This document shows positions 1 through 64,000 of a stretch of 64,000 bases of DNA, one piece after another; position 1 is the first letter of the stretch, and each line of letters opens with the position of its first letter. The notes under the pieces were generated by a model. That model was not told the origin of the DNA, made no database searches, and saw nothing but the letters and a program-made list of their open reading frames with translations. Location of the stretch: the NCBI GenBank assembly GCA_017983795.1, contig JAGOAS010000002.1, forward strand, positions 62,001-126,000. Direction: 5' to 3'. The DNA comes from Piscinibacter sp. Its GTDB lineage: Bacteria > Pseudomonadota > Gammaproteobacteria > Burkholderiales > Burkholderiaceae_C. The position numbers and the translations under genes were made by a program.

Positions 1-1777
<1,777 letters not shown>

Positions 1778-1803
1778 CGGTGGGCGGCAACCGAGGGCTT
1801 TCC

Positions 1804-1859
1804 TGTACAGGCTTCGGGGCCAGCACAGTACGACGCTGCAAGTCGACGTGTGTACATGG
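1804..1859. promoter_or_regulatory. Candidate MocR/GabR direct-repeat operator
   Basis: Two similar elements, TGTACAGG at 1804-1811 and TGTACATGG at 1851-1859, lie in direct orientation 47 bases apart in the 136-base gap between the divergent regulator and gabT. MocR-family regulators are known to bind spaced direct repeats in such gaps. That these two are the sites is inference; the repeats are short. Confidence 0.35.
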
Positions 1860-1913
1860 TAGCGCCGCCCCCGCATGCCTAGAGTTGCGCCCGTCGTCAC
1901 GCCGGAGAGCTTC

Positions 1914-3203
1914 ATGCAGCGGAAAACCGCCCCCACCAACACCGCCCTGATGGCGCGCCGCCACGCCGCCGTGCCGCGCGGCGTCGGCCAGGCGCACCAG
2001 ATCTTCATCGCGCGGGCGAAGAACGCCGAGTTCTGGGACGTGGAAGGCCGCCGCTATATCGACTTCGCCGGCGGCATCGCGGTGCTCAACACCGGCCACT
2101 GCCACGAGGGCGTGATCGCCGCGGTGAAGGAACAACTCGACCTCTACACCCACACCTGCTTCCAGGTCGTCGCCTACGAGCCCTATGTGGAACTGGCCGA
2201 GCGCCTGAATGCGCTGGCGCCCGGCGAGTTCGCCAAGAAGACGCTGTTCCTCACCACCGGTGCGGAAGCCGTCGAGAACGCGGTGAAGATCGCGCGCGCC
2301 CACACTGGCCGCCCGGGCATCGTCGCCTTCACCGGCGGCTACCACGGCCGCACCCTGATGACGCTGGGCATGACCGGCAAGGTGGCGCCCTACAAGACCG
2401 GCTTCGGCCCCTTCCCGGGCGAGGTATTCCACGCGCTGTTCCCCAACCCGCTGCACGGCATCAGCGTCGAGCGTGCGCTCGAATCGGTGGAGACGATCTT
2501 CAAGAACGACATCGAGGCGAGCCGCGTCGCCGCCTTCATCGTCGAGCCGGTGCAGGGCGAAGGCGGCTTCTACGTGGCGCCGGACGAATTCATCGTCGGC
2601 CTGAAGAAACTCGCCGACAAGCACGGCATCCTGCTCATCGCCGACGAGGTGCAGACCGGCGCCGGCCGCACCGGCACCTGGTTCGCCTGCGAACAGTGGA
2701 GCGTGGCGCCCGACCTGATCACCACCGCCAAGTCGCTGGCCGGCGGCTTTCCGATCTCGGGTGTGGTCGGCCGCGCCGAGGTGATGGACGCCCCCGGCCC
2801 CGGCGGCCTGGGCGGCACCTACGCCGGCTCGCCGGTGGGCTGCGCCGCGGCGCTGGCCGTGCTGAAGGCTTTCGAGGATGAGAAGCTGCTCGAGCGCAGC
2901 AAGGCCGTCGGCGCACGGCTCGTGCAATCGCTGCAGCAGATCGCGCGCGACCAGCGCGCCATCGGCGACGTGCGCGGCCTGGGCGCGATGGTGGCCATCG
3001 AGCTGTTCGAGCCCGGCACCAGGACGCCCGACGCCGAGCTGACGCGCCAGGTGGTGGCCGAGGCGGCGCGGCGCGGGCTGGTGCTGCTGTCCTGCGGCAC
3101 CTACGGCAACGTGATCCGCGTGCTGGTGCCGCTGACCGCCTCGGATGCACTGCTCGACGAGGGCCTGCGCATCCTGGCCGATGCCTTCGCCGCCGTGCGC
3201 TGA
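1914..3203 (+). CDS. gabT: 4-aminobutyrate aminotransferase
   Basis: The enzyme transfers the amino group of GABA to 2-oxoglutarate, giving succinate semialdehyde and glutamate in the cytoplasm with PLP. The 429-residue protein is of normal family length. It has the class III aminotransferase signatures: TGAEAVENAVKIAR (phosphate binding), FTGGYHGRT, FIVEPVQGEGGF, LIADEVQTGAGRTG, and the Schiff-base lysine Lys273 in TAKSLAGGFP. The start at 1914 is preceded by GGAG about 8 bases upstream; an in-frame ATG at 1875 lacks a site. It is followed after 94 bases by gabD, whose product oxidises its semialdehyde product. Close paralogues acting on 5-aminovalerate cannot be excluded. Confidence 0.95.
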   Translation: MQRKTAPTNTALMARRHAAVPRGVGQAHQIFIARAKNAEFWDVEGRRYIDFAGGIAVLNTGHCHEGVIAAVKEQLDLYTHTCFQVVAYEPYVELAERLNALAPGEFAKKTLFLTTGAEAVENAVKIARAHTGRPGIVAFTGGYHGRTLMTLGMTGKVAPYKTGFGPFPGEVFHALFPNPLHGISVERALESVETIFKNDIEASRVAAFIVEPVQGEGGFYVAPDEFIVGLKKLADKHGILLIADEVQTGAGRTGTWFACEQWSVAPDLITTAKSLAGGFPISGVVGRAEVMDAPGPGGLGGTYAGSPVGCAAALAVLKAFEDEKLLERSKAVGARLVQSLQQIARDQRAIGDVRGLGAMVAIELFEPGTRTPDAELTRQVVAEAARRGLVLLSCGTYGNVIRVLVPLTASDALLDEGLRILADAFAAVR

Positions 3204-3297
3204 CACCCATGACTCCGTGGCCAATCCGCTCCACCCGATGCTGCGTGTGATGCCCGGTGTACGCTACCGCTGACTGTTCTTCCGGAGACCTAGAACC

Positions 3298-4776
3298 ATG
3301 GACATGAAGACCTCGCCGCTGGCCACGCTGGCCGACGCCTCGCTGCTGAAGACCAACGCCCTGATCAACGGCGAATGGGTGGCCGGCGCGAGCCGCTTCG
3401 ACGTGCACGACCCGGCCACCGGCCAGAAGCTCGCCGACGTGGCCAACCTCGGCGCGGCCGAGACCGAAGCCGCGCTGAAGGCGGCTGACAAGGCCTGGCC
3501 GGCCTGGCGCGCCAAGACCGCGAAGGAACGCGGCGCGATCCTGATGAAGTGGTTCGCGCTGCTGCACCAGCATGCCGACGACCTGGCGCGCATCATGACC
3601 GCCGAGCAGGGCAAGCCGCTGGCCGAGGCCAAGGGCGAGGTGGGCTACGGCGCCAGCTTCCTCGAGTGGTTCGCCGAGGAAGCCAAGCGCGTCTACGGCG
3701 AGACCATCCCCACCACCGACGGCAACAAGCGCTACCTCGTCATCAAGCAGGCGATGGGCGTGTGCGCGGCCATCACGCCGTGGAACTTCCCGATCGCGAT
3801 GATCACGCGCAAGGTGGCGCCGGCACTGGCCGCCGGCTGCCCGGTGGTGATCAAGCCGGCCGAGCAGACGCCGCTGTCGGCGCTGGCCGTGGCCGAGCTG
3901 GCGCAGCGCGCCGGCATGCCGGCGGGCGTGCTCAACATCATCACCGCCGACGGCCCCAACTCCATCGCCGTGGGCAAGGTGCTGTGCGCGAGCGACATCG
4001 TGCGCCACCTCTCCTTCACCGGCTCCACCGAGGTCGGCCGCATCCTCGCCGCGCAATGCGCGCCGACGATCAAGAAGCTCAGCCTCGAACTCGGCGGCAA
4101 CGCACCCTTCATCGTCTTCGACGACGCCGATCTCGACAGCGCGGTCGAGGGCGCGATGGTCAGCAAGTACCGCAACGCCGGCCAGACCTGCGTGTGCGCC
4201 AACCGCCTGTACGTGCAGGACAAGGTCTACGACGCCTTCGTCGCCAAGCTGGCCGACAAGGCCAAGGGCATCAAGGTCGGCAACGGCTTCGAGGCCGGCG
4301 TCAACCAGGGCCCGCTGATCGACGACCAGGCGATCGGCAAGGTCGAGCGCCACGTGGCCGACGCGGTGAGCAAGGGCGCCACCGTGGTGGTGGGCGGCAG
4401 CAAGATCGGCGAGCGCTTCTACACGCCGACGGTGCTGGCCAACGTCACCGGCGACATGCTGTGCGCGAAAGAAGAGACCTTCGGCCCGGTGGCGCCGGTA
4501 TTCCGCTTCAAGACCGAGGCCGAGGCCATCGCGATGGCCAACGACACCGAGTTCGGCCTGGCGAGCTACTTCTACAGCCGCGACGTGGGCCGCATCTTCC
4601 GCGTCGGCGAGGCGCTGGAGTACGGCATGGTGGGCATCAACACCGGCCTGATCTCGACCGCCGAGGTGCCCTTCGGCGGCGTCAAGCAATCGGGCCTGGG
4701 CCGCGAAGGCTCGCACCACGGCATCGACGACTACGTCGAGATCAAGTACCTCTGCCTGGGCGACATCCTGAAGTGA
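3298..4776 (+). CDS. gabD: Succinate-semialdehyde dehydrogenase (NADP+ type)
   Basis: This 492-residue aldehyde dehydrogenase oxidises succinate semialdehyde to succinate and completes the GABA shunt started by gabT. Visible motifs are ITPWNFPIAMITRKVAPAL (active-site scaffold), FTGSTEVGR (cofactor loop), the general base Glu264 in LELGGNAPF and the catalytic nucleophile Cys298 in AGQTCVCANR. The QTCVCANR context is typical of GabD rather than betaine-aldehyde dehydrogenases. GGAG lies about 11 bases upstream of the ATG at 3298; an ATG two codons later has poorer spacing. Glutarate-semialdehyde activity (lysine or 5-aminovalerate breakdown) is a plausible alternative. Confidence 0.94.
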   Translation: MDMKTSPLATLADASLLKTNALINGEWVAGASRFDVHDPATGQKLADVANLGAAETEAALKAADKAWPAWRAKTAKERGAILMKWFALLHQHADDLARIMTAEQGKPLAEAKGEVGYGASFLEWFAEEAKRVYGETIPTTDGNKRYLVIKQAMGVCAAITPWNFPIAMITRKVAPALAAGCPVVIKPAEQTPLSALAVAELAQRAGMPAGVLNIITADGPNSIAVGKVLCASDIVRHLSFTGSTEVGRILAAQCAPTIKKLSLELGGNAPFIVFDDADLDSAVEGAMVSKYRNAGQTCVCANRLYVQDKVYDAFVAKLADKAKGIKVGNGFEAGVNQGPLIDDQAIGKVERHVADAVSKGATVVVGGSKIGERFYTPTVLANVTGDMLCAKEETFGPVAPVFRFKTEAEAIAMANDTEFGLASYFYSRDVGRIFRVGEALEYGMVGINTGLISTAEVPFGGVKQSGLGREGSHHGIDDYVEIKYLCLGDILK

Positions 4777-4813
4777 GGCTGAGGCGCAGCATGGCGCCGT
4801 GCCGGTCCGCCGG

Positions 4814-5287
4814 TCACGGCGTCGTGTAGCGCCCCCAGTCGTGGCGGCAGACCTGGCTCGTGCCCTCCGAGGCGGGCTTGGCCGAGAACAGCTCGCGGAA
4901 TGTGCCGCTGCCCTGGATGCCCTTGAGCGCGCCCGTGCCGCTGGCCCAGGTCCAGCTCGGTTCGCCACTGGCCGGGTACTCGAAATCACCCACCGCGGAG
5001 TCGCCGCCGGCGGTGAGCCACTTGCAGGTGCCCTTGCCCACCGGCCGCCCCTGCGTGATGCGGATGTAGCCGGCGCAATGCGTGCTGGCGCCCTCCCAGA
5101 ACTTGGTCGTGCTGCTGCTGACGATGCCCCACACCTCGACGCCGAAGGCCACCGTCTCGCTGCCGGCCTCGATCATCGTGCGCTGCGCGTGCGTGCACGC
5201 GACGAAGTCGTAGCCCTGCTCCGCCGCCAGCGCGGCCTGCGCCAACGCCAGCGTCGCCACCGGCACCCAGAGTCTGCTCATGCGCAT
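4814..5287 (-). CDS. Secreted protein of unknown function
   Basis: I do not recognise a family. The 157-residue product starts MRMSRLWVPVATLALAQAAL and has a clear signal peptide ending near ALAAEQG, so it is probably periplasmic or secreted. The mature part is about 130 residues, rich in Gly, Ser, Thr and Trp, with four cysteines (VACTHAQ, THCAG, GTCKW, QVCRHD) that could form two disulfides; it looks beta-rich. The start at 5287 follows GGAGG by 5 bases. An upstream in-frame ATG at 5299 would place the ribosome-binding site inside the gene, and ATG 5281 would also work. It is convergent with gabD. Confidence 0.7.
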   Translation of the reverse strand: MRMSRLWVPVATLALAQAALAAEQGYDFVACTHAQRTMIEAGSETVAFGVEVWGIVSSSTTKFWEGASTHCAGYIRITQGRPVGKGTCKWLTAGGDSAVGDFEYPASGEPSWTWASGTGALKGIQGSGTFRELFSAKPASEGTSQVCRHDWGRYTTP

Positions 5288-5466
5288 GCGTTCCTCCATG
5301 GTCTGTCTGCCCGCATGAGGTATCGCACCGGCGCGCGGGGGCAGGATTGCGGGGCCTCAACGTCGAGTCACGCACGCCGCGGCGTTGAGCGGCCGCAATG
5401 GCGCCTCGCCAGCGCGCCCTAGTCTGCAGCAGTAGCCCGCTCGGCTACACCACCCGGAGGAGCCCG

Positions 5467-5904
5467 ATGACAACGCCTGCCACCCGCATGAAGACTTGCG
5501 CCTTGCACGTTTCGCTCGCCCTCGGCCTGGCCCTGCTCGGCGCCACCCCCGTTGCACTTGCCCAGGTGACCGCGCCGGGTTTCGTCAGCAAGCCGCTGGT
5601 TGCCGGGCCGATCTCCGGCGTGGCGGACAAGGAGGTCGCGGTGCTGCAGGTGGCGATCGAGCCGGGCGCATCCTCGCCGCGTCACACGCACCCGGGCGAT
5701 TGTCTCGGCACCGTCGTCGAAGGCGAGGTGGAACTGATCGTCGAAGGGCAGGCGCCGCGGCGCTTCACCGCGGGCCAGGCCTGGCACAACCCGGTCGGCC
5801 CGGCGCACCAGTTCAGGAACGTCGGCACGACGCCGGCGCGCCTGATCAACACGCTGATCGTCGAGAAGGGCAAGCCGCGCACGGTGATCGTGCCGGCGCA
5901 ATGA
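5467..5904 (+). CDS. Periplasmic cupin-domain protein
   Basis: This 145-residue protein has a signal peptide (cleavage near VALAQ) and one conserved beta-barrel cupin domain. Cupin motif 1 is seen around SPRHTHPGD...GEVELIVEG, and motif 2 around NPVGPAHQFRN. The three histidines (HTH and AHQF) and a glutamate would bind one metal ion. Small exported cupins of this kind have varied or unknown substrates, so no reaction is assigned. GGAGG ends 6 bases before the ATG at 5467. The flanking genes give no functional hint. Confidence 0.82.
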   Translation: MTTPATRMKTCALHVSLALGLALLGATPVALAQVTAPGFVSKPLVAGPISGVADKEVAVLQVAIEPGASSPRHTHPGDCLGTVVEGEVELIVEGQAPRRFTAGQAWHNPVGPAHQFRNVGTTPARLINTLIVEKGKPRTVIVPAQ

Positions 5905-5929
5905 GCCTCGCGCCGGCCCTCGGCGCTTC

Positions 5930-6796
5930 CTAGCCGTCGTTCGCCGCCGCGCCGCTGAGGCGGCCTTCGGCGGGCGTGGCGGCGGCGAGCGCGCAGGCGC
6001 GCGCCAGCAGCGCTTCGGGCTGGGCGCCATCGCGCAGGTGCAGCGCGATGCCCAGGGCCGCGGCCACCAGCGCTTCCTGCCCGGCCACCTGGAAAGGCGC
6101 GCGCAGCACCGTCAGCAACTTGGCGCCCACGTGCGCCGCGTCGCCGGGCGCGAGCAGCGCGGCCAGCAGCACGGCATAGCTGTCGTCGCCCAGCGAGGCG
6201 ACCACGTCGCTGGCGCGCACGCCGGCGCGCAGGCGCACCGCGAGCTTGCGGCGCAGCACGTTGGCAGCCTCGTGGCCGAAGCGCGCCGTGATCGTCTCCA
6301 GGCCCTCCACGCGCAGGACCAGCACGGCCATCGGCGCCGGCTGGCGCTCGCGCAGCGCGATCAGGTGGCTCATGTGCTCGACCAGCTGCTGGCGGTGCGG
6401 CAGGCCGGTGGCGAGATCGGTGGCATAGGCCTGGCGCGCCTCGCGCTCGATGCGGCGCCGCTCGACCGCCACGCGCAGCCGCGCGCCGAAACCGGGCGAG
6501 CGCAGCTCCTGCGCGGCGACCACGTCGGCCGCGCCCTGGCGCAGCCAGTCGACCAGCGGTGCAGCGTCTTCGCCCTCGGCCACCACCACCAGGGCCGTGG
6601 CCGCGGCATGCGCGGGCAGCTCGGCCAGGCCGGTGCGCTGCGGCAGCAGCACGGCATCGAAGTCGCCGGCATCGAAAGGGGCATCGACCGGCAGCACCAC
6701 CACGTCGAAGGGGCCCGCGGCGGAGACGGCCAGCGACGCCTGCACGCCCTCGCCGAGCGGCTCGGGCACCAGCACACGCAGTGATTCGAGGCTCAT
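5930..6796 (-). CDS. Protein with degenerate GGDEF domain
   Basis: The 288-residue protein has an N-terminal receiver-like segment (about residues 1-115, no obvious phospho-acceptor aspartate) and a C-terminal GGDEF fold (about 125-280), recognised by [16 protein letters not shown] and the block around [13 protein letters not shown]. The GG(D/E)EF signature is replaced by LGDDS, so diguanylate cyclase activity is unlikely. It may bind nucleotide or act as a protein-protein module. GGAG sits 7 bases before the ATG. It is followed downstream by a convergent cupin gene and preceded by tRNA-Gly. The fold call is moderately sure; the role is unknown. Confidence 0.72.
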
Positions 6797-6819
6797 GGCG
6801 CGGCTCCGTCCGGATGCGA

Positions 6820-6843
6820 CAGAGGGCCCTGGCGGGCCCTCTG
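6820..6843 (-). terminator. Strong hairpin downstream of tRNA-Gly
   Basis: A perfect 10-bp stem with a 4-base loop (CAGAGGGCCC / GGGCCCTCTG) begins 12 bases past the tRNA-Gly 3' end in the direction of transcription. No U-tract follows, so it is either a weak intrinsic terminator or a processing/stability hairpin. It lies just upstream of the GGDEF-like gene. Confidence 0.5.
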
Positions 6844-6855
6844 CAGATCGATTCG

Positions 6856-6929
6856 TGGAGCGGGTGAAGGGAATCGAACCCTCGTATGAAGCTTGGGAAG
6901 CTGCCGTTCTACCATTGAACTACACCCGC
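6856..6929 (-). tRNA. tRNA-Gly, anticodon CCC
   Basis: The 74-base gene reads GCGGGTG at the 5' end, pairing with CACCCGC at the 3' end. It has a D-arm TAGTTCAATGGTAGAA, an anticodon loop TTCCCAA (anticodon CCC, codon GGG), a T-arm with GTTCGATTC and an encoded CCA. It closely resembles E. coli glyU. One C-U mismatch appears in the anticodon stem. The -10-like TAGAAT lies 13 bases upstream. Confidence 0.95.
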
Positions 6930-6942
6930 ATTCGGCGGCGCG

Positions 6943-6948
6943 ATTCTA
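6943..6948 (-). promoter_or_regulatory. -10 element of the tRNA-Gly promoter
   Basis: On the minus strand the hexamer TAGAAT ends 13 bases before the first base of tRNA-Gly. The same hexamer at the same distance precedes tRNA-Ala at 37687 in this window, which strengthens the call. No clear -35 was identified. Confidence 0.5.
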
Positions 6949-7016
6949 GCGCGGCGGCATCGCCGGCCCATCGTGCACAATGCGCGCCCTCGCCCGCCGC
7001 CGACCCGCGTTTCTTC

Positions 7017-7709
7017 ATGAGCCACCCGCCCGCCGACCAGCCGCCGCGCCGCGCCATCCGCAGCTATGTGGTGCGCGCCGGCCGCATGGGCACCGGGCAG
7101 CAGCGCGCGCTGGCGGAACTGGCGCCGCGCTTCGTGCTGCCCTACCGCGCCGAACGCAGCGACTTCGCCGCGGCGTTCGCACAGAGCGCGCCGCTGGTGA
7201 TCGAGATCGGCTTCGGCATGGGCGACGCCACCGCGCAGATCGCCGCCGCGCGAGCCGACACGAACTTCCTCGGCATCGAGGTGCACCCGCCCGGCGTCGG
7301 CGCGCTGCTGCAGCGCATCGAGGAACGTGGCCTCGCCAATCTGCGCATCGTCCAGCACGACGCCGTCGAGGTGCTGGAGCAGATGGTCGCGCCGGCCTCG
7401 CTGGCCGGCGTGCATGTGTTCTTCCCCGACCCCTGGCACAAGAAGCGCCACCACAAGCGCCGGCTCATCCAGCCGGCTTTCGTGGCGCTGCTGGCGAGCC
7501 GGCTCGCACCCGGCGGCTATCTGCACTGCGCGACCGACTGGCAGCCCTATGCCGAGCAGATGCTGGAGGTGCTCTCGGCCGAGCCGCTGCTCGCCAACCG
7601 CTTCGACGGCTACGCGCCGCGCCCCGACTACCGCCCGCTGACCAAGTTCGAGAACCGCGGCCTCAAGCTCGGCCACGGCGTGTGGGATCTGGTCTTCGAG
7701 CGGCGCTGA
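7017..7709 (+). CDS. trmB: tRNA (guanine-N7-)-methyltransferase
   Basis: TrmB methylates N7 of G46 in the variable loop of many tRNAs, using S-adenosylmethionine. The 230-residue product shows the SAM-binding motif [15 protein letters not shown] (near residue 63), [13 protein letters not shown] (ribose contact) and the family signature [15 protein letters not shown] (near residue 135), with the catalytic aspartate in PDPW. The C-terminal [12 protein letters not shown] is also typical. The ATG at 7017 has no strong ribosome-binding site, but the N-terminal extension [14 protein letters not shown] matches the family. It is convergent with uppP (10 bases apart). Confidence 0.96.
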
Positions 7710-7719
7710 GCAGCGGCAC

Positions 7720-8553
7720 TCAGTCCGCCCAGGTCACCCAGCCGAAGTGCGCCGTGACGAGCACCAGCACGCCGAAGGCAATGCGGTACCAGGCGAAGGG
7801 CGTGAAGGTGTGGCTGGAGATGTAGCGCAGCAGCCAGCGCACGCAGATCCACGCCGACACGAAGGACAGCAGCAGCCCCACCGCGAACAGCGGCAGGTCG
7901 CTCATGGCCAGCAGCGCGCGCTCCTTGTAGAGGCTGTAGACGCCGGCGCCGATCAGCGTCGGCATCGCCAGGTAGAAGCTGAAGTCGGTGGCGGCCTTGC
8001 GGCTCAGGCCCAGCAGCATGCCGCCGATGATGGTGGCGCCCGAGCGGCTGGTGCCGGGGATCATCGCGAAGCACTGCACCAGGCCGACCTTGAGCGCGTC
8101 CCAGGGCGTCATCTGGTCGACCGACTCGATGCGTGCCTCGGACACGCGGCGCTCGGCCCACAGGATCACGAAGGCGCCGAGGATGAAGGTGGTGGCCACC
8201 ACCGTGGGCGTGAAGAGGTGCGCCTTGATCGCCTTGCCGAAGGCCAGGCCCAGCACCACCGCCGGCGCGAAGGCGATCGCCACGTTGAGCGTGAAGCGGC
8301 GCGCCTGCGCGCTGCCCTGGCCGAGGCCCGTCACCGTGTCGCGCAGCCGCTGCCAGTAGACGATCATCACCGCGAAGATCGCGCCGGTCTGGATGGCGAT
8401 GTCGAACACCTTGCTCTTGTCGTCGGTAAAGCCGAGCAGCGAGCCGGTGAGGATCAGGTGCCCGGTGCTGGAGATCGGCAGGAACTCGGTGAGGCCTTCG
8501 ACGACGCCCATCACGGCCGCCTTGGCCAGGAAGATCCACTGCGCGAGGTCCAA
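7720..8553 (-). CDS. uppP: Undecaprenyl-diphosphate phosphatase
   Basis: This integral membrane enzyme (also called BacA) removes a phosphate from undecaprenyl diphosphate to recycle the lipid carrier for peptidoglycan and LPS synthesis; excess confers bacitracin tolerance. The 277-residue protein has the two BacA signatures, [14 protein letters not shown] near the N-terminus and PGTSRSG near residue 166, and about eight hydrophobic segments. The start is taken as TTG at 8553, giving [16 protein letters not shown] in line with the family, with GGAG 8 bases upstream. An ATG at 8646 would add 31 non-family residues. Confidence 0.95.
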
Positions 8554-8678
8554 GACGCTTGCTCCGGTATTCGAGGTGGCGCGGATGATAAGGGTCTGCC
8601 CGGAGACGGGGCTCCCGCGGCCGGGGTGGCCGCAAGCCCATGGCATGCTTGACCTTCGCCTACCGCCACCGGTACATT

Positions 8679-8692
8679 ACTGACCGGTCAGT
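8679..8692. promoter_or_regulatory. Palindromic operator for the TetR-family repressor
   Basis: A perfect 14-bp palindrome ACTGACC/GGTCAGT lies 10 bases before the tetR start, in the gap shared with uppP. It resembles the operators of AcrR/EnvR-like RND-pump repressors, and a repeat CAGTCAGT extends it on the right. Autoregulation of the tetR-pump operon is the likely role. Confidence 0.65.
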
Positions 8693-8702
8693 CAGTATCG
8701 TG

Positions 8703-9383
8703 ATGCCCGACACCCCCACCGCCCCGCACCCGCCCCGCCAGCGCCGCAAGGAAGCGCGCCCGCAGGAGTTGATCGACGCCGCGCTCGAGCTGTTCGCCGA
8801 GAAGGGCTTCGCCGCCACGCGCTCGGAAGAAGTGGCGGCGCGCGCCGGCGTGGCCAAGGGCACGCTCTACCTCTACTACCCGAGCAAGGAAGAGCTGCTC
8901 AAGGCGGTGATCAGCCAGCGCCTGTCCAGCGAGATCGTCGCCGTCGCCGAGTATTCGCGCGGCTACCACGGTCGTTGCGAGGATCTGCTGCGCAACGTCT
9001 TCACCGAGTGGTGGAGCCGCGTCTTCGACAGCCCCACCTCGGCGGTTTTCAAGCTCGTCATCACCGAGGTGCGCAACTTCCCCGACATCGCCGCCTTCTA
9101 CCGCGCCGAAGTCGTCGAGCCGGCCACCGCGCTGGTCGGCGAGATCGTCGGGCGCGGCATCGCCAGCGGCGAGTTCCGCGCGGTGGACGTGCCCGGCGCG
9201 GTGATGTCGCTGGTGCTGCCGATGATCATGCTCTGTCTGCACAAGCACTCGCTGGGCGCCTGCACGCCGGCCAACGAACTGATGGACCCTCACGTCTTCA
9301 TCCGCCAGCATGTCGAGCTGGTGTTGCACGGCCTGCGCGCCGACGCCTCGGCCCCCACGGCTTCCCCGCGGGGCCGCGCATGA
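8703..9383 (+). CDS. TetR/AcrR-family transcriptional repressor of the adjacent RND pump
   Basis: The 226-residue protein has an N-terminal TetR helix-turn-helix (about residues 15-65: ELIDAALELFAEKGF, EEVAARAGVAKGTLYLYYPSKEEL) and a C-terminal ligand-binding domain with conserved FKLVITEVRNFPDIA. It overlaps the next gene by 4 bases (ATGA), so it is co-translated with the efflux adaptor. A 14-bp palindrome just upstream is the probable operator, implying autorepression relieved by a pump substrate. The start at 8703 was chosen because an upstream ATG (8640) would cover the operator. Confidence 0.9.
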   Translation: MPDTPTAPHPPRQRRKEARPQELIDAALELFAEKGFAATRSEEVAARAGVAKGTLYLYYPSKEELLKAVISQRLSSEIVAVAEYSRGYHGRCEDLLRNVFTEWWSRVFDSPTSAVFKLVITEVRNFPDIAAFYRAEVVEPATALVGEIVGRGIASGEFRAVDVPGAVMSLVLPMIMLCLHKHSLGACTPANELMDPHVFIRQHVELVLHGLRADASAPTASPRGRA

Positions 9384-10519
9384 AGCGCCACCTGAAGTGG
9401 ATCGTGCCGCTGCTGGTCGTGCTGGCGCTGGTCGTCGGCGTGCTGCGCGCGCTCGACAAGCGCCGCAACGAGCAGGCCGCCGCCGCCCCGGCACGCGAGA
9501 CGCTCGCGCTCGATCTCGCCCCGGGCGACGTGGTGACGGCCAAGCGCGCGACGCTGGCGCGCACGCTCGAGGTCTCCGGCGGCCTGAAGGCGGTCAACAG
9601 CGCGGTGGTGAAGGCCAAGGTCGCCGCCGAGCTGCGCACGCTGACGGTTCGTGAAGGCGATCGGGTCAGGGCCGGCCAGGTGATCGGCCAGCTCGACACC
9701 GTCGAGCTCGACTGGCGGCTGCGCCAGGCCGAGCAGGCGGCCGCGTCGGCGCGCGCCCAGTTCGGCATTGCCAAACGCACGCTGGAGAACAACCGCGCGC
9801 TGGTGGCGCAGGGCTTCATCTCACCCACCGGGCTCGAGACCTCGGTCGACAACGAGGCCGCGGCGCGTGCCAACCACGAGGCCGCGGTGGCCGCGGTGGA
9901 GCTGGCGCGCAAGGCGCGCGCCGACGGCACGCTGGTGGCGCCGATCGCCGGCCTGGTGTCGCAGCGCCTCGCCCAGCCCGGCGAGCGCGTGCCGGTGGAC
10001 GGCCGCATCGTCGAGATCGTCGACCTCGCGCGTGTCGAGCTGGAAGCGGCGGTCGCGCCGGAAGACGTGGTGCAGTTCGCGCTCGGCCAGCGCGCCACGC
10101 TGCAGGTCGACGGCCTGCCCGAGCCGCTGGCGGCGCGCGTGGCGCGCATCAACCCGAGCGCGCAGACCGGCAGCCGCTCGGTGCTGGTCTACCTGGCGGT
10201 CGACCCGCACCCGGCGCTGCGCCAGGGCCTGTTCGCGCGCGGCCGCGTCGCGGTGGCCGAGCTGCAGGGCATCGCGGTGCCGCTCGCCGCGGTGCGCACC
10301 GATCTCTCGCAGCCCTACGTGCTGCAGGTGAGCAACGGTAAGGCGACGCTCAAGACCGTGAAGCTGGGCGCGCGCGGCGAGCTGGCCGGCCAGGCCTGGG
10401 TGATCGTCAGCGACGGGCTGGCCGAGGGCGCCACCGTGCTCACCGGCAGCGCCGGCGCGGTGCGCGACGGCACGCCGGTACGGCTGGTGGGCCCGGCCGC
10501 TGCATCGGCCGCGCGCTGA
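9380..10519 (+). CDS. RND efflux periplasmic adaptor (membrane fusion protein)
   Basis: The 379-residue adaptor links the inner-membrane RND pump to an outer-membrane channel. An N-terminal signal-anchor (HLKWIVPLLVVLALVVGVLRAL) is followed by a lipoyl/barrel-sandwich half (AELRTLTVREGDRVRAGQVI), an alpha-hairpin (about 130-185), the second lipoyl half (LVAPIAGLVSQRLAQPGERV) and beta-barrel/membrane-proximal domains. The order tetR-adaptor-permease is a normal HAE1 pump operon. It overlaps tetR by 4 bases and is separated from the permease by 14. The lack of a lipobox suggests a transmembrane rather than lipid anchor. Confidence 0.93.
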   Translation: MKRHLKWIVPLLVVLALVVGVLRALDKRRNEQAAAAPARETLALDLAPGDVVTAKRATLARTLEVSGGLKAVNSAVVKAKVAAELRTLTVREGDRVRAGQVIGQLDTVELDWRLRQAEQAAASARAQFGIAKRTLENNRALVAQGFISPTGLETSVDNEAAARANHEAAVAAVELARKARADGTLVAPIAGLVSQRLAQPGERVPVDGRIVEIVDLARVELEAAVAPEDVVQFALGQRATLQVDGLPEPLAARVARINPSAQTGSRSVLVYLAVDPHPALRQGLFARGRVAVAELQGIAVPLAAVRTDLSQPYVLQVSNGKATLKTVKLGARGELAGQAWVIVSDGLAEGATVLTGSAGAVRDGTPVRLVGPAAASAAR

Positions 10520-10533
10520 ACGGGCGCCCCGCC

Positions 10534-13500
10534 ATGTGGTTCACCCGCATCTCGATCGCCAACCCGGTGATGGCCGTGATGGTCATGCTCGCCTTCGTGG
10601 TGCTCGGGCTGTTCAGCTACCAGCGTCTGGCGGTCGACCAGTTCCCCAACATCGACCTGCCCACGGTGGTGGTGGTGATGGACTACCCCGGCGCCTCGCC
10701 GGAGATCATCGAATCCGAGGTGACGAAGAAGGTCGAGGAGGCGGTCAACACGGTGGCCGGCATCGGCTCGCTGTATTCGCGCTCCTACGAGGGCACCTCG
10801 GTGGTGATCATCGAGTTCAACCTCGACGTCGATGGCCGCAAGGCCGCCGACGACGTGCGCGAGAAGGTCGCGCTGATCCGCCCCAACCTGCGCGACGAGG
10901 TCAAGGAGCCGCGCATCTTCCGCTTCGACCCGGCCGCCACGCCGATCTTCAACGTCGCCCTGCTCTCGCCGGACGGCAGCAAGTCGGCCCAGGAGCTCAG
11001 CACCTGGGCCACGCAGGTGCTGCAGAAGCGGCTGGAGAACGTGCGCGGCGTCGGCTCGGTGACGCTGGTGGGCGGCGTGCAGCGCCAGATCAACCTGCAC
11101 GTGCGCCCGGCAGCGCTGGAAGCCTTCGGCATCGGCGTCGACCAGATCGTCGCCGCGGTGAGGAGCGAGAACCAGGAACTGCCGATGGGCGCGATCCGCT
11201 CGGCCGAGCAGGAGCGCGTGGTGCAGATCAACGCGCGGCTGAAGCGGCCGGAGGATTTCAAGGACATCGTCGTCGCGCGCCGCAACGCTCAGGCCATCAA
11301 GCTCTGGCAGGTGGCCGACGTGGTCGACGGCCCGCAGGAGATCGAGAGCCTGGCGCTCTACAACGGCCAGCGCACGGTGCTGCTGTCGGTGCTGAAGAGC
11401 CAGGGCGAGAACACCATCGCCGTGGTCGACGGGCTGATGAAGGCGCTCGACGAGGCCAAGACGGTGACGCCGCCGGGCGTCAGGATCGAGGTCAACCGCG
11501 ACAACTCGCGCGGCATCCGCGTCTCGGTGGCCAACGTCAAGCGCACGCTGTTCGAGGGCGCGGCGCTGACGGTGCTGATCGTCTTCCTGTTCCTGAACAG
11601 CTGGCGCTCGACCGTCATCACCGGGCTGACGCTGCCGATCGCGCTGATCGGCACCTTCCTGTTCATGTATGCCTTCGGCTTCACCATCAACGGCATCACG
11701 ATGATGGCGCTGAGCCTGTGCGTGGGCCTGCTGATCGACGACGCCATCGTGGTGCGCGAGAACATCGTGCGCCACGTGCAGATGGGCAAGAGCGCGCGCG
11801 CCGCGGCGCTCGACGGCACGGCGGAGATCGGCCTGGCGGTGCTGGCCACCACGCTGTCCATCGTGGCGGTCTTCCTGCCGATCGGCTTCATGGGCGGCAT
11901 CGTCGGCAAGTTCTTCCACGAGTTCGGCATCACCATCGTCGCCGCGGTGCTGATCTCGATGTTCGTCAGCTTCACGCTCGACCCGATGCTGTCCAGCGTC
12001 TGGCACGACCCGGCCGCGCACGGCACGCACCGCGGCGCGCCGGTGACGCTGTACGACAAGACGCTGGGCCGCGTCACGCTGCTGTTCGACCGCTTCACCG
12101 AGTGGCTGGGCGAGGTCTACCAGCAGCTGCTCGGCTGGTCGCTGCAGCACAAGCTCGCCACGCTGGCGCTGGCCGCGGCCACGCTGGTCGGCAGCTTCGT
12201 GCTCATCCCCATCCTGGGCGCCGAGTTCGTGCCCAAGGCCGACCTCTCCGAAACGCAGATCAACTTCTACACGCCGGTGGGCTCCTCGCTCGAGGTCACC
12301 GAGCAGCGCGCCAGGCAGGCCGACGCCGCGCTGCGCGAGTTCCCCGAAGTGCGCTACACGGTGGCGACCATCAACAGCGGCGGCAGCTCGGGCAAGAATG
12401 TCGCGGCGGTCTACGTGCGCCTGGTCGACCGCAAGGACAGGCGGCGCAGCATCAACGATCTCACCGTGCCCTTCCGCGACCGGCTGGCGCGCATTCCCGG
12501 CGTCACCGTCACCAACATCGGCCCGACCGACCTGGGCGGCAACAAGAGCCTGCAGTTCTCCATCCAGGGCAGCGACCTCGACGAGCTGGCGCGGCTGTCG
12601 CGCCAGATCACCGCCAAGCTGAGCGCCATCCCCGGCCTGGTCGACCTGGACAGCACGCTCAAGGACGACAAGCCGACCGTGGCCATCGAGGTGAAGCGCG
12701 ACGCGGCGGCCGACGCCGGGCTGAACGTCAACGCGCTGGCCGGCACGCTGCGCACCCTGGTGGCCGGCAGCACCGTGGGCAACTGGCGCGCGCCGGACGG
12801 CGAGAACTACGACGTCAACGTGCGCCTCGCGCCCGGCGGCCGCGACACGCTGGCCGACCTGCAGCGCCTGCCCATCACCGTGGCCGCGGCCGCCGACGGC
12901 TCGCCGCGCGTGGTGCGGCTCGCGCAGGTGGCCGATCTGCGCGCCTCGACGGGCCCGAACCAGATCAACCGGCGCGACCTCAACCGCGAGATCAACATCG
13001 ACGCCAACGCGCTCGGCCGCAGCGCCGGCGAGGTGTCGGCCGACGTCAAGAAGGTGCTCGATTCGATCGCCTGGCCGCCCGGCTACCGCTACGTCTTCGG
13101 CGGCTCGACCAAGAATATGAACGAGTCCTTCCAGTACGCCGTGGGCGCGCTGGCGCTGGCCATCGTGTTCATCTACATGATCCTGGCCAGCCAGTTCCGC
13201 AGCTTCCTGCAGCCGATCGCGCTGATGAGTTCGCTGCCGCTGACGCTCATCGGCGTGGTGCTGGCGCTGCTGATGTTCCGCTCGACGCTGAACATGTTCT
13301 CCATCATCGGCATCGTGATGCTGATGGGCCTGGTGACCAAGAACGCCATCCTGCTGATCGACTTCGCGATCCGCTCGCGCCACGGCGAGCACGCCGGCGA
13401 ACACGGGCTAGACCACGACGTCGCCCCGATGGGCCGCGAGGAGGCGTTGCTGCACGCCGCACGCGTGCGGCTGCGCCCCATCCTGATGACCACGCTGGCC

Positions 13501-13731
13501 ATGGTGTTCGGCATGGTGCCGCTGGCCTTCGCGCTCAGCGAGGGCTCGGAGCAGCGCGCGCCCATGGGCCAGGCGGTGATCGGCGGCGTGATCACCTCCT
13601 CGCTGCTGACGCTGGTGGTGGTGCCGGTCATCTACTGCTACCTCGACGACCTTTCGGCCTGGGCGAAGCGCAAGCTCGGAGCGTCGCCGCCTGCGCAGGG
13701 TCAAGCCGGGGCCTGGACCGCTGCGAAATAA
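10534..13731 (+). CDS. RND efflux transporter permease (HAE1/AcrB family)
   Basis: This 1065-residue inner-membrane pump drives export with the proton gradient. It has the two-fold RND layout: TM1 at the N-terminus (NPVMAVMVMLAFVVLGL), a large periplasmic loop, TM2-6 around residues 340-490, a second periplasmic loop, and TM8-12 near the C-terminus. TM4 has the proton-relay pair in GLLIDDAIVVREN, and the RND signature VDQFPNIDLPTVVV is near the N-terminus. It belongs to the multidrug/hydrophobe group rather than the metal group, since the CusA-type methionines are absent. Substrates are unknown. The tolC-like gene 730 bases downstream could supply the channel. Confidence 0.94.
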   Translation: MWFTRISIANPVMAVMVMLAFVVLGLFSYQRLAVDQFPNIDLPTVVVVMDYPGASPEIIESEVTKKVEEAVNTVAGIGSLYSRSYEGTSVVIIEFNLDVDGRKAADDVREKVALIRPNLRDEVKEPRIFRFDPAATPIFNVALLSPDGSKSAQELSTWATQVLQKRLENVRGVGSVTLVGGVQRQINLHVRPAALEAFGIGVDQIVAAVRSENQELPMGAIRSAEQERVVQINARLKRPEDFKDIVVARRNAQAIKLWQVADVVDGPQEIESLALYNGQRTVLLSVLKSQGENTIAVVDGLMKALDEAKTVTPPGVRIEVNRDNSRGIRVSVANVKRTLFEGAALTVLIVFLFLNSWRSTVITGLTLPIALIGTFLFMYAFGFTINGITMMALSLCVGLLIDDAIVVRENIVRHVQMGKSARAAALDGTAEIGLAVLATTLSIVAVFLPIGFMGGIVGKFFHEFGITIVAAVLISMFVSFTLDPMLSSVWHDPAAHGTHRGAPVTLYDKTLGRVTLLFDRFTEWLGEVYQQLLGWSLQHKLATLALAAATLVGSFVLIPILGAEFVPKADLSETQINFYTPVGSSLEVTEQRARQADAALREFPEVRYTVATINSGGSSGKNVAAVYVRLVDRKDRRRSINDLTVPFRDRLARIPGVTVTNIGPTDLGGNKSLQFSIQGSDLDELARLSRQITAKLSAIPGLVDLDSTLKDDKPTVAIEVKRDAAADAGLNVNALAGTLRTLVAGSTVGNWRAPDGENYDVNVRLAPGGRDTLADLQRLPITVAAAADGSPRVVRLAQVADLRASTGPNQINRRDLNREINIDANALGRSAGEVSADVKKVLDSIAWPPGYRYVFGGSTKNMNESFQYAVGALALAIVFIYMILASQFRSFLQPIALMSSLPLTLIGVVLALLMFRSTLNMFSIIGIVMLMGLVTKNAILLIDFAIRSRHGEHAGEHGLDHDVAPMGREEALLHAARVRLRPILMTTLAMVFGMVPLAFALSEGSEQRAPMGQAVIGGVITSSLLTLVVVPVIYCYLDDLSAWAKRKLGASPPAQGQAGAWTAAK

Positions 13732-13770
13732 AATGCGCGGTTACCCGCCGGAACTTCCCCGAGAGACACC

Positions 13771-14424
13771 ATGAACATCGAACAAGCCCGCTTCAACATG
13801 ATCGAGCAGCAGATCCGCCCCTGGGACGTGCTCGACCCCGCCGTGCTCTCGCTGCTGACCGTGGTCAAGCGCGAGGACTTCGTGCCCGCCGCCTACCGCT
13901 CGCTGGCCTTCGTCGACACCGAGGTGCCGCTGCCGGCCGGCCAGTGCATGCTGGCGCCGCGCGTCGAGGCGCGCATGCTGCAGGAGATCAACGTGCACAA
14001 GCACGAGCGGGTGCTGGAAGTCGGCGCCGGCTCGGGCTACATGGCCGCGCTGCTGGCGCACCGCGCCCAGCACGTGACCACGCTGGAGATCGTGCCCGAG
14101 CTCGCCCAGCTGGCCGCCGCCAACCTCAAGCGCGCCGCGGTGCTCAACGCCGCCGTGCGCCAGGGCGACGGCTCGCGCGGCCTGCCGGCCGAGGCTCCGT
14201 TCGACGCCATCGTGCTGTCGGGCTCGGTGGCCGAGGTGCCGCAGGGCCTGCTCGGCCAGCTCAAGGTGGGCGGCCGCCTGATCGCCATCGTCGGCCAGCA
14301 GCCCATGATGCGCTGCACGCTGGTGACGCGCAGCGGCGAGCACGCCTACGCCAGCGTCGATCTGTTCGACACCGTCGCGCAGCGCCTGCAGGGCTTCGAC
14401 GAGCCCTCGAAGTTCCAGTTCTGA
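13771..14424 (+). CDS. Protein-L-isoaspartate O-methyltransferase family
   Basis: The 217-residue product is a class I SAM methyltransferase of the PCMT family, with motif I VLEVGAGSGYMAALLA near residue 85, EIVPELAQLAA (ribose-binding acidic residue) and QGDGSRGLPAEAPFDAIVLSG. Canonical Pcm repairs L-isoaspartyl residues in aged proteins. In betaproteobacteria this shorter subgroup commonly sits before a tolC-like gene, as here (37 bases upstream of it). Whether it truly repairs isoaspartate is not shown by sequence. A TAAAAT hexamer at 13729-13734 could be its own -10. GAGAG lies just before the ATG. Confidence 0.82.
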   Translation: MNIEQARFNMIEQQIRPWDVLDPAVLSLLTVVKREDFVPAAYRSLAFVDTEVPLPAGQCMLAPRVEARMLQEINVHKHERVLEVGAGSGYMAALLAHRAQHVTTLEIVPELAQLAAANLKRAAVLNAAVRQGDGSRGLPAEAPFDAIVLSGSVAEVPQGLLGQLKVGGRLIAIVGQQPMMRCTLVTRSGEHAYASVDLFDTVAQRLQGFDEPSKFQF

Positions 14425-14461
14425 TCCGATCTCCCCCCGAGCCCCGCAAAGGACACCCGCC

Positions 14462-15820
14462 ATGCCCGCCTCGCGCCGCCCCACCCTCTTCGCGCCCGCC
14501 GCCCTCGCCCTCGCGCTGGGCCTCGCCTTCGGCGGCAGCGCCCGGGCGCAGAGCCTGCAGGAGGTCTACGAGGCGGCGCGCGGCTACGACGCCAGCTTCC
14601 TGGCGGCGCGCGCCCTGCTCGACTCGGCGCAGTACCGCGCCGAGCAGGCCAAGGCGCTGAACCGGCCCTCGGTGGGGCTGCAGGTGCAGGCCTCACGCTC
14701 GCTCAGCGACACGCCCTACACCAGCCCGGAGAAGACCGGCAGCACCGTCACGCAAGCCGGCGTGAGCGCGACGCAGAGCCTGTTCAACCGCGCCAACAGC
14801 GTGAGCGTCGAGCAGGCCGAGAAGTCGCTGGCGGTGTCGCGCGCCGACTTCGAGAGCGCCGAGCAGGACCTGATCGTGCGCGTCGCGCAGGCCTACTTCG
14901 ACGTGCTGGCGGCGCAGGACACGCTGGCCACCACGCGCACCAGCAAGGCCGCCATCGCCGAGCAGCTCGCTTCGGCCAAGCGCAACTTCGAGGTCGGCAC
15001 CGCGACCATCACCGACACGCGCGAGGCGCAGGCGCGCTTCGACCTCGCCAGCGCGCAGGAGATCGCCGCCGACAACGACCTGCGCACCAAGAGCATCGCG
15101 CTCGACCAGCTGGTGGGCCGCACCGGCGTGAGCCCCAAGGGCCTGGCCGTGCCGGTGGTGCTGCCGCCGGTGCAGCCGCCGGTGGTCGACGAATGGGTGC
15201 TGCGCGCCGACGCCGAGCACCCGCTGGTGCGCAAGGCCACGCTGGGCCTGGACGTGGCCAAGCTCGAGACCGAGAAGGCGCGCGCCGGCCACCTGCCCAC
15301 CGTGTCGCTGAACGGCGCCTACGGCAAGGGCCACGTGTCGGCAGCCAGCGACATTGCCGGGCCGGGCTATCCCAGCGTCTCGGGCACGCAGACCAACGCC
15401 AGCGTGGGCGTGACGCTGCAGATGCCGCTGTTCGCCGGCTACGCGATCCAGAACCGCGTCAAGGAGACGCTGCTGCTCGAAGAGAAGTCGCGCAACGACC
15501 TGGAAGCGGCGCGCCGCGGCGTGGCGCAGGGCACGCGCCAGGCCTTCTTCGGCGTGCAGTCGGGCCAGGCGCAGGTGAAGGCGCTGGAGGCAGCGGAATC
15601 GTCCAGCCAGCTCGCGCTCGAAGCCACGCAGCTCGGCTACAAGGTCGGCGTGCGCGTCAACCTCGACGTGCTGAATGCGCAGACGCAGCTCTTCAGTACC
15701 CGGCGTGATCTCGCCAAGGCACGCTACGACGTGCTGGTGGGTTCGCTGAAGCTGCGCCAAGCGTCCGGCCAGCTCAAGCCCGAAGACGTGGCGGCACTGA
15801 ACCAGCTGCTGGCGCGCTGA
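14462..15820 (+). CDS. TolC-family outer-membrane channel protein
   Basis: The 452-residue precursor has a signal peptide (cleavage near GSARAQS) and two OEP repeats of long alpha-helices typical of the trimeric TolC tunnel (for example AKALNRPSVGLQVQASRS and FEVGTATITDTREAQARFD). It forms the outer-membrane exit duct used by RND pumps and type I secretion. The nearby RND adaptor and permease (9380-13731) are the obvious partners, although a separate gene lies between them. AAAGGA precedes the ATG by about 8 bases. It is convergent with an unknown anchored protein gene. Confidence 0.92.
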   Translation: MPASRRPTLFAPAALALALGLAFGGSARAQSLQEVYEAARGYDASFLAARALLDSAQYRAEQAKALNRPSVGLQVQASRSLSDTPYTSPEKTGSTVTQAGVSATQSLFNRANSVSVEQAEKSLAVSRADFESAEQDLIVRVAQAYFDVLAAQDTLATTRTSKAAIAEQLASAKRNFEVGTATITDTREAQARFDLASAQEIAADNDLRTKSIALDQLVGRTGVSPKGLAVPVVLPPVQPPVVDEWVLRADAEHPLVRKATLGLDVAKLETEKARAGHLPTVSLNGAYGKGHVSAASDIAGPGYPSVSGTQTNASVGVTLQMPLFAGYAIQNRVKETLLLEEKSRNDLEAARRGVAQGTRQAFFGVQSGQAQVKALEAAESSSQLALEATQLGYKVGVRVNLDVLNAQTQLFSTRRDLAKARYDVLVGSLKLRQASGQLKPEDVAALNQLLAR

Positions 15821-15839
15821 GCGCCGGCCAGCGCCGCCC

Positions 15840-17057
15840 TCACTCGACGGGCACGGGCCCGCGCACCTCGAGCACGCGGCCGAGCGAATCCAGGCGCAGC
15901 AGCAGCATGAGCGCCGCCTCGCCGGCGAAGCCCGCTTCGATGGCCTGCACCGTCGCGCCCAGCGCGCGCTGAGCCGCCTCGCTGCCTTCGAGCCCGGCCG
16001 CGCGCAGCGACTGCGCCGCGGCGCGCAGCGGCAGCGTGGCGGCCGGCTCCGCATCACCGAGCGCGAGGCGCAGGCCGTGCCAGGCCGCCAGCATGCGCGC
16101 GGCGCAGCAGGCCACGAGGCTGCGCTGCGCGAGCTCCTCCGCCGCGCCCGCTTTCGCGTCGCCGGCTTCGAGCCGCTGGCGCGCGCCGCTGGCGGCGGCC
16201 AGGGCCAGGCGCCATTGCTGCTCGGTCTGGGTGCAGAAGTCGGCCACGCGGGCGACGAATACCGGCTTGCGGATCGCGCCGGCGTGGTTCTCCTCGACCT
16301 CGCGCAGATAGCGGCTGAGATCCTGCAGCAGCGCGCGCAGGCGCTCGTCGGCGCTCGACGAGCGGCGCAGCCAGCCGGCCGAATCGGCCTGGATCGCGCT
16401 CACCTCGCGGCGCAGCCCACGCAGGTAGACCGGCGCGCAATGCAGCCCCATCACGATGGCCGCGAGGCCAGGCGACTTGGCGGCGTCGAGCGACTGCGCC
16501 GGCACCACGCGCAGGCCGGCGGTGGACATCTCGCCGCGCGCCAGCGGCAAGGCCGTGCCGGCGCGCAGCATGAGCCTGTACAGGTCGCCCTCGGCCGCGG
16601 CGCCCGCCGTCGCCAGCAGCGAGGCATGCGCCAGCGCGCCGGAGAGAAGCTCGCACTGCATGGGCGTCGGCGTGGCGACGGCGGCACGGCGCCAGTCTTC
16701 GGCGCTGCCGCGCTCGAGCACGAGCACCGGCTCGGGGGCGGCGTCACGCAGTTCGTAGCGACGCGCACGCGCCGCGACCAGCAGTGCCGGCGTGCGCACG
16801 ATGGGCGGGGCCACCAGGGCGGCCACCGGGTTGCGCTGCGGCGCGCCGGGCGCCGGCAGGGGCGCCAGCCCGGCGCCGGCCACGGCGGCTGGGAAGGTCA
16901 GGCCGAGCGCGCGCGGCTCGCGCGCATCGGCCGGCGCAGGCTCGGACCGGGCCGCGGCGCCGGCATCCGGCGCGCGTCGGCGCAGCCACAGCAAGCCCGC
17001 CAGCGCGGCGCACACCAGCGCCAGCACCGCCACGAGCCACCACGCCAGTTCCTGCAT
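15840..17057 (-). CDS. Membrane-anchored protein of unknown function
   Basis: I do not recognise a named family. The 405-residue product begins MQELAWWLVAVLALVCAALA, a single N-terminal membrane anchor, followed by a Pro/Ala-rich linker (to about residue 105) and a mostly helical domain with an acidic, basic-rich coil (LLQDLSRYLREVEENHAGAI). The C-terminus lies in the cytoplasm or periplasm depending on topology. The start at 17057 is the first methionine before the anchor. It is divergent from the DUF1800 gene with a 150-base gap. No enzyme motif is visible. Confidence 0.7.
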   Translation of the reverse strand: MQELAWWLVAVLALVCAALAGLLWLRRRAPDAGAAARSEPAPADAREPRALGLTFPAAVAGAGLAPLPAPGAPQRNPVAALVAPPIVRTPALLVAARARRYELRDAAPEPVLVLERGSAEDWRRAAVATPTPMQCELLSGALAHASLLATAGAAAEGDLYRLMLRAGTALPLARGEMSTAGLRVVPAQSLDAAKSPGLAAIVMGLHCAPVYLRGLRREVSAIQADSAGWLRRSSSADERLRALLQDLSRYLREVEENHAGAIRKPVFVARVADFCTQTEQQWRLALAAASGARQRLEAGDAKAGAAEELAQRSLVACCAARMLAAWHGLRLALGDAEPAATLPLRAAAQSLRAAGLEGSEAAQRALGATVQAIEAGFAGEAALMLLLRLDSLGRVLEVRGPVPVE

Positions 17058-17207
17058 TGCCTTGGTCTCCGAAGCGGCATCGTGCCACGAACCGCCGGGC
17101 TCCGCGAGGTCGTCGAATTGGGGGGGCGCAACGTTTGTTGACCGTACGCACATCCGCGCTTCACACCCCGGCGCGAGCCTGCAAACCCTTCTGACCCCTC
17201 CGCGCTC

Positions 17208-18629
17208 ATGGCCAGCACCCTCCACGCCGCCATCGCCGCCCACCGTTTCGGCCTGGGCGAAGCCGACCTCGCCACGCCGGGCGCCGACCCGCAGGGCTGG
17301 CTGCGAGAGCAGATCGGCCCGGCCGATGCGGCGCGCGGCGAGGGGCTGCTGACCACCGCAGCCGCCGTCGAACTGGTGCGCGAGGAACAACGAGCGCGCC
17401 GCGAGGCCCGCCGCAGCGCCGCCAAGGATCCGCAAGCCGCCGACCCGCTGGCCGGCCACTACCGCGAGACGATCGTCGCCGATGCACGCTCGCGCCTGCT
17501 CACCGCCGTGGGCAGCACGCGGCCCTTCGCCGAGCGGCTGCAGTGGTTCTGGGCCAACCACTTCACCGTGTCGCTCGCCAAGGGCGCGACGCGCGGCTTG
17601 GTGGGCGCCTTCGAGCGCGACGCGATCCGGCCGCACATCGCCGGCCGCTTCGAGGATCTGCTGTGGGCCTCCACCACGCACCCGGCCATGCTGCGCTACC
17701 TCGACAACCAGCAATCCGCCGGGCCGCATTCGCGCGCCGTGGCGCTGATCGCGCGCCGCGCCCGCCGCGACGACGAGACGCCGCGCATCACCGGCTTGAA
17801 CGAGAACCTGGCGCGCGAGGTGCTGGAGCTGCACACGCTCGGCGCAGCCAGTGGACGCGGGCCTGATGGCCCGCGGGGCGGCTATACGCAGGCCGACGTG
17901 ACCGCCTTCGCCGCCGTGCTGACCGGCTGGCGCATCGCCGCGCGCAGCGACGCCGCGGCCCTGCCCTTCGACGCCGCCTGGCACGAGCCGGGCCGCAAGA
18001 CGCTGCTCGGCCGCAGCTATGGCGAAGGCCCGCAGGCGTTGCGCGCCGTGCTCGCCGACCTGGCGTGCCACCCCTCGACGGCGCGCTTTCTCGCCACCAA
18101 GCTGGCGCGCCATTTCGTCGCCGACGAGCCGCCGCCGGCGCTGGTCGACCGCCTCGCGGCGCGCTACCTGCGCAGCGACGGCCAGCTCGCCGAGCTCTAC
18201 CGCGAACTGATCGCCAGCCCCGAGGCCTGGGCCGAGCCCGCGGTCAAGCTGAAGACGCCGGAGGAGTTCGTCGTCTCGAGCGCGCGCGTGCTTTCGCTGG
18301 GGCGAGTCGAGGCCGGCGCCGCACGCCTGCCGGCGATGCTGGTGGCCGGCATGCAGGCGCTCGGCCAACGCCCGCAGGCCGCGCCATCGCCTGCCGGCTG
18401 GCCCGATCGCGCCGAAGACTGGCTGGGCCCGGAGGCACTGTGGAAGCGGCTCGAATGGGCGTCGCGCCTGGGCGATCGGCTCGGCACGCGCATCGACGCC
18501 CGCGAGCTCGCCGCACGCAGCCTGGGGCCGCGCCTGGGTCCGACGACGCGCCAGCAGATCGAGCGCGCTGCCGACGGCGCCCAGGCCCTCGCGCTCTTGC
18601 TGATGGCGCCCGAGTTCCAGCGCCGCTGA
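17208..18629 (+). CDS. DUF1800 domain protein
   Basis: This 473-residue protein belongs to the DUF1800 family, seen in RFGLGEADL, the HYRETIVADARSRLLTA and FWANHFTVS blocks, and ENLAREVLELHTLG. Members are almost always paired with a DUF1501 gene, as here (10 bases downstream). The biochemical role of the pair is not established; links to exported or surface polymers have been suggested. No signal peptide is obvious, so export of this partner is uncertain. The start at 17208 has no clear ribosome-binding site, but the N-terminal ASTLHAAIAAHRFGLG matches the family. Confidence 0.88.
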   Translation: MASTLHAAIAAHRFGLGEADLATPGADPQGWLREQIGPADAARGEGLLTTAAAVELVREEQRARREARRSAAKDPQAADPLAGHYRETIVADARSRLLTAVGSTRPFAERLQWFWANHFTVSLAKGATRGLVGAFERDAIRPHIAGRFEDLLWASTTHPAMLRYLDNQQSAGPHSRAVALIARRARRDDETPRITGLNENLAREVLELHTLGAASGRGPDGPRGGYTQADVTAFAAVLTGWRIAARSDAAALPFDAAWHEPGRKTLLGRSYGEGPQALRAVLADLACHPSTARFLATKLARHFVADEPPPALVDRLAARYLRSDGQLAELYRELIASPEAWAEPAVKLKTPEEFVVSSARVLSLGRVEAGAARLPAMLVAGMQALGQRPQAAPSPAGWPDRAEDWLGPEALWKRLEWASRLGDRLGTRIDARELAARSLGPRLGPTTRQQIERAADGAQALALLLMAPEFQRR

Positions 18630-18639
18630 GGAAACGAGC

Positions 18640-19836
18640 ATGAACGACTCCACCGATTTCGCCCGCCGCCGCCTGCTGCGTGCCGCCTTGTCCAGTGCCC
18701 TGCTCGCGCCCGCCGCGACGCTGAGCTTCGCCACGACACGCGGCAACGGCCGCTTCGTGCTGGTGATCTTGCGCGGTGGCATGGACGGCCTGTATGCCGT
18801 GCCGGCCGTCGGCGACCCGGAGTTCGCCGCGGCGCGCGGCGCGCTGGCGCAGTACCCGAGCGCACCGCTGCCGCTCGAAGGCCTATTCGCGCTGCACCCG
18901 GCGCTGGCCTCGCTGCACGAGGCCTGGGGCAAGCGCGAGGCGCTGGTGCTGCATGCCGTCGGCCTGCCCTACCGCGAACGCTCGCACTTCGACGCTCAGA
19001 ACGTGCTCGAAGGCGGCGGCACGCGGCCCTTCGAGCTCGACAGCGGCTGGCTCGGCCGCGCCCTCGGCCGCGACGGCCGCGGCATCGCGCTGGCCACTGC
19101 CGTGCCGCTGGTGCTGCGCGGGCCGGGCTCGCCCGATACCTGGTCGCCCTCGACGCTGCCGGATCCGTCAGCCGACCTGATGGCGCGGCTGGAGCGCCTC
19201 TACGGCAGCGATGCCGCGCTCGCCGAAGCGCTGGCCCGCGCGAAAGCGCTGCGCCTGGACGGGTCCATGCCCGCCGATGCCAATGGCGGCGACGACATGG
19301 CCGGCGGCCAGCGGCGCAGCGGGCCCTTCGTGCCGCTGGCACGGCGCGCCGCGGAGTTTCTCGCCCAGCCGACCGGCCCGCGCGTGGCGGTGCTCGAACT
19401 CGGCGGCTGGGATTCGCATGCGAACCAGGCAGCGCCCAATGGCGCGACCACGCAGGCCTTGCGCACGCTCGATGCCGGGCTGGCTGCCTTGCGCGAGGGG
19501 CTGACGACGAGCGGTGTCTGGCGCGACAGCGTGGTGGTCGTGGCCAGCGAATTCGGTCGTGAGGTGTCTATCAACGGCACGCAGGGCAGCGACCACGGCA
19601 CGGGCGGTGCAGCCTTCGTGCTCGGCGGCGCGATCCGCGGCGGCCGCGTGCTGGCCGACTGGCCGGGCCTGGCGAGGAAGGATCGCTTCGAGGGCCGCGA
19701 CCTGCGCATCACCACCGACCTGCGCGCCCTGCTCAAGGGCCTGCTCGGCGAGCACTTGCAGGTGGCGGCATCGCGCCTGGACGGCGAGGTCTTCCCCGGC
19801 AGCGCCGCCGTGCGCCCGCTGGCCGTACTGGCCTAA
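18640..19836 (+). CDS. DUF1501 domain protein with Tat-like signal
   Basis: The 398-residue product starts with a twin-arginine-like signal (DFARRRLLRAALSSALLAP) and then the DUF1501 core, recognised from FVLVILRGGMDGLYAVPAVG, RSHFDAQNVLEGG, VAVLELGGWDSHANQ and SDHGTGGAAFVLGG. DUF1501 has an alkaline-phosphatase/sulfatase-like fold in known members; conserved Asp and His (WDSH, SDHG) suggest a metal site. It forms an operon with the DUF1800 gene. GAGGAAACGAG lies directly before the ATG. Its substrate is unknown. Confidence 0.9.
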   Translation: MNDSTDFARRRLLRAALSSALLAPAATLSFATTRGNGRFVLVILRGGMDGLYAVPAVGDPEFAAARGALAQYPSAPLPLEGLFALHPALASLHEAWGKREALVLHAVGLPYRERSHFDAQNVLEGGGTRPFELDSGWLGRALGRDGRGIALATAVPLVLRGPGSPDTWSPSTLPDPSADLMARLERLYGSDAALAEALARAKALRLDGSMPADANGGDDMAGGQRRSGPFVPLARRAAEFLAQPTGPRVAVLELGGWDSHANQAAPNGATTQALRTLDAGLAALREGLTTSGVWRDSVVVVASEFGREVSINGTQGSDHGTGGAAFVLGGAIRGGRVLADWPGLARKDRFEGRDLRITTDLRALLKGLLGEHLQVAASRLDGEVFPGSAAVRPLAVLA

Positions 19837-19848
19837 GCGCCCGAAGCC

Positions 19849-20301
19849 TCAGCCCTTGGCGCGCCGCGCCAGGGCATCGATGGCGAGCCGATAGCCCTCC
19901 ACGCCCAGGCCGACGATGATGCCGGCGGCCACCGGCGACAGCCACGAATGGTGGCGGAAGCTCTCGCGCGCGTGCACGTTGCTGATGTGCACCTCGATCA
20001 CCGGCACCTCCACCGCACGCACCGCGTCGTGCAGCGCGATCGAGGTGTGCGTGTAGGCGCCGGCGTTGAACACCACGCCGGCCAGCGTGCCCTCCTTGAA
20101 GCCGCGGCCGGCCTCGTGGATGGCGTCGACCAGCACGCCCTCGTGGTTGGATTGGCGGAAGTCGACCGTGTAGCCGAGCGCGCGCGCGTGCTCGACGCAC
20201 AGGCGCTCGACGTCGGCCAGCGTGGTGCTGCCGTAGGTCGCAGGCTCACGCGTGCCGAGCAGGTTCAGGTTGGGGCCGTTGAGGACGAGGATGGCGGGCA
20301 T
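19849..20301 (-). CDS. aroQ: 3-dehydroquinate dehydratase, type II
   Basis: The enzyme dehydrates 3-dehydroquinate to 3-dehydroshikimate in the shikimate pathway for aromatic amino acids. The 150-residue product is of normal type II size and has the conserved [25 protein letters not shown] (active-site Arg and loop), [10 protein letters not shown] (catalytic-loop Asn and His region) and [17 protein letters not shown]. The dodecameric type II enzyme is cytoplasmic. It lies 13 bases downstream of waaA on the same strand. The start at 20301 gives the exact family N-terminus. Confidence 0.97.
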
Positions 20302-20314
20302 GGCGGTCTCGCGT

Positions 20315-21613
20315 TCAGTGCGCTGCAGTCTGGTGTTGTACCTCAGGCCAGAGCCCATCGATCGCCTCGGCCATGCGCAGCGCAGCGCCGCGATGCTCGG
20401 CCGCGAAGGCGCGCGCGCGTTCGCCCGCGTGCGCGAGCGCCTGCGCATCGGCCAGCAGCGCGAGCGCGGCGTCGAGTGCGTCCGCTATGGTGTCGACGCG
20501 CCGCGCCGCGCCGGCCGCCGCAGCCAGTTCGGCGGCCTCGGCGAAGTTGAAGGTGTGCGGGCCCATCACCACCGGGCAGCCGCAGGCCGCGGCCTCGATC
20601 AGGTTCTGCCCGCCCAGCGGCGCGAAGCTGCCGCCCAGCAGCGCCACCTGGCCGAGCCCGTAGTAGAGCGGCATCTCGCGCATCGAGTCGCCCAACCAGG
20701 CGTCGGCGGCGAGTGCGCCCTCGTGCGGCATCTCGCCCCAGGCGCTGCGCCGCGCGATGCTCAACCCGGCGCCCTGCATCAGCGCCGCCACCTCGTCGAA
20801 GCGCTGCGGATGGCGCGGCACGATCACGAGCAAGGGCTTCCCGGCGAGCGCAGCGCGGCGCCGCGCCCAGGCCGCCAGCAGCGGCGCCTCCTCACCCTCG
20901 CGCGAGACGGCGAACAGCAGCACCGGCCGCGCGAGCGCCGCGCGCCAGGCCGCGCCACGCGCCACCAGGGCCGGATCGGGCGCCATGTCGTACTTGAGGT
21001 TGCCGCTGACGCGCACCTCGCGCGCGCCCGCCGAACGCAGCCGCTGCGCATCGGCCTCGCCCTGTGCCAGCACGAGCGCGAGCGCCTCGACCGCGGGGCG
21101 GATCAACGCGGCATAGCGCTCGCCCTGGCGCATGCTCTTCTCCGACAGGCGCGCGTTGGCGAGCACCAGCGGCACGCCCTGTGCGCGCGCCATCGGCAGC
21201 AGGTTGGGCCAGATCTCGGTTTCCATCAGCACGCCCAGCGCCGGGCGGAACTGCGCCAGGAAGCGCCGTACCGCGCCGGGCGTGTCGAAGGGCAGCCAGG
21301 CCTGGCGATCGCCTTCGCGCAGCAGCTCGCGCCCGGCCTCGCGGCCGGTGGCGGTGCTGGCCGTGAGCAGCAGCCGCAGCTCCGGCCGGCGTTGGCGCAG
21401 CGCGGCGATCAGCGCCGCCGCGGCACGCGTCTCGCCGAGCGACACCGCATGCACCCACAACCAGCCCGACGAGGGCGCGTCAGCGTAGAAGCCGAAGCGT
21501 TCGGCGAGCGCCTCGCGGTAGAGCGGCTCGGCGCGGCCGCGCCACCACAGGCGCAGCAGGTAGAGCGGCTGCGCCAGCCACAGCAGCGCGGAGTACAGCG
21601 CGCGCGCCGGCAT
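20315..21613 (-). CDS. waaA: 3-deoxy-D-manno-octulosonic acid (Kdo) transferase
   Basis: WaaA (KdtA) adds Kdo residues from CMP-Kdo to lipid IVA at the inner-membrane face, the first step of LPS core assembly. The 432-residue protein has a short N-terminal membrane-associated stretch, the N-terminal Glycos_transf_N domain ([45 protein letters not shown]) and a GT-B C-terminal half ([30 protein letters not shown]). The catalytic glutamate lies in VSLGET. It sits 24 bases downstream of the heptosyltransferase gene, so core-assembly steps are clustered. Confidence 0.95.
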
Positions 21614-21637
21614 GTCAGCCCCGCTCGATGAGCGCGG

Positions 21638-22621
21638 TCACGAAGCCGCGACCAGCACGTTGCTCCAGGCCAGCCAGGTGGCCTGCACGCTGGGCGGCCG
21701 CCCTTCCAGCGCGACCTGGTGTCGATGGCCGTGGTTGGCCTGCGGCCCGGTGCGCCAGGCGGTCGGAAAGTTGTAGAGCTGCACGTGCGGCAGATCCAGT
21801 GCCACGGCGATGTGGCTGAGGCCGCTGTCCACGCCGATCACGCCCTGCGTGAGCGCGAGGCGGTCGAGCACGCCGTCCAGCGGCAGCGAGGGCCAGACCT
21901 CGACGTGAAAGGCCTTCTCGAACTGCAAGCCGGCGGCGATCATCTCGGCGCGCGTGTGCTCCAGCTCGTTGCCCTGCGGCAGGCCGATGCGCCAGCCGGC
22001 CTCGATGACACGCTTGCCGAGCTGCACCCAGTGCTCGACCGGCCAGAGCTTGTCGTCGCGCGAGGTGCCGTGCACGAAGGCCACCGTCGGGCTGGCGGTG
22101 CGGAAGACGCGCTGCTTGGGGTTGAGGCCGTACTTGGGCGGCCCCTCGGGCGCGCGGCCGAGCGCCGCGCCCACCAGCACGCGCGAGCGGTCCATCGCAT
22201 GGATGTGCGGCTCGACGCGGATGGCGTGATCCACCAGCCAGCCGGCCGGCGCCTCGTAGCTCGAGCCCTCGGTCTGGTTGGCCAGGCCGAAGCGCGTGCC
22301 GCGCGCCAGCTTGGCGACGATGGCCGACTTGGTGAGGCCTTGCAGGTCGATCACCGCGTCGTATTGCTCCTCCTGCAGCTGCGCCTTGAAGGCGCGCCAC
22401 TCGGCGCGCGTCGCGCCCGTCCACCAGGCACGCCGCCAGCGGCGCATCGGGCACTCGATGACGCGCCGCACGCCGGCCACGCGCCGCACCAGCGGCGCGA
22501 AGGCCGGCTCGACCACCCAGTCGATCACCGCCTCGGGATGGACGGCGCGGATGTCCTGCACCGCCGGCATGGCGTGCACGACATCACCGAGCGAAGACAG
22601 CTTGACGATCAGGACTTTCAA
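21638..22621 (-). CDS. waaC: Lipopolysaccharide heptosyltransferase I
   Basis: WaaC transfers L-glycero-D-manno-heptose from the ADP-sugar to Kdo2-lipid A. The 327-residue GT9 protein starts MKVLIVKLSSLGDVVHAMPA, the exact family N-terminus, from a TTG codon at 22621. It further shows VIDLQGLTKSAIVAKLARG, FVHGTSRDDKLWPVEHW and GVIGVDSGLSHIAVALD (nucleotide-sugar site). It precedes waaA and follows the phosphomannomutase gene by 16 bases, consistent with a surface-polysaccharide operon. Confidence 0.95.
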   Translation of the reverse strand: MKVLIVKLSSLGDVVHAMPAVQDIRAVHPEAVIDWVVEPAFAPLVRRVAGVRRVIECPMRRWRRAWWTGATRAEWRAFKAQLQEEQYDAVIDLQGLTKSAIVAKLARGTRFGLANQTEGSSYEAPAGWLVDHAIRVEPHIHAMDRSRVLVGAALGRAPEGPPKYGLNPKQRVFRTASPTVAFVHGTSRDDKLWPVEHWVQLGKRVIEAGWRIGLPQGNELEHTRAEMIAAGLQFEKAFHVEVWPSLPLDGVLDRLALTQGVIGVDSGLSHIAVALDLPHVQLYNFPTAWRTGPQANHGHRHQVALEGRPPSVQATWLAWSNVLVAAS

Positions 22622-22637
22622 GCGCGCGCCCGTCCGG

Positions 22638-24029
22638 TCAGTGTGCCGCGGCGGCGAAGGTGGCGTCGGGCTTGACGGCGCGCAGCGCGGCCATCATGTC
22701 GGCCTCGATGCGGTGCAGCGCCTCGGGGGTGTGGCCCTCGAAGCGCAGCACCAGCACCGGCGTGGTGTTGGAGCTGCGCACCAGGCCGAAGCCGTCGTCG
22801 TACTCGACGCGCACGCCATCGATGGTCACCACTTCCTTGGCGCCGGGGAACTTGGCGCTGGCCTGCAGGCGCTCCACCACCTGCTTCGGTTCGCCCTCGG
22901 CGCAAGGCACGTTCAGCTCGGGCGTGCTGAAGCTGGTGGGCAGCGCATCGAGCACGGCGCTCGGGTTCTTGGCGCGCGACAGGATCTCCAGCATGCGCGC
23001 CGCGGTGTAGGTGGCGTCGTCGAAGCCGTACCAGCGCTCGCCGAAGAAGATGTGGCCGCTCATCTCGCCGGCGATGGGCGCGCCGATCTCGCGCATCTTG
23101 GCCTTGATCAGCGAGTGGCCGGTCTTCCACATCAGCGGCACGCCGCCGGCGGCGCGGATCGCCGGCGCGAGGCGCTGCGTGCACTTGACGTCGAAGATCA
23201 CGGTCGCGCCCCGGTTGCGGCTGAGCACGTCCTGCGCGAGCAGCATCAGCTGGCGGTCCGGGTAGATCACGTGGCCGTCGACCGTGACGACGCCGAGGCG
23301 GTCGCCGTCGCCGTCGAAGGCCAGGCCCAGCTCGGCGCCGGTGGCCTTCACCGTGCGGATCAGGTCGGCCAAGTTCTCCGGCTTGCTCGGATCGGGGTGG
23401 TGGTTGGGGAAGTCGCCATCGACTTCCGAATACAGCTCGATCACCTCGCAGCCCAGCGCGCGCAGGATGGCCGGTGCCGAGGCGCCGGGGATGCCGTTGC
23501 CCGAGTCGACCACGATCTTCATCTTGCGCGCGAGCTTGCAGTCGCCCGCGATGCGCGCGCTGTATTCGGGCACGATGTCCATCGCCGCGGCGCGGCCCGG
23601 CTTGCGCACATAGTCCTCGGCTTCGATGCGCCGGCGCAGGCCCTGGATGGCGTCGCCGTAGATGGCCTTGCCGGCCAGCACCATCTTGAAGCCGTTGTAG
23701 TCCTTGGGGTTGTGGCTGCCGGTGACCTGGATGCCGCTCGAGCAGCCATGCTTGCCGCGCGTGGCGGCCACGTAGTAGAGCATCGGCGTGGTGACGGCGC
23801 CGAGGTCGACCACGTCCAGCCCGGTCGAAGCCAGGCCACGCACCAGCGCCGCCACCAGGCCCGGGCCGGAGAGGCGCCCGTCGCGCCCCACCGCCACCGC
23901 GCGTTCGCCGGCGGCGACGGCTTCGCTGCCGAAGGCGCGGCCGAGCTGCTCGGCAAAGTTCTCATCGATGGTCTTGCCGACCACGCCGCGGATGTCATAG
24001 GCCTTGAAGATGCTCGGGTCGACTTGCAT
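22638..24029 (-). CDS. Phosphomannomutase/phosphoglucomutase
   Basis: This 463-residue alpha-D-phosphohexomutase interconverts hexose 6- and 1-phosphates for LPS and other polysaccharide precursors (AlgC-like). Its four domains are marked by FKAYDIRGVVG, the phosphoserine loop QVTGSHNPKDYNGFK, the Mg2+ loop LAFDGDGDRLGVV, the sugar-binding GEMSGHIFF and the phosphate-binding loop near RSSNTTPVLVLRFEG. The ATG at 24029 is preceded on the minus strand by a -10-like TACAAT at 24057-24062. It heads the waaC-waaA-aroQ run. Bifunctionality (mannose and glucose) is typical but not proven here. Confidence 0.93.
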   Translation of the reverse strand: MQVDPSIFKAYDIRGVVGKTIDENFAEQLGRAFGSEAVAAGERAVAVGRDGRLSGPGLVAALVRGLASTGLDVVDLGAVTTPMLYYVAATRGKHGCSSGIQVTGSHNPKDYNGFKMVLAGKAIYGDAIQGLRRRIEAEDYVRKPGRAAAMDIVPEYSARIAGDCKLARKMKIVVDSGNGIPGASAPAILRALGCEVIELYSEVDGDFPNHHPDPSKPENLADLIRTVKATGAELGLAFDGDGDRLGVVTVDGHVIYPDRQLMLLAQDVLSRNRGATVIFDVKCTQRLAPAIRAAGGVPLMWKTGHSLIKAKMREIGAPIAGEMSGHIFFGERWYGFDDATYTAARMLEILSRAKNPSAVLDALPTSFSTPELNVPCAEGEPKQVVERLQASAKFPGAKEVVTIDGVRVEYDDGFGLVRSSNTTPVLVLRFEGHTPEALHRIEADMMAALRAVKPDATFAAAAH

Positions 24030-24074
24030 GGGCTCGCTTCGGATGAGAATCGGGGCATTGTAGGGAGGCCCGCC

Positions 24075-24824
24075 CTGGACCCGTCACTGATCGTCATCAT
24101 CCTGGGGGCTGCGCTGGCCGGCTTCATCCAGGGCCTGTCGGGCTTCGGCTTCGGCCTCACCGCGATGGCGGTCTGGGCCTGGGCGCTGGAGCCGCGCCTG
24201 GCCGCGGTGCTGGCCGTGGCGGGCGCGCTCACCGGCCAGCTGCTCGCCGCCTTCACCGTGCGGCGCGGCTTCGACGCGCTGCGCGTCGCGCCCTTTCTCG
24301 TCGGCGGCCTGCTGGGCTTGCCGCTCGGCCTGTGGCTGCTGCCGCGGCTGGACGTGCCCCTCTTTCGCGCCGTGCTGGGCGGATTGCTCGTCACCTGGTG
24401 CCCGCTGATGCTGCTGGCGCCGCGCCTGCCGCGCATCACGCGCGGTGGCCGCATCGGCGACGCTGCTTCGGGCATCGCCGGCGGCGTGATGGGTGGGCTG
24501 GGCGGCTTCACCGGCGCCATCCCGACGCTGTGGTGCACGCTGCGCGGCTTCGACAAGGACGGCCAGCGCGCCATCATCCAGAACTTCAACCTGGCGATGC
24601 TGTCGGTGACCTTCGTCGCCTACCTCGCCAAGGGTTTCGTCACGCCGGCGATGCTGCCCTCGCTGGCGATCGTGCTGCCGGCCATGCTGCTGCCGGCGCT
24701 GATCGGCATGCGCGTCTACATCGGCATCAGCGAAGTGGCATTCCGGCGCATCGTGCTGCTGCTGTTGACGGCCTCGGGCGTGGCGCTGCTGGCGGCGGCC
24801 GTGCCCGTGCTGCTGAGCCGTTAG
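24075..24824 (+). CDS. TSUP (TauE/SafE) family permease, CTG start
   Basis: The 249-residue product has eight or so hydrophobic segments and the TSUP repeat motif GFIQGLSGFGFGL near the N-terminus and GGVMGGLGGFTGAIPTLW in the second half. These transporters move sulfite, sulfoacetate or other anions, or thiosulfate-type compounds; the substrate here is unknown. No ATG, GTG or TTG lies in frame near the N-terminus. A GGGAGG sequence sits 6 bases before a CTG codon at 24075, so initiation at CTG (LDPSLIVIILG) is proposed. It is divergent from the phosphomannomutase gene and convergent with imuB. Confidence 0.85.
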   Translation: MDPSLIVIILGAALAGFIQGLSGFGFGLTAMAVWAWALEPRLAAVLAVAGALTGQLLAAFTVRRGFDALRVAPFLVGGLLGLPLGLWLLPRLDVPLFRAVLGGLLVTWCPLMLLAPRLPRITRGGRIGDAASGIAGGVMGGLGGFTGAIPTLWCTLRGFDKDGQRAIIQNFNLAMLSVTFVAYLAKGFVTPAMLPSLAIVLPAMLLPALIGMRVYIGISEVAFRRIVLLLLTASGVALLAAAVPVLLSR

Positions 24825-24830
24825 GGCCGT

Positions 24831-26345
24831 TCAGGCGAAGCGGCCGTGCAGGAACCAGCCGCTGCCGGCCCCGCCTGACAGACGGCTGCGGTAGAGCCAG
24901 ACCAGCGCGCCGCCGGCCTCCTCGGCGATGAAGTAGTCACGCTCGGCGAGCTCGTGATCCCACCAGCCGGCCTCGATGCGCTCCGGGCCGCTGAGCAGTT
25001 GCAGCTCGCGGCCACCGAGCAGCGGCCGCTCGTCGCGCGCCGCCAGCGGCTCGGGTGGCGCGAGCAGCCACACCGGGCGCAGCGGCATCACGGGCAGCTC
25101 GAACGGCGCGCCGCGCTGGGCGAGGCGCGCCGGCTGCGCCGGCTTGAGCTGGCTGGCACGCTCGGGGCGGTGGTCGTGCACCGCATGCAAGGTCTGCACG
25201 CGCTCGACGCCCAGGCGCGCCTGCAAGCGTTCGACCAGCCGCACCAGGCCCTCGCGCTCGCTGGCCGCGCTCGGGAACAGCTCGCCGCTGGGCGCCTCGC
25301 CGGGCACGATGGCGCAGGAGGCGAGGCTCAGCTCCAGCGTCGGCGCCGGCAGCTGCACCTGCATCAGCCGCTCGCGCAGCAGCACCTGCAGGTGCGCCGG
25401 GTCGCGCGAGGGTTCGGCCAGCGCCACCTCCAGCAGCGTCTGCGGCGGCACCTGCGCATCGCTGCGCCAGCGCGGCTCGTGCTGCATCGCCAAGGTGAAG
25501 CCGCGCACCAAGGCATGCTGCGCGGCCAGCCAGGTAGACAGGCGCGCCAGCAGCATCGCGGCGGCATGCAGCACCTGCTCGGCGCTGTCGGCGCGTGCGA
25601 ACAGTTCGAGGCGGCTCTCGAAGCGCGGCGGCAGCGTGATCGGCACGCGCGGATCGGGCCGCTCGCCGTAGGCACAGTCGAGATCGGCCAGCAGCGCCGT
25701 GCCGAAGCGCCGCGCCAGCCCCGAGCGCGGCAGGCGGCGCAGATCCGACAAGGTCGACAAGCCCATGCCCTGCAGCGCCTCCCAGTGCTCGCGCCCGGGC
25801 CCGAGCAGCCACACCGGCAGCGCATCGAGCGCGCGCTGCAGCGCCGCCGGCTCCTGCACGTGCACGCGCCGCGGGCCGCGCGCGAGCAGCGCGGCGCCCA
25901 GCGGCGTGGGCGCGCTGGCGGCGCGGATGCGGTGGCCCAGCGGCGTCACCACCTCGCGCAGCCGCTGCAGCAGCTTCACCGGCCCGCCGAAGTAGCGCAG
26001 GCTGGCGCGCACCTCGAGCAGCACGGTGTCGGCGCTGCGCTGCGGATCGAAGCTGTCCTGCACGCACACGCTGGGCGTGAAGGCCAGCGCCGCATGCGCC
26101 ACGGCGCTCAGCGCGGCGGCATCGCGCGCGGCATCCGCCTGGCCGATGCGCAGATCGGGCGCGAGCGCCAGCGCGGTGGCGCGCTTCTGCCCCGGCTCGA
26201 CGCCGAGCGCATGCGCCGCGGCATTGGCGGCGACGATGTGCAAGGCATCTTCCAGCGCGAGCGGCGCTTCGGCCTCGCCCTGCGCCAGCGTGGCGGCGAA
26301 GGCCTCCAGCGACAGCAAGGGCAGGTGCAGCGCGATCCAGAACAT
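24831..26345 (-). CDS. imuB: Y-family DNA polymerase-like protein ImuB
   Basis: ImuB is a catalytically dead Y-family polymerase that bridges the beta clamp to the translesion polymerase DnaE2 during SOS mutagenesis. The 504-residue protein starts MFWIALHLPLLSLEAF, where active polymerases have the acidic metal-binding motif, so catalysis is not expected. The palm/fingers block (LLEVRASLRYFGGP), the helix-hairpin-helix region (LQGMGLSTLSDLRRLPRSGL) and the C-terminal PLRPVWLLAPPEPL are family features. It lies 22 bases downstream of imuA, under one LexA box. No dnaE2 follows. Confidence 0.93.
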   Translation of the reverse strand: MFWIALHLPLLSLEAFAATLAQGEAEAPLALEDALHIVAANAAAHALGVEPGQKRATALALAPDLRIGQADAARDAAALSAVAHAALAFTPSVCVQDSFDPQRSADTVLLEVRASLRYFGGPVKLLQRLREVVTPLGHRIRAASAPTPLGAALLARGPRRVHVQEPAALQRALDALPVWLLGPGREHWEALQGMGLSTLSDLRRLPRSGLARRFGTALLADLDCAYGERPDPRVPITLPPRFESRLELFARADSAEQVLHAAAMLLARLSTWLAAQHALVRGFTLAMQHEPRWRSDAQVPPQTLLEVALAEPSRDPAHLQVLLRERLMQVQLPAPTLELSLASCAIVPGEAPSGELFPSAASEREGLVRLVERLQARLGVERVQTLHAVHDHRPERASQLKPAQPARLAQRGAPFELPVMPLRPVWLLAPPEPLAARDERPLLGGRELQLLSGPERIEAGWWDHELAERDYFIAEEAGGALVWLYRSRLSGGAGSGWFLHGRFA

Positions 26346-26367
26346 GGCGCGAGCGGCTCCACGAGCG

Positions 26368-27114
26368 TCAGCCGAGATCGATGAAGGTGGCCACCGGGAG
26401 CGACGGCACGCGCTGCGCGCGCTCCGTGCGTTCCGGGCGCCGGCGCGCCCAGGCCGCCTCCGAGAGCACCGGCGGCAGCGCCAGCACGATGGGTGCTTCG
26501 CGCGGCGGGCCGCGGCGCTTGAGCACGCGCAGCGCCAGCGCATCGGGGCCGGCGGCGCGCAGCGAAAGGCGCAGCGGCGCGGCGCTCGGGCGCTCGGCGG
26601 CGGCCGCTTCGCGCATCACGAAGGCGGCGCCGTCGTGCGCCTGCGCGGCCAGCTGCAGGCGGCGCAGACGCTCGGGGCGCAGCCGCGGCGGCAGCCAGGC
26701 GAGCAGCGCACCCACGTGGCCGCTCTTGAGCGCCTGCTCGAAGGCCCAGAGCCTGTCGTGGCCGCCGCTGCCGGGCTGTGTCTGCACCACCAGCAGTTGC
26801 GCCACGTCCAGCCCGAGCTGCGCCAGCGCCCAGGCCGAGAGCTGCGCCGGCGGATCGAACAGCATCACCAGCCGGCCATCGCGCTGCGCGGCGGCGAGGC
26901 CGGGCGCGAGCAGACGGATCTCGCCGATGCCCGGCTGCGGCAGCAGCAGCTCGGTGAGCGCGCGGCGCGGCCAGCCGCCGCCGGGCAGCTGGGCGTCGAG
27001 CTCGGCGAAGCCGCTGGCCACGCCGTCGCCGCGCGCACGGCCGAGCTGGTGGCCGAGCCACAGCGCGGGGTGCAGGTCTTGCGGGGCGATGAGAGCGGCG
27101 GGCATGGGGTCCAT
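26368..27114 (-). CDS. imuA: Translesion synthesis accessory protein ImuA
   Basis: ImuA is a RecA/SulA-like fold protein that works with ImuB and DnaE2 in damage-induced mutagenesis. The 248-residue protein shows WLGHQLGRARGDGVASGFAELDAQLPGGGWPR at its N-terminus (two pieces of the family signature), LLLPQPGIGEIRLLAP and LVMLFDPPAQL. The ATG at 27114 is only 5 bases from the LexA box and has no Shine-Dalgarno sequence, so the mRNA may be almost leaderless; an ATG three codons later is the alternative. It is divergent from a GNAT gene. Confidence 0.92.
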   Translation of the reverse strand: MDPMPAALIAPQDLHPALWLGHQLGRARGDGVASGFAELDAQLPGGGWPRRALTELLLPQPGIGEIRLLAPGLAAAQRDGRLVMLFDPPAQLSAWALAQLGLDVAQLLVVQTQPGSGGHDRLWAFEQALKSGHVGALLAWLPPRLRPERLRRLQLAAQAHDGAAFVMREAAAAERPSAAPLRLSLRAAGPDALALRVLKRRGPPREAPIVLALPPVLSEAAWARRRPERTERAQRVPSLPVATFIDLG

Positions 27115-27119
27115 TTGAA

Positions 27120-27139
27120 TACTGTACTTTTATACAGTA
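27120..27139. promoter_or_regulatory. LexA (SOS) box controlling imuA-imuB
   Basis: The element fits the proteobacterial LexA consensus exactly at its core: CTGT at 27122-27125, eight AT-rich bases, ACAG at 27134-27137, flanked by TA and TA. It sits between divergent imuA and the GNAT gene, abutting the imuA start. Repression by LexA and induction by DNA damage follow from known imuAB regulation. Confidence 0.92.
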
Positions 27140-27199
27140 ATCAACTCAAGCACCCGGCCACTTTTCAGGCACGATCCGTGAACCGATCACGCCACTGCC

Positions 27200-27730
27200 A
27201 TGCCCGACCTCCCCCGCCTCCCCGCGCACTGCACGCTGCGAACCCACCGCCCCGGCGACATCGGCTGGGTGATCTCGCGCCACGGCGCGCTGTATGCGCA
27301 GGAATACGGCTTCGACGGCCGCTTCGAGGCGCTGGTGGCGCGCATCGGTGCCGACTTCCTCGAACGCTTCGACGCGCAGCGCGAAGCCTGCTGGATCGCC
27401 GAGCGCGACGGCGTCAGCGTCGGCTGCGTGGCGCTGGTACAGGCACGCGACGAGAAGACCGGCCAGCCCCTGCCCGACACCGCGCAGCTGCGCCTGCTGC
27501 TGGTCGAGCCGGCCGCGCGCGGCCTGCGCCTGGGCGAGCGGCTGGTGGCCGAATGCGAACGCTTCGCGCGCGAACGCGGCTACCGCCGCATCGTGCTGTG
27601 GACCGACTCCAACCTCGCCGCGGCGCGCGGCATCTACCGCAAGGCCGGCTACCGCCTGACCGGCAGCGAGCCCCACCGCAGCTTCGGCCCGGATGTGGTC
27701 GGCGAATCCTGGGAACTGCTGCTGACGTGA
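27200..27730 (+). CDS. GNAT-family N-acetyltransferase
   Basis: The 176-residue protein transfers an acetyl group from acetyl-CoA to an amine; the substrate is unknown. GNAT features are RPGDIGWVISRHGALYAQEYGF (N-terminal block of the MarR-GNAT subfamily), LRLLLVEPAARGLRLGERLV (motif A, the pyrophosphate-binding loop) and NLAAARGIYRKAGYRLTG (motif B). It shares its upstream gap with the LexA box, but whether LexA affects it is unclear. Homologues fused to a MarR domain exist; this one stands alone. Confidence 0.88.
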   Translation: MPDLPRLPAHCTLRTHRPGDIGWVISRHGALYAQEYGFDGRFEALVARIGADFLERFDAQREACWIAERDGVSVGCVALVQARDEKTGQPLPDTAQLRLLLVEPAARGLRLGERLVAECERFARERGYRRIVLWTDSNLAAARGIYRKAGYRLTGSEPHRSFGPDVVGESWELLLT

Positions 27731-27753
27731 AACACGGCATCTGCCCCGCTGCT

Positions 27754-27797
27754 CCGTTCGGGCTGTCGAAGCCCTCTTCCCTGCTCAGGGCGAACGG
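27754..27797. repeat. REP-like palindromic element (degenerate)
   Basis: The 44-base element has outer arms CCGTTCGGGCTG (27754-27765) and CAGGGCGAACGG (27786-27797), with TCGAAGCCC in between. It matches, in shortened form, the palindrome I know as frequent between genes in Burkholderiales genomes. It is the only copy I see in this window. Confidence 0.6.
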
Positions 27798-27848
27798 TTG
27801 TTGCGCGAGGGCGGGCGCTGGTATTACCTCGACGGCGACGTCGGCTGA
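27798..27848 (+). pseudogene. 3' remnant of a ychJ/SEC-C-like gene
   Basis: Right after the REP-like element an open frame reads LLREGGRWYYLDGDVG and stops at 27846-27848. This matches the C-terminal end of YchJ-type proteins, in which an acidic/basic helix is followed by GxWYYxDG. No start or upstream domain remains; the preceding 44 bases are the repeat and before that the GNAT gene ends. It therefore looks like the residue of a deleted gene, 4 bases from the stop of the convergent membrane-protein gene. Confidence 0.5.
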
Positions 27849-27852
27849 TCGA

Positions 27853-28389
27853 TCAGGCGAACTCCTGCCTGACCGCTGCCGACATCAGCCGGCGGATGAT
27901 CCAGCCCAGCAGCGCGCAGGCCGCCAGCGTCAGCGCCACGCCCAGCGTGCGCGCCGCGGTGACGAAGCCGCCGAATACGCCGAGCGCCTGCTCGGGCAGC
28001 GGCGCGCTCTTGAGCGTGCTCTCGACCACCGACTGCAGCACCTCGTGCTGGAACCACAGCCCCAGCAGGTGGAAGACGATGGCCAGCACCAGCAGGCCGA
28101 TGAAGGCGCGGCGCGCCCAGTCCAGGCGCAGCAGCAGGCCGATGGCCGAGGCCAGCGTGGCCAGCGAGAGCACCAGCCCCGCACCCACCACCCAGGGCAG
28201 GTAGGCGATCAACAGGCCGGTCAGCAGCGGCAGCGCCGCGCCGTGGCTGCGCCAGCCGGGCAGCAGCGAGGCCACCGCCGCGTTCTGCACCACCGCCGAG
28301 GCCACCGCCAGCAGCGACAGCGCGATGAACACCCAGGCCACCGTCGTGACGAACAGCGAACGGGCTCCGACGTTGAAGGTTTGCGGCAT
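27853..28389 (-). CDS. Integral membrane protein of unknown function
   Basis: The 178-residue product has four predicted membrane segments: VTTVAWVFIALSLLAVASAV, the GLLIAYLPWVVGAGLVLSLA region, RAFIGLLVLAIVFHLLGLW and the C-terminal TLGVALTLAACALLGWIIRRL. No enzymatic or transporter motif is visible, and I do not assign a family. The start at 28389 has GGAG 9 bases upstream; the in-frame extension to 28590 is rejected because it has no such site and would overlap the next gene's end. It is flanked by the 2-oxoacid oxidoreductase operon. Confidence 0.78.
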   Translation of the reverse strand: MPQTFNVGARSLFVTTVAWVFIALSLLAVASAVVQNAAVASLLPGWRSHGAALPLLTGLLIAYLPWVVGAGLVLSLATLASAIGLLLRLDWARRAFIGLLVLAIVFHLLGLWFQHEVLQSVVESTLKSAPLPEQALGVFGGFVTAARTLGVALTLAACALLGWIIRRLMSAAVRQEFA

Positions 28390-28537
28390 GGTGGCGTCTC
28401 CGGTGCAGCGCTGCTGTGCAGCGTTGTCCGGAATTGTGGGCAGCACCCTGTGACAGGACATCCCAAGCCCGCAGGTTTTCCCCGCGAGCACGGGGGATGG
28501 CTGTGACGCGGCCGCCACAACCGCACGGCCGAACGCC

Positions 28538-30169
28538 TCAGATCGTCTCGGGCACCATGTCGATGGCGCCGCAGGGGCACTCGGCGGCACACAGTCCGCA
28601 GCCCTTGCAGTAGTCGTAGTTGAACTGGAAGCGCTGCCCCGCGCCGAGCTTGATCACCGCGTTGTCGGGGCACACGCCGTAGCAGTTGTCGCACTCGAAG
28701 CAGTTGCCGCACGACAGGCAGCGGCGCGCCTCGAACAGTGCGTTGCCCTCGGTCAGCCCGCCCTGCACCTCGTCGAAGCTGGTCTGGCGCCGCGCCAGAT
28801 CGAGCACGGGCCGCACGGTGGCCGGCGCATCGCTGTAGTACCAGGGGTTGAGCCGCTCGAAGCCGGCGGCGTCGTGCTTCTTCGCCTCCGGCGCGGCGCT
28901 GCCGCGCAGCCAGGCATCGATGTGCTTGGCCGCCTTCTTGCCGTGCCCCACCGCCACCGTGACGTTGCGCTCGGCCGGCACCATGTCGCCACCGGCGAAG
29001 ATGCCGGCATGGCCGGTCATCAGGCGTTCGTCGACCTGCACCACGCCGTCCTGGATGACGAGGCCGGCCACGCCCTCGAGCAGCGAGAGGTCGACATCCT
29101 GGCCGAGCGCGAGCACCAGCGAATCGGCCGCCAGCGTCTCGAACTCGCCGGTGGGCTGCGGCTTGCCTTCGGCGTCCAGCACCATCTTCTCGACCGTGAT
29201 CTCGCCGGCCTCGGCCTGGCGGATGGTCGAGAGCCACTTGATCATCACGCCTTCCTGCAGCGCCTCCTCGACCTCGAAGTCGTGCGCCGGCATGCGCTCG
29301 CGCGTGCGCCGGTAGACGATCACCGCCTCGCTGGCGCCGAGCCGCCTGGCGGTGCGCGCCACGTCGATCGCCGTGTTGCCGCCGCCGTAGACGACCACGC
29401 GGCGGCCGAGCATGGGCTTGCTCTCCCCTTCCATGCTGCGCAGCACCGAGACGGCATCGAGCACGCGCGCCGAATCGCCCGCCGGGATGAAGGCGCGCTT
29501 GGCGATGTGCGCGCCGACGGCGAGGAAGGCCGCATCGGCGCCTTCGCGCGCCATCGCGGCTTTCAGGTCGGCCACCTTCTCGCCGTAGCGGATCGTCACG
29601 CCCAGGGCGACGATGCGCGCCACCTCGCCATCGAGCACCTCGCGCGGCAGGCGGTACTTGGGAATGCCGAAACGCATCATGCCGCCGGGCAGCGGGCCGG
29701 CTTCCAGCACGGTGACGCGATGCCCGAGGCGGCGCAGGTGGTAGGCCGCGCTCAGGCCCGAGGGCCCGGCGCCGACGATGAGCACGTGCCTGCCGCTCTC
29801 GGCGGGCGGCGCCTCGAAGGCCCAGCCGCGCTTGAGCGCCTCGTCGCCGAGGAAACGTTCGACCGCATTGATGCCCACCGGCGCGTCGAGCTTGCCGCGG
29901 TTGCAGGCACCCTCGCAGGCGTGGTAGCAGACGCGGCCCATGATGGCCGGGAAGGGGTTGTCGCGCGTCAGGTGGCGCCAGGCGTTTTCATAGTCGCCGC
30001 TCTCGGCGTGGTAGAGCCAGCCCTGGATGTCTTCGCCGGCCGGGCAGGTTGAATTGCAGGGCGGCAGGCGGTCGACGTAGACCGGGCGGCTCGAACGCCA
30101 CGAGCCGGTCTTGTTCGCGAGCGAAGACCCCACATCCAACGTGATGGCGAAAGGCTTGCGCATGCTCAT
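28538..30169 (-). CDS. Ferredoxin-FAD-NAD(P) oxidoreductase subunit of 2-oxoacid oxidoreductase (PadH/GltD-like)
   Basis: The 543-residue protein joins three electron-transfer parts. An N-terminal GltD-type Fe-S domain carries RVCYHACEGACNRG. A pyridine-nucleotide-disulfide fold follows, with FAD site VLIVGAGPSGLSAAYHL, NAD(P) site VVVYGGGNTAIDVA and IFAGGDMVPAERNV. The C-terminal two-cluster ferredoxin domain has ECDNCYGVCP and YCKGCGLCAAECPCGAID. It likely passes electrons from the TPP enzyme encoded just upstream (4-base overlap) to NAD(P)+, as the FAD subunit of phenylglyoxylate:NAD+ oxidoreductase does in denitrifying betaproteobacteria. GGAGG precedes the ATG at 30169 by 7 bases. The substrate of the complex is unknown. 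Confidence 0.88.
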   Translation of the reverse strand: MSMRKPFAITLDVGSSLANKTGSWRSSRPVYVDRLPPCNSTCPAGEDIQGWLYHAESGDYENAWRHLTRDNPFPAIMGRVCYHACEGACNRGKLDAPVGINAVERFLGDEALKRGWAFEAPPAESGRHVLIVGAGPSGLSAAYHLRRLGHRVTVLEAGPLPGGMMRFGIPKYRLPREVLDGEVARIVALGVTIRYGEKVADLKAAMAREGADAAFLAVGAHIAKRAFIPAGDSARVLDAVSVLRSMEGESKPMLGRRVVVYGGGNTAIDVARTARRLGASEAVIVYRRTRERMPAHDFEVEEALQEGVMIKWLSTIRQAEAGEITVEKMVLDAEGKPQPTGEFETLAADSLVLALGQDVDLSLLEGVAGLVIQDGVVQVDERLMTGHAGIFAGGDMVPAERNVTVAVGHGKKAAKHIDAWLRGSAAPEAKKHDAAGFERLNPWYYSDAPATVRPVLDLARRQTSFDEVQGGLTEGNALFEARRCLSCGNCFECDNCYGVCPDNAVIKLGAGQRFQFNYDYCKGCGLCAAECPCGAIDMVPETI

Positions 30170-31173
30170 GCCTCCACCTCCATCGCATCGACGAGGCGGT
30201 ATTCGCGGATGTTGCGATCGGCCTGCGCCTGCAGCCGCGCGATCACGTCGTCGCGGCGCTGCGGCGCGAACAGGTGGGCGAAGCGCTTCTGCGGCTGCAG
30301 GTATTCCTCCACCGGCACACGCTTGCGGATCTTGGCCACCGCCGTGATCTCGCCCTGCTCGGCGGCGAATACCGGGAACAGGCCCGACTGCTGCGCGAGG
30401 CGCGCCAGGCGCACGCTGTCGTTCGAGGCCGAGCCCCAGCCCAGCGGACACGGCACCAGCACGTGCAGGTAGCGCGCGCCATGCATCGCCATCGCACGCT
30501 CGACCTTGGCCTCGAGGTCGTGCAGATCGGCCACCGTGGCGGTGGCCACGTAGGGAATGCCGTGCGCCATCGCGATCTTCGGCAGGTTCTTGCCCTGGCC
30601 GAAGACGTTGCCCGGCGCCGCGCCGACTGCCGGCGTGGTGGCGGTGCGCGCCATCGCCGGCGTGGCCGAGGAGCGCTGCACGCCGGTATTCATGTAGGCC
30701 TCGTTGTCGTAGCAGACGTAGAGCACGTCGTCGTTGCGTTCGAACATGCCCGACAGGCAGCCGAAGCCGATGTCGGTGGTGCCGCCGTCGCCGCCCTGCG
30801 CGAGCACGCGCACATCGTGCCGGCCCTTCACCTTCAGCGCGGCGGCGATGCCGGTGGCCACTGCGGCGGTATTGCCGAACAGCGAGTGGATCCACGGCAG
30901 CTGCCACGACGTTTCCGGATACGGCGTGGAGAACACCTCCAGGCAGCCGGTGGCGTTGGCCGCGATCAGCTTGCCCTCGGCCGCGCGCAGCGCCGCGTCG
31001 ACCGCGTAGCGCGCACCGAGTGCCTCGCCGCAGCCCTGGCAGGCGCGGTGGCCGGAGTTGATGGCGTTGCTGCGCTCGCGGCTGGCCTGCACGCTGCGCT
31101 GCTCGGGCGCGAGCAGGCGGTTGCCGACCGTGAAGGTGCCGGTCTGATAGAACTTGACGGGTTGGTGGCTCAT
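30166..31173 (-). CDS. 2-oxoacid:acceptor oxidoreductase, beta (TPP) subunit
   Basis: The 335-residue subunit binds thiamine diphosphate and a [4Fe-4S] cluster. The TPP motif is GDGGTTDIGFGCLSGMFERN followed by CYDNEAYMNTG. Cluster cysteines are CQGCGEA, ANATGCLE and VLVPCPLGW. This matches PorB/PadI-type beta subunits that decarboxylate a 2-oxoacid to the acyl-CoA. It overlaps the electron-transfer subunit gene by 4 bases (ATGA) and is separated from alpha by 185 bases containing a perfect hairpin. Pyruvate is the commonest substrate of the family; phenylglyoxylate is also possible. Confidence 0.92.
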   Translation of the reverse strand: MSHQPVKFYQTGTFTVGNRLLAPEQRSVQASRERSNAINSGHRACQGCGEALGARYAVDAALRAAEGKLIAANATGCLEVFSTPYPETSWQLPWIHSLFGNTAAVATGIAAALKVKGRHDVRVLAQGGDGGTTDIGFGCLSGMFERNDDVLYVCYDNEAYMNTGVQRSSATPAMARTATTPAVGAAPGNVFGQGKNLPKIAMAHGIPYVATATVADLHDLEAKVERAMAMHGARYLHVLVPCPLGWGSASNDSVRLARLAQQSGLFPVFAAEQGEITAVAKIRKRVPVEEYLQPQKRFAHLFAPQRRDDVIARLQAQADRNIREYRLVDAMEVEA

Positions 31174-31250
31174 GTCGTGTATCGCCTCCACTGAGAGCGG
31201 CTCGGGCGTGGCCTGCCGGTCTGCGCGCCGCGCCACCGGTGGCACGGCGT

Positions 31251-31311
31251 CGGCCGGGCAGGCTGGGCGAGCACGGATATCGGGCCGCGCACAGCCCAGC
31301 CTGCCCGGCCG
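31251..31311. repeat. Perfect 18-bp inverted repeat between alpha and beta subunit genes
   Basis: The arms at 31251-31268 and 31294-31311 (starting CGGCCGGGCAGGCTGGGC) are perfect reverse complements around a 25-base loop. The structure lies in the only sizable gap of the oxidoreductase operon. It could form a strong RNA hairpin that attenuates transcription or sets subunit stoichiometry by protecting mRNA ends. There is no U-tract on the minus strand. Confidence 0.75.
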
Positions 31312-31358
31312 GCGCCGCGCTCCAGAGCGCCAAGACGAAGCATCGCGTTGCCCCTCAT

Positions 31359-32612
31359 TCAACTCACCCGCGACGCCACCGCGCCGAGATCGCGCAGCAT
31401 CGCCTCGGCCGCCGGCCCGCTGCGCTCGCCGCGGCGCTCGCGTTCGAGCTGGCGCTCGATCAGGCCCCAGTCCATGTCGAGGAAGGTGAGCGCCTCGATC
31501 TCGTCGCGCATCGCCTGCTCGAACACCTTGGCGAGCGAAGCCTGCGTGATCGCCCGCCCGCCGAGGCCTGCGACGACGGTGTAGCCGTGGCGGCGCGTGC
31601 CGCTCATCGCCATGCGCACGTCGTTGGCGAGGATGCCGCCCAGGCCCACCGAGAAACTCTTCTCCAGCACGATCACACGCTCGGCATGCACCAGCGCCTC
31701 GCGCACCGCCGCCAGCGGGAAGGGCCGGAACGAGGTGATGCCCAGCACGCCGATGCGGTGGCCGGCATCGCGCAGCGCGTCCACCGTGTCCTTGATCGTG
31801 CCCAGCACCGAGCCGAGCGCGACCACGATGGTGTGCGCATCCTCGCAGCGATAGCCGTGCAGCAGCCCGCCGCTGCTGCGGCCGAACTGGCGCTCGAAGT
31901 CGGCGGCGATCTGCGGGATCAGCTCGAGCGCGCGCAGCTGCCGCGCGTGCGCGAGATAGCGCACCTCGGCGAAAGCCTCGGGGCCCACCATCGCGCCGAT
32001 GGTCACCGGCTCGGCCGGATCGAGCACCTGGCGCGGCTGGTAGGGCGGCAGGAAGGCATCGACCTGTTCCTGCGTCGGCACATCGACGCGCTCGTAGGCG
32101 TGCGTGAGGATGAAGCCGTCCATGCACACCATCACCGGCAGGCTGACGGCTTCGGCGAGCCGGAAGGCCTGCACGTGCAGGTCGGCGGCTTCCTGGTTGG
32201 TCTCGGCGAAGAGCTGGATCCAGCCGCAGTCGCGCTGGCTCATCGCGTCGCTGTGGTCGTTCCAGATGTTGATCGGCGCGCCGATGGCGCGGTTGGCCAC
32301 CGTCATCACGATCGGCAGGCCGAGCCCGGCGGCGTTGTACACCGCCTCGGCCATGAACAGCAGGCCCTGGCTGGCGGTGGCGGTGTAGGCGCGCGCGCCC
32401 GCCGCCGAGGCGCCGATGGCCACGCTCATCGCGGCGAACTCGCTCTCGACGTTGATGAACTCGCAAGGGCTCAGCGCGCCCTCCTTCACCAGTTCGCCGA
32501 GCGCCTCGACGATGTGCGTCTGCGGCGAGATCGGGTAGGCGCAGATCACCTCCGGGCGCGCCAGCGCCACCGCCTCGGCAACGGCGCGCGAGCCTTCAAT
32601 CTGCTTGAGCAT
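31359..32612 (-). CDS. 2-oxoacid:acceptor oxidoreductase, alpha subunit
   Basis: The 417-residue subunit is the PorA/PadG-type alpha chain, with domain I (YPISPQTHIVEALGELV, FINVESEFAAMSVAIGAS, ARAYTATASQGLLFM) and domain II (EDAHTIVVALGSVLGTIKD, IGVLGITSFRPFP). It forms the active site with beta and shapes substrate binding; the TASQG loop and CoA-binding RPFP region are visible. Its start (32612) overlaps the gamma gene by 17 bases, with GGAG 7 bases upstream. The order gamma-alpha-beta differs from single-chain PFORs of anaerobes. Confidence 0.92.
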   Translation of the reverse strand: MLKQIEGSRAVAEAVALARPEVICAYPISPQTHIVEALGELVKEGALSPCEFINVESEFAAMSVAIGASAAGARAYTATASQGLLFMAEAVYNAAGLGLPIVMTVANRAIGAPINIWNDHSDAMSQRDCGWIQLFAETNQEAADLHVQAFRLAEAVSLPVMVCMDGFILTHAYERVDVPTQEQVDAFLPPYQPRQVLDPAEPVTIGAMVGPEAFAEVRYLAHARQLRALELIPQIAADFERQFGRSSGGLLHGYRCEDAHTIVVALGSVLGTIKDTVDALRDAGHRIGVLGITSFRPFPLAAVREALVHAERVIVLEKSFSVGLGGILANDVRMAMSGTRRHGYTVVAGLGGRAITQASLAKVFEQAMRDEIEALTFLDMDWGLIERQLERERRGERSGPAAEAMLRDLGAVASRVS

Positions 32613-33186
32613 GGGCCAACTCCCGCATTTCCTTGCGCACGTAGTCGTAGGCCTCGGCGGCGGCTGCGATGTTGGCCTCGGCGACCTTGCCGGTGAACTT
32701 GTCGCGGATCGCCTTGCCCACCGCCTCCAGCGTGATCAGCCCGCTGATGGCCGCGAAGCCGCCGAGCAGCGCCGCGTTGGGCAGCGGCCGGCCGAGGTGC
32801 GCCTTGGCGATCTCGCCGGCCGGCACGTTGACGAGGCGCTCGCGCCGGAAGCGCTGCACGAACTCGCCGACGCCGAGTTCGTCGAAGCTGCGCGCCGAGT
32901 TGATCAGCACGTAGCCCTCGGGCTTCAAGCCCTGGAAGACGTCGACCTGGTGCAGCAGCGTCGGGTCCTGGATGATCAGCGCGTCGGGCGCCATCACCGG
33001 CTCGCGCAGGCGGATCTCGCGCTCGGCGATGCGGCAGAAGGCCACCACCGGCGCGCCGGTGCGCTCCGAGCCGAAACTCGGGAAGGCCTGGGCGTGGCGG
33101 CCCTGCTCGAAGGCGGCGATCGAGAGCATCTCGGCGCCGGTCACCACGCCCTGCCCGCCACGGCCGTGGATGCGGATCTGGAACAT
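32596..33186 (-). CDS. 2-oxoacid:acceptor oxidoreductase, gamma subunit
   Basis: The 196-residue protein is the POR_gamma domain. It starts MFQIRIHGRGGQGVVTGAEM, the diagnostic N-terminus, and continues AFPSFGSERTGAPVVAFCRI and NAALLGGFAAISGLI. This domain contacts CoA and the rest of the heterotetramer. It is the first gene of the operon; AGGAGG sits 4 bases before the ATG at 33186. Upstream lies a near-consensus FNR/Anr box at the distance of a class II activation site, so oxygen-limited induction is likely. Confidence 0.93.
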   Translation of the reverse strand: MFQIRIHGRGGQGVVTGAEMLSIAAFEQGRHAQAFPSFGSERTGAPVVAFCRIAEREIRLREPVMAPDALIIQDPTLLHQVDVFQGLKPEGYVLINSARSFDELGVGEFVQRFRRERLVNVPAGEIAKAHLGRPLPNAALLGGFAAISGLITLEAVGKAIRDKFTGKVAEANIAAAAEAYDYVRKEMRELAHAQAD

Positions 33187-33215
33187 GCGCCCTCCTGCGC
33201 GGGTTCGACCGGCCC

Positions 33216-33257
33216 ATTGTTCGAGGCCGGGGGCATCGCAGGCTTGGCCTGCATCAA
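33216..33257 (-). promoter_or_regulatory. Promoter with FNR/Anr-like box for the 2-oxoacid oxidoreductase operon
   Basis: On the minus strand TTGATGCAGGCCAA occupies 33257-33244 and matches the FNR/Anr consensus TTGAT-N4-ATCAA at 8 of 10 fixed positions. A -10-like AACAAT at 33221-33216 would set transcription near 33209, placing the box centre 41.5 bases upstream, the classic class II spacing. The gene start is 23 bases further on. Confidence 0.55.
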
Positions 33258-33284
33258 GCGCGCGGCCCGTCGACAATCGCGGCC

Positions 33285-34172
33285 ATGCCCACCGGAATCG
33301 TCTACGCCGCCTCCGCCTACGTGCTGTGGGGCCTGTTCCCGCTCTACTTCAGCCACCTCGCCACCGTACCGGCCACCGAGGTGCTGGTGCACCGCATCGT
33401 CTGGTCGCTGCTGTTCGTGCTGGCGCTGCTGGCCTGGCGTCGCCACTGGGGCTGGCTCGGCGCCGCGCTGCGCCAGCCGCGCGTGCTGGGCGCCTTCGCG
33501 GTGAGCGCGCTGCTGCTCTCGTGCAACTGGCTGACCTACATCTGGGCCATCGCCAACGGCCACGTCATCGACGCCAGCCTGGGCTACTTCATCACCCCGC
33601 TGGTCAACGTGCTGCTCGGCTACAGCGTGCTGCACGAGCGGCCGCGCCGGCTGCAGTGGGCGGCCCTGGCGCTGGCGACGCTGGGCGTGATCTGGCTGAC
33701 CGCGCTGACCGGCCAGCTGCCGTGGATCGCGCTCGCGCTGGCCGGCAGCTTCGGCGCCTACGGGCTGCTGCGCAAGATCGCCCCGCTGGGCGCGCTCGAA
33801 GGCCTGACGCTGGAGACGCTGCTGCTGGCCGCGCCGGCGCTGGTCGCGCTCGCTCTGTGGTGGGGGCGCGGCCCGGCGAGCTTCCCGGCACCCGAGCTGT
33901 CGACCAACCTGCTGCTGATCGGCGTGGGGCCGCTCACCGCCGTGCCGCTGCTGCTGTTCGCCGCCGGTGCGCGGCGCATCTCGATGACCACGCTGGGCCT
34001 GCTGCAGTACATCGGCCCGTCGATCCAGTTCGCGCTCGGCGTGTGGCTGTTCAACGAGCCCTTCGGCGGGCAGCGCCTCGCAGGCTTCGGGCTGATCTGG
34101 GCCGCCTTGCTGCTCTACAGCGCCGACGGCTGGCGCAGCGCGCGGCGGCTACGGCTGCAGGTCGCCGGCTAG
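33285..34172 (+). CDS. rarD: EamA-family permease RarD
   Basis: The 295-residue protein has ten hydrophobic segments in two EamA repeats and the RarD N-terminal signature VYAASAYVLWGLFPLYF, followed by EVLVHRIVWSLLF and SCNWLTYIWAIANGHV. RarD proteins are inner-membrane transporters of the drug/metabolite superfamily. The name comes from chloramphenicol sensitivity in E. coli, but the substrate is not settled. It is divergent from the oxidoreductase operon and its 3' end overlaps the convergent DUF3501 gene by 24 bases. Confidence 0.93.
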   Translation: MPTGIVYAASAYVLWGLFPLYFSHLATVPATEVLVHRIVWSLLFVLALLAWRRHWGWLGAALRQPRVLGAFAVSALLLSCNWLTYIWAIANGHVIDASLGYFITPLVNVLLGYSVLHERPRRLQWAALALATLGVIWLTALTGQLPWIALALAGSFGAYGLLRKIAPLGALEGLTLETLLLAAPALVALALWWGRGPASFPAPELSTNLLLIGVGPLTAVPLLLFAAGARRISMTTLGLLQYIGPSIQFALGVWLFNEPFGGQRLAGFGLIWAALLLYSADGWRSARRLRLQVAG

Positions 34173-34730
34173 GCTGGCCAGCGTGTCCGGCGCGATCGTG
34201 AGGTGCGCCGGGTAGTTGGAGTGGTCGCAGCCGAGCTTGACGGCCGCGCCGGCACGCACCGCCTCGCGCGCGGCGCTCGGAAACTCGAAACGCAGGAAGT
34301 GCACCGAGGAGGTCTTCTCGGTGGTCTCGCGCTCCAGATCCTCGTCGGCGATCGCGTAGATGCGCGCGTGGCCTTCGACCTCGACGAACATGCGGTCCTC
34401 GATGTCGATCAGCCGCGCCAGCTCGCGCTTGCGCTCGTGCGCATCGGGGTACTCGATCAGCATGGTCGCCTTCCAGTTGCTGCCGTCGGGCACCAGCGGC
34501 GCATAGGCGTCGATCTCGGCCTGGATGCCGTCCTCCTCGAAGATCTTCTCGATGTGCAGCATCTCCTGGATCTGGCGGCGGATGGTCTGCTCGTCCTCGA
34601 ACTGCACGGTGACGTGCTCGCCGAGCGCCACGCTGCGCAGGCGCCGGTGCGCGATCACCTCGGGCTTGCTGCTCTTGCGGATCTTGGCGTAGGCCTCCAG
34701 CGTCAGGAGGCTGTCGCGGGTGATGCTCAT
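34149..34730 (-). CDS. DUF3501 family protein
   Basis: The 193-residue protein begins MSITRDSLLTLEAYAKIRK and shows EHVTVQFEDEQTIRRQIQEML, IEKIFEEDGIQAEI and FEFPSAAREAVRAGA, all of which match the DUF3501 family. Its function is not known. The gene commonly follows a rubrerythrin and an HdrD/GlpC-like Fe-S protein gene, and does so here with 19 bases to the latter, pointing to a role in peroxide handling or redox repair. The start at 34730 has GGAG 6 bases upstream. Its stop overlaps rarD. Confidence 0.86.
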   Translation of the reverse strand: MSITRDSLLTLEAYAKIRKSSKPEVIAHRRLRSVALGEHVTVQFEDEQTIRRQIQEMLHIEKIFEEDGIQAEIDAYAPLVPDGSNWKATMLIEYPDAHERKRELARLIDIEDRMFVEVEGHARIYAIADEDLERETTEKTSSVHFLRFEFPSAAREAVRAGAAVKLGCDHSNYPAHLTIAPDTLASLAGDLQP

Positions 34731-34749
34731 GCTCGTCTCCATCTCGGGT

Positions 34750-36099
34750 TCACACGCCGTAGGCGGTGCGCAGCAGCGTCAGCGGGTGCGCGATCTTCGT
34801 CGCCGGCGCGCCGTTGCCGGCCATGCCCTGGGCGATGTGGTGGGCGGCCATCGGGCAATCGGAACCGATGTAGTCGGGCTCGCCATTGGCCATGGCCTTG
34901 AAGACCGGCCGGCCGATCTTCATCGCGATCGCGTGATAAGGCTTCTTCACCCCGTAGGTGCCGGCGTGGCCGGAGCAGCGCTCCACGGTGTTGAGCTGCA
35001 GCGTCACCTTCTCGCCGATCAGCTTGAGCATCTCCTCGGTCTTCTTGCCGATCTTCTGCACGCGGCCGTGGCAGGGGATGTGGTAACTCACCTTGCCGAG
35101 CGGGTTCTTGAAATCGGTCTTGAGCAACCCGTCTTTATGGCGCGCCATCAGGTACTCGAAGGGGTCGAACATCGCCGCCTGCACCGCGGCCACGTCGGCA
35201 TCGCCGGGGAACAGCAGCGGCAGCTCCTGCTTGAACATCAGCGTGCATGAGGGCACGGCGCTGACGATCGCCCAGCCTTCCTTCGCGTACTTCGCCAGCA
35301 CCGGGATGTTGGCGTTCTTGTGCTTCTCCACGCCCTCGAGGTCACCGAGCTCGAGCTTGGGCATGCCGCAGCAGGATTCCTTCTCGACGATCACGTAGGG
35401 AATCTCGTTGTGCTCCAGCGAGGCGAGCAGATCGTGGCCGATGCCGGGCTCGTTGTAGTTGACGTAGCAGGTCGCGAAGATCGCCACCTTGCCGGGGCTG
35501 CGCTGGCCATCCTTCACCGCCGTGGCGCTGCCCTTCTTCTTCGCGCTCCAGCGGAAGCGCTTCGTGGCGAGCTCGGGCATCCAGGCCTTGCGGTCCACGT
35601 CGAGCACGCTCTCCATCACGCCGCGCGCCGCCTGGGTGCGGTTGATCGCGTTGACCGCCTGCACGACGACGGGAATGCCGGCGAACTGGCCGTGCACGTC
35701 GGTCGAGGCGAGGAACTTCTCGCTCGCCTTCACCTCGCCCTTCCTGAACTTGATCGCCTTGGCGCGCAGCATGGTGTGCGGGAAGTCGAGGTTCCAGGCG
35801 TGCGGCGGCACGTAGGGGCACTTGGTCAGGTAGCACAGGTCGCAGAGGTAGCACTGGTCGACCACCTTCCAGTAGTCGGCCTTGTTCACGCCGTGCACCT
35901 CGCCGTCGTCGGTGGCGTCGACGAGGTCGAACAGGTTCGGAAAACTCTGGCACAGGCTCACGCAGCGGCGGCAGCCGTGGCAGATGTCGAAGATGCGTTC
36001 CATCTCGGCGAGACACTTGGCCTCGTCGTAGAAGTCGGGGTTCTTCCAGTCGACGGCGTGGCGGGTGGGCGCTTCCAGGTTGCCTTCACGGATCGTCAT
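34750..36099 (-). CDS. HdrD/GlpC-like Fe-S oxidoreductase linked to rubrerythrin
   Basis: The 449-residue protein has two ferredoxin-type [4Fe-4S] motifs (CHGCRRCVSLCQSFP near residue 40 and CYLCDLCYLTKCPYVP near 85) and two C-terminal CCG-type domains (ATCYVNYNEPG...ESCCGMPKLE and PCHGRVQ...ERCSGHAG; the second has CSG in place of CCG). Such proteins move electrons between quinones or thiols and iron-sulfur partners. Placed between rubrerythrin and DUF3501, it is a good candidate for the reductant of rubrerythrin. GAGGAGG lies 7 bases before the ATG at 36099. Confidence 0.88.
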   Translation of the reverse strand: MTIREGNLEAPTRHAVDWKNPDFYDEAKCLAEMERIFDICHGCRRCVSLCQSFPNLFDLVDATDDGEVHGVNKADYWKVVDQCYLCDLCYLTKCPYVPPHAWNLDFPHTMLRAKAIKFRKGEVKASEKFLASTDVHGQFAGIPVVVQAVNAINRTQAARGVMESVLDVDRKAWMPELATKRFRWSAKKKGSATAVKDGQRSPGKVAIFATCYVNYNEPGIGHDLLASLEHNEIPYVIVEKESCCGMPKLELGDLEGVEKHKNANIPVLAKYAKEGWAIVSAVPSCTLMFKQELPLLFPGDADVAAVQAAMFDPFEYLMARHKDGLLKTDFKNPLGKVSYHIPCHGRVQKIGKKTEEMLKLIGEKVTLQLNTVERCSGHAGTYGVKKPYHAIAMKIGRPVFKAMANGEPDYIGSDCPMAAHHIAQGMAGNGAPATKIAHPLTLLRTAYGV

Positions 36100-36126
36100 G
36101 TGCTGTCCTCCTCGGTCCACCAATGA

Positions 36127-36149
36127 ACAAGGGGCACGAAGCCCCTTGT
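36127..36149 (-). terminator. Hairpin between rubrerythrin and the Fe-S gene
   Basis: A 9-bp perfect stem (ACAAGGGGC / GCCCCTTGT) with a 5-base loop lies 21 bases after the rubrerythrin stop, in the 70-base gap to the next gene. Only a short T-rich stretch follows, so it is likely a partial terminator or stabilising hairpin that gives more rubrerythrin than downstream products. Confidence 0.5.
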
Positions 36150-36169
36150 CCTGCGAGCGTCTTGCCGCT

Positions 36170-36592
36170 TCAGTCCACCAGCGCGTCGAGCGCCTTCTGG
36201 TAGCGGTTGGCGTGCGAGCGCTCGGCCTTGGCCAGCGTCTCGAACCAGTCGGCGATCTCGTCGAAGCCCTCGGCGCGCGCCGTCTTGGCCATGCCCGGGT
36301 ACATGTCGGTGTACTCGTGCGTCTCGCCGGCGACGGCCGCGGTCAGGTTCTGGCGCGAATTGCCGATCGGCAGGCCGGTGGCCGGATCGCCCGAGCCGTT
36401 CTCGAGAAACTCGAGGTGGCCGTGCGCGTGGCCGGTCTCGCCTTCCGCGGTGGAGCGGAACAGCGCGGCAACGTCGTTCTGCCCTTCCACGTCGGCCTTG
36501 TTTGCGAAGTAGAGGTACCGGCGGTTCGCCTGCGATTCACCCGCGAAGGCGTCCTTCAGGTTCTGCTCGGTCTTCGATCCTTTCAAGCCCAT
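36170..36592 (-). CDS. Rubrerythrin (ferritin-like diiron domain only)
   Basis: Rubrerythrin reduces hydrogen peroxide at a non-haem diiron centre. The 140-residue protein carries the four-helix ligands in [54 protein letters not shown] and [16 protein letters not shown]. It lacks the C-terminal rubredoxin domain of classic rubrerythrins, so electrons must come from another protein, plausibly the Fe-S protein encoded next. AGGAG sits 6 bases before the ATG at 36592. It is the first gene of a three-gene operon and suits a microaerobic or facultative life. Confidence 0.93.
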
Positions 36593-36765
36593 CTCGCTCT
36601 CCTGTCGTTGAGTTGAACCGAATCGGCCGCGCGCGCCATGGCGCATGTCTCGAACGCGGCACCCAGGTACGCTAACCCAGCGTCTCCACCCGGGCCAATA
36701 CAAAAGCTCAATGCAGTGGATTGGCTCAGCCTATGCCGGGCAGCTGTGTCATTGATTGATCAGGG

Positions 36766-37632
36766 TCACCCCGCATTCCCCGGCGCGAGGCCCAGCCACT
36801 CGAGCGCGATGCGGTGCAGCCGCGAGCGCGCATCGGCGAGCTCGTGCAGCACGGTGAAGTGGTTGGTGCCTGGGATCGCCTCGCACACCGGCACGGCGGC
36901 CTCGCCCCAGGCCGAGCGGATCAGGCGGTTCTGGCGCAGGAACTCCTCGCTCTCGTCGCCGCCGACCACGGCCGCCAGCCGGCCGGCCGGCGCCGGCATC
37001 AACGCCGGGCTGAGGCGGCGCGCGGATTCGACCGTGAGGCGCAGATCGGGCGCGAGAAAGGGCGTGCGGCGAATCGTCTCGAGCTCGAACAGGCCGGAGA
37101 TGGAGATCGCCGCGCGCAGCAGATCGGCCGGCAGGTCGGCCGCCACCTGCGGCCAGCGGCAGCCGAGCAGCATGGCGGCGAGATGGCCGCCCGCCGAGTG
37201 GCCGCCGACGACGATGCGGCGCGGGTCGCCGCCATGCGCGCGCGCGTGGCGCCACACCCAGGCGAGCGCACGCGTGAGCTGCAGCGCGATCGCGTCGATG
37301 CTCACTGCCGGACACAGGGCATAGTTCGGCATCACCACCAGCGCGCCCGCGTCCGCCAGCGCCGGCGCGACGAAGGAATAGTCGCGCTTGTCGAGCGCGC
37401 GCCACCAGCCGCCGTGGATGAATACGAACACCGGCGCCTCGGGCGCGCGGGTGCGGAACAGGTCGAGCGTCTCGGAGGGCGCGTCGCCGTAGGGGACATC
37501 GAGCACGCAGTCGGACCGCTCGCGCGCCAGCGCCGAGGCCTGCGCCCAGCGCTCCAGGATGCGCGCCGACTCGGCGACGCGGGCGCGGTTGTCGTACTGG
37601 GCGTCGAGCCAGGCGGGGTCGCGTGAAGTCAT
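36766..37632 (-). CDS. Alpha/beta hydrolase (kynurenine-formamidase-like)
   Basis: The 288-residue protein has the oxyanion-hole motif VFIHGGWWRALDK, the nucleophile elbow VVGGHSAGGHLAA (catalytic Ser) and a C-terminal IPGTNHFTVLHEL (catalytic His). The HGGWW and GHSAGGH pattern is that of the carboxylesterase/arylformamidase branch. In some bacteria such proteins hydrolyse N-formylkynurenine, but no kynurenine gene is nearby, so the substrate is left open. The start at 37632 precedes TSRDPAWLDAQYDNRARV, which fits relatives; it lacks a good ribosome-binding site. Confidence 0.85.
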   Translation of the reverse strand: MTSRDPAWLDAQYDNRARVAESARILERWAQASALARERSDCVLDVPYGDAPSETLDLFRTRAPEAPVFVFIHGGWWRALDKRDYSFVAPALADAGALVVMPNYALCPAVSIDAIALQLTRALAWVWRHARAHGGDPRRIVVGGHSAGGHLAAMLLGCRWPQVAADLPADLLRAAISISGLFELETIRRTPFLAPDLRLTVESARRLSPALMPAPAGRLAAVVGGDESEEFLRQNRLIRSAWGEAAVPVCEAIPGTNHFTVLHELADARSRLHRIALEWLGLAPGNAG

Positions 37633-37668
37633 GCGCTGCATCCGGGAAGAGGGGTGCGCGAAGTTTGC

Positions 37669-37674
37669 TAGAAT
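37669..37674 (+). promoter_or_regulatory. -10 element of the tRNA-Ala promoter
   Basis: TAGAAT ends 13 bases before the tRNA-Ala gene. The same hexamer at the same distance precedes tRNA-Gly in this window. The -35 region is not recognisable. Confidence 0.5.
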
Positions 37675-37686
37675 GCGCGCTGTCGT

Positions 37687-37762
<76 letters not shown>

Positions 37763-37772
37763 CACGACACCA

Positions 37773-37803
37773 GGGGCCGCCAGCGAGCGGCCCCTCCCTT
37801 TTT
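37773..37803 (+). terminator. Rho-independent terminator after tRNA-Ala
   Basis: A perfect 8-bp GC stem (GGGGCCGC / GCGGCCCC, 6-base loop) is followed by TCCCTTTTT. It ends the tRNA-Ala transcript and faces the convergent end of the corrinoid operon. Confidence 0.88.
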
Positions 37804-37835
37804 GGGCTACAGATCCGCTTCTACCGCTTGGCAGT

Positions 37836-39074
37836 TCAAGCGTCCGGCGCCCGACTGGCCCGCAGGGCATCGGCAGTGACCACGGCCGCACCCCTCGCCC
37901 ACACTTGCCGCGGCTGGCGCAAGGCCTGGGCATCGTCCCAGGGTGAGGCGCTCAGCAGCACCGCATCGAACGCAGCCCCCAGGGCCAGCGTGGCGTGCTC
38001 GGCGTCGAAGTGGCGCCGCGCCACCGAGGTGGCGGCGGCCAGCACCGACTGCAGGGGCCAGCCGGCTTCGAGGAAGCGGTCGATCTCGTCGAACATCGCC
38101 AGCCCATGCTCCACGCCCATGCTGCCGGCGTCGGTGCCCACCAGCACGCGCACGCCCAGCTCGCGGGCGATGCGCAGATGCTCGGCGTGCGCGTCCAGGA
38201 TGCGGCGCAGGTTGCCCACGGTGTTGGGGCTCCAGCCCACGGCCTGGGGCTGGGCCCACTGGAAGTGCACCGGGCAGAAGGTGGGCACCCAGGCGAGCTG
38301 GCGGTCGCGCATGCGGGCGAGATGGTCGCGGCTCATGAAGAAGCCGTGTTCGATGGAATCCACCCCCGCGGCCACCGCCACGTCCAGGCCTTTGACACCG
38401 CTGCAATGCGCAAGCACCTTGCGGCCAGCCGCGTGCGCGGCCTGCACCACCACGCCGGCGGCCTCGGCGCTGAACTGAGGTTCGTCGGTGACGGCACCGG
38501 CATCGAAGTCGATGATGCCGGTGAGGATGAGCTTGATCTCGTCGTTGGCCTGGGCCAGTTGCGCCACCGAGGCGCGGATGCTGGCCTCGTCGTCCACGTC
38601 GATGGCCATGAAGGCGCCGTAGCGCTTGGCGCGCTTCACGCCCAGGCCGCCGCTGCGCACCTGGGCCAGTCCGCTGCCCACCGCGCGGGCTTCATCGCGC
38701 ACCCGGTTGTTGATGCCGTGGCGGTCGCCGGCATCGCGCACCAGCGTCACGCCGCAGGCCAGGTTCTGGCGCGCACTGGCGCGGGCGGCGTCGGTGAGCG
38801 CCTCCAGGCCCTGCTTCAGGTGGGCCGAGCGCACGGCCTGCTCGGTGGGTTTGCCGTCGAGGAACAGATGCACATGGGCATCGACCAGGCCGGGCATCAG
38901 GAAGGCGCCGCGCGTCAGCGGCCAGCCCTGCTCGGCCAGCGCCGCGCCGTGGTCGCCCTCGGCCACGCCCGCCAGGCAGCCGTCCACCACCTTCAGCGTG
39001 GCGGGGCCGCGGCGCGTCTCGCCGTCGAACCAGTCGCCCACCACCAGGGCAAAGCGAGCGGGAGCGGTATTCAT
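37836..39074 (-). CDS. Amidohydrolase-superfamily protein of the corrinoid operon
   Basis: The 412-residue protein is of the imidazolonepropionase/prolidase-like branch. The metal motif MPGLVDAHVHLF gives the HxH pair, with further ligands in VLAHCSGVKG, DSIEHGFFM and LVGTDAGSMGVEHG. It is the last gene of the corrinoid operon and overlaps the methyltransferase gene by 4 bases (ATGA), so it probably belongs to the pathway. It could open a cyclic amide of the methyl-donor substrate or act on a cyclic folate intermediate; both are speculation. The start at 39074 gives MNTAPARFALVVGDW; a longer in-frame version would run through the upstream gene. Confidence 0.85.
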   Translation of the reverse strand: MNTAPARFALVVGDWFDGETRRGPATLKVVDGCLAGVAEGDHGAALAEQGWPLTRGAFLMPGLVDAHVHLFLDGKPTEQAVRSAHLKQGLEALTDAARASARQNLACGVTLVRDAGDRHGINNRVRDEARAVGSGLAQVRSGGLGVKRAKRYGAFMAIDVDDEASIRASVAQLAQANDEIKLILTGIIDFDAGAVTDEPQFSAEAAGVVVQAAHAAGRKVLAHCSGVKGLDVAVAAGVDSIEHGFFMSRDHLARMRDRQLAWVPTFCPVHFQWAQPQAVGWSPNTVGNLRRILDAHAEHLRIARELGVRVLVGTDAGSMGVEHGLAMFDEIDRFLEAGWPLQSVLAAATSVARRHFDAEHATLALGAAFDAVLLSASPWDDAQALRQPRQVWARGAAVVTADALRASRAPDA

Positions 39075-39958
39075 GCCTTGTAGAACTTGCGCACGGCTCG
39101 CAGCGCGTTGCTGCCGGTCTGCTGCAGGAAGTTCTGGTAGGTGGTGAGCACGTAGTGGCCGGCCGGCAGCTCGTCGTAGCCGCGCCAGGGCGTGCCCAGC
39201 ACGGTGTCGAAGCCCAGGGGAACCGTCAGCGTCAGGAAGGCGCATTCCAGCGCATGCTTGAGGTCGGAGCCGTCCACCGCCTTGGGCGGCAGTTGCTGGC
39301 CGATGTTGGACAGCCCGCCCATCATGTGCACGCCCTTCAGGGCCGGGTCTTGGCCGATCAGGCGGATGGCTTCCACCGTGCTGCGGTTCAGGCCCTCGGT
39401 GTCGGCGATGATGGCGCTGACCGACATGTCGACGATGATGTCGTCGGCCGGCATGCCGTAGTCGTTCATCAGCCGCAGCGCGCAGCGTCGGGCGGTGCCG
39501 TAGATCTCGTCGGCGCTCTTGTTGCCCTTGGCGACCATGGCGCCGTTCACCGCCTCGACCCGCTCGCTGGCCATCAGGATGACCTTGAACTTGTAGGGGC
39601 CGTACAGCTCCATCAGGTCCCAGCGGTGCTCGGTGATGGAGTTGACCAGCGGCAGCGCGCCATGGGCCTTGGCCGGGTCGTAGGCCTGCAGGCAGACCTC
39701 CTGCACCTTCTTGCTGGGGAAATCGAACGACAGCGGCACCGTGGTCACCTCCTGGATGGCGCGGATGACGGTGGCCATCCACTCGGTGTCGGTGAGCGCG
39801 CGGGCGCCGATGTTGACGTTGAGCCAGCTCGCGCCCGCCTCGGCCTGCTTGACGGCCAGGGCCCGGATGCCGGGGATGTCGGAGTTGTCGAACAGCGCCT
39901 TGGTGCTCTTGAAGCCCGGGTTGATGCGCTCGCCGATGATGCGGATGTTGAAGCTCAT
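39071..39958 (-). CDS. Methylcobamide:tetrahydrofolate methyltransferase (pterin-binding, AcsE/CmuB-like)
   Basis: The 295-residue TIM-barrel protein belongs to the DHPS-like pterin-binding family. It opens IRIIGERINPGFKSTKALF and has SWLNVNIGARALTDTEWM, VPLSFDFPSKKVQE, LPLVNSITEHRWDLM (pterin-contact Asn) and DIIVDMSVSAII. AcsE in acetogens and CmuB in chloromethane degraders move a methyl group between a corrinoid and tetrahydrofolate; with the MetF-like first gene, the direction here is probably onto folate. It starts 3 bases after the activase stop and overlaps the amidohydrolase gene. It is too short and too solitary to be MetH. Confidence 0.9.
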   Translation of the reverse strand: MSFNIRIIGERINPGFKSTKALFDNSDIPGIRALAVKQAEAGASWLNVNIGARALTDTEWMATVIRAIQEVTTVPLSFDFPSKKVQEVCLQAYDPAKAHGALPLVNSITEHRWDLMELYGPYKFKVILMASERVEAVNGAMVAKGNKSADEIYGTARRCALRLMNDYGMPADDIIVDMSVSAIIADTEGLNRSTVEAIRLIGQDPALKGVHMMGGLSNIGQQLPPKAVDGSDLKHALECAFLTLTVPLGFDTVLGTPWRGYDELPAGHYVLTTYQNFLQQTGSNALRAVRKFYKA

Positions 39959-39961
39959 GTT

Positions 39962-41818
39962 CTAGAAACCGATGTGTTGGAGGAAGGTCTTCTGGAAATC
40001 GCTGCGCGAGCTCAGCTCCACATAGCGGCAGTCGGTGGCCAGGCGCGCGGCACGCTCGCGGCGCGTGCGCGAGGCCAGCATCTGCTGCACGCCCAGGCCG
40101 GCGGCATTGCCCACCTGGGTGAAGCGCTCGCGCGGCAGGTCGGGCAGCAGGCCGATGGCCACGCAGCTCTCGACGCCGATGTAGGCGCCGAAGGCCCCGG
40201 CGATGACGAAGCGGTCGATGCGCGTTTCATCGAGCCCGGCCTCGGCGGCCAGCAGCTTGACGCCGGTGCGTATGGCCGACTTGGCGAGTTGCACGGCGCG
40301 CACGTCGTGCTGGGTGAAACGCACGGCCGGCACGTCGGCGCTTTCCTCGGCCAGGGTGATGGCCTTGACGCCATCGAGCGTGCCCACCTCGGGCACCCGG
40401 CCCACGATGCGGCCGCGCGCGTCGACCCAGCCGGAGCGCACGAAGGCCGCCAGCGCGTCCAGCACGCCCGAGCCGCACAGGCCGATGGGCGGGCCGCCGC
40501 CGATGACCTGCAGCCTGAGCCCGTCGTCGGTGATGGCCACGCGCTCGATGGCGCCTTCGGCCGCCCGCATGCCGCTGGCGATGTGGCCGCCCTCCAGCGC
40601 CGGGCCCGAGGGGCAGGAGGACGACCAGATGCGCGCCTCGCGCCCATCGTGCCGCACCAGGCTGATCTCGGTGTTGGTGCCGATGTCCATCACCAGGCTG
40701 ACGCCAGCCCGCGCCCAGAGCGGCTCGGTGGCCAGCATGGCGCCGACGTGGTCGCCGCCCACGAAACCGCCCACGCTGGCCGCCAGGTGCAGGTTGGCGC
40801 CGGCGGCCAGCTTCAGGCCCAGGCTGCGCGCCGGCACGTCCAGCGCCTCGTTCATGGCCGACACGAAGGGCGCACGCCCCAGTTGCGACACCGGCCAGCC
40901 GGCCAGCAGATGCTGCATGGCGGTGTTGCCGCAGACCACGGCATCGGCGATGTCGCTGGCCTGCGCGCCCACCGCCCGCGCCAGGTCATGGGCCAGGGCG
41001 TTGATGGCGTTCACGGCGGCCTGGCGCAGCGTCTCGGCGGCGCCGGGCTCCTTGATGGCGTGGTTGATGCGGCTGATCAGGTCGGCGCCCCAGGCCACCT
41101 GCGGGTTCTCCAGGCCCAGGCTGGCCAGGCGCTGGCCGGTCTTCAAGTCGAGCAGGAAGGCGGCGGCATTGGTGGTGCCCAGGTCCACCGCCAGGCCCAG
41201 CAGCGGTGCCTCGGGGCGGGCGAAGCCGATGATGCGCGGGACGCCGCCGTGGGTTGCGCTGCGCAGGCTCACGCGCCAGTCGTGGGCGCGCAGCAGGCCG
41301 GGCAGCTCGGCGGCCGCGGCCCAGTCCACCGCCACGGCGCGGGGCTGCCCCTGCCGGGCCAGGGCGCGGCGCGCGCGGTCCACGTCGCCGAGCAGATCCT
41401 GCAGGCTGGCGGGGGGCAGCTGCAGGTCCTGCGCAGCCACCAGCGGTTCGCAAGCCAGGGCCTGGTCTTCGCCGCCGGTGCGCACGTCGGCCCGCACCAC
41501 GGGTGCCAGCGAGCGCGGCGCCACGTCCGCCACCAGGTCGGAGCGCGGCTGCACGCAGCAGGCGCGCAGCCACTTCTTGTGCGAAGAATGCTCGGACTCC
41601 TTGCCCTCGCGGTGCACGCGGCCTTCTTGCACCCGCACCATGCAACTGCCGCAGGTGCCGCGCCCGCCGCAAGCACCGACGATGCGCAGGCCATGGCGGC
41701 GCGCGGCGGCGAACAGCGTTTCGTTCTCGGCGCAATCGATGTCGCGGTCGAGCGCCGGGAAGCGCAGCGCGTGCACGCGCGGCGGGCTCAGTGCCAGATC
41801 GTGGTGTGCGTTGGCCAC
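39962..41818 (-). CDS. Reductive activator of corrinoid protein (ASKHA, DUF4445, [2Fe-2S])
   Basis: The 618-residue protein has an N-terminal plant-type [2Fe-2S] domain (ACGGRGTCGSCMVRVQEG, then RACCVQ) and a linker. A C-terminal DUF4445/ASKHA ATPase follows, with GLAVDLGTTNAAAFLLD, VMDIGTNTEISLV, GLCGSGVLDALAAF and VIAGAFGAYIG. Proteins of this build (RACE, RamA/AcsV-like) use ATP to reduce accidentally oxidised Co(II) back to Co(I) on the corrinoid protein. The start is a GTG at 41818, 9 bases after the previous stop. Its presence strongly supports a working corrinoid methyl-transfer system. Confidence 0.9.
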   Translation of the reverse strand: MANAHHDLALSPPRVHALRFPALDRDIDCAENETLFAAARRHGLRIVGACGGRGTCGSCMVRVQEGRVHREGKESEHSSHKKWLRACCVQPRSDLVADVAPRSLAPVVRADVRTGGEDQALACEPLVAAQDLQLPPASLQDLLGDVDRARRALARQGQPRAVAVDWAAAAELPGLLRAHDWRVSLRSATHGGVPRIIGFARPEAPLLGLAVDLGTTNAAAFLLDLKTGQRLASLGLENPQVAWGADLISRINHAIKEPGAAETLRQAAVNAINALAHDLARAVGAQASDIADAVVCGNTAMQHLLAGWPVSQLGRAPFVSAMNEALDVPARSLGLKLAAGANLHLAASVGGFVGGDHVGAMLATEPLWARAGVSLVMDIGTNTEISLVRHDGREARIWSSSCPSGPALEGGHIASGMRAAEGAIERVAITDDGLRLQVIGGGPPIGLCGSGVLDALAAFVRSGWVDARGRIVGRVPEVGTLDGVKAITLAEESADVPAVRFTQHDVRAVQLAKSAIRTGVKLLAAEAGLDETRIDRFVIAGAFGAYIGVESCVAIGLLPDLPRERFTQVGNAAGLGVQQMLASRTRRERAARLATDCRYVELSSRSDFQKTFLQHIGF

Positions 41819-41827
41819 ATCAGGCTC

Positions 41828-42508
41828 TCAGGCGGCGTTCTTCACCAGATTGCAACGCTCGCGCGAGCGGCAGTGGTCACAGCGCGACCAGGTCTGCACC
41901 GGCAGCGCCAGGCCCACGCCCTGCACGATGGAGGTGGACTTGGTCGGGTTCATCATCAGGGTGCGGGTCAGGGCCACACCGATGTCGGCCGCCCCGGCCA
42001 GTTGCAGCACCGTGTGCTGGGCCTGCAGTTGCAGGCCCGGGTCGCCGGCGCGCAGTTCGCCGGCCACCGTCAGGCCCTGCTTGCGGGCCTCGGCCCATAG
42101 GCGGTCCTGCACCCGGCGCGAGAGCGCCAACAGCAGTTCGTTGCCCAGGCTGTCCAGCGCCACGCCCAGCGCAGCGCGACGCTGCGCGAACAACTCACCC
42201 ACGTGCTGCTCCAGCGCGTCGCCGATGGTGGCCACCGCGCAAGCCACGGCCGTGAGACGGCCCGAGGAAGGCACCAGCCAGGGCGCCTGCAGGCGTTGCC
42301 CGTCCATGCACAGCGAGCCGGCTTCGCCCGGCTCGCCTTCGAGCGGCACGATGCGCCAGCTGGCCCGCGTTTGCAGCAGGCCCTGCTCGCGCACCAGATC
42401 CATCGCCTGGGCGCGCAGGGCCACCAGCTTGTCGCGGCGCGCCACCTGCGGCGGCACCCGGCCGGCGGCCACATCGCGCAGCACGTCCACGTCGGTGAGG
42501 ACGGTCAT
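41828..42508 (-). CDS. Small protein resembling the MetH activation domain
   Basis: The 226-residue product resembles stand-alone proteins annotated after the B12-dependent methionine synthase activation domain, which occur in acetogen corrinoid clusters. Supporting features are TAVACAVATIGDALEQHV, the central LDSLGNELLLALSRRVQDRL helix, MMNPTKSTSIVQGVG (compare the PSKS motif of MetH) and a C-terminal CDHCRSRERCNL that could bind metal. A helper role in corrinoid reactivation or methyl transfer is inferred from context. AGGA precedes the ATG at 42508. It lies between the methyltransferase and activase genes. Confidence 0.7.
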   Translation of the reverse strand: MTVLTDVDVLRDVAAGRVPPQVARRDKLVALRAQAMDLVREQGLLQTRASWRIVPLEGEPGEAGSLCMDGQRLQAPWLVPSSGRLTAVACAVATIGDALEQHVGELFAQRRAALGVALDSLGNELLLALSRRVQDRLWAEARKQGLTVAGELRAGDPGLQLQAQHTVLQLAGAADIGVALTRTLMMNPTKSTSIVQGVGLALPVQTWSRCDHCRSRERCNLVKNAA

Positions 42509-42539
42509 GGTCGGTCCTGGTGTGCGAAGCGGGAGGACC

Positions 42540-43844
42540 TCAACCGGCGTACTTGCGCGCGGCGTCGAACATGGCGCGCACATTGGCCACCGGCGTCTCG
42601 TCGGGGATGCCGAAGGCGCCGTCGAGGATGAGCTTGCCGCCCTGGTTCCAGACCTTGTCGACCAGGTGCTTCACGGCGGCGTCCACGTCCTGCGGCGTGC
42701 CGGTGGTCAGCATCGAGGGCGAGAGGTTGCCGCGCAGGGCCACACGGTCGCCCAGCACCTCGAAGGCCTTGACCATGTCGGTGCGCTCGAACCAGTAGAT
42801 GCACTTGCCGGCGGGGATGTCCTTGATCACCTCCAGCCGCTTGGTGCAGTCCGACTCCCACATGGGCATGGGGATGAGGTCGGCCTCGATCAGCTCCAGC
42901 ATCATGCGGCGGAACGGCGGCCACCAGAACTCCTCGAACTGCTTCGGGCTCATGAAGGCATCGGGCGCCCAGTGGGTAGGGATGAAGACGATGGGATTGC
43001 CCGAGAGCCTGGCGTTCTTGATGGTCATGCGCGCCAGGAAGATGGCGGCCTTGTCCAGCACCTGCTTGAGCTTGTCCTTGTGGCGGTACAAGTCTTTCAT
43101 CATGCCGGTGGCGCCACGGAAGTAGTCGGCGATGAAGTCGTAGGGCGATACGGAGTTGACCCCGTTGAACAGCGGGTAGCCGGCCGCGTTGATCTGCTGC
43201 ACCCAGTCGAGGTGATGGCTGAACATCACGTTCACTTCTTCGGCGGCGGCCACGATCCTGTCGAACGACTCGCGCACTTCGGGCAGCGCAAAGGGGCGTA
43301 TGCCGTGCACCAGGCGGAAGTAGTGCAGGCCCAGGAAATCGGGCAGCTTGGCAAAGCCTTCGAAGGCGCCGGCCACGCGCGGCAGGTAGGTGTGGATGTA
43401 GAAGCCGGTGGGGTCGAAGAGAAACTCGTCGTACTCCTCGGCCTTCATGTACTCGCGGTCCAGGTACTGGAAGGGCTGCATCTCGCCCACGCCATGGCCC
43501 GGCCACTGCAGTTGCTTGAAGTCCAGCTTTTCGAGCGCATTGCCCAGGGCGGTGCCCATGAGCAGCGGGAACACGCCATCGGGCTCGAACTCGGTGACCA
43601 CGTCCAGGCAGGCCTTCTTGGCCTTGCCGTAGTCGTACATCAGCTCCTTGAAGGTGAGGCCGCCGTGCGTGGCGGGCCAGAAGAAGCTGTGCATGCCCAC
43701 GGGCATGCGGTCGGGCTGCTCGAGCCGCACGCAGGCCATGATGCGTGCCCAGCGCGCGTCGTAGGCGGCCTTGGCGGCGGCGCTCTGCTCGTAAGGGCCG
43801 AGCATGGTGGAGCCTTCGGCCAAGGCTTGGTTCTGCGCGTTCAC
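42540..43844 (-). CDS. UroD-type substrate:corrinoid methyltransferase
   Basis: The 434-residue protein belongs to the uroporphyrinogen-decarboxylase superfamily branch of methyltransferase I enzymes (MtaA/CmuA/vanillate-demethylase type). Family pieces are FPLLMGTALGNALEK, GYPLFNGVNSVSPYDFI, FIPTHWAPDAFMSPKQFEEFWWPPFRRM and GGKLILDGAFGIPDETPVANV. A likely metal site is MWESDCTKRLE plus a later cysteine, in place of the HxCG of MtaA. It would move a methyl group from an unknown donor to the corrinoid protein whose gene it overlaps (GTGA at 43841-43844). The start is that GTG. It is not HemE, since the HemE N-terminus is absent. Confidence 0.87.
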   Translation of the reverse strand: MNAQNQALAEGSTMLGPYEQSAAAKAAYDARWARIMACVRLEQPDRMPVGMHSFFWPATHGGLTFKELMYDYGKAKKACLDVVTEFEPDGVFPLLMGTALGNALEKLDFKQLQWPGHGVGEMQPFQYLDREYMKAEEYDEFLFDPTGFYIHTYLPRVAGAFEGFAKLPDFLGLHYFRLVHGIRPFALPEVRESFDRIVAAAEEVNVMFSHHLDWVQQINAAGYPLFNGVNSVSPYDFIADYFRGATGMMKDLYRHKDKLKQVLDKAAIFLARMTIKNARLSGNPIVFIPTHWAPDAFMSPKQFEEFWWPPFRRMMLELIEADLIPMPMWESDCTKRLEVIKDIPAGKCIYWFERTDMVKAFEVLGDRVALRGNLSPSMLTTGTPQDVDAAVKHLVDKVWNQGGKLILDGAFGIPDETPVANVRAMFDAARKYAG

Positions 43845-44506
43845 GCCGCCACCCCCAGCCAGTTGCGGCACAGGCCCACGGCTTCCACGGCGTTGACGCC
43901 GAAGGCATCGGCCCCGGTGTAGGAACGCACGGTCTCGTCGATCTGGCCGCCGCCGATCATGATCTTGAAGTCGCTGCGCAGGCCGGCGGCGTCGAAGGCG
44001 GTGATGGTTTCCTTCATCGAGTCGAAAGCCAGCGTGAGGAAGCCCGACAGGCCCACCACGTCGGGCTGGTAGGCCTTGATCTCGTCGATGAAGGTCTGCA
44101 CCGACACGTCCACGCCGATGTCCTTCACCTCGAAGCCGTTGATGTCGAGCATGAAGGTGACGATGTTCTTGCCGATGTCGTGCAGGTCGCCGTGCACGGT
44201 GCCGATCAGCACCTTGCCCAGCTTGGCCGCGCCGCCGCCATCGCCCTGCTTGATCAGCGGCTTGGCGATGGCGCCCACGTTGTCCAGCATCTCGCCGGCC
44301 AGCACCAGTTCGGGCAGGAAATATTCGCCCTCCTCGAAGCGCTTGCCCACGATGTCCATGGCCTCGCGGCACAGGTCCAGCACGTGCATCGGGTTCACGC
44401 CCTCCTCCAGCAGCATGCGCGTGGCCAGGGGCACGGCGTCGTCCTCGTTCATATCGGCCAACCACTCGACGAGCTGGCGCTCCTGGTCGTTCTGGGCAAT
44501 GGACAT
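43841..44506 (-). CDS. Corrinoid (B12-binding) methyl carrier protein, MtaC-like
   Basis: The 221-residue carrier has an N-terminal helical cap (B12-binding_2, about residues 10-95, with VLAGEMLDNVGAIAKPLI) and a Rossmann B12 domain. Its GTVHGDLHDIGKN motif provides the DxHxxG histidine that ligates cobalt, followed by VGLSGFLTLAFDSMKET and IMIGGGQIDE. It shuttles the methyl group from the UroD-type methyltransferase to the folate methyltransferase. GGAG is 8 bases before the ATG at 44506. It is translationally coupled to the methyltransferase gene. Confidence 0.94.
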   Translation of the reverse strand: MSIAQNDQERQLVEWLADMNEDDAVPLATRMLLEEGVNPMHVLDLCREAMDIVGKRFEEGEYFLPELVLAGEMLDNVGAIAKPLIKQGDGGGAAKLGKVLIGTVHGDLHDIGKNIVTFMLDINGFEVKDIGVDVSVQTFIDEIKAYQPDVVGLSGFLTLAFDSMKETITAFDAAGLRSDFKIMIGGGQIDETVRSYTGADAFGVNAVEAVGLCRNWLGVAA

Positions 44507-44542
44507 GGCGGGGTCTCCGGTGTGTGAGTCGGGGGAGGAAGT

Positions 44543-46015
44543 TCAGGCCACGGCGGCCGCCTGCGGGGCCTGGCGCAGGCCGGACTCGGCGATGATTTGC
44601 GCCAGTGCGGCCTCGTTCTTGTGGCCCATCAGGTGCACGCCGGCCACGCCTTCGATGCGCCGCAGGGCGTGGATGGTCTCGATGGCCACGCGCTGCCCTT
44701 CAGCCTTCTGGTCGGCCGCGGCGGCGATGCGCTCGGTGACGGCCTGGGGCACATGCACGCCGGGCACGTGCTCGGCCATCCAGCGCAGCGCCTTGGCGCT
44801 GGCCAGGGTGCCCACGCCGACGATGATGGCGGCGCGCTCGTGCAGGCCACGCGCACGCACCTCGCGCATGAAGTCCTCGATCAGCCCCAGGTCGAAGCAG
44901 AACTGGGTCTGGATGAAGCGCGCGCCGGCGTCGATCTTGCGTTCCAGGTTGGCCACCCGGTCGGCGTAGGGCGGAACGAAGGGGTTGGCGGTGGCGCCCA
45001 GGAAGAGCCGCGGCGCCTGCTCCAGCCTGCGGCCCGAGGCGTACTCACCGCGTTCGCTCATGCCTCGCAGGATGTGCAGCAGGTTGACCGCGTCGAGGTC
45101 GAATACCGGCTTGGCCTCGGGGTGGTCGCCCTGGCTCACGTCGTCGCCGGTCAGGCACAGCACGTTGCGCACGCCCAGGGCCGCAGCGCCCAGCACGTCG
45201 CCCTGCAGCGCGATGCGGTTGCGGTCGCGGCAGCCCACCTGGCACACCGGCGTGTGGCCGGCGGCCGCCAGCACCGAGGCCGCCGCCACGCTGGACATGT
45301 GGCAGTTGGCACCCGCGCCATCGGTGATGTTGATGGCGTCCACCAGACCGGCGAAGCGGTCAGCCCGCTGCAGCAGCGCGGCCGGGTCCGGCGAGTCGGG
45401 TGGGGCGATCTCCACCGTGACGATGAAACGGCCGCTGCGCTGCCATTCCTGGCAGGCCTGCTCGAGCGGACCACTCGGCCGCACCGGATCCATGGGCTCG
45501 AGCGGCCCGGCCGCTGCACCGGTCTGCACCTTGTCCGGAGCGGCGGCATGTTTGGCCTGATCGACCGAGATCAACCGGATCCAGTTCGATTGACCGGCAC
45601 GGCGCCGATCCAGCGGCGCGACGCGCTCGCGCCAACTGGGCCGGTGCTCACCCCGGGCGCCTCCTTGCATGCGCACATCACCCTCGCCCGCCTCCACCCA
45701 GGTGCAGCGCTGCTCGGGCCGCAGTTCGCAATGGCCGTTGGCGCGCACGCCGCCGCAAGGGCCGTTGCGCATCTGCTTGCCACAGGCCATGGGACAGGCC
45801 ATGCCGGTGACCGAGAGCGCGCAATCGCCGCACATCTGGCACCCGAAAAACAGGCTCTTGGCGGCGCGCTCTGCCGGGGTCAGCCAGCGGCCGAAGCGCG
45901 CCACGCCCACCCGCCGGGCCAGAGGCGCCAACCAGGGCGCCAGCCGGGCCGCCGCGGCATAGACGCGGGCCAGGCCCCGGGCGTGGCGCAGCGACCAGTC
46001 GCGCAATGCCCTCAT
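44543..46015 (-). CDS. MetV-MetF fusion: methylenetetrahydrofolate reductase with N-terminal Cys-rich domain
   Basis: The 490-residue protein joins a Cys-rich MTHFR_C/MetV-like domain (about residues 50-110: FFGCQMCGDCALSVTG, CPMACGKQMRNGPCGG) to a MetF TIM barrel (about 185-480: FIVTVEIAPPDSPDPAALL, NCHMSSVAAASVL, VLCLTGDDVSQGDHPEAK, GARFIQTQFCFDLGL). MetF interconverts methyl- and methylene-tetrahydrofolate; MetV is a separate partner in acetogens. As the operon leader it would oxidise the methyl-folate made by the downstream proteins. A Pro/Ala-rich linker (about 115-185) separates the domains. The ATG at 46015 lacks a strong ribosome-binding site. Confidence 0.88.
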   Translation of the reverse strand: MRALRDWSLRHARGLARVYAAAARLAPWLAPLARRVGVARFGRWLTPAERAAKSLFFGCQMCGDCALSVTGMACPMACGKQMRNGPCGGVRANGHCELRPEQRCTWVEAGEGDVRMQGGARGEHRPSWRERVAPLDRRRAGQSNWIRLISVDQAKHAAAPDKVQTGAAAGPLEPMDPVRPSGPLEQACQEWQRSGRFIVTVEIAPPDSPDPAALLQRADRFAGLVDAINITDGAGANCHMSSVAAASVLAAAGHTPVCQVGCRDRNRIALQGDVLGAAALGVRNVLCLTGDDVSQGDHPEAKPVFDLDAVNLLHILRGMSERGEYASGRRLEQAPRLFLGATANPFVPPYADRVANLERKIDAGARFIQTQFCFDLGLIEDFMREVRARGLHERAAIIVGVGTLASAKALRWMAEHVPGVHVPQAVTERIAAAADQKAEGQRVAIETIHALRRIEGVAGVHLMGHKNEAALAQIIAESGLRQAPQAAAVA

Positions 46016-46101
46016 GGCTCAACCGCGCCCGCATGGCGCTTACCTCGATTGGAAGGAAGACCTCCAGGCCCCATCGCCATGCCCTCGATACGAACATAGC
46101 T

Positions 46102-46129
46102 ACTTTATCGAATTGGATCCAATCGTCAA
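46102..46129 (-). promoter_or_regulatory. Promoter with VanR-like operator for the corrinoid operon
   Basis: On the minus strand TTGACG (46129-46124) and TAAAGT (46107-46102) form -35 and -10 hexamers 16 bases apart. The perfect 12-bp palindrome ATTGGATCCAAT (46112-46123) fills most of the spacer, where a bound repressor would block RNA polymerase. I recall this exact palindrome as the operator of the GntR-family vanillate repressor VanR. A weaker 9-of-12 match lies at 46231-46242. Transcription would begin about 80 bases before the first gene. Confidence 0.7.
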
Positions 46130-46229
46130 CTGCCAGAAGCACGACAGAGCGTGGAATCAAGGGATTTCCCCAGGAGAATCGCCGCCGACCCTTCCATGAT
46201 TCTGGTGCGCAGCCTCGAAAACTCCGCTC

Positions 46230-47144
46230 TTATGGATCCAAAGAAGGCGGCGTCGCTGAAGACATCTGGCGGATCAGTTCCCTGGCTTCGTCGCCCTCGG
46301 GAATCGGGCGGCCGCTGTCACGCCACTGCACCGCCGCCTTGAAGCCGTTCTCCTGCGCATAGCGCCGGAACCACAGGCCTTCGGGGTTGTGGCGCGTGAT
46401 GCCGTCGAACACCGTGGCCAGCATCTGCGTCTGTTCGAGGCCCATGCTCAGCATGACCTGGTTGACCACCATCTTGTGCATCGCCAGGTGGCCGCGCGGC
46501 ACGCCGGCAATGCGCTGCGCCAGCTTCAGCGTGGCGGCGTCCAGCTCGGCCGCCGGCACCGCCAGGTTGGCCAGGCCCCAGTCGGCCGCGGTGCGGCCGT
46601 CGATCACGTCGCCGGTGAACATCAGCTGCTTGGCGCGCGTGGCACCCAGCCGGTAGGTCCACATCGCCGTCGTCGGGCAGCCCCACACGCGCGTGGGCAT
46701 GTAGCCGATGCGCGCATCCTCGGCCATCACCAGCAGGTCGCAGCACAACGCGATGTCGCTGCCGCCGGCCACCGCCGCGCCGTGCACCTTGGCGATGGTC
46801 GGCTTGGCACTGCGCCACAGGCTCATGAAGTCCTCCGTGTAGCGCTTCATGGTCGCGTAGTCGAGCATCGGATCCCAGGGCGTCTTCTCCTGCTGGCAGG
46901 GATGCTCGATGTGGCTCTCGGCGGTCGCGGCCAGGTCGTAGCCGCCGCAGAAACCCTTGCCGGCGCCCTCCACCACGATCACGTGGATCTCGTCCTCGGC
47001 GTTGGCCCATTCGACCGCAGCGCGGATCTCGCCGGGCATCGCGTCGTTGATGGCGTTGAAGCGCTCGGGGCGGTTCAGGCGCAGTCGTGCGATGCGCGGC
47101 TGCTGCGGATCGGGGGCGATGGAGAGCGTGGTGAAGTCGGGCAT
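46230..47144 (-). CDS. Enoyl-CoA hydratase/isomerase family protein
   Basis: The 304-residue crotonase-fold protein has [20 protein letters not shown], the oxyanion-hole segments [12 protein letters not shown] and [19 protein letters not shown], and a C-terminal helical region. The usual catalytic glutamates of ECH1 are not clearly both present ([16 protein letters not shown] lies where one is expected), so it may be a hydratase, isomerase or hydrolase. GGAGG is 4 bases before the ATG at 47144. It is divergent from the PaaX-type regulator and acyl-CoA dehydrogenase and probably shares their control and pathway. Confidence 0.87.
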
Positions 47145-47182
47145 GCGGCCTCCTGCGTGGTTCACGGACTGATCGCGGCGCA

Positions 47183-47221
47183 TATTACTCATGTGGACAT
47201 ACGTTGTCCAAGCACGTAATA
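47183..47221. promoter_or_regulatory. Nested operator-like dyad between the enoyl-CoA hydratase and PaaX-type genes
   Basis: Two inverted repeats share one centre at 47202: outer TATTAC (47183-47188) / GTAATA (47216-47221) and inner TGGACA (47194-47199) / TGTCCA (47205-47210), each spaced by 5 bases. The AT-rich arms are unusual here. The site is centred between divergent start codons, as expected for an operator of the adjacent PaaX-type regulator. Confidence 0.6.
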
Positions 47222-47228
47222 TTCATCC

Positions 47229-48059
47229 ATGTCCACCGATTCGCGCTCGCTGGTCCTCAGCCTGATCCTCGGCGCCGAGGCGCGCGGCGACGCGGCGCTG
47301 GGCGTGCGTGAGCTGATCTCGGCCTGCGCGCTGTTCGAGCTGCCCGAGAACAACGTGCGCGTCGCGCTGGCGCGCGCCGTCGCCGCGGGGCAGTTGGCCA
47401 CGCCGCGGCGCGGCGCCTATGCCTTGAGCGCGCAGTCGCGCCCGCTGGCCGACGAGGTCGGCCGCTGGCGCAGCCTGGAGGATCAGATCGTCGAGTGGCG
47501 CGGCGACTGGCTGGCCGTGCACGTGGGTGCCACCGGCCGCAGCGACCGCCCTGCCCTGCGTGCGCGCGAGCGCGCCTTCGGCATCCTGGGCCTGGCCGAA
47601 TTCGAGCGCGGCCTGCATCTGCGCCCCGACAACCTGGCCGGTGGCGTGGCCTCGCTGCGCGAGCGCCTGGCGCACCTCGTGCCGCAAGGCACCGAGCTCG
47701 GCACGGTGTTCGTGCTCGGCGGCCTGGCCGCTGCCGATGCGCAGCGCGCCGCCGCGCTGTGGGACGCCGCGGCGCTCAACGCCCACTACCGCGACGGCAC
47801 CGCCCGGCTCAGCGCCTGGCTGGAAGGCGCCCGCGCGCTGCCGCTGGAGCGCGCGGCGCGCGAGTCCTTCGAGCTCGGCCATGCCGCCATCCGCAGCCTG
47901 GTGTTCGACCCGCTGCTGCCCGCGCCGCTGGTCGACGCGGCGGCGCGCAGCCGCTTCATCAAGACCGTCGCGCGCTTCGACGACGCCGGCAAGGCGGTCT
48001 GGCAACGCTTCCTGAAACGGGTGCGCGCGGCCGCGCCCCAGCCCGCCCTGGCTTCCTAG
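47229..48059 (+). CDS. PaaX-family transcriptional regulator
   Basis: The 276-residue protein matches PaaX, the repressor of phenylacetate genes that responds to phenylacetyl-CoA. The N-terminal winged helix is SLVLSLILGAEARGDAALGVRELISACALFELPEN in outline, with ENNVRVALARAVAAGQL as recognition region. The central domain has WRGDWLAVHVG and RERAFGILGLAEFERGLHLRPDN; the C-terminal PaaX_C domain ends near FVFDPLLPAPL-like LVFDPLLPAPL. With neighbours for acyl-CoA metabolism, an acyl- or aryl-CoA ligand is likely, but no paa catabolic gene is seen. It is followed 34 bases later by the acyl-CoA dehydrogenase. Confidence 0.88.
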   Translation: MSTDSRSLVLSLILGAEARGDAALGVRELISACALFELPENNVRVALARAVAAGQLATPRRGAYALSAQSRPLADEVGRWRSLEDQIVEWRGDWLAVHVGATGRSDRPALRARERAFGILGLAEFERGLHLRPDNLAGGVASLRERLAHLVPQGTELGTVFVLGGLAAADAQRAAALWDAAALNAHYRDGTARLSAWLEGARALPLERAARESFELGHAAIRSLVFDPLLPAPLVDAAARSRFIKTVARFDDAGKAVWQRFLKRVRAAAPQPALAS

Positions 48060-48093
48060 CCGCATTCCCGCCTGCTCACGAGGAGACCGATCG

Positions 48094-49797
48094 ATGAACG
48101 CCCCTGAGATGCTGGCATCCGCTGCCAACCCCATGGCCTGCCTGGCCGAGACGCACGAGCCCTTCAACCTCGGCAGCGAGCTGGTCGACTACGACATGTA
48201 CCGCCAGGACCGCGCCCTGGTGGAAGCCGTGCACCGCGAGGGCGCGGCCTGGGCCGACGAATCGCTGGGCCGCTTCGGCCTGCTCACCGGCTCGGCCGAC
48301 TACCTGGAGCTGGGCGTGCTGGCCAACAAGCACCTGCCCGAGCTGGACACGCACGACCGCTTCGGCCGCCGCGTCGACCTGGTGCGCTTCCACCCCGCCT
48401 ACCACCAGCTGATGCGCACGGCCATCGAGCAGGGCATCCACGCCTCGCCCTATGCCGACCCGCGCCCCGGCGCCCACGTGGCGCGCGCCGCACGCATGTA
48501 CCTGCAGAGCCAGGTCGAGGCCGGCCACGGCTGCCCGGTGACCATGACCTTCGCCGCCGTGCCCGCGCTGCGCAACACGCCTGCGCTGGCCGCGCTGTGG
48601 GAGCCGAAGATCCTCAGCCCCGTCTACGACCCGCGCAACGTGCCCGATGCGCAGAAGGCCGGCCTGACCATCGGCATGGCGATGACCGAGAAGCAGGGCG
48701 GCTCCGACGTGCGCAGCAACACCACGCGCGCCTACCCGGACGGCACCGCCACCGGCCCGGGCGCGGCCTACGAGCTGGTGGGCCACAAATATTTCGTCTC
48801 CGCGCCGATGTGCGACGCCTTCCTCGTGCTGGCGCAGGCGCCGGGCGGCCTGAGCTGCTTCCTGGTGCCGCGCTGGCGCCCCGACGGCAGCAAGAACCCG
48901 CTGCAGGTGCTGCGCCTGAAGCGCAAGATGGGCAACGCGTCCAACGCCAGCAGCGAGACCGAGCTGCGCGGCGCGCTCGGCTGGATGGTGGGCGCCGAGG
49001 GCCGTGGCGTGCGCACCATCATCGACATGGTGGCCAGCACGCGTTTCGACTGCATGGTGGGCTCCGCCGCCGGCCAGCGCATGGCCGTCTCGCTGGCGCT
49101 GCACCACTGCACGCAGCGCTCGGCCTTCGGCCGCGTGCTCAATCAGCAGCCCCTCATGCAGAACGTGCTGGCCGACCTGGTGCTGGAGCACGAGGGTTCG
49201 CTGGCGCTGACGATGCGCATGGCGCGCGCGATGGACCAACGCGCCGACGAACATGAAGACGCGCTGGCGCGCCTGGTCACCGCGGTGGGCAAATACTGGA
49301 TCTGCAAGCGCACGCCGCAGCATGCCTACGAGGCGATGGAATGCATCGGCGGCAGCGGCGTGATGGAAGACGGCCCCTTCCCGCGCCTGTACCGCGAGGC
49401 GCCGGTCAACGCCATCTGGGAAGGCAGTGGCAACGTGCAGTGCCTGGACGTGCTGCGCGCGATGCAGAAGACGCCGGCCGTCGTCGGCAACTTCTTCGCC
49501 GAACTGGCCAAGGCACGCGGCGGCAATGCCGCGCTGGATCGCTGGACGGCCGCGCTGCAGGCCGAGTTCAAGGATCTGGCGGATCTGGAGTACCGCGCCC
49601 GCGACGTGGTCGACCGCATGGCGCTGGCCATCCAGGCCGCGCTGCTGGTGCAGCACGCACCGGCCGTGGTGGCCGACGCCTTCTGCGCCTCGCGCCTGCA
49701 AGGCGTCGGCGGGCACCGCCAGTACGGCACGCTGCCGCGCGGGGTGGACTGCGCGGCGCTCATCGAGCGCGCCACGCCCAGGCGCCAGGCCGGCTGA
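48094..49797 (+). CDS. Acyl-CoA dehydrogenase, AidB-like
   Basis: This 567-residue FAD enzyme is longer than standard acyl-CoA dehydrogenases and matches the AidB/isovaleryl-CoA dehydrogenase branch. It has GCPVTMTFAAVPALR, GMAMTEKQGGSDVRSNTT (FAD and substrate loop), FLVPRWRPDGS, LKRKMGNASNASSE and the signature YEAMECIGGSGVMEDGPFPR followed by REAPVNAIWEGSGNVQ. AidB proteins have been linked to alkylation damage and to fatty acyl-CoA oxidation. Beside a PaaX regulator and an enoyl-CoA hydratase, beta-oxidation of a branched or aryl acyl-CoA is favoured. AGGAG lies 8 bases before the ATG. Confidence 0.92.
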   Translation: MNAPEMLASAANPMACLAETHEPFNLGSELVDYDMYRQDRALVEAVHREGAAWADESLGRFGLLTGSADYLELGVLANKHLPELDTHDRFGRRVDLVRFHPAYHQLMRTAIEQGIHASPYADPRPGAHVARAARMYLQSQVEAGHGCPVTMTFAAVPALRNTPALAALWEPKILSPVYDPRNVPDAQKAGLTIGMAMTEKQGGSDVRSNTTRAYPDGTATGPGAAYELVGHKYFVSAPMCDAFLVLAQAPGGLSCFLVPRWRPDGSKNPLQVLRLKRKMGNASNASSETELRGALGWMVGAEGRGVRTIIDMVASTRFDCMVGSAAGQRMAVSLALHHCTQRSAFGRVLNQQPLMQNVLADLVLEHEGSLALTMRMARAMDQRADEHEDALARLVTAVGKYWICKRTPQHAYEAMECIGGSGVMEDGPFPRLYREAPVNAIWEGSGNVQCLDVLRAMQKTPAVVGNFFAELAKARGGNAALDRWTAALQAEFKDLADLEYRARDVVDRMALAIQAALLVQHAPAVVADAFCASRLQGVGGHRQYGTLPRGVDCAALIERATPRRQAG

Positions 49798-49907
49798 GAC
49801 GCCGAAGCGCGCATCACCCTCGACGCTGCTCGGACTCCCACGTTTGCAGCCGGCGCCGCGGCCTCGCCTTGGCTACATTGAAAGCGTGAGCAGGGCGGGA
49901 GGTTGCC

Positions 49908-50126
49908 ATGCGAGTGCTGGTGAGTACGCTGCTGGTGGGAGCGACGGCCGTGTTTGCGCTCGGCGGCGGAGCCTTCCGGGTGGCCACGGCCCCCGACCGC
50001 ATCCGCGACCGGCACGAAGTCGCCAAGAAGGTTTGCCTCGAGCGCGGCGGGCAATGGGCGCAGGTCGACCAGCGCACCGAGGGTTGCCGGCTCCCCGCCT
50101 CGTCGTCCGCGCCGCTCAGCTTCTGA
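49908..50126 (+). CDS. Small exported or anchored protein
   Basis: The 72-residue product begins [23 protein letters not shown], a signal peptide or single membrane anchor, followed by a charged segment ([20 protein letters not shown]) with two cysteines (KVCLERG and EGCRLPA). I do not recognise it. GGGAGG precedes the ATG by 5 bases, which supports a real gene. Its end overlaps that of the convergent copper pump gene by 11 bases. A periplasmic metal or redox role is possible but not shown. Confidence 0.65.
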
Positions 50127-53100
50127 GGGCGCCGCGCAACCGGCGCCGCTGCAGCAGCCACCACGCGGCCGGCACCACCAGCATCGACAGCAGCGGCGCC
50201 GTCACCATGCCGCCGACCATGGGCGCCGCGATGCGCGCCATGATCTCCGAGCCGGTGCCCTGGCCCCACATCATCGGGATCAGGCCGGCCAGCACGATGG
50301 CCACCGTCATCGCCTTGGGCCGCACGCGCAGCACCGCGCCTTCGCGGATCGCTTCGAGCAACGTCGCCTCGTCGTCGGGCTCGCCGGCCGCCAGACGCCG
50401 CTTCCAGGCGTTCTCCAGGTAGACCAGCATCACCACGCCGAACTCGGCGGCCACGCCGGCCAGCGCGATGAAGCCGACCGCCGTCGCCACCGAGACCGAG
50501 TGGCCGAGCAGCCAGATCAGCCAGAAGCCGCCGACCAGCGAGAAGGGCACGGCCGCCATCACCAGCAGCGCATCGCCGGCCTTGCGGAACAGCAGGTAGA
50601 GCAGCAGAAAGATCACCGCCAGCGTGGCCGGCACCACCAGCTTCATGCGCTCGGTGGCGCGCTCCAGGTATTCGAACTGGCCCGACCACGCGAGCGCATA
50701 GCCCGGCGGCAGGGCCACCTCGGCGGCCACCGCGGCCTGCATGTCGTGCACCACCGAGCGCAGGTCGCGGCCGCGCACGTCGACGTAGACCCAGCCCGAC
50801 AGGCGCGCGTTCTCGCTGCGCAGCATCGGCGGCCCCTCGGCGACGCGCACCTGCGCCACGTCCTGCAGCAGCAGCTGCGCGCCCTTCTCCGTCACGAAGG
50901 GCAGCGTGCGCAGCCGCTCGAGTGAATCGCGGATCTCGCGCGGGTAGCGCACATTGATCGGAAAGCGCTCGCGGCCGCTGACCACCTCGCCGACGTTGTC
51001 GCCGCCGATCGCCGTCGCGACCACGGCCTGCACATCGGCCACCGCGAGGCCGTAGCGCGCCGCCGCCGCACGATCGACGTCGACGTCGATGTAGCGCCCG
51101 CCGGTGAGCCGCTCGGCCAGCGCCGACGACACGCCGGGCACGCGCTTCACCGCCGCCTCGATCTGCGTCGCCAGCCGGTCGATGGTGGCGAGGTCGGCGC
51201 CGGCCACCTTGATGCCCACCGGGCTCTTGATGCCGGTGGCGAGCATGTCGATGCGATTGCGGATCGGCGGCACCCAGATGTTCGACAGCCCCGGCACCTT
51301 GACCGCGCGGTCGAGCTCCTCCACCAGCCGCTCCGGCGTCATGCCGGGCCGCCACTGCTCGCGCGGCTTGAACTGGAGGGTGGTCTCGAACATCTCCAGC
51401 GGCGCCGGGTCGGTGGCGCTGTCGGCGCGGCCGGCCTTGCCGAAGACGCGCTCGACCTCGGGCACGGTCTTGATCAGGCGGTCGGTCTGCTGCAGCAGCT
51501 CGGTGGCCTTGGCGACCGAGAGCCCCGGCAGCGCCGAGGGCATGTAGAGCAGGTCGCCTTCGTCGAGCGGCGGCATGAACTCGCCGCCCAGGCGCGCCAG
51601 CGGAATCGCGGTCAGGGCAAGCAGCAGGCCCGCCAGCGCCAGCGTCGCCTTGGGGAAACGCAGCACGGATTCCAAGGCCGGGCGATACAGGCGCATGAGC
51701 CAGCGGTTCAGCGGGTTGGCCGCCTCGTGCGGAATGCGGCCGCGCACCATCAGGCCCATCAGCACCGGCACCAGCGTCACCGAGAGCGCCGCGGCGGCCG
51801 CCATGGTGTAGGTCTTGGTGAAGGCCAGCGGCGCGAACAGGCGCCCCTCCTGCGCCTCCAGCGTGAACACTGGCAGGAAGGACAGCGTGATGACCAGCAG
51901 CGAGAAGAACAGCGCCGGCCCGACCTCGACCGCTGCCTCCGTCACCAGTGCCCAGCGTTCGGCCGCATCCGGCCGCCGGCCCTGCGCATGCTCGAAGGCT
52001 TCGATCTGCTTGTGCGCCGCCTCCAGCAGCACGACCACGCCGTCCAGCGCCGCGCCGCAGGCCAGCGCGATGCCGGCCAGGCTGAGGATGTTGGCGTTCA
52101 GCCCCTGAGCGCGCATCACCACGAAGGCGATGCCCACGGCGATGGGCAGCGCGATCACCGCCACCAGGGCCGAGCGCAGGTGCACGAGGAAGATCGCGCA
52201 GACCAGCGCGACGGCGAGAAACTCCTCGGCGAGCTTCGCGCGCAGGTTGTCTATCGAGCGATCGATCAGCTTGGAGCGGTCGTGGGTGTCGACCACTTCC
52301 ACGCCCGGCGGCAGGCTGCCGCGCAGCTGCTCGAACTTCGTCTTCACCGCCGCGATGGTGCTGCGCGCGTTCTTGCCCGAGCGCATCACCACCACGCCGC
52401 CCGCCACCTCGCCCTCGCCGTCGAGCTCGGCAATGCCGCGGCGCATCTCGGGGCCGATCTGCACCACGGCCACGTCGCGCAGCAGTACCGGCGTCGCGCC
52501 GGTGAGCGTGAGCGGCACCGTGCGGAAGTCTTCGAGCGAAGCCAGGAAGCCGCGCGAGCGCACCATGTACTCGGTCTCGGCCAGCTCGACCACCGAGCCG
52601 CCGGCGCTCTGGTTGGCCTTGCGCAGCGCCTCCATCACCATGCCTTGCGTGACGCCGAGCTGGCGCATGCGATCGGGGTCCAGCACCACCTGGTACTGGC
52701 GCACCATGCCGCCGATGCTGGCGACCTCGGCCACGTCGGGCACGGTCTTGAGCTCGAACTTGAGGAACCAGTCGTTCAGCGCGCGCAGCTGGCCGATGTC
52801 GCTGCGCCCCGTGCGGTCGACCAGCGCGTATTCGTAGACCCAGCCGACGCCGCTCGCGTCCGGCCCCAGCGTGGCGCTGGCGCCGGCCGGCAGGCGTGCC
52901 TGCACCTGGTTGAGGTATTCGACGACGCGCGAGCGCGCCCAGTACGGATCCGTATGGTCGTCGAACAGCACGTAGACGAAGGAGTCGCCGAAGAAGGAGT
53001 AGCCGCGCACCGTCTTCGCGCCGGGCACGCCGAGCAGCGTGGTGGTCAGCGGGTAGGTCACCAGATCCTCGACCACCTGCGGCGGCTTGCCCGGGTAGCT

Positions 53101-53253
53101 GGTGCGCACGATGACCTGCGTGTCGCTCAGATCGGGCAGCGCGTCCACCGGCGTATTCAGCACGGCCAGCAGCGAGGCGAGCACGAGCAACGCGGTCGCC
53201 ATCAGCACCAGCACGCGGTTGGCGACCGACCAGCGGATCAGCGCGGCGATCAC
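50116..53253 (-). CDS. cusA: Heavy-metal RND pump CusA/CzcA family
   Basis: The 1045-residue inner-membrane pump exports Cu(I)/Ag(I) together with CusB and CusC. It has the RND layout, with TM1 ([19 protein letters not shown]), the CusA/CzcA-type [14 protein letters not shown], and TM4 motif [20 protein letters not shown] in which Asp replaces the DD pair, as in metal RND proteins. The periplasmic cleft region has [19 protein letters not shown]. The cleft methionines favour copper/silver over zinc/cobalt. The start is a GTG at 53253 overlapping cusB by 4 bases (GTGA). Confidence 0.93.
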
Positions 53254-54734
53254 TTGGCGCCCCCCAGGCGATGCACGGACACGAGCTCCCAGTCCATCGG
53301 CCCGCCCTGGCGGAACTCGAAGTGCACGCTGTCGCCCGGCTTGAGGTCGGCGAAGGCCTTGGGATCGGGCTTGCCGAAGCCCATGGTCATGCCCGGCCAC
53401 TTGAGCTCGGGCACCGGGCCGTGGGTGATGGTGATGCTGTCGGGCTCGATGCTCTCCACCTTGCCTTGCGCCATGTAGGTGGCCGGCGCCGCCGTCGATG
53501 CTGCCGATGCAGCAGGCGCGGCCGAGAGGGTGCCCAGCACCGAGCGCAGGCGCGCCTCGGAGTCGACCAGAAACTGGCCGCTGGCGACGACCTGCTCGCC
53601 TTCGCTGAGCCCCGCGGTGACTTCGAGCGTCTCGCCGAAATCGGCGCCGAGCTGGATCTCGCGCGGCTCGAAGCGGCCGTCGTCCTTGCGCACGATGGCC
53701 ACGGCGCGCGTGCCGGTGCGGATCACCGCCTCGGCCGGCACCACCAGGCGCGCCGCGCTGGCCCCGGCGATCTGCAGGCGCAGCAGCATGCCGGGCGTCA
53801 TCGTGCCGGCCTTGTTGTCGAGTTCGAAGCGCGCCTGCAGCGTGCGCGTGGCCGCGTTCACCTGCGGCAGGATCTCCTGCAGCGTGCCGGTGAAGCTGCG
53901 GCTCGGATCGGCCTGCAGCGCGGCCGTCACCTTCTGGCCGCGCGTGAGGCGCAGCGCCTGCGCCTCGGGCACCTCGGCCACCGCCCAGACCTTCTCCAGC
54001 CCGGCGATGCGGAACAGCGTCATGCCCGGCGACACGGCCATGCCTTCGCGCACGCCCAGTTCGGCGATCACGCCGGCGGCCGGCGCGAGCAGCGTGTAGC
54101 GCGCCTGCGCGACACCGTTCTCCTCGGCCTGGCGCAGCAGCTCGGGCGGGATCGACAGCGCGCGCGTGCGCTCGCGCGCCGCGGCCAGCAGCTCGGGCGC
54201 GGCGCCGGCACGCTGCAGCGCGACGATTTCGTTGAGCGCGCCCAGCCACTCGGGCGCGAATACCGTGGCGAGCACCTGGCCCTTGGCGACGCGCTGCATG
54301 GGCGCACGCACCGCGAGCCGTTCCAGGTAGCCGGCGCTGCGCGTCTGCACCACGACGCTGAGGCGCTCGTCGAACTGCACCGTGCCCACCGCATCGAACG
54401 AGCTCGCCATCTCGGCACGCTTCACCGCGGCGGTGCGGATGCCGAGGTTCTGCTGCACCTGCGGGCTCACCTTCACGCCCGTATCGGCCGCCTCGTCGGC
54501 ATAGACCGGCTGCAGCTGCATGTCCATGAAGGGCGACTTGCCGGGCTTGTCGAATTTCTGGCCCGGCACCATGGGGTCGTGCCAGTACAGCACCTTGCGC
54601 TCGCCAGACGAGGCAGCGGCGGCGGGCGCGGCGGCCTGCGGCGCATCGGCGCTGCGGCGCCCGAGCAGAAAGGCTCCTGCGCCGACCACGACGAGGGCCA
54701 GCACGGCGATCAGGCTGCGTTGAACGCGGTTCAT
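53250..54734 (-). CDS. cusB: CusB-type periplasmic adaptor with metal-binding and CusF-like domains
   Basis: The 494-residue adaptor has a signal-anchor ([19 protein letters not shown]) and a heavy-metal-binding (HMBD) motif [19 protein letters not shown]. The usual hairpin, lipoyl and barrel domains follow ([20 protein letters not shown]), and an extra C-terminal CusF-like OB domain has [18 protein letters not shown] and WPGMTMGF. The CusF fusion would deliver Cu(I)/Ag(I) to the pump without a separate chaperone. It overlaps both cusA and cusC by 4 bases, so the operon is tightly coupled. The start at 54734 precedes [11 protein letters not shown]. Confidence 0.93.
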
Positions 54735-55966
54735 TGCATAGCTCCGTTGACGATCGGTTTGAAGGCGAGCTGTGCGCGCGCTCTGGCCAGGTCGCGCTGC
54801 AGGGCGAGCAGGCGGCGCTGCGCTTCGAGCTCGGCCTGGCGCGCCTCGAACCACATCGCCAGGCTCGCCTGGTTGCCGCGATAGGCGGCCAGCGTGGTTT
54901 CGCTGCGCTGCTGCAGCGGCAGCAGCACGCTGGCGCGCACGCGTGCGATGCGCTCCTCGAGCCGCTGCACATCGCTGCTCAGCGCGGCGTATTCGCCGGC
55001 GGCGGCGCGCTCGGCTTCGGCGAGTTCGGCCTCGGCCTTGTCGAGCTGCGCGAGGCGCGCGGCGGTTTCGCGGTCTTGCCGCGCCGCGGGCGCCACCGGC
55101 AGCGGGATGTTCACTGCCAGCGAGACCAGGTCCGGCATGCGCTGCCGCTGGCCGTAGGAGAGCTCCCAGGTCCAGTTGGGGCGGCGGTTCAGGCGCGCGA
55201 GTTCGAGCTCCTCGCGCGCGACCGCGATGTCGCGCCGCCTGGCCAGCACCGCGGGGTGCGCGGCGACGAAGGCATCGCTGCCCGGCAACGCCGGCTCACC
55301 CGGCTCGGCCAGATCGTCGGCGCTGCGCCCGGTCCAGCGCTGCAGGTTGGCCGCCGCCGCGCTGCGCTGCTGGCGCTGCTCGGCGGAATCGTCCTCGGCG
55401 CGGCCGAGCGCGCTGGCCAAGCCCAGCACCTCGGCGCTGCTGCCGGCCACGCTCGCCAGGCGGCCCTTGCCGGCTTCCAGCGCCTCGCGGGCGAGCTTCT
55501 CGCCCTGGCCGGTCAGCGCCAGCGCCGCGCCGGCGTACCAGGCGTCGATGTAGGCCAGCGCGGTCTGCAGACGCGCCTCGGCCGCGGCCAGCGGCTCCAT
55601 CAGCGCTTCGCGAGAGGCCGCGGCCTGCGCCAGTGCTTCGCGCGCGGCGCGCTTGTCGGCCGCGACCCATTCCTGCGCGATGCCAATGCGCTTCATGGTC
55701 ATGCCCTCGGCCGTGGTGCTGAGGCGCTCGGGCCCGGTGGCCGGCAGGTTGTCGATGCCGACGCTGAGCATGGGGTCGGGCTGCTGGCCGGCGGCGCGCG
55801 CCATCTCGGCCGCGCCCTGCGCACCGGCACGCGCCGAGCGCGTCAGCTGCGAGCGCTGAACGGCGAGCGCCAGCGCTTCATCGAGCGACAGCGGCGCCGC
55901 GCCCACCCACGCGGCGGGCAACAAGGCGGCAGCCAGGGCGGCTGCGCGCAAGGAATGAACAGGCAT
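54731..55966 (-). CDS. cusC: TolC-family outer-membrane protein of the Cus system
   Basis: The 411-residue precursor has a signal peptide (cleavage near WVGAAPLS) and a helical OEP domain ([55 protein letters not shown]). Methionine-rich spots such as [17 protein letters not shown] occur at positions where CusC-like proteins of metal pumps carry them. It forms the exit duct for CusBA. GGAG is 6 bases before the ATG at 55966. A small metal-ligand-rich protein gene lies 75 bases upstream. Confidence 0.9.
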
Positions 55967-56041
55967 GGAAAGCTCCGGAACGAGCGGGAACAAGGCTGGC
56001 GCGGGCGGGCCGCGGCAGCGCCGGTCGATGTCCGGAGCGGA

Positions 56042-56425
56042 TCAGAAGCGCAGTCTGAGCGTGGCAAGGAAGAGTGGATCCGGTGGCGAGCGCGCCTCGG
56101 GCGCGGCCATCGCCGGCACGGCGCGCGCACTCGGAGCCTGCAGCAGCAGCGGCAGTTCGAGCACCTGCACGATGGCGGGCTGCGCCAGCACGGGCAGCTT
56201 GAGCGCCTCGAAGGTCTTGGCCGCGTTGGCCGAGTGCTCGTGGCACAGCGCGGGCTGCTCGGTGTCCATGCCTTCGCAGGGAACGCCGGCTTCCATCATC
56301 GCGGCCATCGTCTCGACGTCGGCCTGCTGCGGGCAGACGTAGCTCGCCAGCGCCAGCTGCGAGAACAGCAGCGACAGCACCACGACGAACGTGGTGCTGA
56401 GGCGATGAAAGCGGCGGCGCAGCAT
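56042..56425 (-). CDS. Small exported protein upstream of cusCBA, rich in Met/Cys/His near its N-terminus
   Basis: The 127-residue product has an N-terminal signal (TTFVVVLSLLFSQLALAS) and then a segment with several soft-metal ligands: YVCPQQADVETMAAMMEAG, PCEGMDTEQ and LCHEHSANAA. The C-terminal half is Leu/Pro-rich. No named family is assigned with confidence; similar short proteins occur at the head of copper-efflux operons in related bacteria. A role as a periplasmic Cu sensor or buffer is inference from ligands and position. A -10-like TAGACT lies just upstream of the ATG. Confidence 0.65.
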   Translation of the reverse strand: MLRRRFHRLSTTFVVVLSLLFSQLALASYVCPQQADVETMAAMMEAGVPCEGMDTEQPALCHEHSANAAKTFEALKLPVLAQPAIVQVLELPLLLQAPSARAVPAMAAPEARSPPDPLFLATLRLRF

Positions 56426-56576
56426 GGGCAGGCGGAAGTCTAGCGCCCTCGCGCACGGCTCGCGCGGCCCCTGTTACATCGGAACATCCCGCCACATTCC
56501 GAAAAACCCGCCTTGCGCGTAGGCGCATAAGGTCGGCTTCTCGGTCCCGACATCGTGGGGCCGCAGGAGAAAAACC

Positions 56577-57182
56577 ATGATCGACACTCGCTCTCGCATT
56601 CTCGACACCACGCGCCGCGCCTGGCTGATCCGCGCCGGCGCCGGCTCGCTGGCCCTCGCGGTGCCCGCATTCGGCTTCGCGGCCGAGGCCACCGACGAGC
56701 AGACCTTCGACGAGCAGGGCACGCTCAAGGCGGTGACCGATTTCTTCGGCCAGACCACCGAAGGCCTGGCCCAGGTCGTCGCCAAGGCCTTCCGCGAGCA
56801 GGGCCGGCCGAACGGCTACATCCGCGGCGAGGAAGTCGCGGCCGCCGTCACCGCGGGCGTGCGCTACGGCGAGGGCGATCTGGTGCTCAAGTCCGGCGCC
56901 ACGAAGAAGGTCTACTGGGCCGGCCCCTCGGTGGGTTTCGACCTCGGCGCCAATGCGTCCAAGGTATTCGTGCTGGTCTACAAGCTGCCCGACGTGCAGG
57001 CCATCTTCAAGCGCTACCCGGGCGTGGACGGCAGCCTCTACTACATCGGCGGCGTGGGCCTCAACTACCAGCGCCTCGACGGCGTGACGCTCGCGCCCAT
57101 CCGCCTCGGCGCGGGCCTGCGCGCCGGCGCGAGCGTGGGCTACGTGCACTACCGGCCGGAGAAGTCGCTCAATCCGCTGTAG
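56577..57182 (+). CDS. EipA/DUF1134 family envelope protein
   Basis: The 201-residue precursor has a long signal region with a twin-arginine-like stretch (DTTRRAWLIRAGAGSLALAV, cleavage near FAAEAT). It then carries the DUF1134 domain, recognised from LVLKSGATKKVYWAGPSVGFDLG, VFVLVYKLPDVQAIFKRYPGV in pieces, and YIGGVGLNYQR. EipA of Brucella is a periplasmic DUF1134 protein needed for envelope integrity. GGAG lies 8 bases before the ATG. It is followed by a periplasmic rhodanese gene and may form an operon with it, though a dyad lies between them. Confidence 0.86.
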   Translation: MIDTRSRILDTTRRAWLIRAGAGSLALAVPAFGFAAEATDEQTFDEQGTLKAVTDFFGQTTEGLAQVVAKAFREQGRPNGYIRGEEVAAAVTAGVRYGEGDLVLKSGATKKVYWAGPSVGFDLGANASKVFVLVYKLPDVQAIFKRYPGVDGSLYYIGGVGLNYQRLDGVTLAPIRLGAGLRAGASVGYVHYRPEKSLNPL

Positions 57183-57206
57183 CCCGGACGGCGCGGGGTT
57201 GGGGAG

Positions 57207-57230
57207 GAATATCATCGGCAGCTGATATTC
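57207..57230. promoter_or_regulatory. Inverted repeat upstream of the rhodanese gene
   Basis: GAATATCA (57207-57214) and TGATATTC (57223-57230) form a perfect 8-bp dyad with an 8-base spacer, 16 bases before the rhodanese start. AT-rich dyads of this kind are typical of ArsR-type (including sulfide-responsive) operators; no regulator gene is adjacent. Confidence 0.5.
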
Positions 57231-57246
57231 AAACCGGAGCCCCGCC

Positions 57247-57657
57247 ATGAACCCTGATCCGCGCCGTCGCGCCCTGCTGGCGCTCGCATTCGCTGCATCG
57301 ATGGCCGTCTTCGCGCCCGCCCGCGCCGACGATCTCTCGGTCAGCCTCGAGACGGCGCGCAGCGAGCTCGAGTCGGGCCGCAGCGTCCTGATCGACATCC
57401 GTGAGAGCGGCGAGCAGGACGGCGGCGTGGCGCCGCGCGCGCGGCTGCTGCCGATGAGCCAGCTGCGCCAGCGCCTGGCCGAGATTCCCGTCGATCCGGC
57501 GCAGCCGGTGCTGCTGATCTGCAATACGCAGAACCGCTCCAGCCGCACGCTCAAGGCACTGCGCGAGCTCGGCGGCTACCGCCATGTACGCTTCGTGGAA
57601 GGCGGCATGAGCGAGTGGGTACGGCGCGGCTGGCCGCTGGTCAAGCCGCTGCGCTGA
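57247..57657 (+). CDS. Periplasmic rhodanese-domain protein
   Basis: The 136-residue precursor has a signal peptide (AFAASMAVFAPARAD) and a single rhodanese domain with LIDIRESGEQDGG and the active-site loop LLICNTQNRSSRT, whose cysteine (about residue 97) would carry a persulfide. Exported rhodaneses serve sulfur transfer or thiosulfate/sulfide handling. The loop is CNTQNRS rather than the CRxGxR of sulfurtransferase GlpE, so substrate choice is uncertain. It is convergent with the thioredoxin-like gene. Confidence 0.88.
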   Translation: MNPDPRRRALLALAFAASMAVFAPARADDLSVSLETARSELESGRSVLIDIRESGEQDGGVAPRARLLPMSQLRQRLAEIPVDPAQPVLLICNTQNRSSRTLKALRELGGYRHVRFVEGGMSEWVRRGWPLVKPLR

Positions 57658-57667
57658 GCGCAGCGCC

Positions 57668-58033
57668 TCAGCGCCGCAGCGCCGCCACGCGCGAGGGCAG
57701 GCCCGCCAGCGCGGGGTCGCGCAGCGGCGCCAGTTCGTGGCGCAGCGCGCGCTCGACGAGCTGCCGCGCCGCCGCCGCATGCGGCAGCACCGGCCCGAGA
57801 AAGTGCACGGTGTCGCCCTCGGCGATCAGCAGGGTCGGGAAGTCGACCACGTCGAGGTCGGCCAGCGCATCCTCGTCGTCCTCGATGTCGACCTTCACGA
57901 AGCGCACGCGGCCGTCGAACTCGCGCGCCAGTTGCTCGAAGATGGGCTTGTAGGCATCGCAGGTGCGGCACCAGGCCGCGCACAGGCAGGCGGCCAGCCA
58001 GTCGCCGCCTGCGGTGGAGTCTTCAGCGCTCAT
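57668..58033 (-). CDS. Thioredoxin-like protein with CRTC active site
   Basis: The 121-residue protein has a thioredoxin fold, seen in AAWCRTCDAYKPIFEQLA, VRFVKVDIEDDEDAL and VVDFPTLLIAEGD (cis-Pro loop). The active site is WCRTC instead of WCGPC, which should change its redox potential and partners. It is encoded 34 bases downstream of the aldolase gene, so it may be co-transcribed with the Calvin-cycle genes; a regulatory role there is only a suggestion. A C-terminal tail (about residues 95-121) extends past the fold. Confidence 0.85.
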   Translation of the reverse strand: MSAEDSTAGGDWLAACLCAAWCRTCDAYKPIFEQLAREFDGRVRFVKVDIEDDEDALADLDVVDFPTLLIAEGDTVHFLGPVLPHAAAARQLVERALRHELAPLRDPALAGLPSRVAALRR

Positions 58034-58067
58034 GCGGCGCAGTGTGCCGCAGCGCGGCGCTCCCTGC

Positions 58068-59105
58068 TCAGGCGTACAGCCGCGCCTGCACCTCCAGCGC
58101 CACCGGCTTGATCTTCGAGGCGCGCCCGGCGCAGCCGAAGGCCTCGAAGCGCGCGATGCAGACGTCGCGCGCCGCGGCCATCGCGTCCTTGAGGAACTTG
58201 CGCGGGTCGAACTCGCTGGTGTCTTTCGCCATCGCGCGGCGCATCGCGCCGGTCATCGCGAGGCGGATGTCGGTGTCGATGTTGACCTTGCGCACACCGT
58301 GGCGGATGCCTTCCTGGATCTCCTCCACCGGCACGCCGTAGGTTTCCTTGATGCTGCCGCCGTGCTCGCGGATGATCGCCAGCCACTCCTGCGGCACCGA
58401 GGAGGAGCCGTGCATCACCAGGTGCGTGGTGGGGATCTTCGCGTGGATCTGCTTGATGCGGTCGATGGCGAGGATGTCGCCGGTGGGCTTGCGGGTGAAC
58501 TTGTAGGCACCGTGGCTGGTGCCGATGGCGATGGCCAGCGCGTCGACGCCGGTCTGCCTGACGAAGTCGGCCGCCTGGTCGGGGTCGGTGAGCAGCTGGT
58601 CGTGGCTCAGCGTGCCGGCCGCGCCCACGCCGTCTTCCTCGCCGGCCTGGCCGGATTCGAGCGAGCCCAGGCAACCGAGCTCGCCCTCCACCGACACGCC
58701 CACCGCATGCGCCATCTCGCAGGCGCGCCGCGTGACCTCGATGTTGTACTCGTAGCTCGAAGGCGTCTTGGCGTCCTCGCGCAGCGAGCCGTCCATCATC
58801 ACGCTGGTGAAGCCGGAGCGGATGGCCTGCATGCACACCGCCGGGCTGGCGCCGTGGTCCTGGTGCAGCACGATGGGGATGTCGGGGTACATCTCGGCCG
58901 CGGCCTCGACCATCTTGCGCAGGAAGGGCTCGCCGGCGTATTTGCGCGCACCCGCCGAGGCCTGCAGGATGACCGGCGCATCGGTCTTCTGCGCGGCCTG
59001 CATGATGGCCTGGATCTGCTCCAGGTTGTTGACGTTGAAGGCCGGCACGCCGTAGCCGTGCTCGGCCGCGTGGTCGAGCAGCTGCCGCAGGGAGATCATC
59101 GCCAT
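58068..59105 (-). CDS. fba: Fructose-bisphosphate aldolase, class II, Calvin cycle
   Basis: The 345-residue zinc enzyme condenses dihydroxyacetone phosphate with glyceraldehyde 3-phosphate (or erythrose 4-phosphate). Class II features are [18 protein letters not shown], the Zn/base segment [48 protein letters not shown] and [10 protein letters not shown]. It corresponds to CbbA of cbb operons. The ATG at 59105 is 23 bases after the transketolase stop. It also serves glycolysis/gluconeogenesis, so it need not be Calvin-specific. Confidence 0.95.
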
Positions 59106-59128
59106 GAGGGGTTCCTCGAAGTTCGGAT

Positions 59129-61177
59129 TCAGGGGGTGACGGCTTCGCGCGGCGCGCGCGCGGCGCCGACCAGGCGCGTGGCGCGCACCGCCACCATCTC
59201 GGCGGTGATGCCGAAGAGGCGAAACAGGTCGCCGGCGGGCGCCGATTCGCCGAAGCGATCCAGCCCCACCACGTCGCCGTTCTCGCCCACGTATTTCCAC
59301 CACAGGCCGCTGCTGCCGGCCTCCACCGCGAGGCGCGGCAGCCGGCGCGGGATGACCTCGGCGCGGTAGCTCTCGTCCTGGCGCTCGAAGACGTCGAGAC
59401 AGGGCACCGACACGACGCGCGCGGCGATGCCCTCGCCGGCCAGCAGCGCAGCCGCGGCGAGCGCGACCTGCACTTCCGAGCCGGTGGCGATCAGCACCAG
59501 CTGCTCGCCCTCGGGCTGGCGCAGCACGTAGGCGCCGCGCGCGATGGCCTCGCTGCGCTCCTGCCCCGCCTCGGCGGCATGCGGCAGGCCCTGGCGGCTG
59601 AGCGCCAGCACGCTCGGGCCATCGGCGCGGCGCAGCGACTGGCGCCAGGCCACCGCCGTTTCGGTGGCATCGGCGGGGCGCCACACGTCCAGGCCCGGCA
59701 CGAGGCGCAGGCTCGACACATGCTCCACCGGCTGGTGCGTCGGGCCGTCTTCGCCCAGGCCGATGGAATCGTGCGTGAACACGTGCACCACCGGCAGCTT
59801 CATCAGGGCCGACATGCGCAGCGCATTGCGCGAGTAGTCGCTGAAGGTCAGGAAGGTGCCGCCGTAGGGACGCAGGCCGCCGTGCAGCGCCACGCCGTTC
59901 ATGATCGCGGCCATGCCGAACTCGCGCACGCCGTAGTGCACGTGGTTGCCGGTGCCCTCGCCGAGCAGCGGCTTGTGGCCCTTCCAGTCGGTCAGGTTGG
60001 AGCCGGTCAGGTCGGCCGAGCCGCCCAGCAGCTCGGGCAGCGCCGGCGCCACCGCGTTGAGCAGTTCCTGCGAGGCCTTGCGCGTGGCCACCGTCGCGCG
60101 CTTGGCCTCCGTCTCGGCGATCGCCTTGGCAAGGGCCTGCTCGGCCGCGGCGGGCAGTGCCGTGCTGGTGTGGCGGCGCAGCAGCTCGTGCGCACGATCC
60201 GGATGCGCCTCGGCGTAGGCGCCGAAGCGGCGCTGCCAATCGCCGCGCACCTGCGCGCCGCGCTCGCGTGCCGACCAGGCCTCGCGCACGTCTTGCGGAA
60301 TCTCGAAGGCCGGCCAGCGCCAGCCGAGCCGCTCGCGCGTCAGCTTGATCTCCTCGGCGCCCAGCGCCTCGCCATGCGCCTTGGCGGTGCCGGCGCGGTT
60401 CGGCGAGCCGTGGCCGATCTGCGTCCTGCAGCAGATCAGCACCGGCTGGCTCGAGGACTTCGCCGCCTCGATGGCGGCGTCGAGCGCGAGCCGGTCGTGG
60501 CCGTCGACGTTGCGGATCACCGTCCAGCCGTAGGCCTCGAAGCGCGCCGGCGTGTCGTCGCGGAACCAGCCCTTGACGTCGCCGTCGATCGAGATGCCGT
60601 TGTCGTCGTAGAAGGCCACCAGCTTGTTCAGGCGCCAGGTGCCGGCCAGCGAGCAGGCTTCGTGGCTGATGCCTTCCATCAGGCAGCCGTCGCCGAGGAA
60701 GACCCAGGTGCGGTGGTCGATCACCGTGTGGCCGGGCTTGTTGAACTCGGCGGCCAGCAGCTTCTCGGCCAGCGCCATGCCGACCGCGTTGCTGATGCCC
60801 TGGCCGAGCGGGCCGGTGGTGGTCTCGACGCCGGGCGTGAGGCCGTGCTCCGGGTGGCCGGGCGTGAGCGAATGCAGCTGGCGGAAGCGCTTCAACTCGC
60901 CCATCGGCAGCGCATAGCCCGACAGATGCAGCAGCGCGTAGAGCAGCATCGAGCCGTGGCCGTTGGAGAGCACGAAGCGGTCGCGGTCGAGCCACTGCGG
61001 GTCGGCCGGATCGTGCTTGAGGTGGTGGCGCCACAGCGCCTCGGCGATGTCGGCCATGCCCATGGGCATGCCGGGGTGGCCGGAGTTGGCGGCCTGCACC
61101 GCATCGATGGCCAGCACGCGCAGCGCGTTGGCGCACAGCGTGCGCAGCGCGGCGGCGTCGGGAGAGCTCGTCGTCAT
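59129..61177 (-). CDS. tkt: Transketolase, Calvin cycle
   Basis: The 682-residue TPP enzyme moves two-carbon units in the regeneration phase of the Calvin cycle. Motifs are [19 protein letters not shown] at the N-terminus, [29 protein letters not shown], the TPP site [23 protein letters not shown], and the C-terminal [14 protein letters not shown] and [18 protein letters not shown] lies 8 bases before the ATG at 61177. It stands between prk and fba, as CbbT does in cbb operons. Confidence 0.96.
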
Positions 61178-61194
61178 GGTCGTGCCCTCCGCGC

Positions 61195-62073
61195 TCACAG
61201 GCCCAGCGCCTTGCGGCGGCGTTCCACCAGGCGCAGGATCATCGGCGTGAAGATCAGCTGCATCGCCAGTTCCATCTTGCCGCCCGGCACCACCAGCGTA
61301 TTGGCGCGGCTCATCCACGAGTCGTGCAGCATCGACAGCAGGTAGGGGAAATCGATGCCCGCCGGGTTGGCGAAGCGGATCACCACCAGGCTCTCGTCGG
61401 CGGTCGGGATGGTGCGCGCGATGAAGGGATCCGAGGTGTCGACCACCGGCACGCGCTGGAAGTTGATGTGCGTGCGCGTGAACTGCGGGCAGATGTAGTT
61501 CACGTAGTCGGGCATGCGGCGCAGGATCACGTCGGTCACCGCCTCGGTGGAATAGCCGCGCATGTTCTTGTCGCGCTGCAGCTTCTGGATCCACTCGAGG
61601 TTGATCACCGGCACCACGCCGATCAGCAGATCCGGGTAGCGCGCGATATCCACCGTGTCGGTGCTGATGCCGCCGTGCAGGCCCTCGTAGAACATCAGCT
61701 CGCTCTTGCGCAGGTCTTCCCAGGGCGTGAAGGTGCCCGGCTCCTGCTTGTAGGGCGCGGCCTCGTTGGCGTCGTGCAGGTATTTGCGCGTCTTGCCGGT
61801 GCCGCTTTCGGCGTAGTCGCGGAACAGCGCCTCCAGTTCGGCGAAAAGGTTGCCCTCCTGGCCGAAGTGGCTGAAGGTGCGGTTGCCCTTGGCTTCCTCC
61901 TCGGCCATCTTGGCGCGCATGGCCATGCGGTCGTAGCGGTGGAAGGCATCGCCCTCGATGACGGCGGCGTCGACCTTCTCGCGGCGGAAGATGTTCTCGA
62001 AGGTGCGCGTCACCGAGGTGGTGCCGGCGCCCGACGATCCGGTGATCGCGATGATGGGGTGCTTGGCGGACAT
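61195..62073 (-). CDS. prk: Phosphoribulokinase
   Basis: This 292-residue kinase makes ribulose 1,5-bisphosphate, the RubisCO substrate, so its presence is the best evidence for the Calvin cycle here. It has the P-loop [29 protein letters not shown] (catalytic Asp), [20 protein letters not shown] and [16 protein letters not shown]. The proteobacterial class I enzyme (about 290 residues) is usually activated by NADH and allosterically controlled. It lies 24 bases downstream of fbp and 17 upstream of tkt. Confidence 0.97.
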
Positions 62074-62097
62074 GGTGGTTCCGAAGGAAGTGGGGAA

Positions 62098-63171
62098 TCA
62101 GGACGTGGTCGCGAACAGTCCGCGGCGGCCGAACAGCGGCGACTTGTACGAATCCAGCGGCTCGTCGGCGTGGTAGCCCTCGATGCGGCTCACCTCCTCG
62201 GCCGAGCCGAAGATGAAGCCGATGCGCTGGTGCAGCGAGTCGGGCTTGACCTCGAGGATGCGCGTGCGCCCGGTGGTGGCGCGGCCGCCGGCCTGCTCGA
62301 TCAGCATCGAGATCGGATTCGCCTCGTAGAGCAGGCGCAGCCGGCCGTTCCTGGTCGGATCCTTGTTGTCGCGCGGGTACATGAAGACGCCGCCGCGCAT
62401 CAGGATGCGGTGCGTCTCGGCCACCAGCGAGGCGATCCAGCGCATGTTGAAGTCCACGCCGCGCGGGCCGGTGCTGCCGGCCATGCATTCGTCGACGTAG
62501 CGCTTCACCGCCGGCTCCCAGAAGCGGCTGTTCGACGCGTTGATGGCGAACTCGCGCGTCGTCGGCGGCACCTTGAGGTTGCGATGGCTCAGCACCCACT
62601 CGCCCAGCATCGGCTCGAGCGTGAAGGCGTGCGTGCCGCTGCCCAGGGTCAGCACCAGCATGGTCGAGGGGCCGTAGATCGCGTAGCCGGCGCACACCTG
62701 CTCGGTGCCCGGCTGCAGGAAGTCTTCCGGCTTGGCGTCCTCGCCCGGCGTGGCGGCGCGCAGCACCGAGAAGATGCTGCCCACCGAGACGTTGACGTCG
62801 ATGTTGGAGGAGCCATCGAGCGGATCGAACAGCAGCAGGTACTTGCCGCGCGGATACTGCGGCGGCAGCGTGTCGGCCTCGTCCATCTCCTCCGACACCA
62901 TGCCGGCGACGTGGCCGTCCCACTCGGCCGAGCGGATGAAGAGCTCGTTGCTCTCGATGTCCAGCGGCTTCTGCTCCTCGCCCTGCACGTTGACGTTGCC
63001 CGTGCCCCCGATGGGCAGGCCGAGCGCGCCGAGAGCGACCTTGCGCGAGATCGCCTTGCAGGCGAGCGACACGTCGGTGATCAGCGCGTTGAGATCGCCG
63101 GTGGCGCCGGGGTGACGGCGGCGCTGCTCGATCAGGAACTGCGTGAGGGTGGGTCTTCCGCCGGTGGGCAT
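62098..63171 (-). CDS. fbp: Fructose-1,6-bisphosphatase class I
   Basis: The 357-residue enzyme hydrolyses fructose 1,6-bisphosphate in the Calvin cycle and gluconeogenesis. The metal-binding signature [17 protein letters not shown] is near residue 115, with [12 protein letters not shown] before it, [19 protein letters not shown] and [17 protein letters not shown] after. AGGAG sits 6 bases before the ATG at 63171 and within the end of gph, so the two are translationally close. It corresponds to CbbF. Confidence 0.96.
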
Positions 63172-63180
63172 GACGGTCTC

Positions 63181-63876
63181 CTAAGCGTTGGGAATCGGTT
63201 CGGCCGCGCACAGCGCGGCCCGCAGTTCGTGCGGCGCGGTGATGCGCAGCGGGTCCAGCCAGGCCGGCAGCGTGGCGTGGCCGTAGCCCCAGCCGACCAG
63301 CACGGCGCGGCAGCCGGCGGCGTGCGCGCTGCGCATGTCGGGTTCGGCGTCGCCCACCATCAGCAGTTCGTGCGGCTCTACCGCCAAGCGCGCGCAGGCG
63401 GCCAGCACCATGGCCGGCGCGGGCTTGCGCAGCGCCGGCTCGTCGGCGCCGTGCACGGCCTGCAGGTAGGGCAGCAGCCCGGCGGCATCGAGCACGGCGC
63501 GCGCCAGCGGCGTCGGCTTGTTGGTGACGGCCACCAGCGGCAGGCGCCGGCTCAGCGCCTCGAGCAGTTCGGCGATGCCGGGGTAGACCGTGCCACCGGC
63601 CAGCGGCGCGGCCAGCGTGGCGGCGTCGAACCAGCGGCGCAGGCGCGCGCGCAACGCCACGTCGTCGCCGCTGCAGCCCTGGGCTTCGAGCGCGCGGGCG
63701 ATCAAGGCGTCGGGGCCGTCGCCGATCCAGCCGCGCACGCGGTCGAGATCGAAGCGCGGCCGGCCCTCGCGGCGCAGCGAGGAGTTGAGCGCGCGCTGGA
63801 TGTCGGGCGCGCTGTCGACCAGCGTGCCGTCGAGATCGAAGGCGACGGCGCGGATCGCGCGCAGCTCGTCTCTCAT
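63181..63876 (-). CDS. gph: Phosphoglycolate phosphatase
   Basis: The 231-residue HAD phosphatase removes phosphate from 2-phosphoglycolate, the waste of RubisCO oxygenation and of DNA repair. HAD motifs are [17 protein letters not shown] (nucleophile Asp), [24 protein letters not shown] (Lys) and [17 protein letters not shown]. It matches CbbZ by position in the operon. It overlaps the preceding epimerase gene by 4 bases (ATGA at 63873-63876). The usual GDSxxD motif reads GDAEPD here, a minor variation. Confidence 0.92.
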
Positions 63877-64000
63877 GCCGGCTCCAGCAGGCTTTGCTGC
63901 CCGCGCAGCGCCTCGCCGCGTATGCCCTCGATCGCGCCGCGGTAGGCCGCTTCGTCGCGCGCGCCGGTGAACACCGCCGAGCCGGCCACCATCGTGTCGG
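63873..64000 (-). CDS. rpe: Ribulose-phosphate 3-epimerase, C-terminal end (runs off the window)
   Basis: Only the last 41 codons are visible. They read [18 protein letters not shown] and [17 protein letters not shown], which fits the C-terminal phosphate-binding loop (VAGSAIF in relatives) and end of Rpe. The enzyme converts xylulose 5-phosphate to ribulose 5-phosphate for phosphoribulokinase. It overlaps gph by 4 bases and is the upstream gene of the Calvin-cycle run in this window (CbbE). The rest, and any RubisCO genes, would lie to the right. Confidence 0.85.

What the first reader, a model, noticed from the sequence alone, without database searches (positions are those of the whole stretch)
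37836..46015. Complete corrinoid-dependent methyl-transfer operon in a Calvin-cycle betaproteobacterium
Seven tightly spaced minus-strand genes encode a MetV-MetF fusion, an MtaC-like corrinoid protein, a UroD-type methyltransferase, a MetH-activation-like protein, a RACE/RamA-type activase, an AcsE/CmuB-like folate methyltransferase and an amidohydrolase. Spacings are -4 to +36 bases, with GTGA and ATGA overlaps. All parts needed to take a methyl group from a donor, pass it over cobalt to tetrahydrofolate and start its oxidation are present, which is typical of acetogens and chloromethane degraders. In aerobic relatives, methoxyaromatics are usually demethylated by VanAB monooxygenase or GcvT-like LigM/DesA. 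The substrate is not given by the sequence; this exact seven-gene set is not one I know as characterised.
Basis: partly seen in the sequence, partly recalled or inferred. Interest (0 to 1): 0.88.

Follow-up and report, generated by a model that had tools for sequence, protein, structure and literature searches.

The report
Seven-gene B12-dependent methyl-removal operon
A bacterium with genes for nitrate respiration and CO2 fixation carries a seven-gene, vitamin-B12-based operon that most likely strips methyl groups from lignin-type aromatic compounds without oxygen; in a number of relatives the same operon sits beside the oxygen-using enzyme for that job, which suggests a paired toolkit for life with and without air.

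Summary
They form a conserved module: of 45 related loci with enough flank, 29 hold all seven genes, 19 in the window's order, in Beta- and Alphaproteobacteria, Desulfuromonadales, Terriglobia and Actinomycetes, mostly MAGs. Known motifs are conserved. The UroD-type protein's nearest solved relative is CdmB, the chloromethane methyltransferase of Acetobacterium, but six polar residues conserved in this family are neutral in CdmB. The substrate clue is genomic: a VanA-type Rieske gene lies in 15 of 49 tested loci, 0.26 expected, in some directly in line (21 bases from VanB-like to metVF in L041). Best reading: an O2-independent O-demethylase for vanillate-like methoxyaromatics that passes the methyl group to tetrahydrofolate for oxidation. 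The host also has a VanA with VanB-like and GntR genes, NarG, RuBisCO and a second MetF, but not beside this operon. Corrinoid O-demethylation is known; this module and its pairing with VanAB did not appear in the listings of ten literature searches. Substrate and amidohydrolase role are untested.

The parts
44543..46015 (-). MetV-MetF fusion: N-terminal MetV (DUF5981) Cys-rich domain, C-terminal methylene-THF reductase; proposed methyl-THF oxidation
   Evidence: Pfam DUF5981 4.7e-20 and MTHFR 6.1e-37; eight N-terminal Cys conserved in 41 orthologues; the host has one other MTHFR-family gene, at C21
43841..44506 (-). Corrinoid protein (methyl carrier), MtbC/MtgC-like
   Evidence: B12-binding 3.5e-22 and B12-binding_2 7.2e-14; NCBIfam matches all below cut-off; D107-L-H109-D-I-G112 conserved in 63 orthologues (cobalt-ligand role recalled)
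42540..43805 (-). UroD-type substrate:corrinoid methyltransferase (MTI); alternative GTG start at 43843
   Evidence: URO-D 9.8e-26; nearest PDB sequence CdmB 9rui, 2e-37; AlphaFold pLDDT 96.1, fold match to HemE and MtaA; 87% identity to L041
41828..42508 (-). MetH activation-domain-like protein with C-terminal Cx2Cx5C, proposed corrinoid reactivation partner
   Evidence: profile of 43 orthologues matches 1j6r at 1.6e-12; fold match 1j6r E 1.3e-10; three Cys invariant
39962..41818 (-). RACE-type ATP-dependent corrinoid activase with 2Fe-2S domain
   Evidence: RACo_C_ter 2e-69, Raco_middle 1.5e-44, Fer2 1.3e-11; C50, C56, C59, C87 conserved in 50 orthologues
39071..39958 (-). Methyl-corrinoid:tetrahydrofolate methyltransferase (MTII, AcsE/MeTr-like)
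   Evidence: Pterin_bind 4.4e-10; MeTr 2yci 1.2e-10, with D79, N106, D177, N218 aligned to identical residues and conserved in 54 orthologues
37836..39074 (-). Amidohydrolase, prolidase/ochratoxinase-like, role unknown
   Evidence: Amidohydro_1 2e-23; nearest PDB 2p9b 'possible prolidase' 1.9e-24; H68, H70, K182, H224, H244, D316 (numbering) conserved in 39 orthologues; present in 29 of 45 loci with enough flank
37687..37762 (+). tRNA-Ala(CGC) just downstream of the operon (context, not a working part)
   Evidence: ARAGORN

Best explanation
The operon encodes an oxygen-independent, four-component O-demethylase for methoxylated aromatic acids of the vanillate kind, with a dedicated outlet for the methyl group. 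The UroD-type MTI binds the aryl methyl ether and hands its methyl group to cob(I)alamin on the corrinoid protein, freeing the phenol (for vanillate, protocatechuate). The AcsE-like MTII moves the methyl group to tetrahydrofolate; the MetV-MetF fusion oxidises methyl-THF to methylene-THF, which FolD and the formate branch take further for energy or biosynthesis. RACE, with ATP and a low-potential donor, and the MetH-activation-like protein restore cob(I)alamin after accidental oxidation. It probably serves the host under low oxygen or nitrate respiration, while VanAB does the same job with oxygen. Shown: gene content, conserved residues, predicted folds of two parts, the conserved operon, VanA-type, LigAB, PobA and FolD neighbours in some relatives, host gene inventory. 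Inferred: substrate, direction of methyl flow, conditions of use, the amidohydrolase's role (perhaps hydrolysis of an aromatic amide, or a folate step).
For: All four components plus MetVF in one operon with conserved residues. A VanA-type gene inside the locus in 15 of 49 loci tested, 0.26 expected from the 59 VanA_C copies in those genomes (rounded genome sizes; related loci make the P of about 1e-21 nominal; on a quick UroD tree with many weak forks the VanA-nearby state needs at least 9 gains or losses). In line with the operon: VanA-VanB-metVF... in L041, VanA-GntR-VanB-metVF... in L050, L051, L066, L083, L096, VanA-metVF 4 bases apart in L073 and L075, amido-GntR-VanA-VanB in L062 (VanB and GntR by similarity). 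L041, at 87% UroD identity the nearest aligned relative, has a VanA 64% identical to the host's VanA; the nearest solved relative of L041's VanA is dicamba O-demethylase. LigA and LigB in L046, L050, L051, L062, L087 by clustering (L050 LigB checked by profile); PobA in L051 (680 bits, over cut-off). FolD in 6 of 82 loci searched, directly beside the operon on its strand in L042, L047, L076, L081, pointing to oxidation through folate. Host: VanA, three LigB-family genes, NarG 2213 bits, DBI_PRT (CobT), FTHFS, second MetF.
Against: In the window no aromatic gene adjoins the operon: upstream lie a crotonase, a PaaX-like regulator and an AidB-like dehydrogenase. 34 of the 49 loci have no VanA-type gene, and 15 of the 49 genomes have none at all. 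Most VanA-type neighbours are 32-47% identical to the host VanA and may act on other compounds; NCBIfam names none of the seven tested a vanillate demethylase (best, far below cut-off: 4beta-methylsterol monooxygenase). L047, L053, L055 and L071 have VanA on the other strand. The nearest solved protein is a haloalkane enzyme. No assay or transcript data.
Confidence: 0.74

Rival explanations
1. A chloromethane/haloalkane dehalogenase of the Cdm kind: MTI funnels a halomethane to cob(I)alamin and the methyl group goes to tetrahydrofolate.
For: CdmB is the nearest solved sequence (2e-37); Cdm has separate MTI, corrinoid protein and MTII as here (PMC13222342).
Against: Family positions D221, H272, D276, E311, R317, D337 (98-100% conserved in 60 rows) read S, W, N, Q, L, N in CdmB, whose cavity is described as hydrophobic; other conserved positions such as R15, D26, R27, D217, R224, D232 are shared. 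VanA-type, LigAB and PobA genes recur or occur nearby; halogen genes were not searched for. Identity to CdmB is 31% at best.
Confidence: 0.1
2. Demethylation of another methyl donor (quaternary amine, methylated sulfur compound, N-methyl compound), with the amidohydrolase acting on the substrate or its product.
For: Corrinoid protein scores best, below cut-off, to methylamine and glycine-betaine families; the amidohydrolase travels with the module in 29 of 45 loci; MTI paralogues exist (five in G430); ABC substrate-binding (9 loci) and TRAP DctP-like (7 loci) genes, named by eye and of unknown substrate, recur in the flanks.
Against: Known amine systems use MtmB/MtbB/MttB-type MTIs (recalled), not UroD-type; the VanA link. 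Betaine or amine transporters were not searched for.
Confidence: 0.11
3. Reverse use: methyl-THF made by MetVF is passed over cobalt to an aromatic acceptor, as in anaerobic estrogen methylation (Emt).
For: MTHFR normally reduces (recalled); Emt is a corrinoid system of denitrifying bacteria with RACE and C1 genes nearby (PMC7448270 passages).
Against: EmtA is described as MtmB-related, not UroD-type, and the donor there is SAM; here FolD and VanA-type genes, which fit catabolism, adjoin in relatives; the host has a second MetF for biosynthesis.
Confidence: 0.05

Closest known systems
CdmBCA chloromethane system, Acetobacterium dehalogenans (PMC13222342)
   Same: UroD-type MTI, separate corrinoid protein, MTII; its MTI is the nearest solved sequence
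   Different: The cdmBCA cluster as described has three genes, without MetVF fusion, activation-like protein or amidohydrolase, and its activase is encoded elsewhere; six family-conserved polar residues differ; the abstract reports homologues from anaerobes, and a word-start search found no 'proteobacteri' or 'Pseudomonadota' in the main text
Acetogen and archaeal O-demethylases MtvB, OdmB, VdmB, MtoB
   Same: UroD-superfamily MTI in a corrinoid system acting on methoxyaromatics (as told in PMC13222342)
   Different: Here mainly in Pseudomonadota, with fused MetVF and an amidohydrolase, and in some loci beside VanA-type genes; the sequences of these enzymes were not available for a direct comparison
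VanAB/VanR Rieske vanillate O-demethylase
   Same: Same presumed substrate class; in-line neighbours in some relatives; present in the host on another contig
   Different: Oxygenase family that yields formaldehyde (recalled, and PMC6974649 passages); unrelated proteins
Cmu chloromethane system of aerobic methylotrophs
   Same: Corrinoid route from a methyl donor to folate in Proteobacteria (recalled)
   Different: CmuA is MTI and corrinoid protein in one (PMC13222342); here they are separate genes

Membership tests
Corrinoid-dependent methyltransferase system (MTI, corrinoid protein, MTII, activase) | All four components encoded together | tested here: met
Corrinoid-dependent methyltransferase system (MTI, corrinoid protein, MTII, activase) | DxHxxG motif of the corrinoid protein, folate-site residues of MTII, 2Fe-2S cysteines of the activase conserved | tested here: met
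   (residue roles recalled)
UroD-superfamily aromatic O-demethylases (MtvB/OdmB/VdmB/MtoB) | MTI of the UroD superfamily, distinct from HemE | tested here: met
   the host's other URO-D gene at C32 scores 423 bits to the family
UroD-superfamily aromatic O-demethylases (MtvB/OdmB/VdmB/MtoB) | Clusters with the named enzymes in a phylogeny | not testable with these tools
   their sequences could not be fetched; only partial CdmB was placed, on a long branch
UroD-superfamily aromatic O-demethylases (MtvB/OdmB/VdmB/MtoB) | Transfers methyl from a methoxyaromatic | not testable with these tools
   needs an assay; context only
Cdm haloalkane system | CdmB-type residues in the substrate cavity | tested here: inconclusive
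   six family-conserved polar positions differ by alignment, but which residues line the cavity was not modelled and the paper calls tunnel residues poorly conserved
Cmu system | MTI and corrinoid domain fused in CmuA | tested here: not met
   separate genes
Type 1 mlp gene clusters (PMC10418091) | Mlp2 + Mlp3 in one cluster, no H4folate methylase | tested here: not met
   one UroD-type gene and an MTII present; definition
Estrogen methyltransferase Emt | MtmB-related catalytic subunit EmtA | tested here: not met
   MTI is URO-D family; EmtA description

The most novel reading that the evidence does not exclude
Facultative Pseudomonadota carry a paired oxic/anoxic O-demethylation unit: one regulon (VanR/GntR type) holds both the Rieske VanAB, which needs O2 and makes formaldehyde, and a corrinoid MTI system, which needs none and sends the methyl group straight to tetrahydrofolate through a fused MetV-MetF; the conserved amidohydrolase is a new step of this route. 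The module would be the missing enzyme behind anaerobic demethylation of vanillate by nitrate-respiring proteobacteria (Taylor 1983, strain PN-1).
Probability: 0.42. Interest if true: 0.82.

Novelty: new variant of a known kind. Interest (0 to 1): 0.66.

Why it matters
Methyl ethers are a large share of the substituents of lignin aromatics (recalled). Corrinoid O-demethylases are described from acetogens and some archaea, whereas proteobacteria are usually credited with oxygen-dependent or GcvT-like demethylases (recalled). A conserved corrinoid module in Pseudomonadota with nitrate-respiration and CO2-fixation genes, linked to VanA-type genes more often than chance, could explain anoxic demethylation in groundwater and sediments, would give a formaldehyde-free route for lignin conversion, and gives genes to test for an old observation, anaerobic vanillate catabolism by a pseudomonad (title only seen), for which I recall no identified gene. 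In R. palustris, anaerobic growth on syringate needed vanAB plus unidentified genes (PMC6974649 passages); VanA-GntR-VanB precedes this operon in five loci.

Tried and rejected
Estrogen methyltransferase (Emt): considered because of denitrifying betaproteobacteria; rejected since EmtA is described as MtmB-related. Type 1 mlp clusters: rejected. Chloromethane: kept as a rival, lowered and by context. Plasmid-borne spread: only two weak homologues in the plasmid collection, Sporomusa termitida and Acetoanaerobium noterae, so no sign of plasmid carriage there. Island at tRNA-Ala: operon GC 70.2% against 71.1% for the window; I ran no search for an integrase; the adjacent crotonase gene has no match at E 1e-80 in 7 of 7 same-genus genomes, so an empty site could not be read. 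HdrA-like electron partner for MetVF: found after the operon in L047 and L068 only (2 of 82 loci); the window hit at 28655-30214 belongs to a GltD-like flavoprotein of a POR cluster. Structure library: no CdmB entry appeared among the 50 rows shown by the fold search, HemE and MtaA came first. Profile names for neighbours: NCBIfam gave no vanillate-demethylase name to seven VanA-type proteins and only sub-cut-off reductase names to two VanB-like ones; the aldehyde and alcohol dehydrogenases downstream in L041 matched no equivalog over cut-off and are not used. Literature: the listings and abstract starts of ten searches showed no description of this seven-gene set or its pairing with VanAB; I did not read every listed paper. 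[quoted passage not shown]

Rows dropped: searches used 49 of 80 loci (limit of 50, one locus per genome); one search used 45 of 80 loci (at least 2.8 kb left and 4.8 kb right of UroD); one search used 60 UroD rows of the 88 found, and its change count used only loci longer than 9 kb. The list of 15 VanA loci was typed in; tblastn gives the same 18 of 80.
Full report
Observation. Junctions are +36, +35 (or a GTGA overlap with the alternative start), +31, +9, +3 and an ATGA overlap. The fourth protein has no Pfam hit over cut-off by itself, but the profile of 43 orthologues finds the methionine synthase activation domain (1j6r, 1.6e-12) and its AlphaFold model (pLDDT 93.2) matches the same domain (E 1.3e-10). 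The MTI model (pLDDT 96.1) has the HemE/MtaA fold.

Conservation. Of 45 with at least 2.8 kb left and 4.8 kb right of the UroD gene, 29 hold all seven genes and 19 hold them in the window's order. By record titles they come from Beta- and Alphaproteobacteria, Desulfuromonadales, Terriglobia and Actinomycetes. Distribution is patchy: a strong homologue (E below 1e-20) was found in 1 of 99 other relatives (none of 7 in the genus) and in 1 of 368 others of the class sample. Eight of the 45 lack the RACE gene nearby, five of them showing only UroD.

Function of the parts. Corrinoid D107/H109/G112, RACE C50/C56/C59/C87, eight MetV cysteines, MTII D79/N106/D177/N218 (aligned to identical residues of MeTr) and amidohydrolase H68/H70/K182/H224/H244/D316 are each conserved in at least 95% of 63, 50, 41, 54 and 39 orthologues (residue roles are recalled). 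So the chain from MTI to tetrahydrofolate is complete in parts. The host has one other MetF-family gene, FTHFS and CobT-family genes. FolD occurs in 6 of 82 loci searched and lies directly beside the operon on its strand in L042, L047, L076 and L081 (L047 FolD confirmed by Pfam), which fits oxidation of the methyl group; no chance estimate was made for FolD.

Substrate. The nearest solved sequence is CdmB (2e-37). In CdmB, D221, H272, D276, E311, R317 and D337 of this family (98-100% conserved in 60 rows) are S, W, N, Q, L and N, while other conserved positions (R15, D26, R27, D217, R224, D232) are shared. An unassigned UroD-type protein of a Sporomusa plasmid also departs at most of the six, so the residues are no general mark of UroD-type methyltransferases. 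CdmB does not demethylate methoxyaromatics, while its relatives MtvB, OdmB, VdmB and MtoB do (PMC13222342). Clustering the flanking reading frames showed a VanA-type Rieske protein in 18 of the 80 loci; eight of eight tested carry VanA_C and Rieske domains. VanA_C occurs 59 times in 49 host genomes; 0.26 copies would fall inside the loci by chance, and 15 of the 49 loci have one. The genes are often in line: VanB-like to metVF 21 bases in L041, VanA to metVF 4 bases in L073 and L075, VanA-GntR-VanB before metVF in L050, L051, L066, L083, L096, GntR-VanA-VanB after the amidohydrolase in L062 (gaps read from its printed bases; GntR and VanB named by similarity to the host's genes). In L047, L053, L055 and L071 VanA is on the opposite strand. 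L051 also has LigA, LigB and PobA (680 bits, over its cut-off), and L047 has a formaldehyde dehydrogenase-like gene (587 bits, below its cut-off of 637) near VanA. L041's Rieske protein is 64% identical to the host's VanA, and its nearest solved relative is dicamba O-demethylase. On the quick UroD tree, with 20 of 60 inner branches weak, the VanA-nearby state needs at least nine gains or losses, so the link is unlikely to be one inherited event; the nominal P still ignores kinship.

Host. A RuBisCO large-subunit gene lies just outside the window, NarG scores 2213 bits, three LigB-family genes exist, and VanA, a VanB-like and a GntR gene lie together on contig C20; a second VanA_C match lies on C45. 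The host thus looks like a nitrate-respiring autotroph able to use aromatic acids; this is inference from genes.

Against. The window operon itself has no aromatic neighbour; 34 of the 49 loci have no VanA-type gene nearby and 15 of the 49 genomes none at all. NCBIfam gave none of seven VanA-type neighbours a vanillate-demethylase name. The tree could not include the characterised O-demethylases; CdmB was partial and on a long branch. No expression or enzyme data. The amidohydrolase resembles amide hydrolases and peptidases, is missing in 16 of 45 loci and has no assigned step.

Literature. Seen: PMC13222342 (abstract, parts 1-3 of 11, passages), PMC10418091 (abstract, first part of results), PMC7448270, PMC11306105, PMC6974649, PMC10805028 (passages), PMC10602745 (abstract, passages). 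Taylor 1983 was seen only as a title in a reference list; its content is recalled. The listings of the searches named in Tried and rejected showed no paper on this seven-gene set.

Verdict. A new variant of a known kind: a corrinoid methyl-transfer module, most likely an O-demethylase, of mainly Pseudomonadota, with fused MetV-MetF and an amidohydrolase, and in a good part of its loci paired with VanA-type genes. Confidence 0.74 for the mechanism and substrate class.

Noticed in passing
window 28538-33276, minus strand: A pyruvate/2-oxoacid:ferredoxin oxidoreductase-type cluster (POR alpha 31359-32612 by profile; neighbours read by eye as beta and gamma) with a GltD-like NAD(P)-binding flavoprotein with 4Fe-4S sites; a possible source of low-potential electrons for RACE.
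   Followed up: partly
window 34149-36703, minus strand: Rubrerythrin-like ORF (by eye), CCG-domain protein and DUF3501 protein in a row, reminiscent of an oxygen-stress set.
   Followed up: no
G430 (L036-L040): A class-level relative carries five UroD-type MTIs; only one of the five fetched loci holds the corrinoid/activase/MTII set, as if several MTIs shared one core.
   Followed up: partly
L071 5345-17432: Two tandem copies of the corrinoid-UroD-activation-RACE-MTII set in one locus; the first MTII match comes in two pieces, perhaps a frameshift.
   Followed up: no
L047 16824-21248 and L068 17582-21244: Large HdrA-like flavoproteins (name by eye; FAD and Fer4 domains) follow the operon, possible electron acceptors for MetVF.
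   Followed up: partly
window 17208-19836, plus strand: DUF1800-DUF1501 gene pair of unknown function.
   Followed up: no
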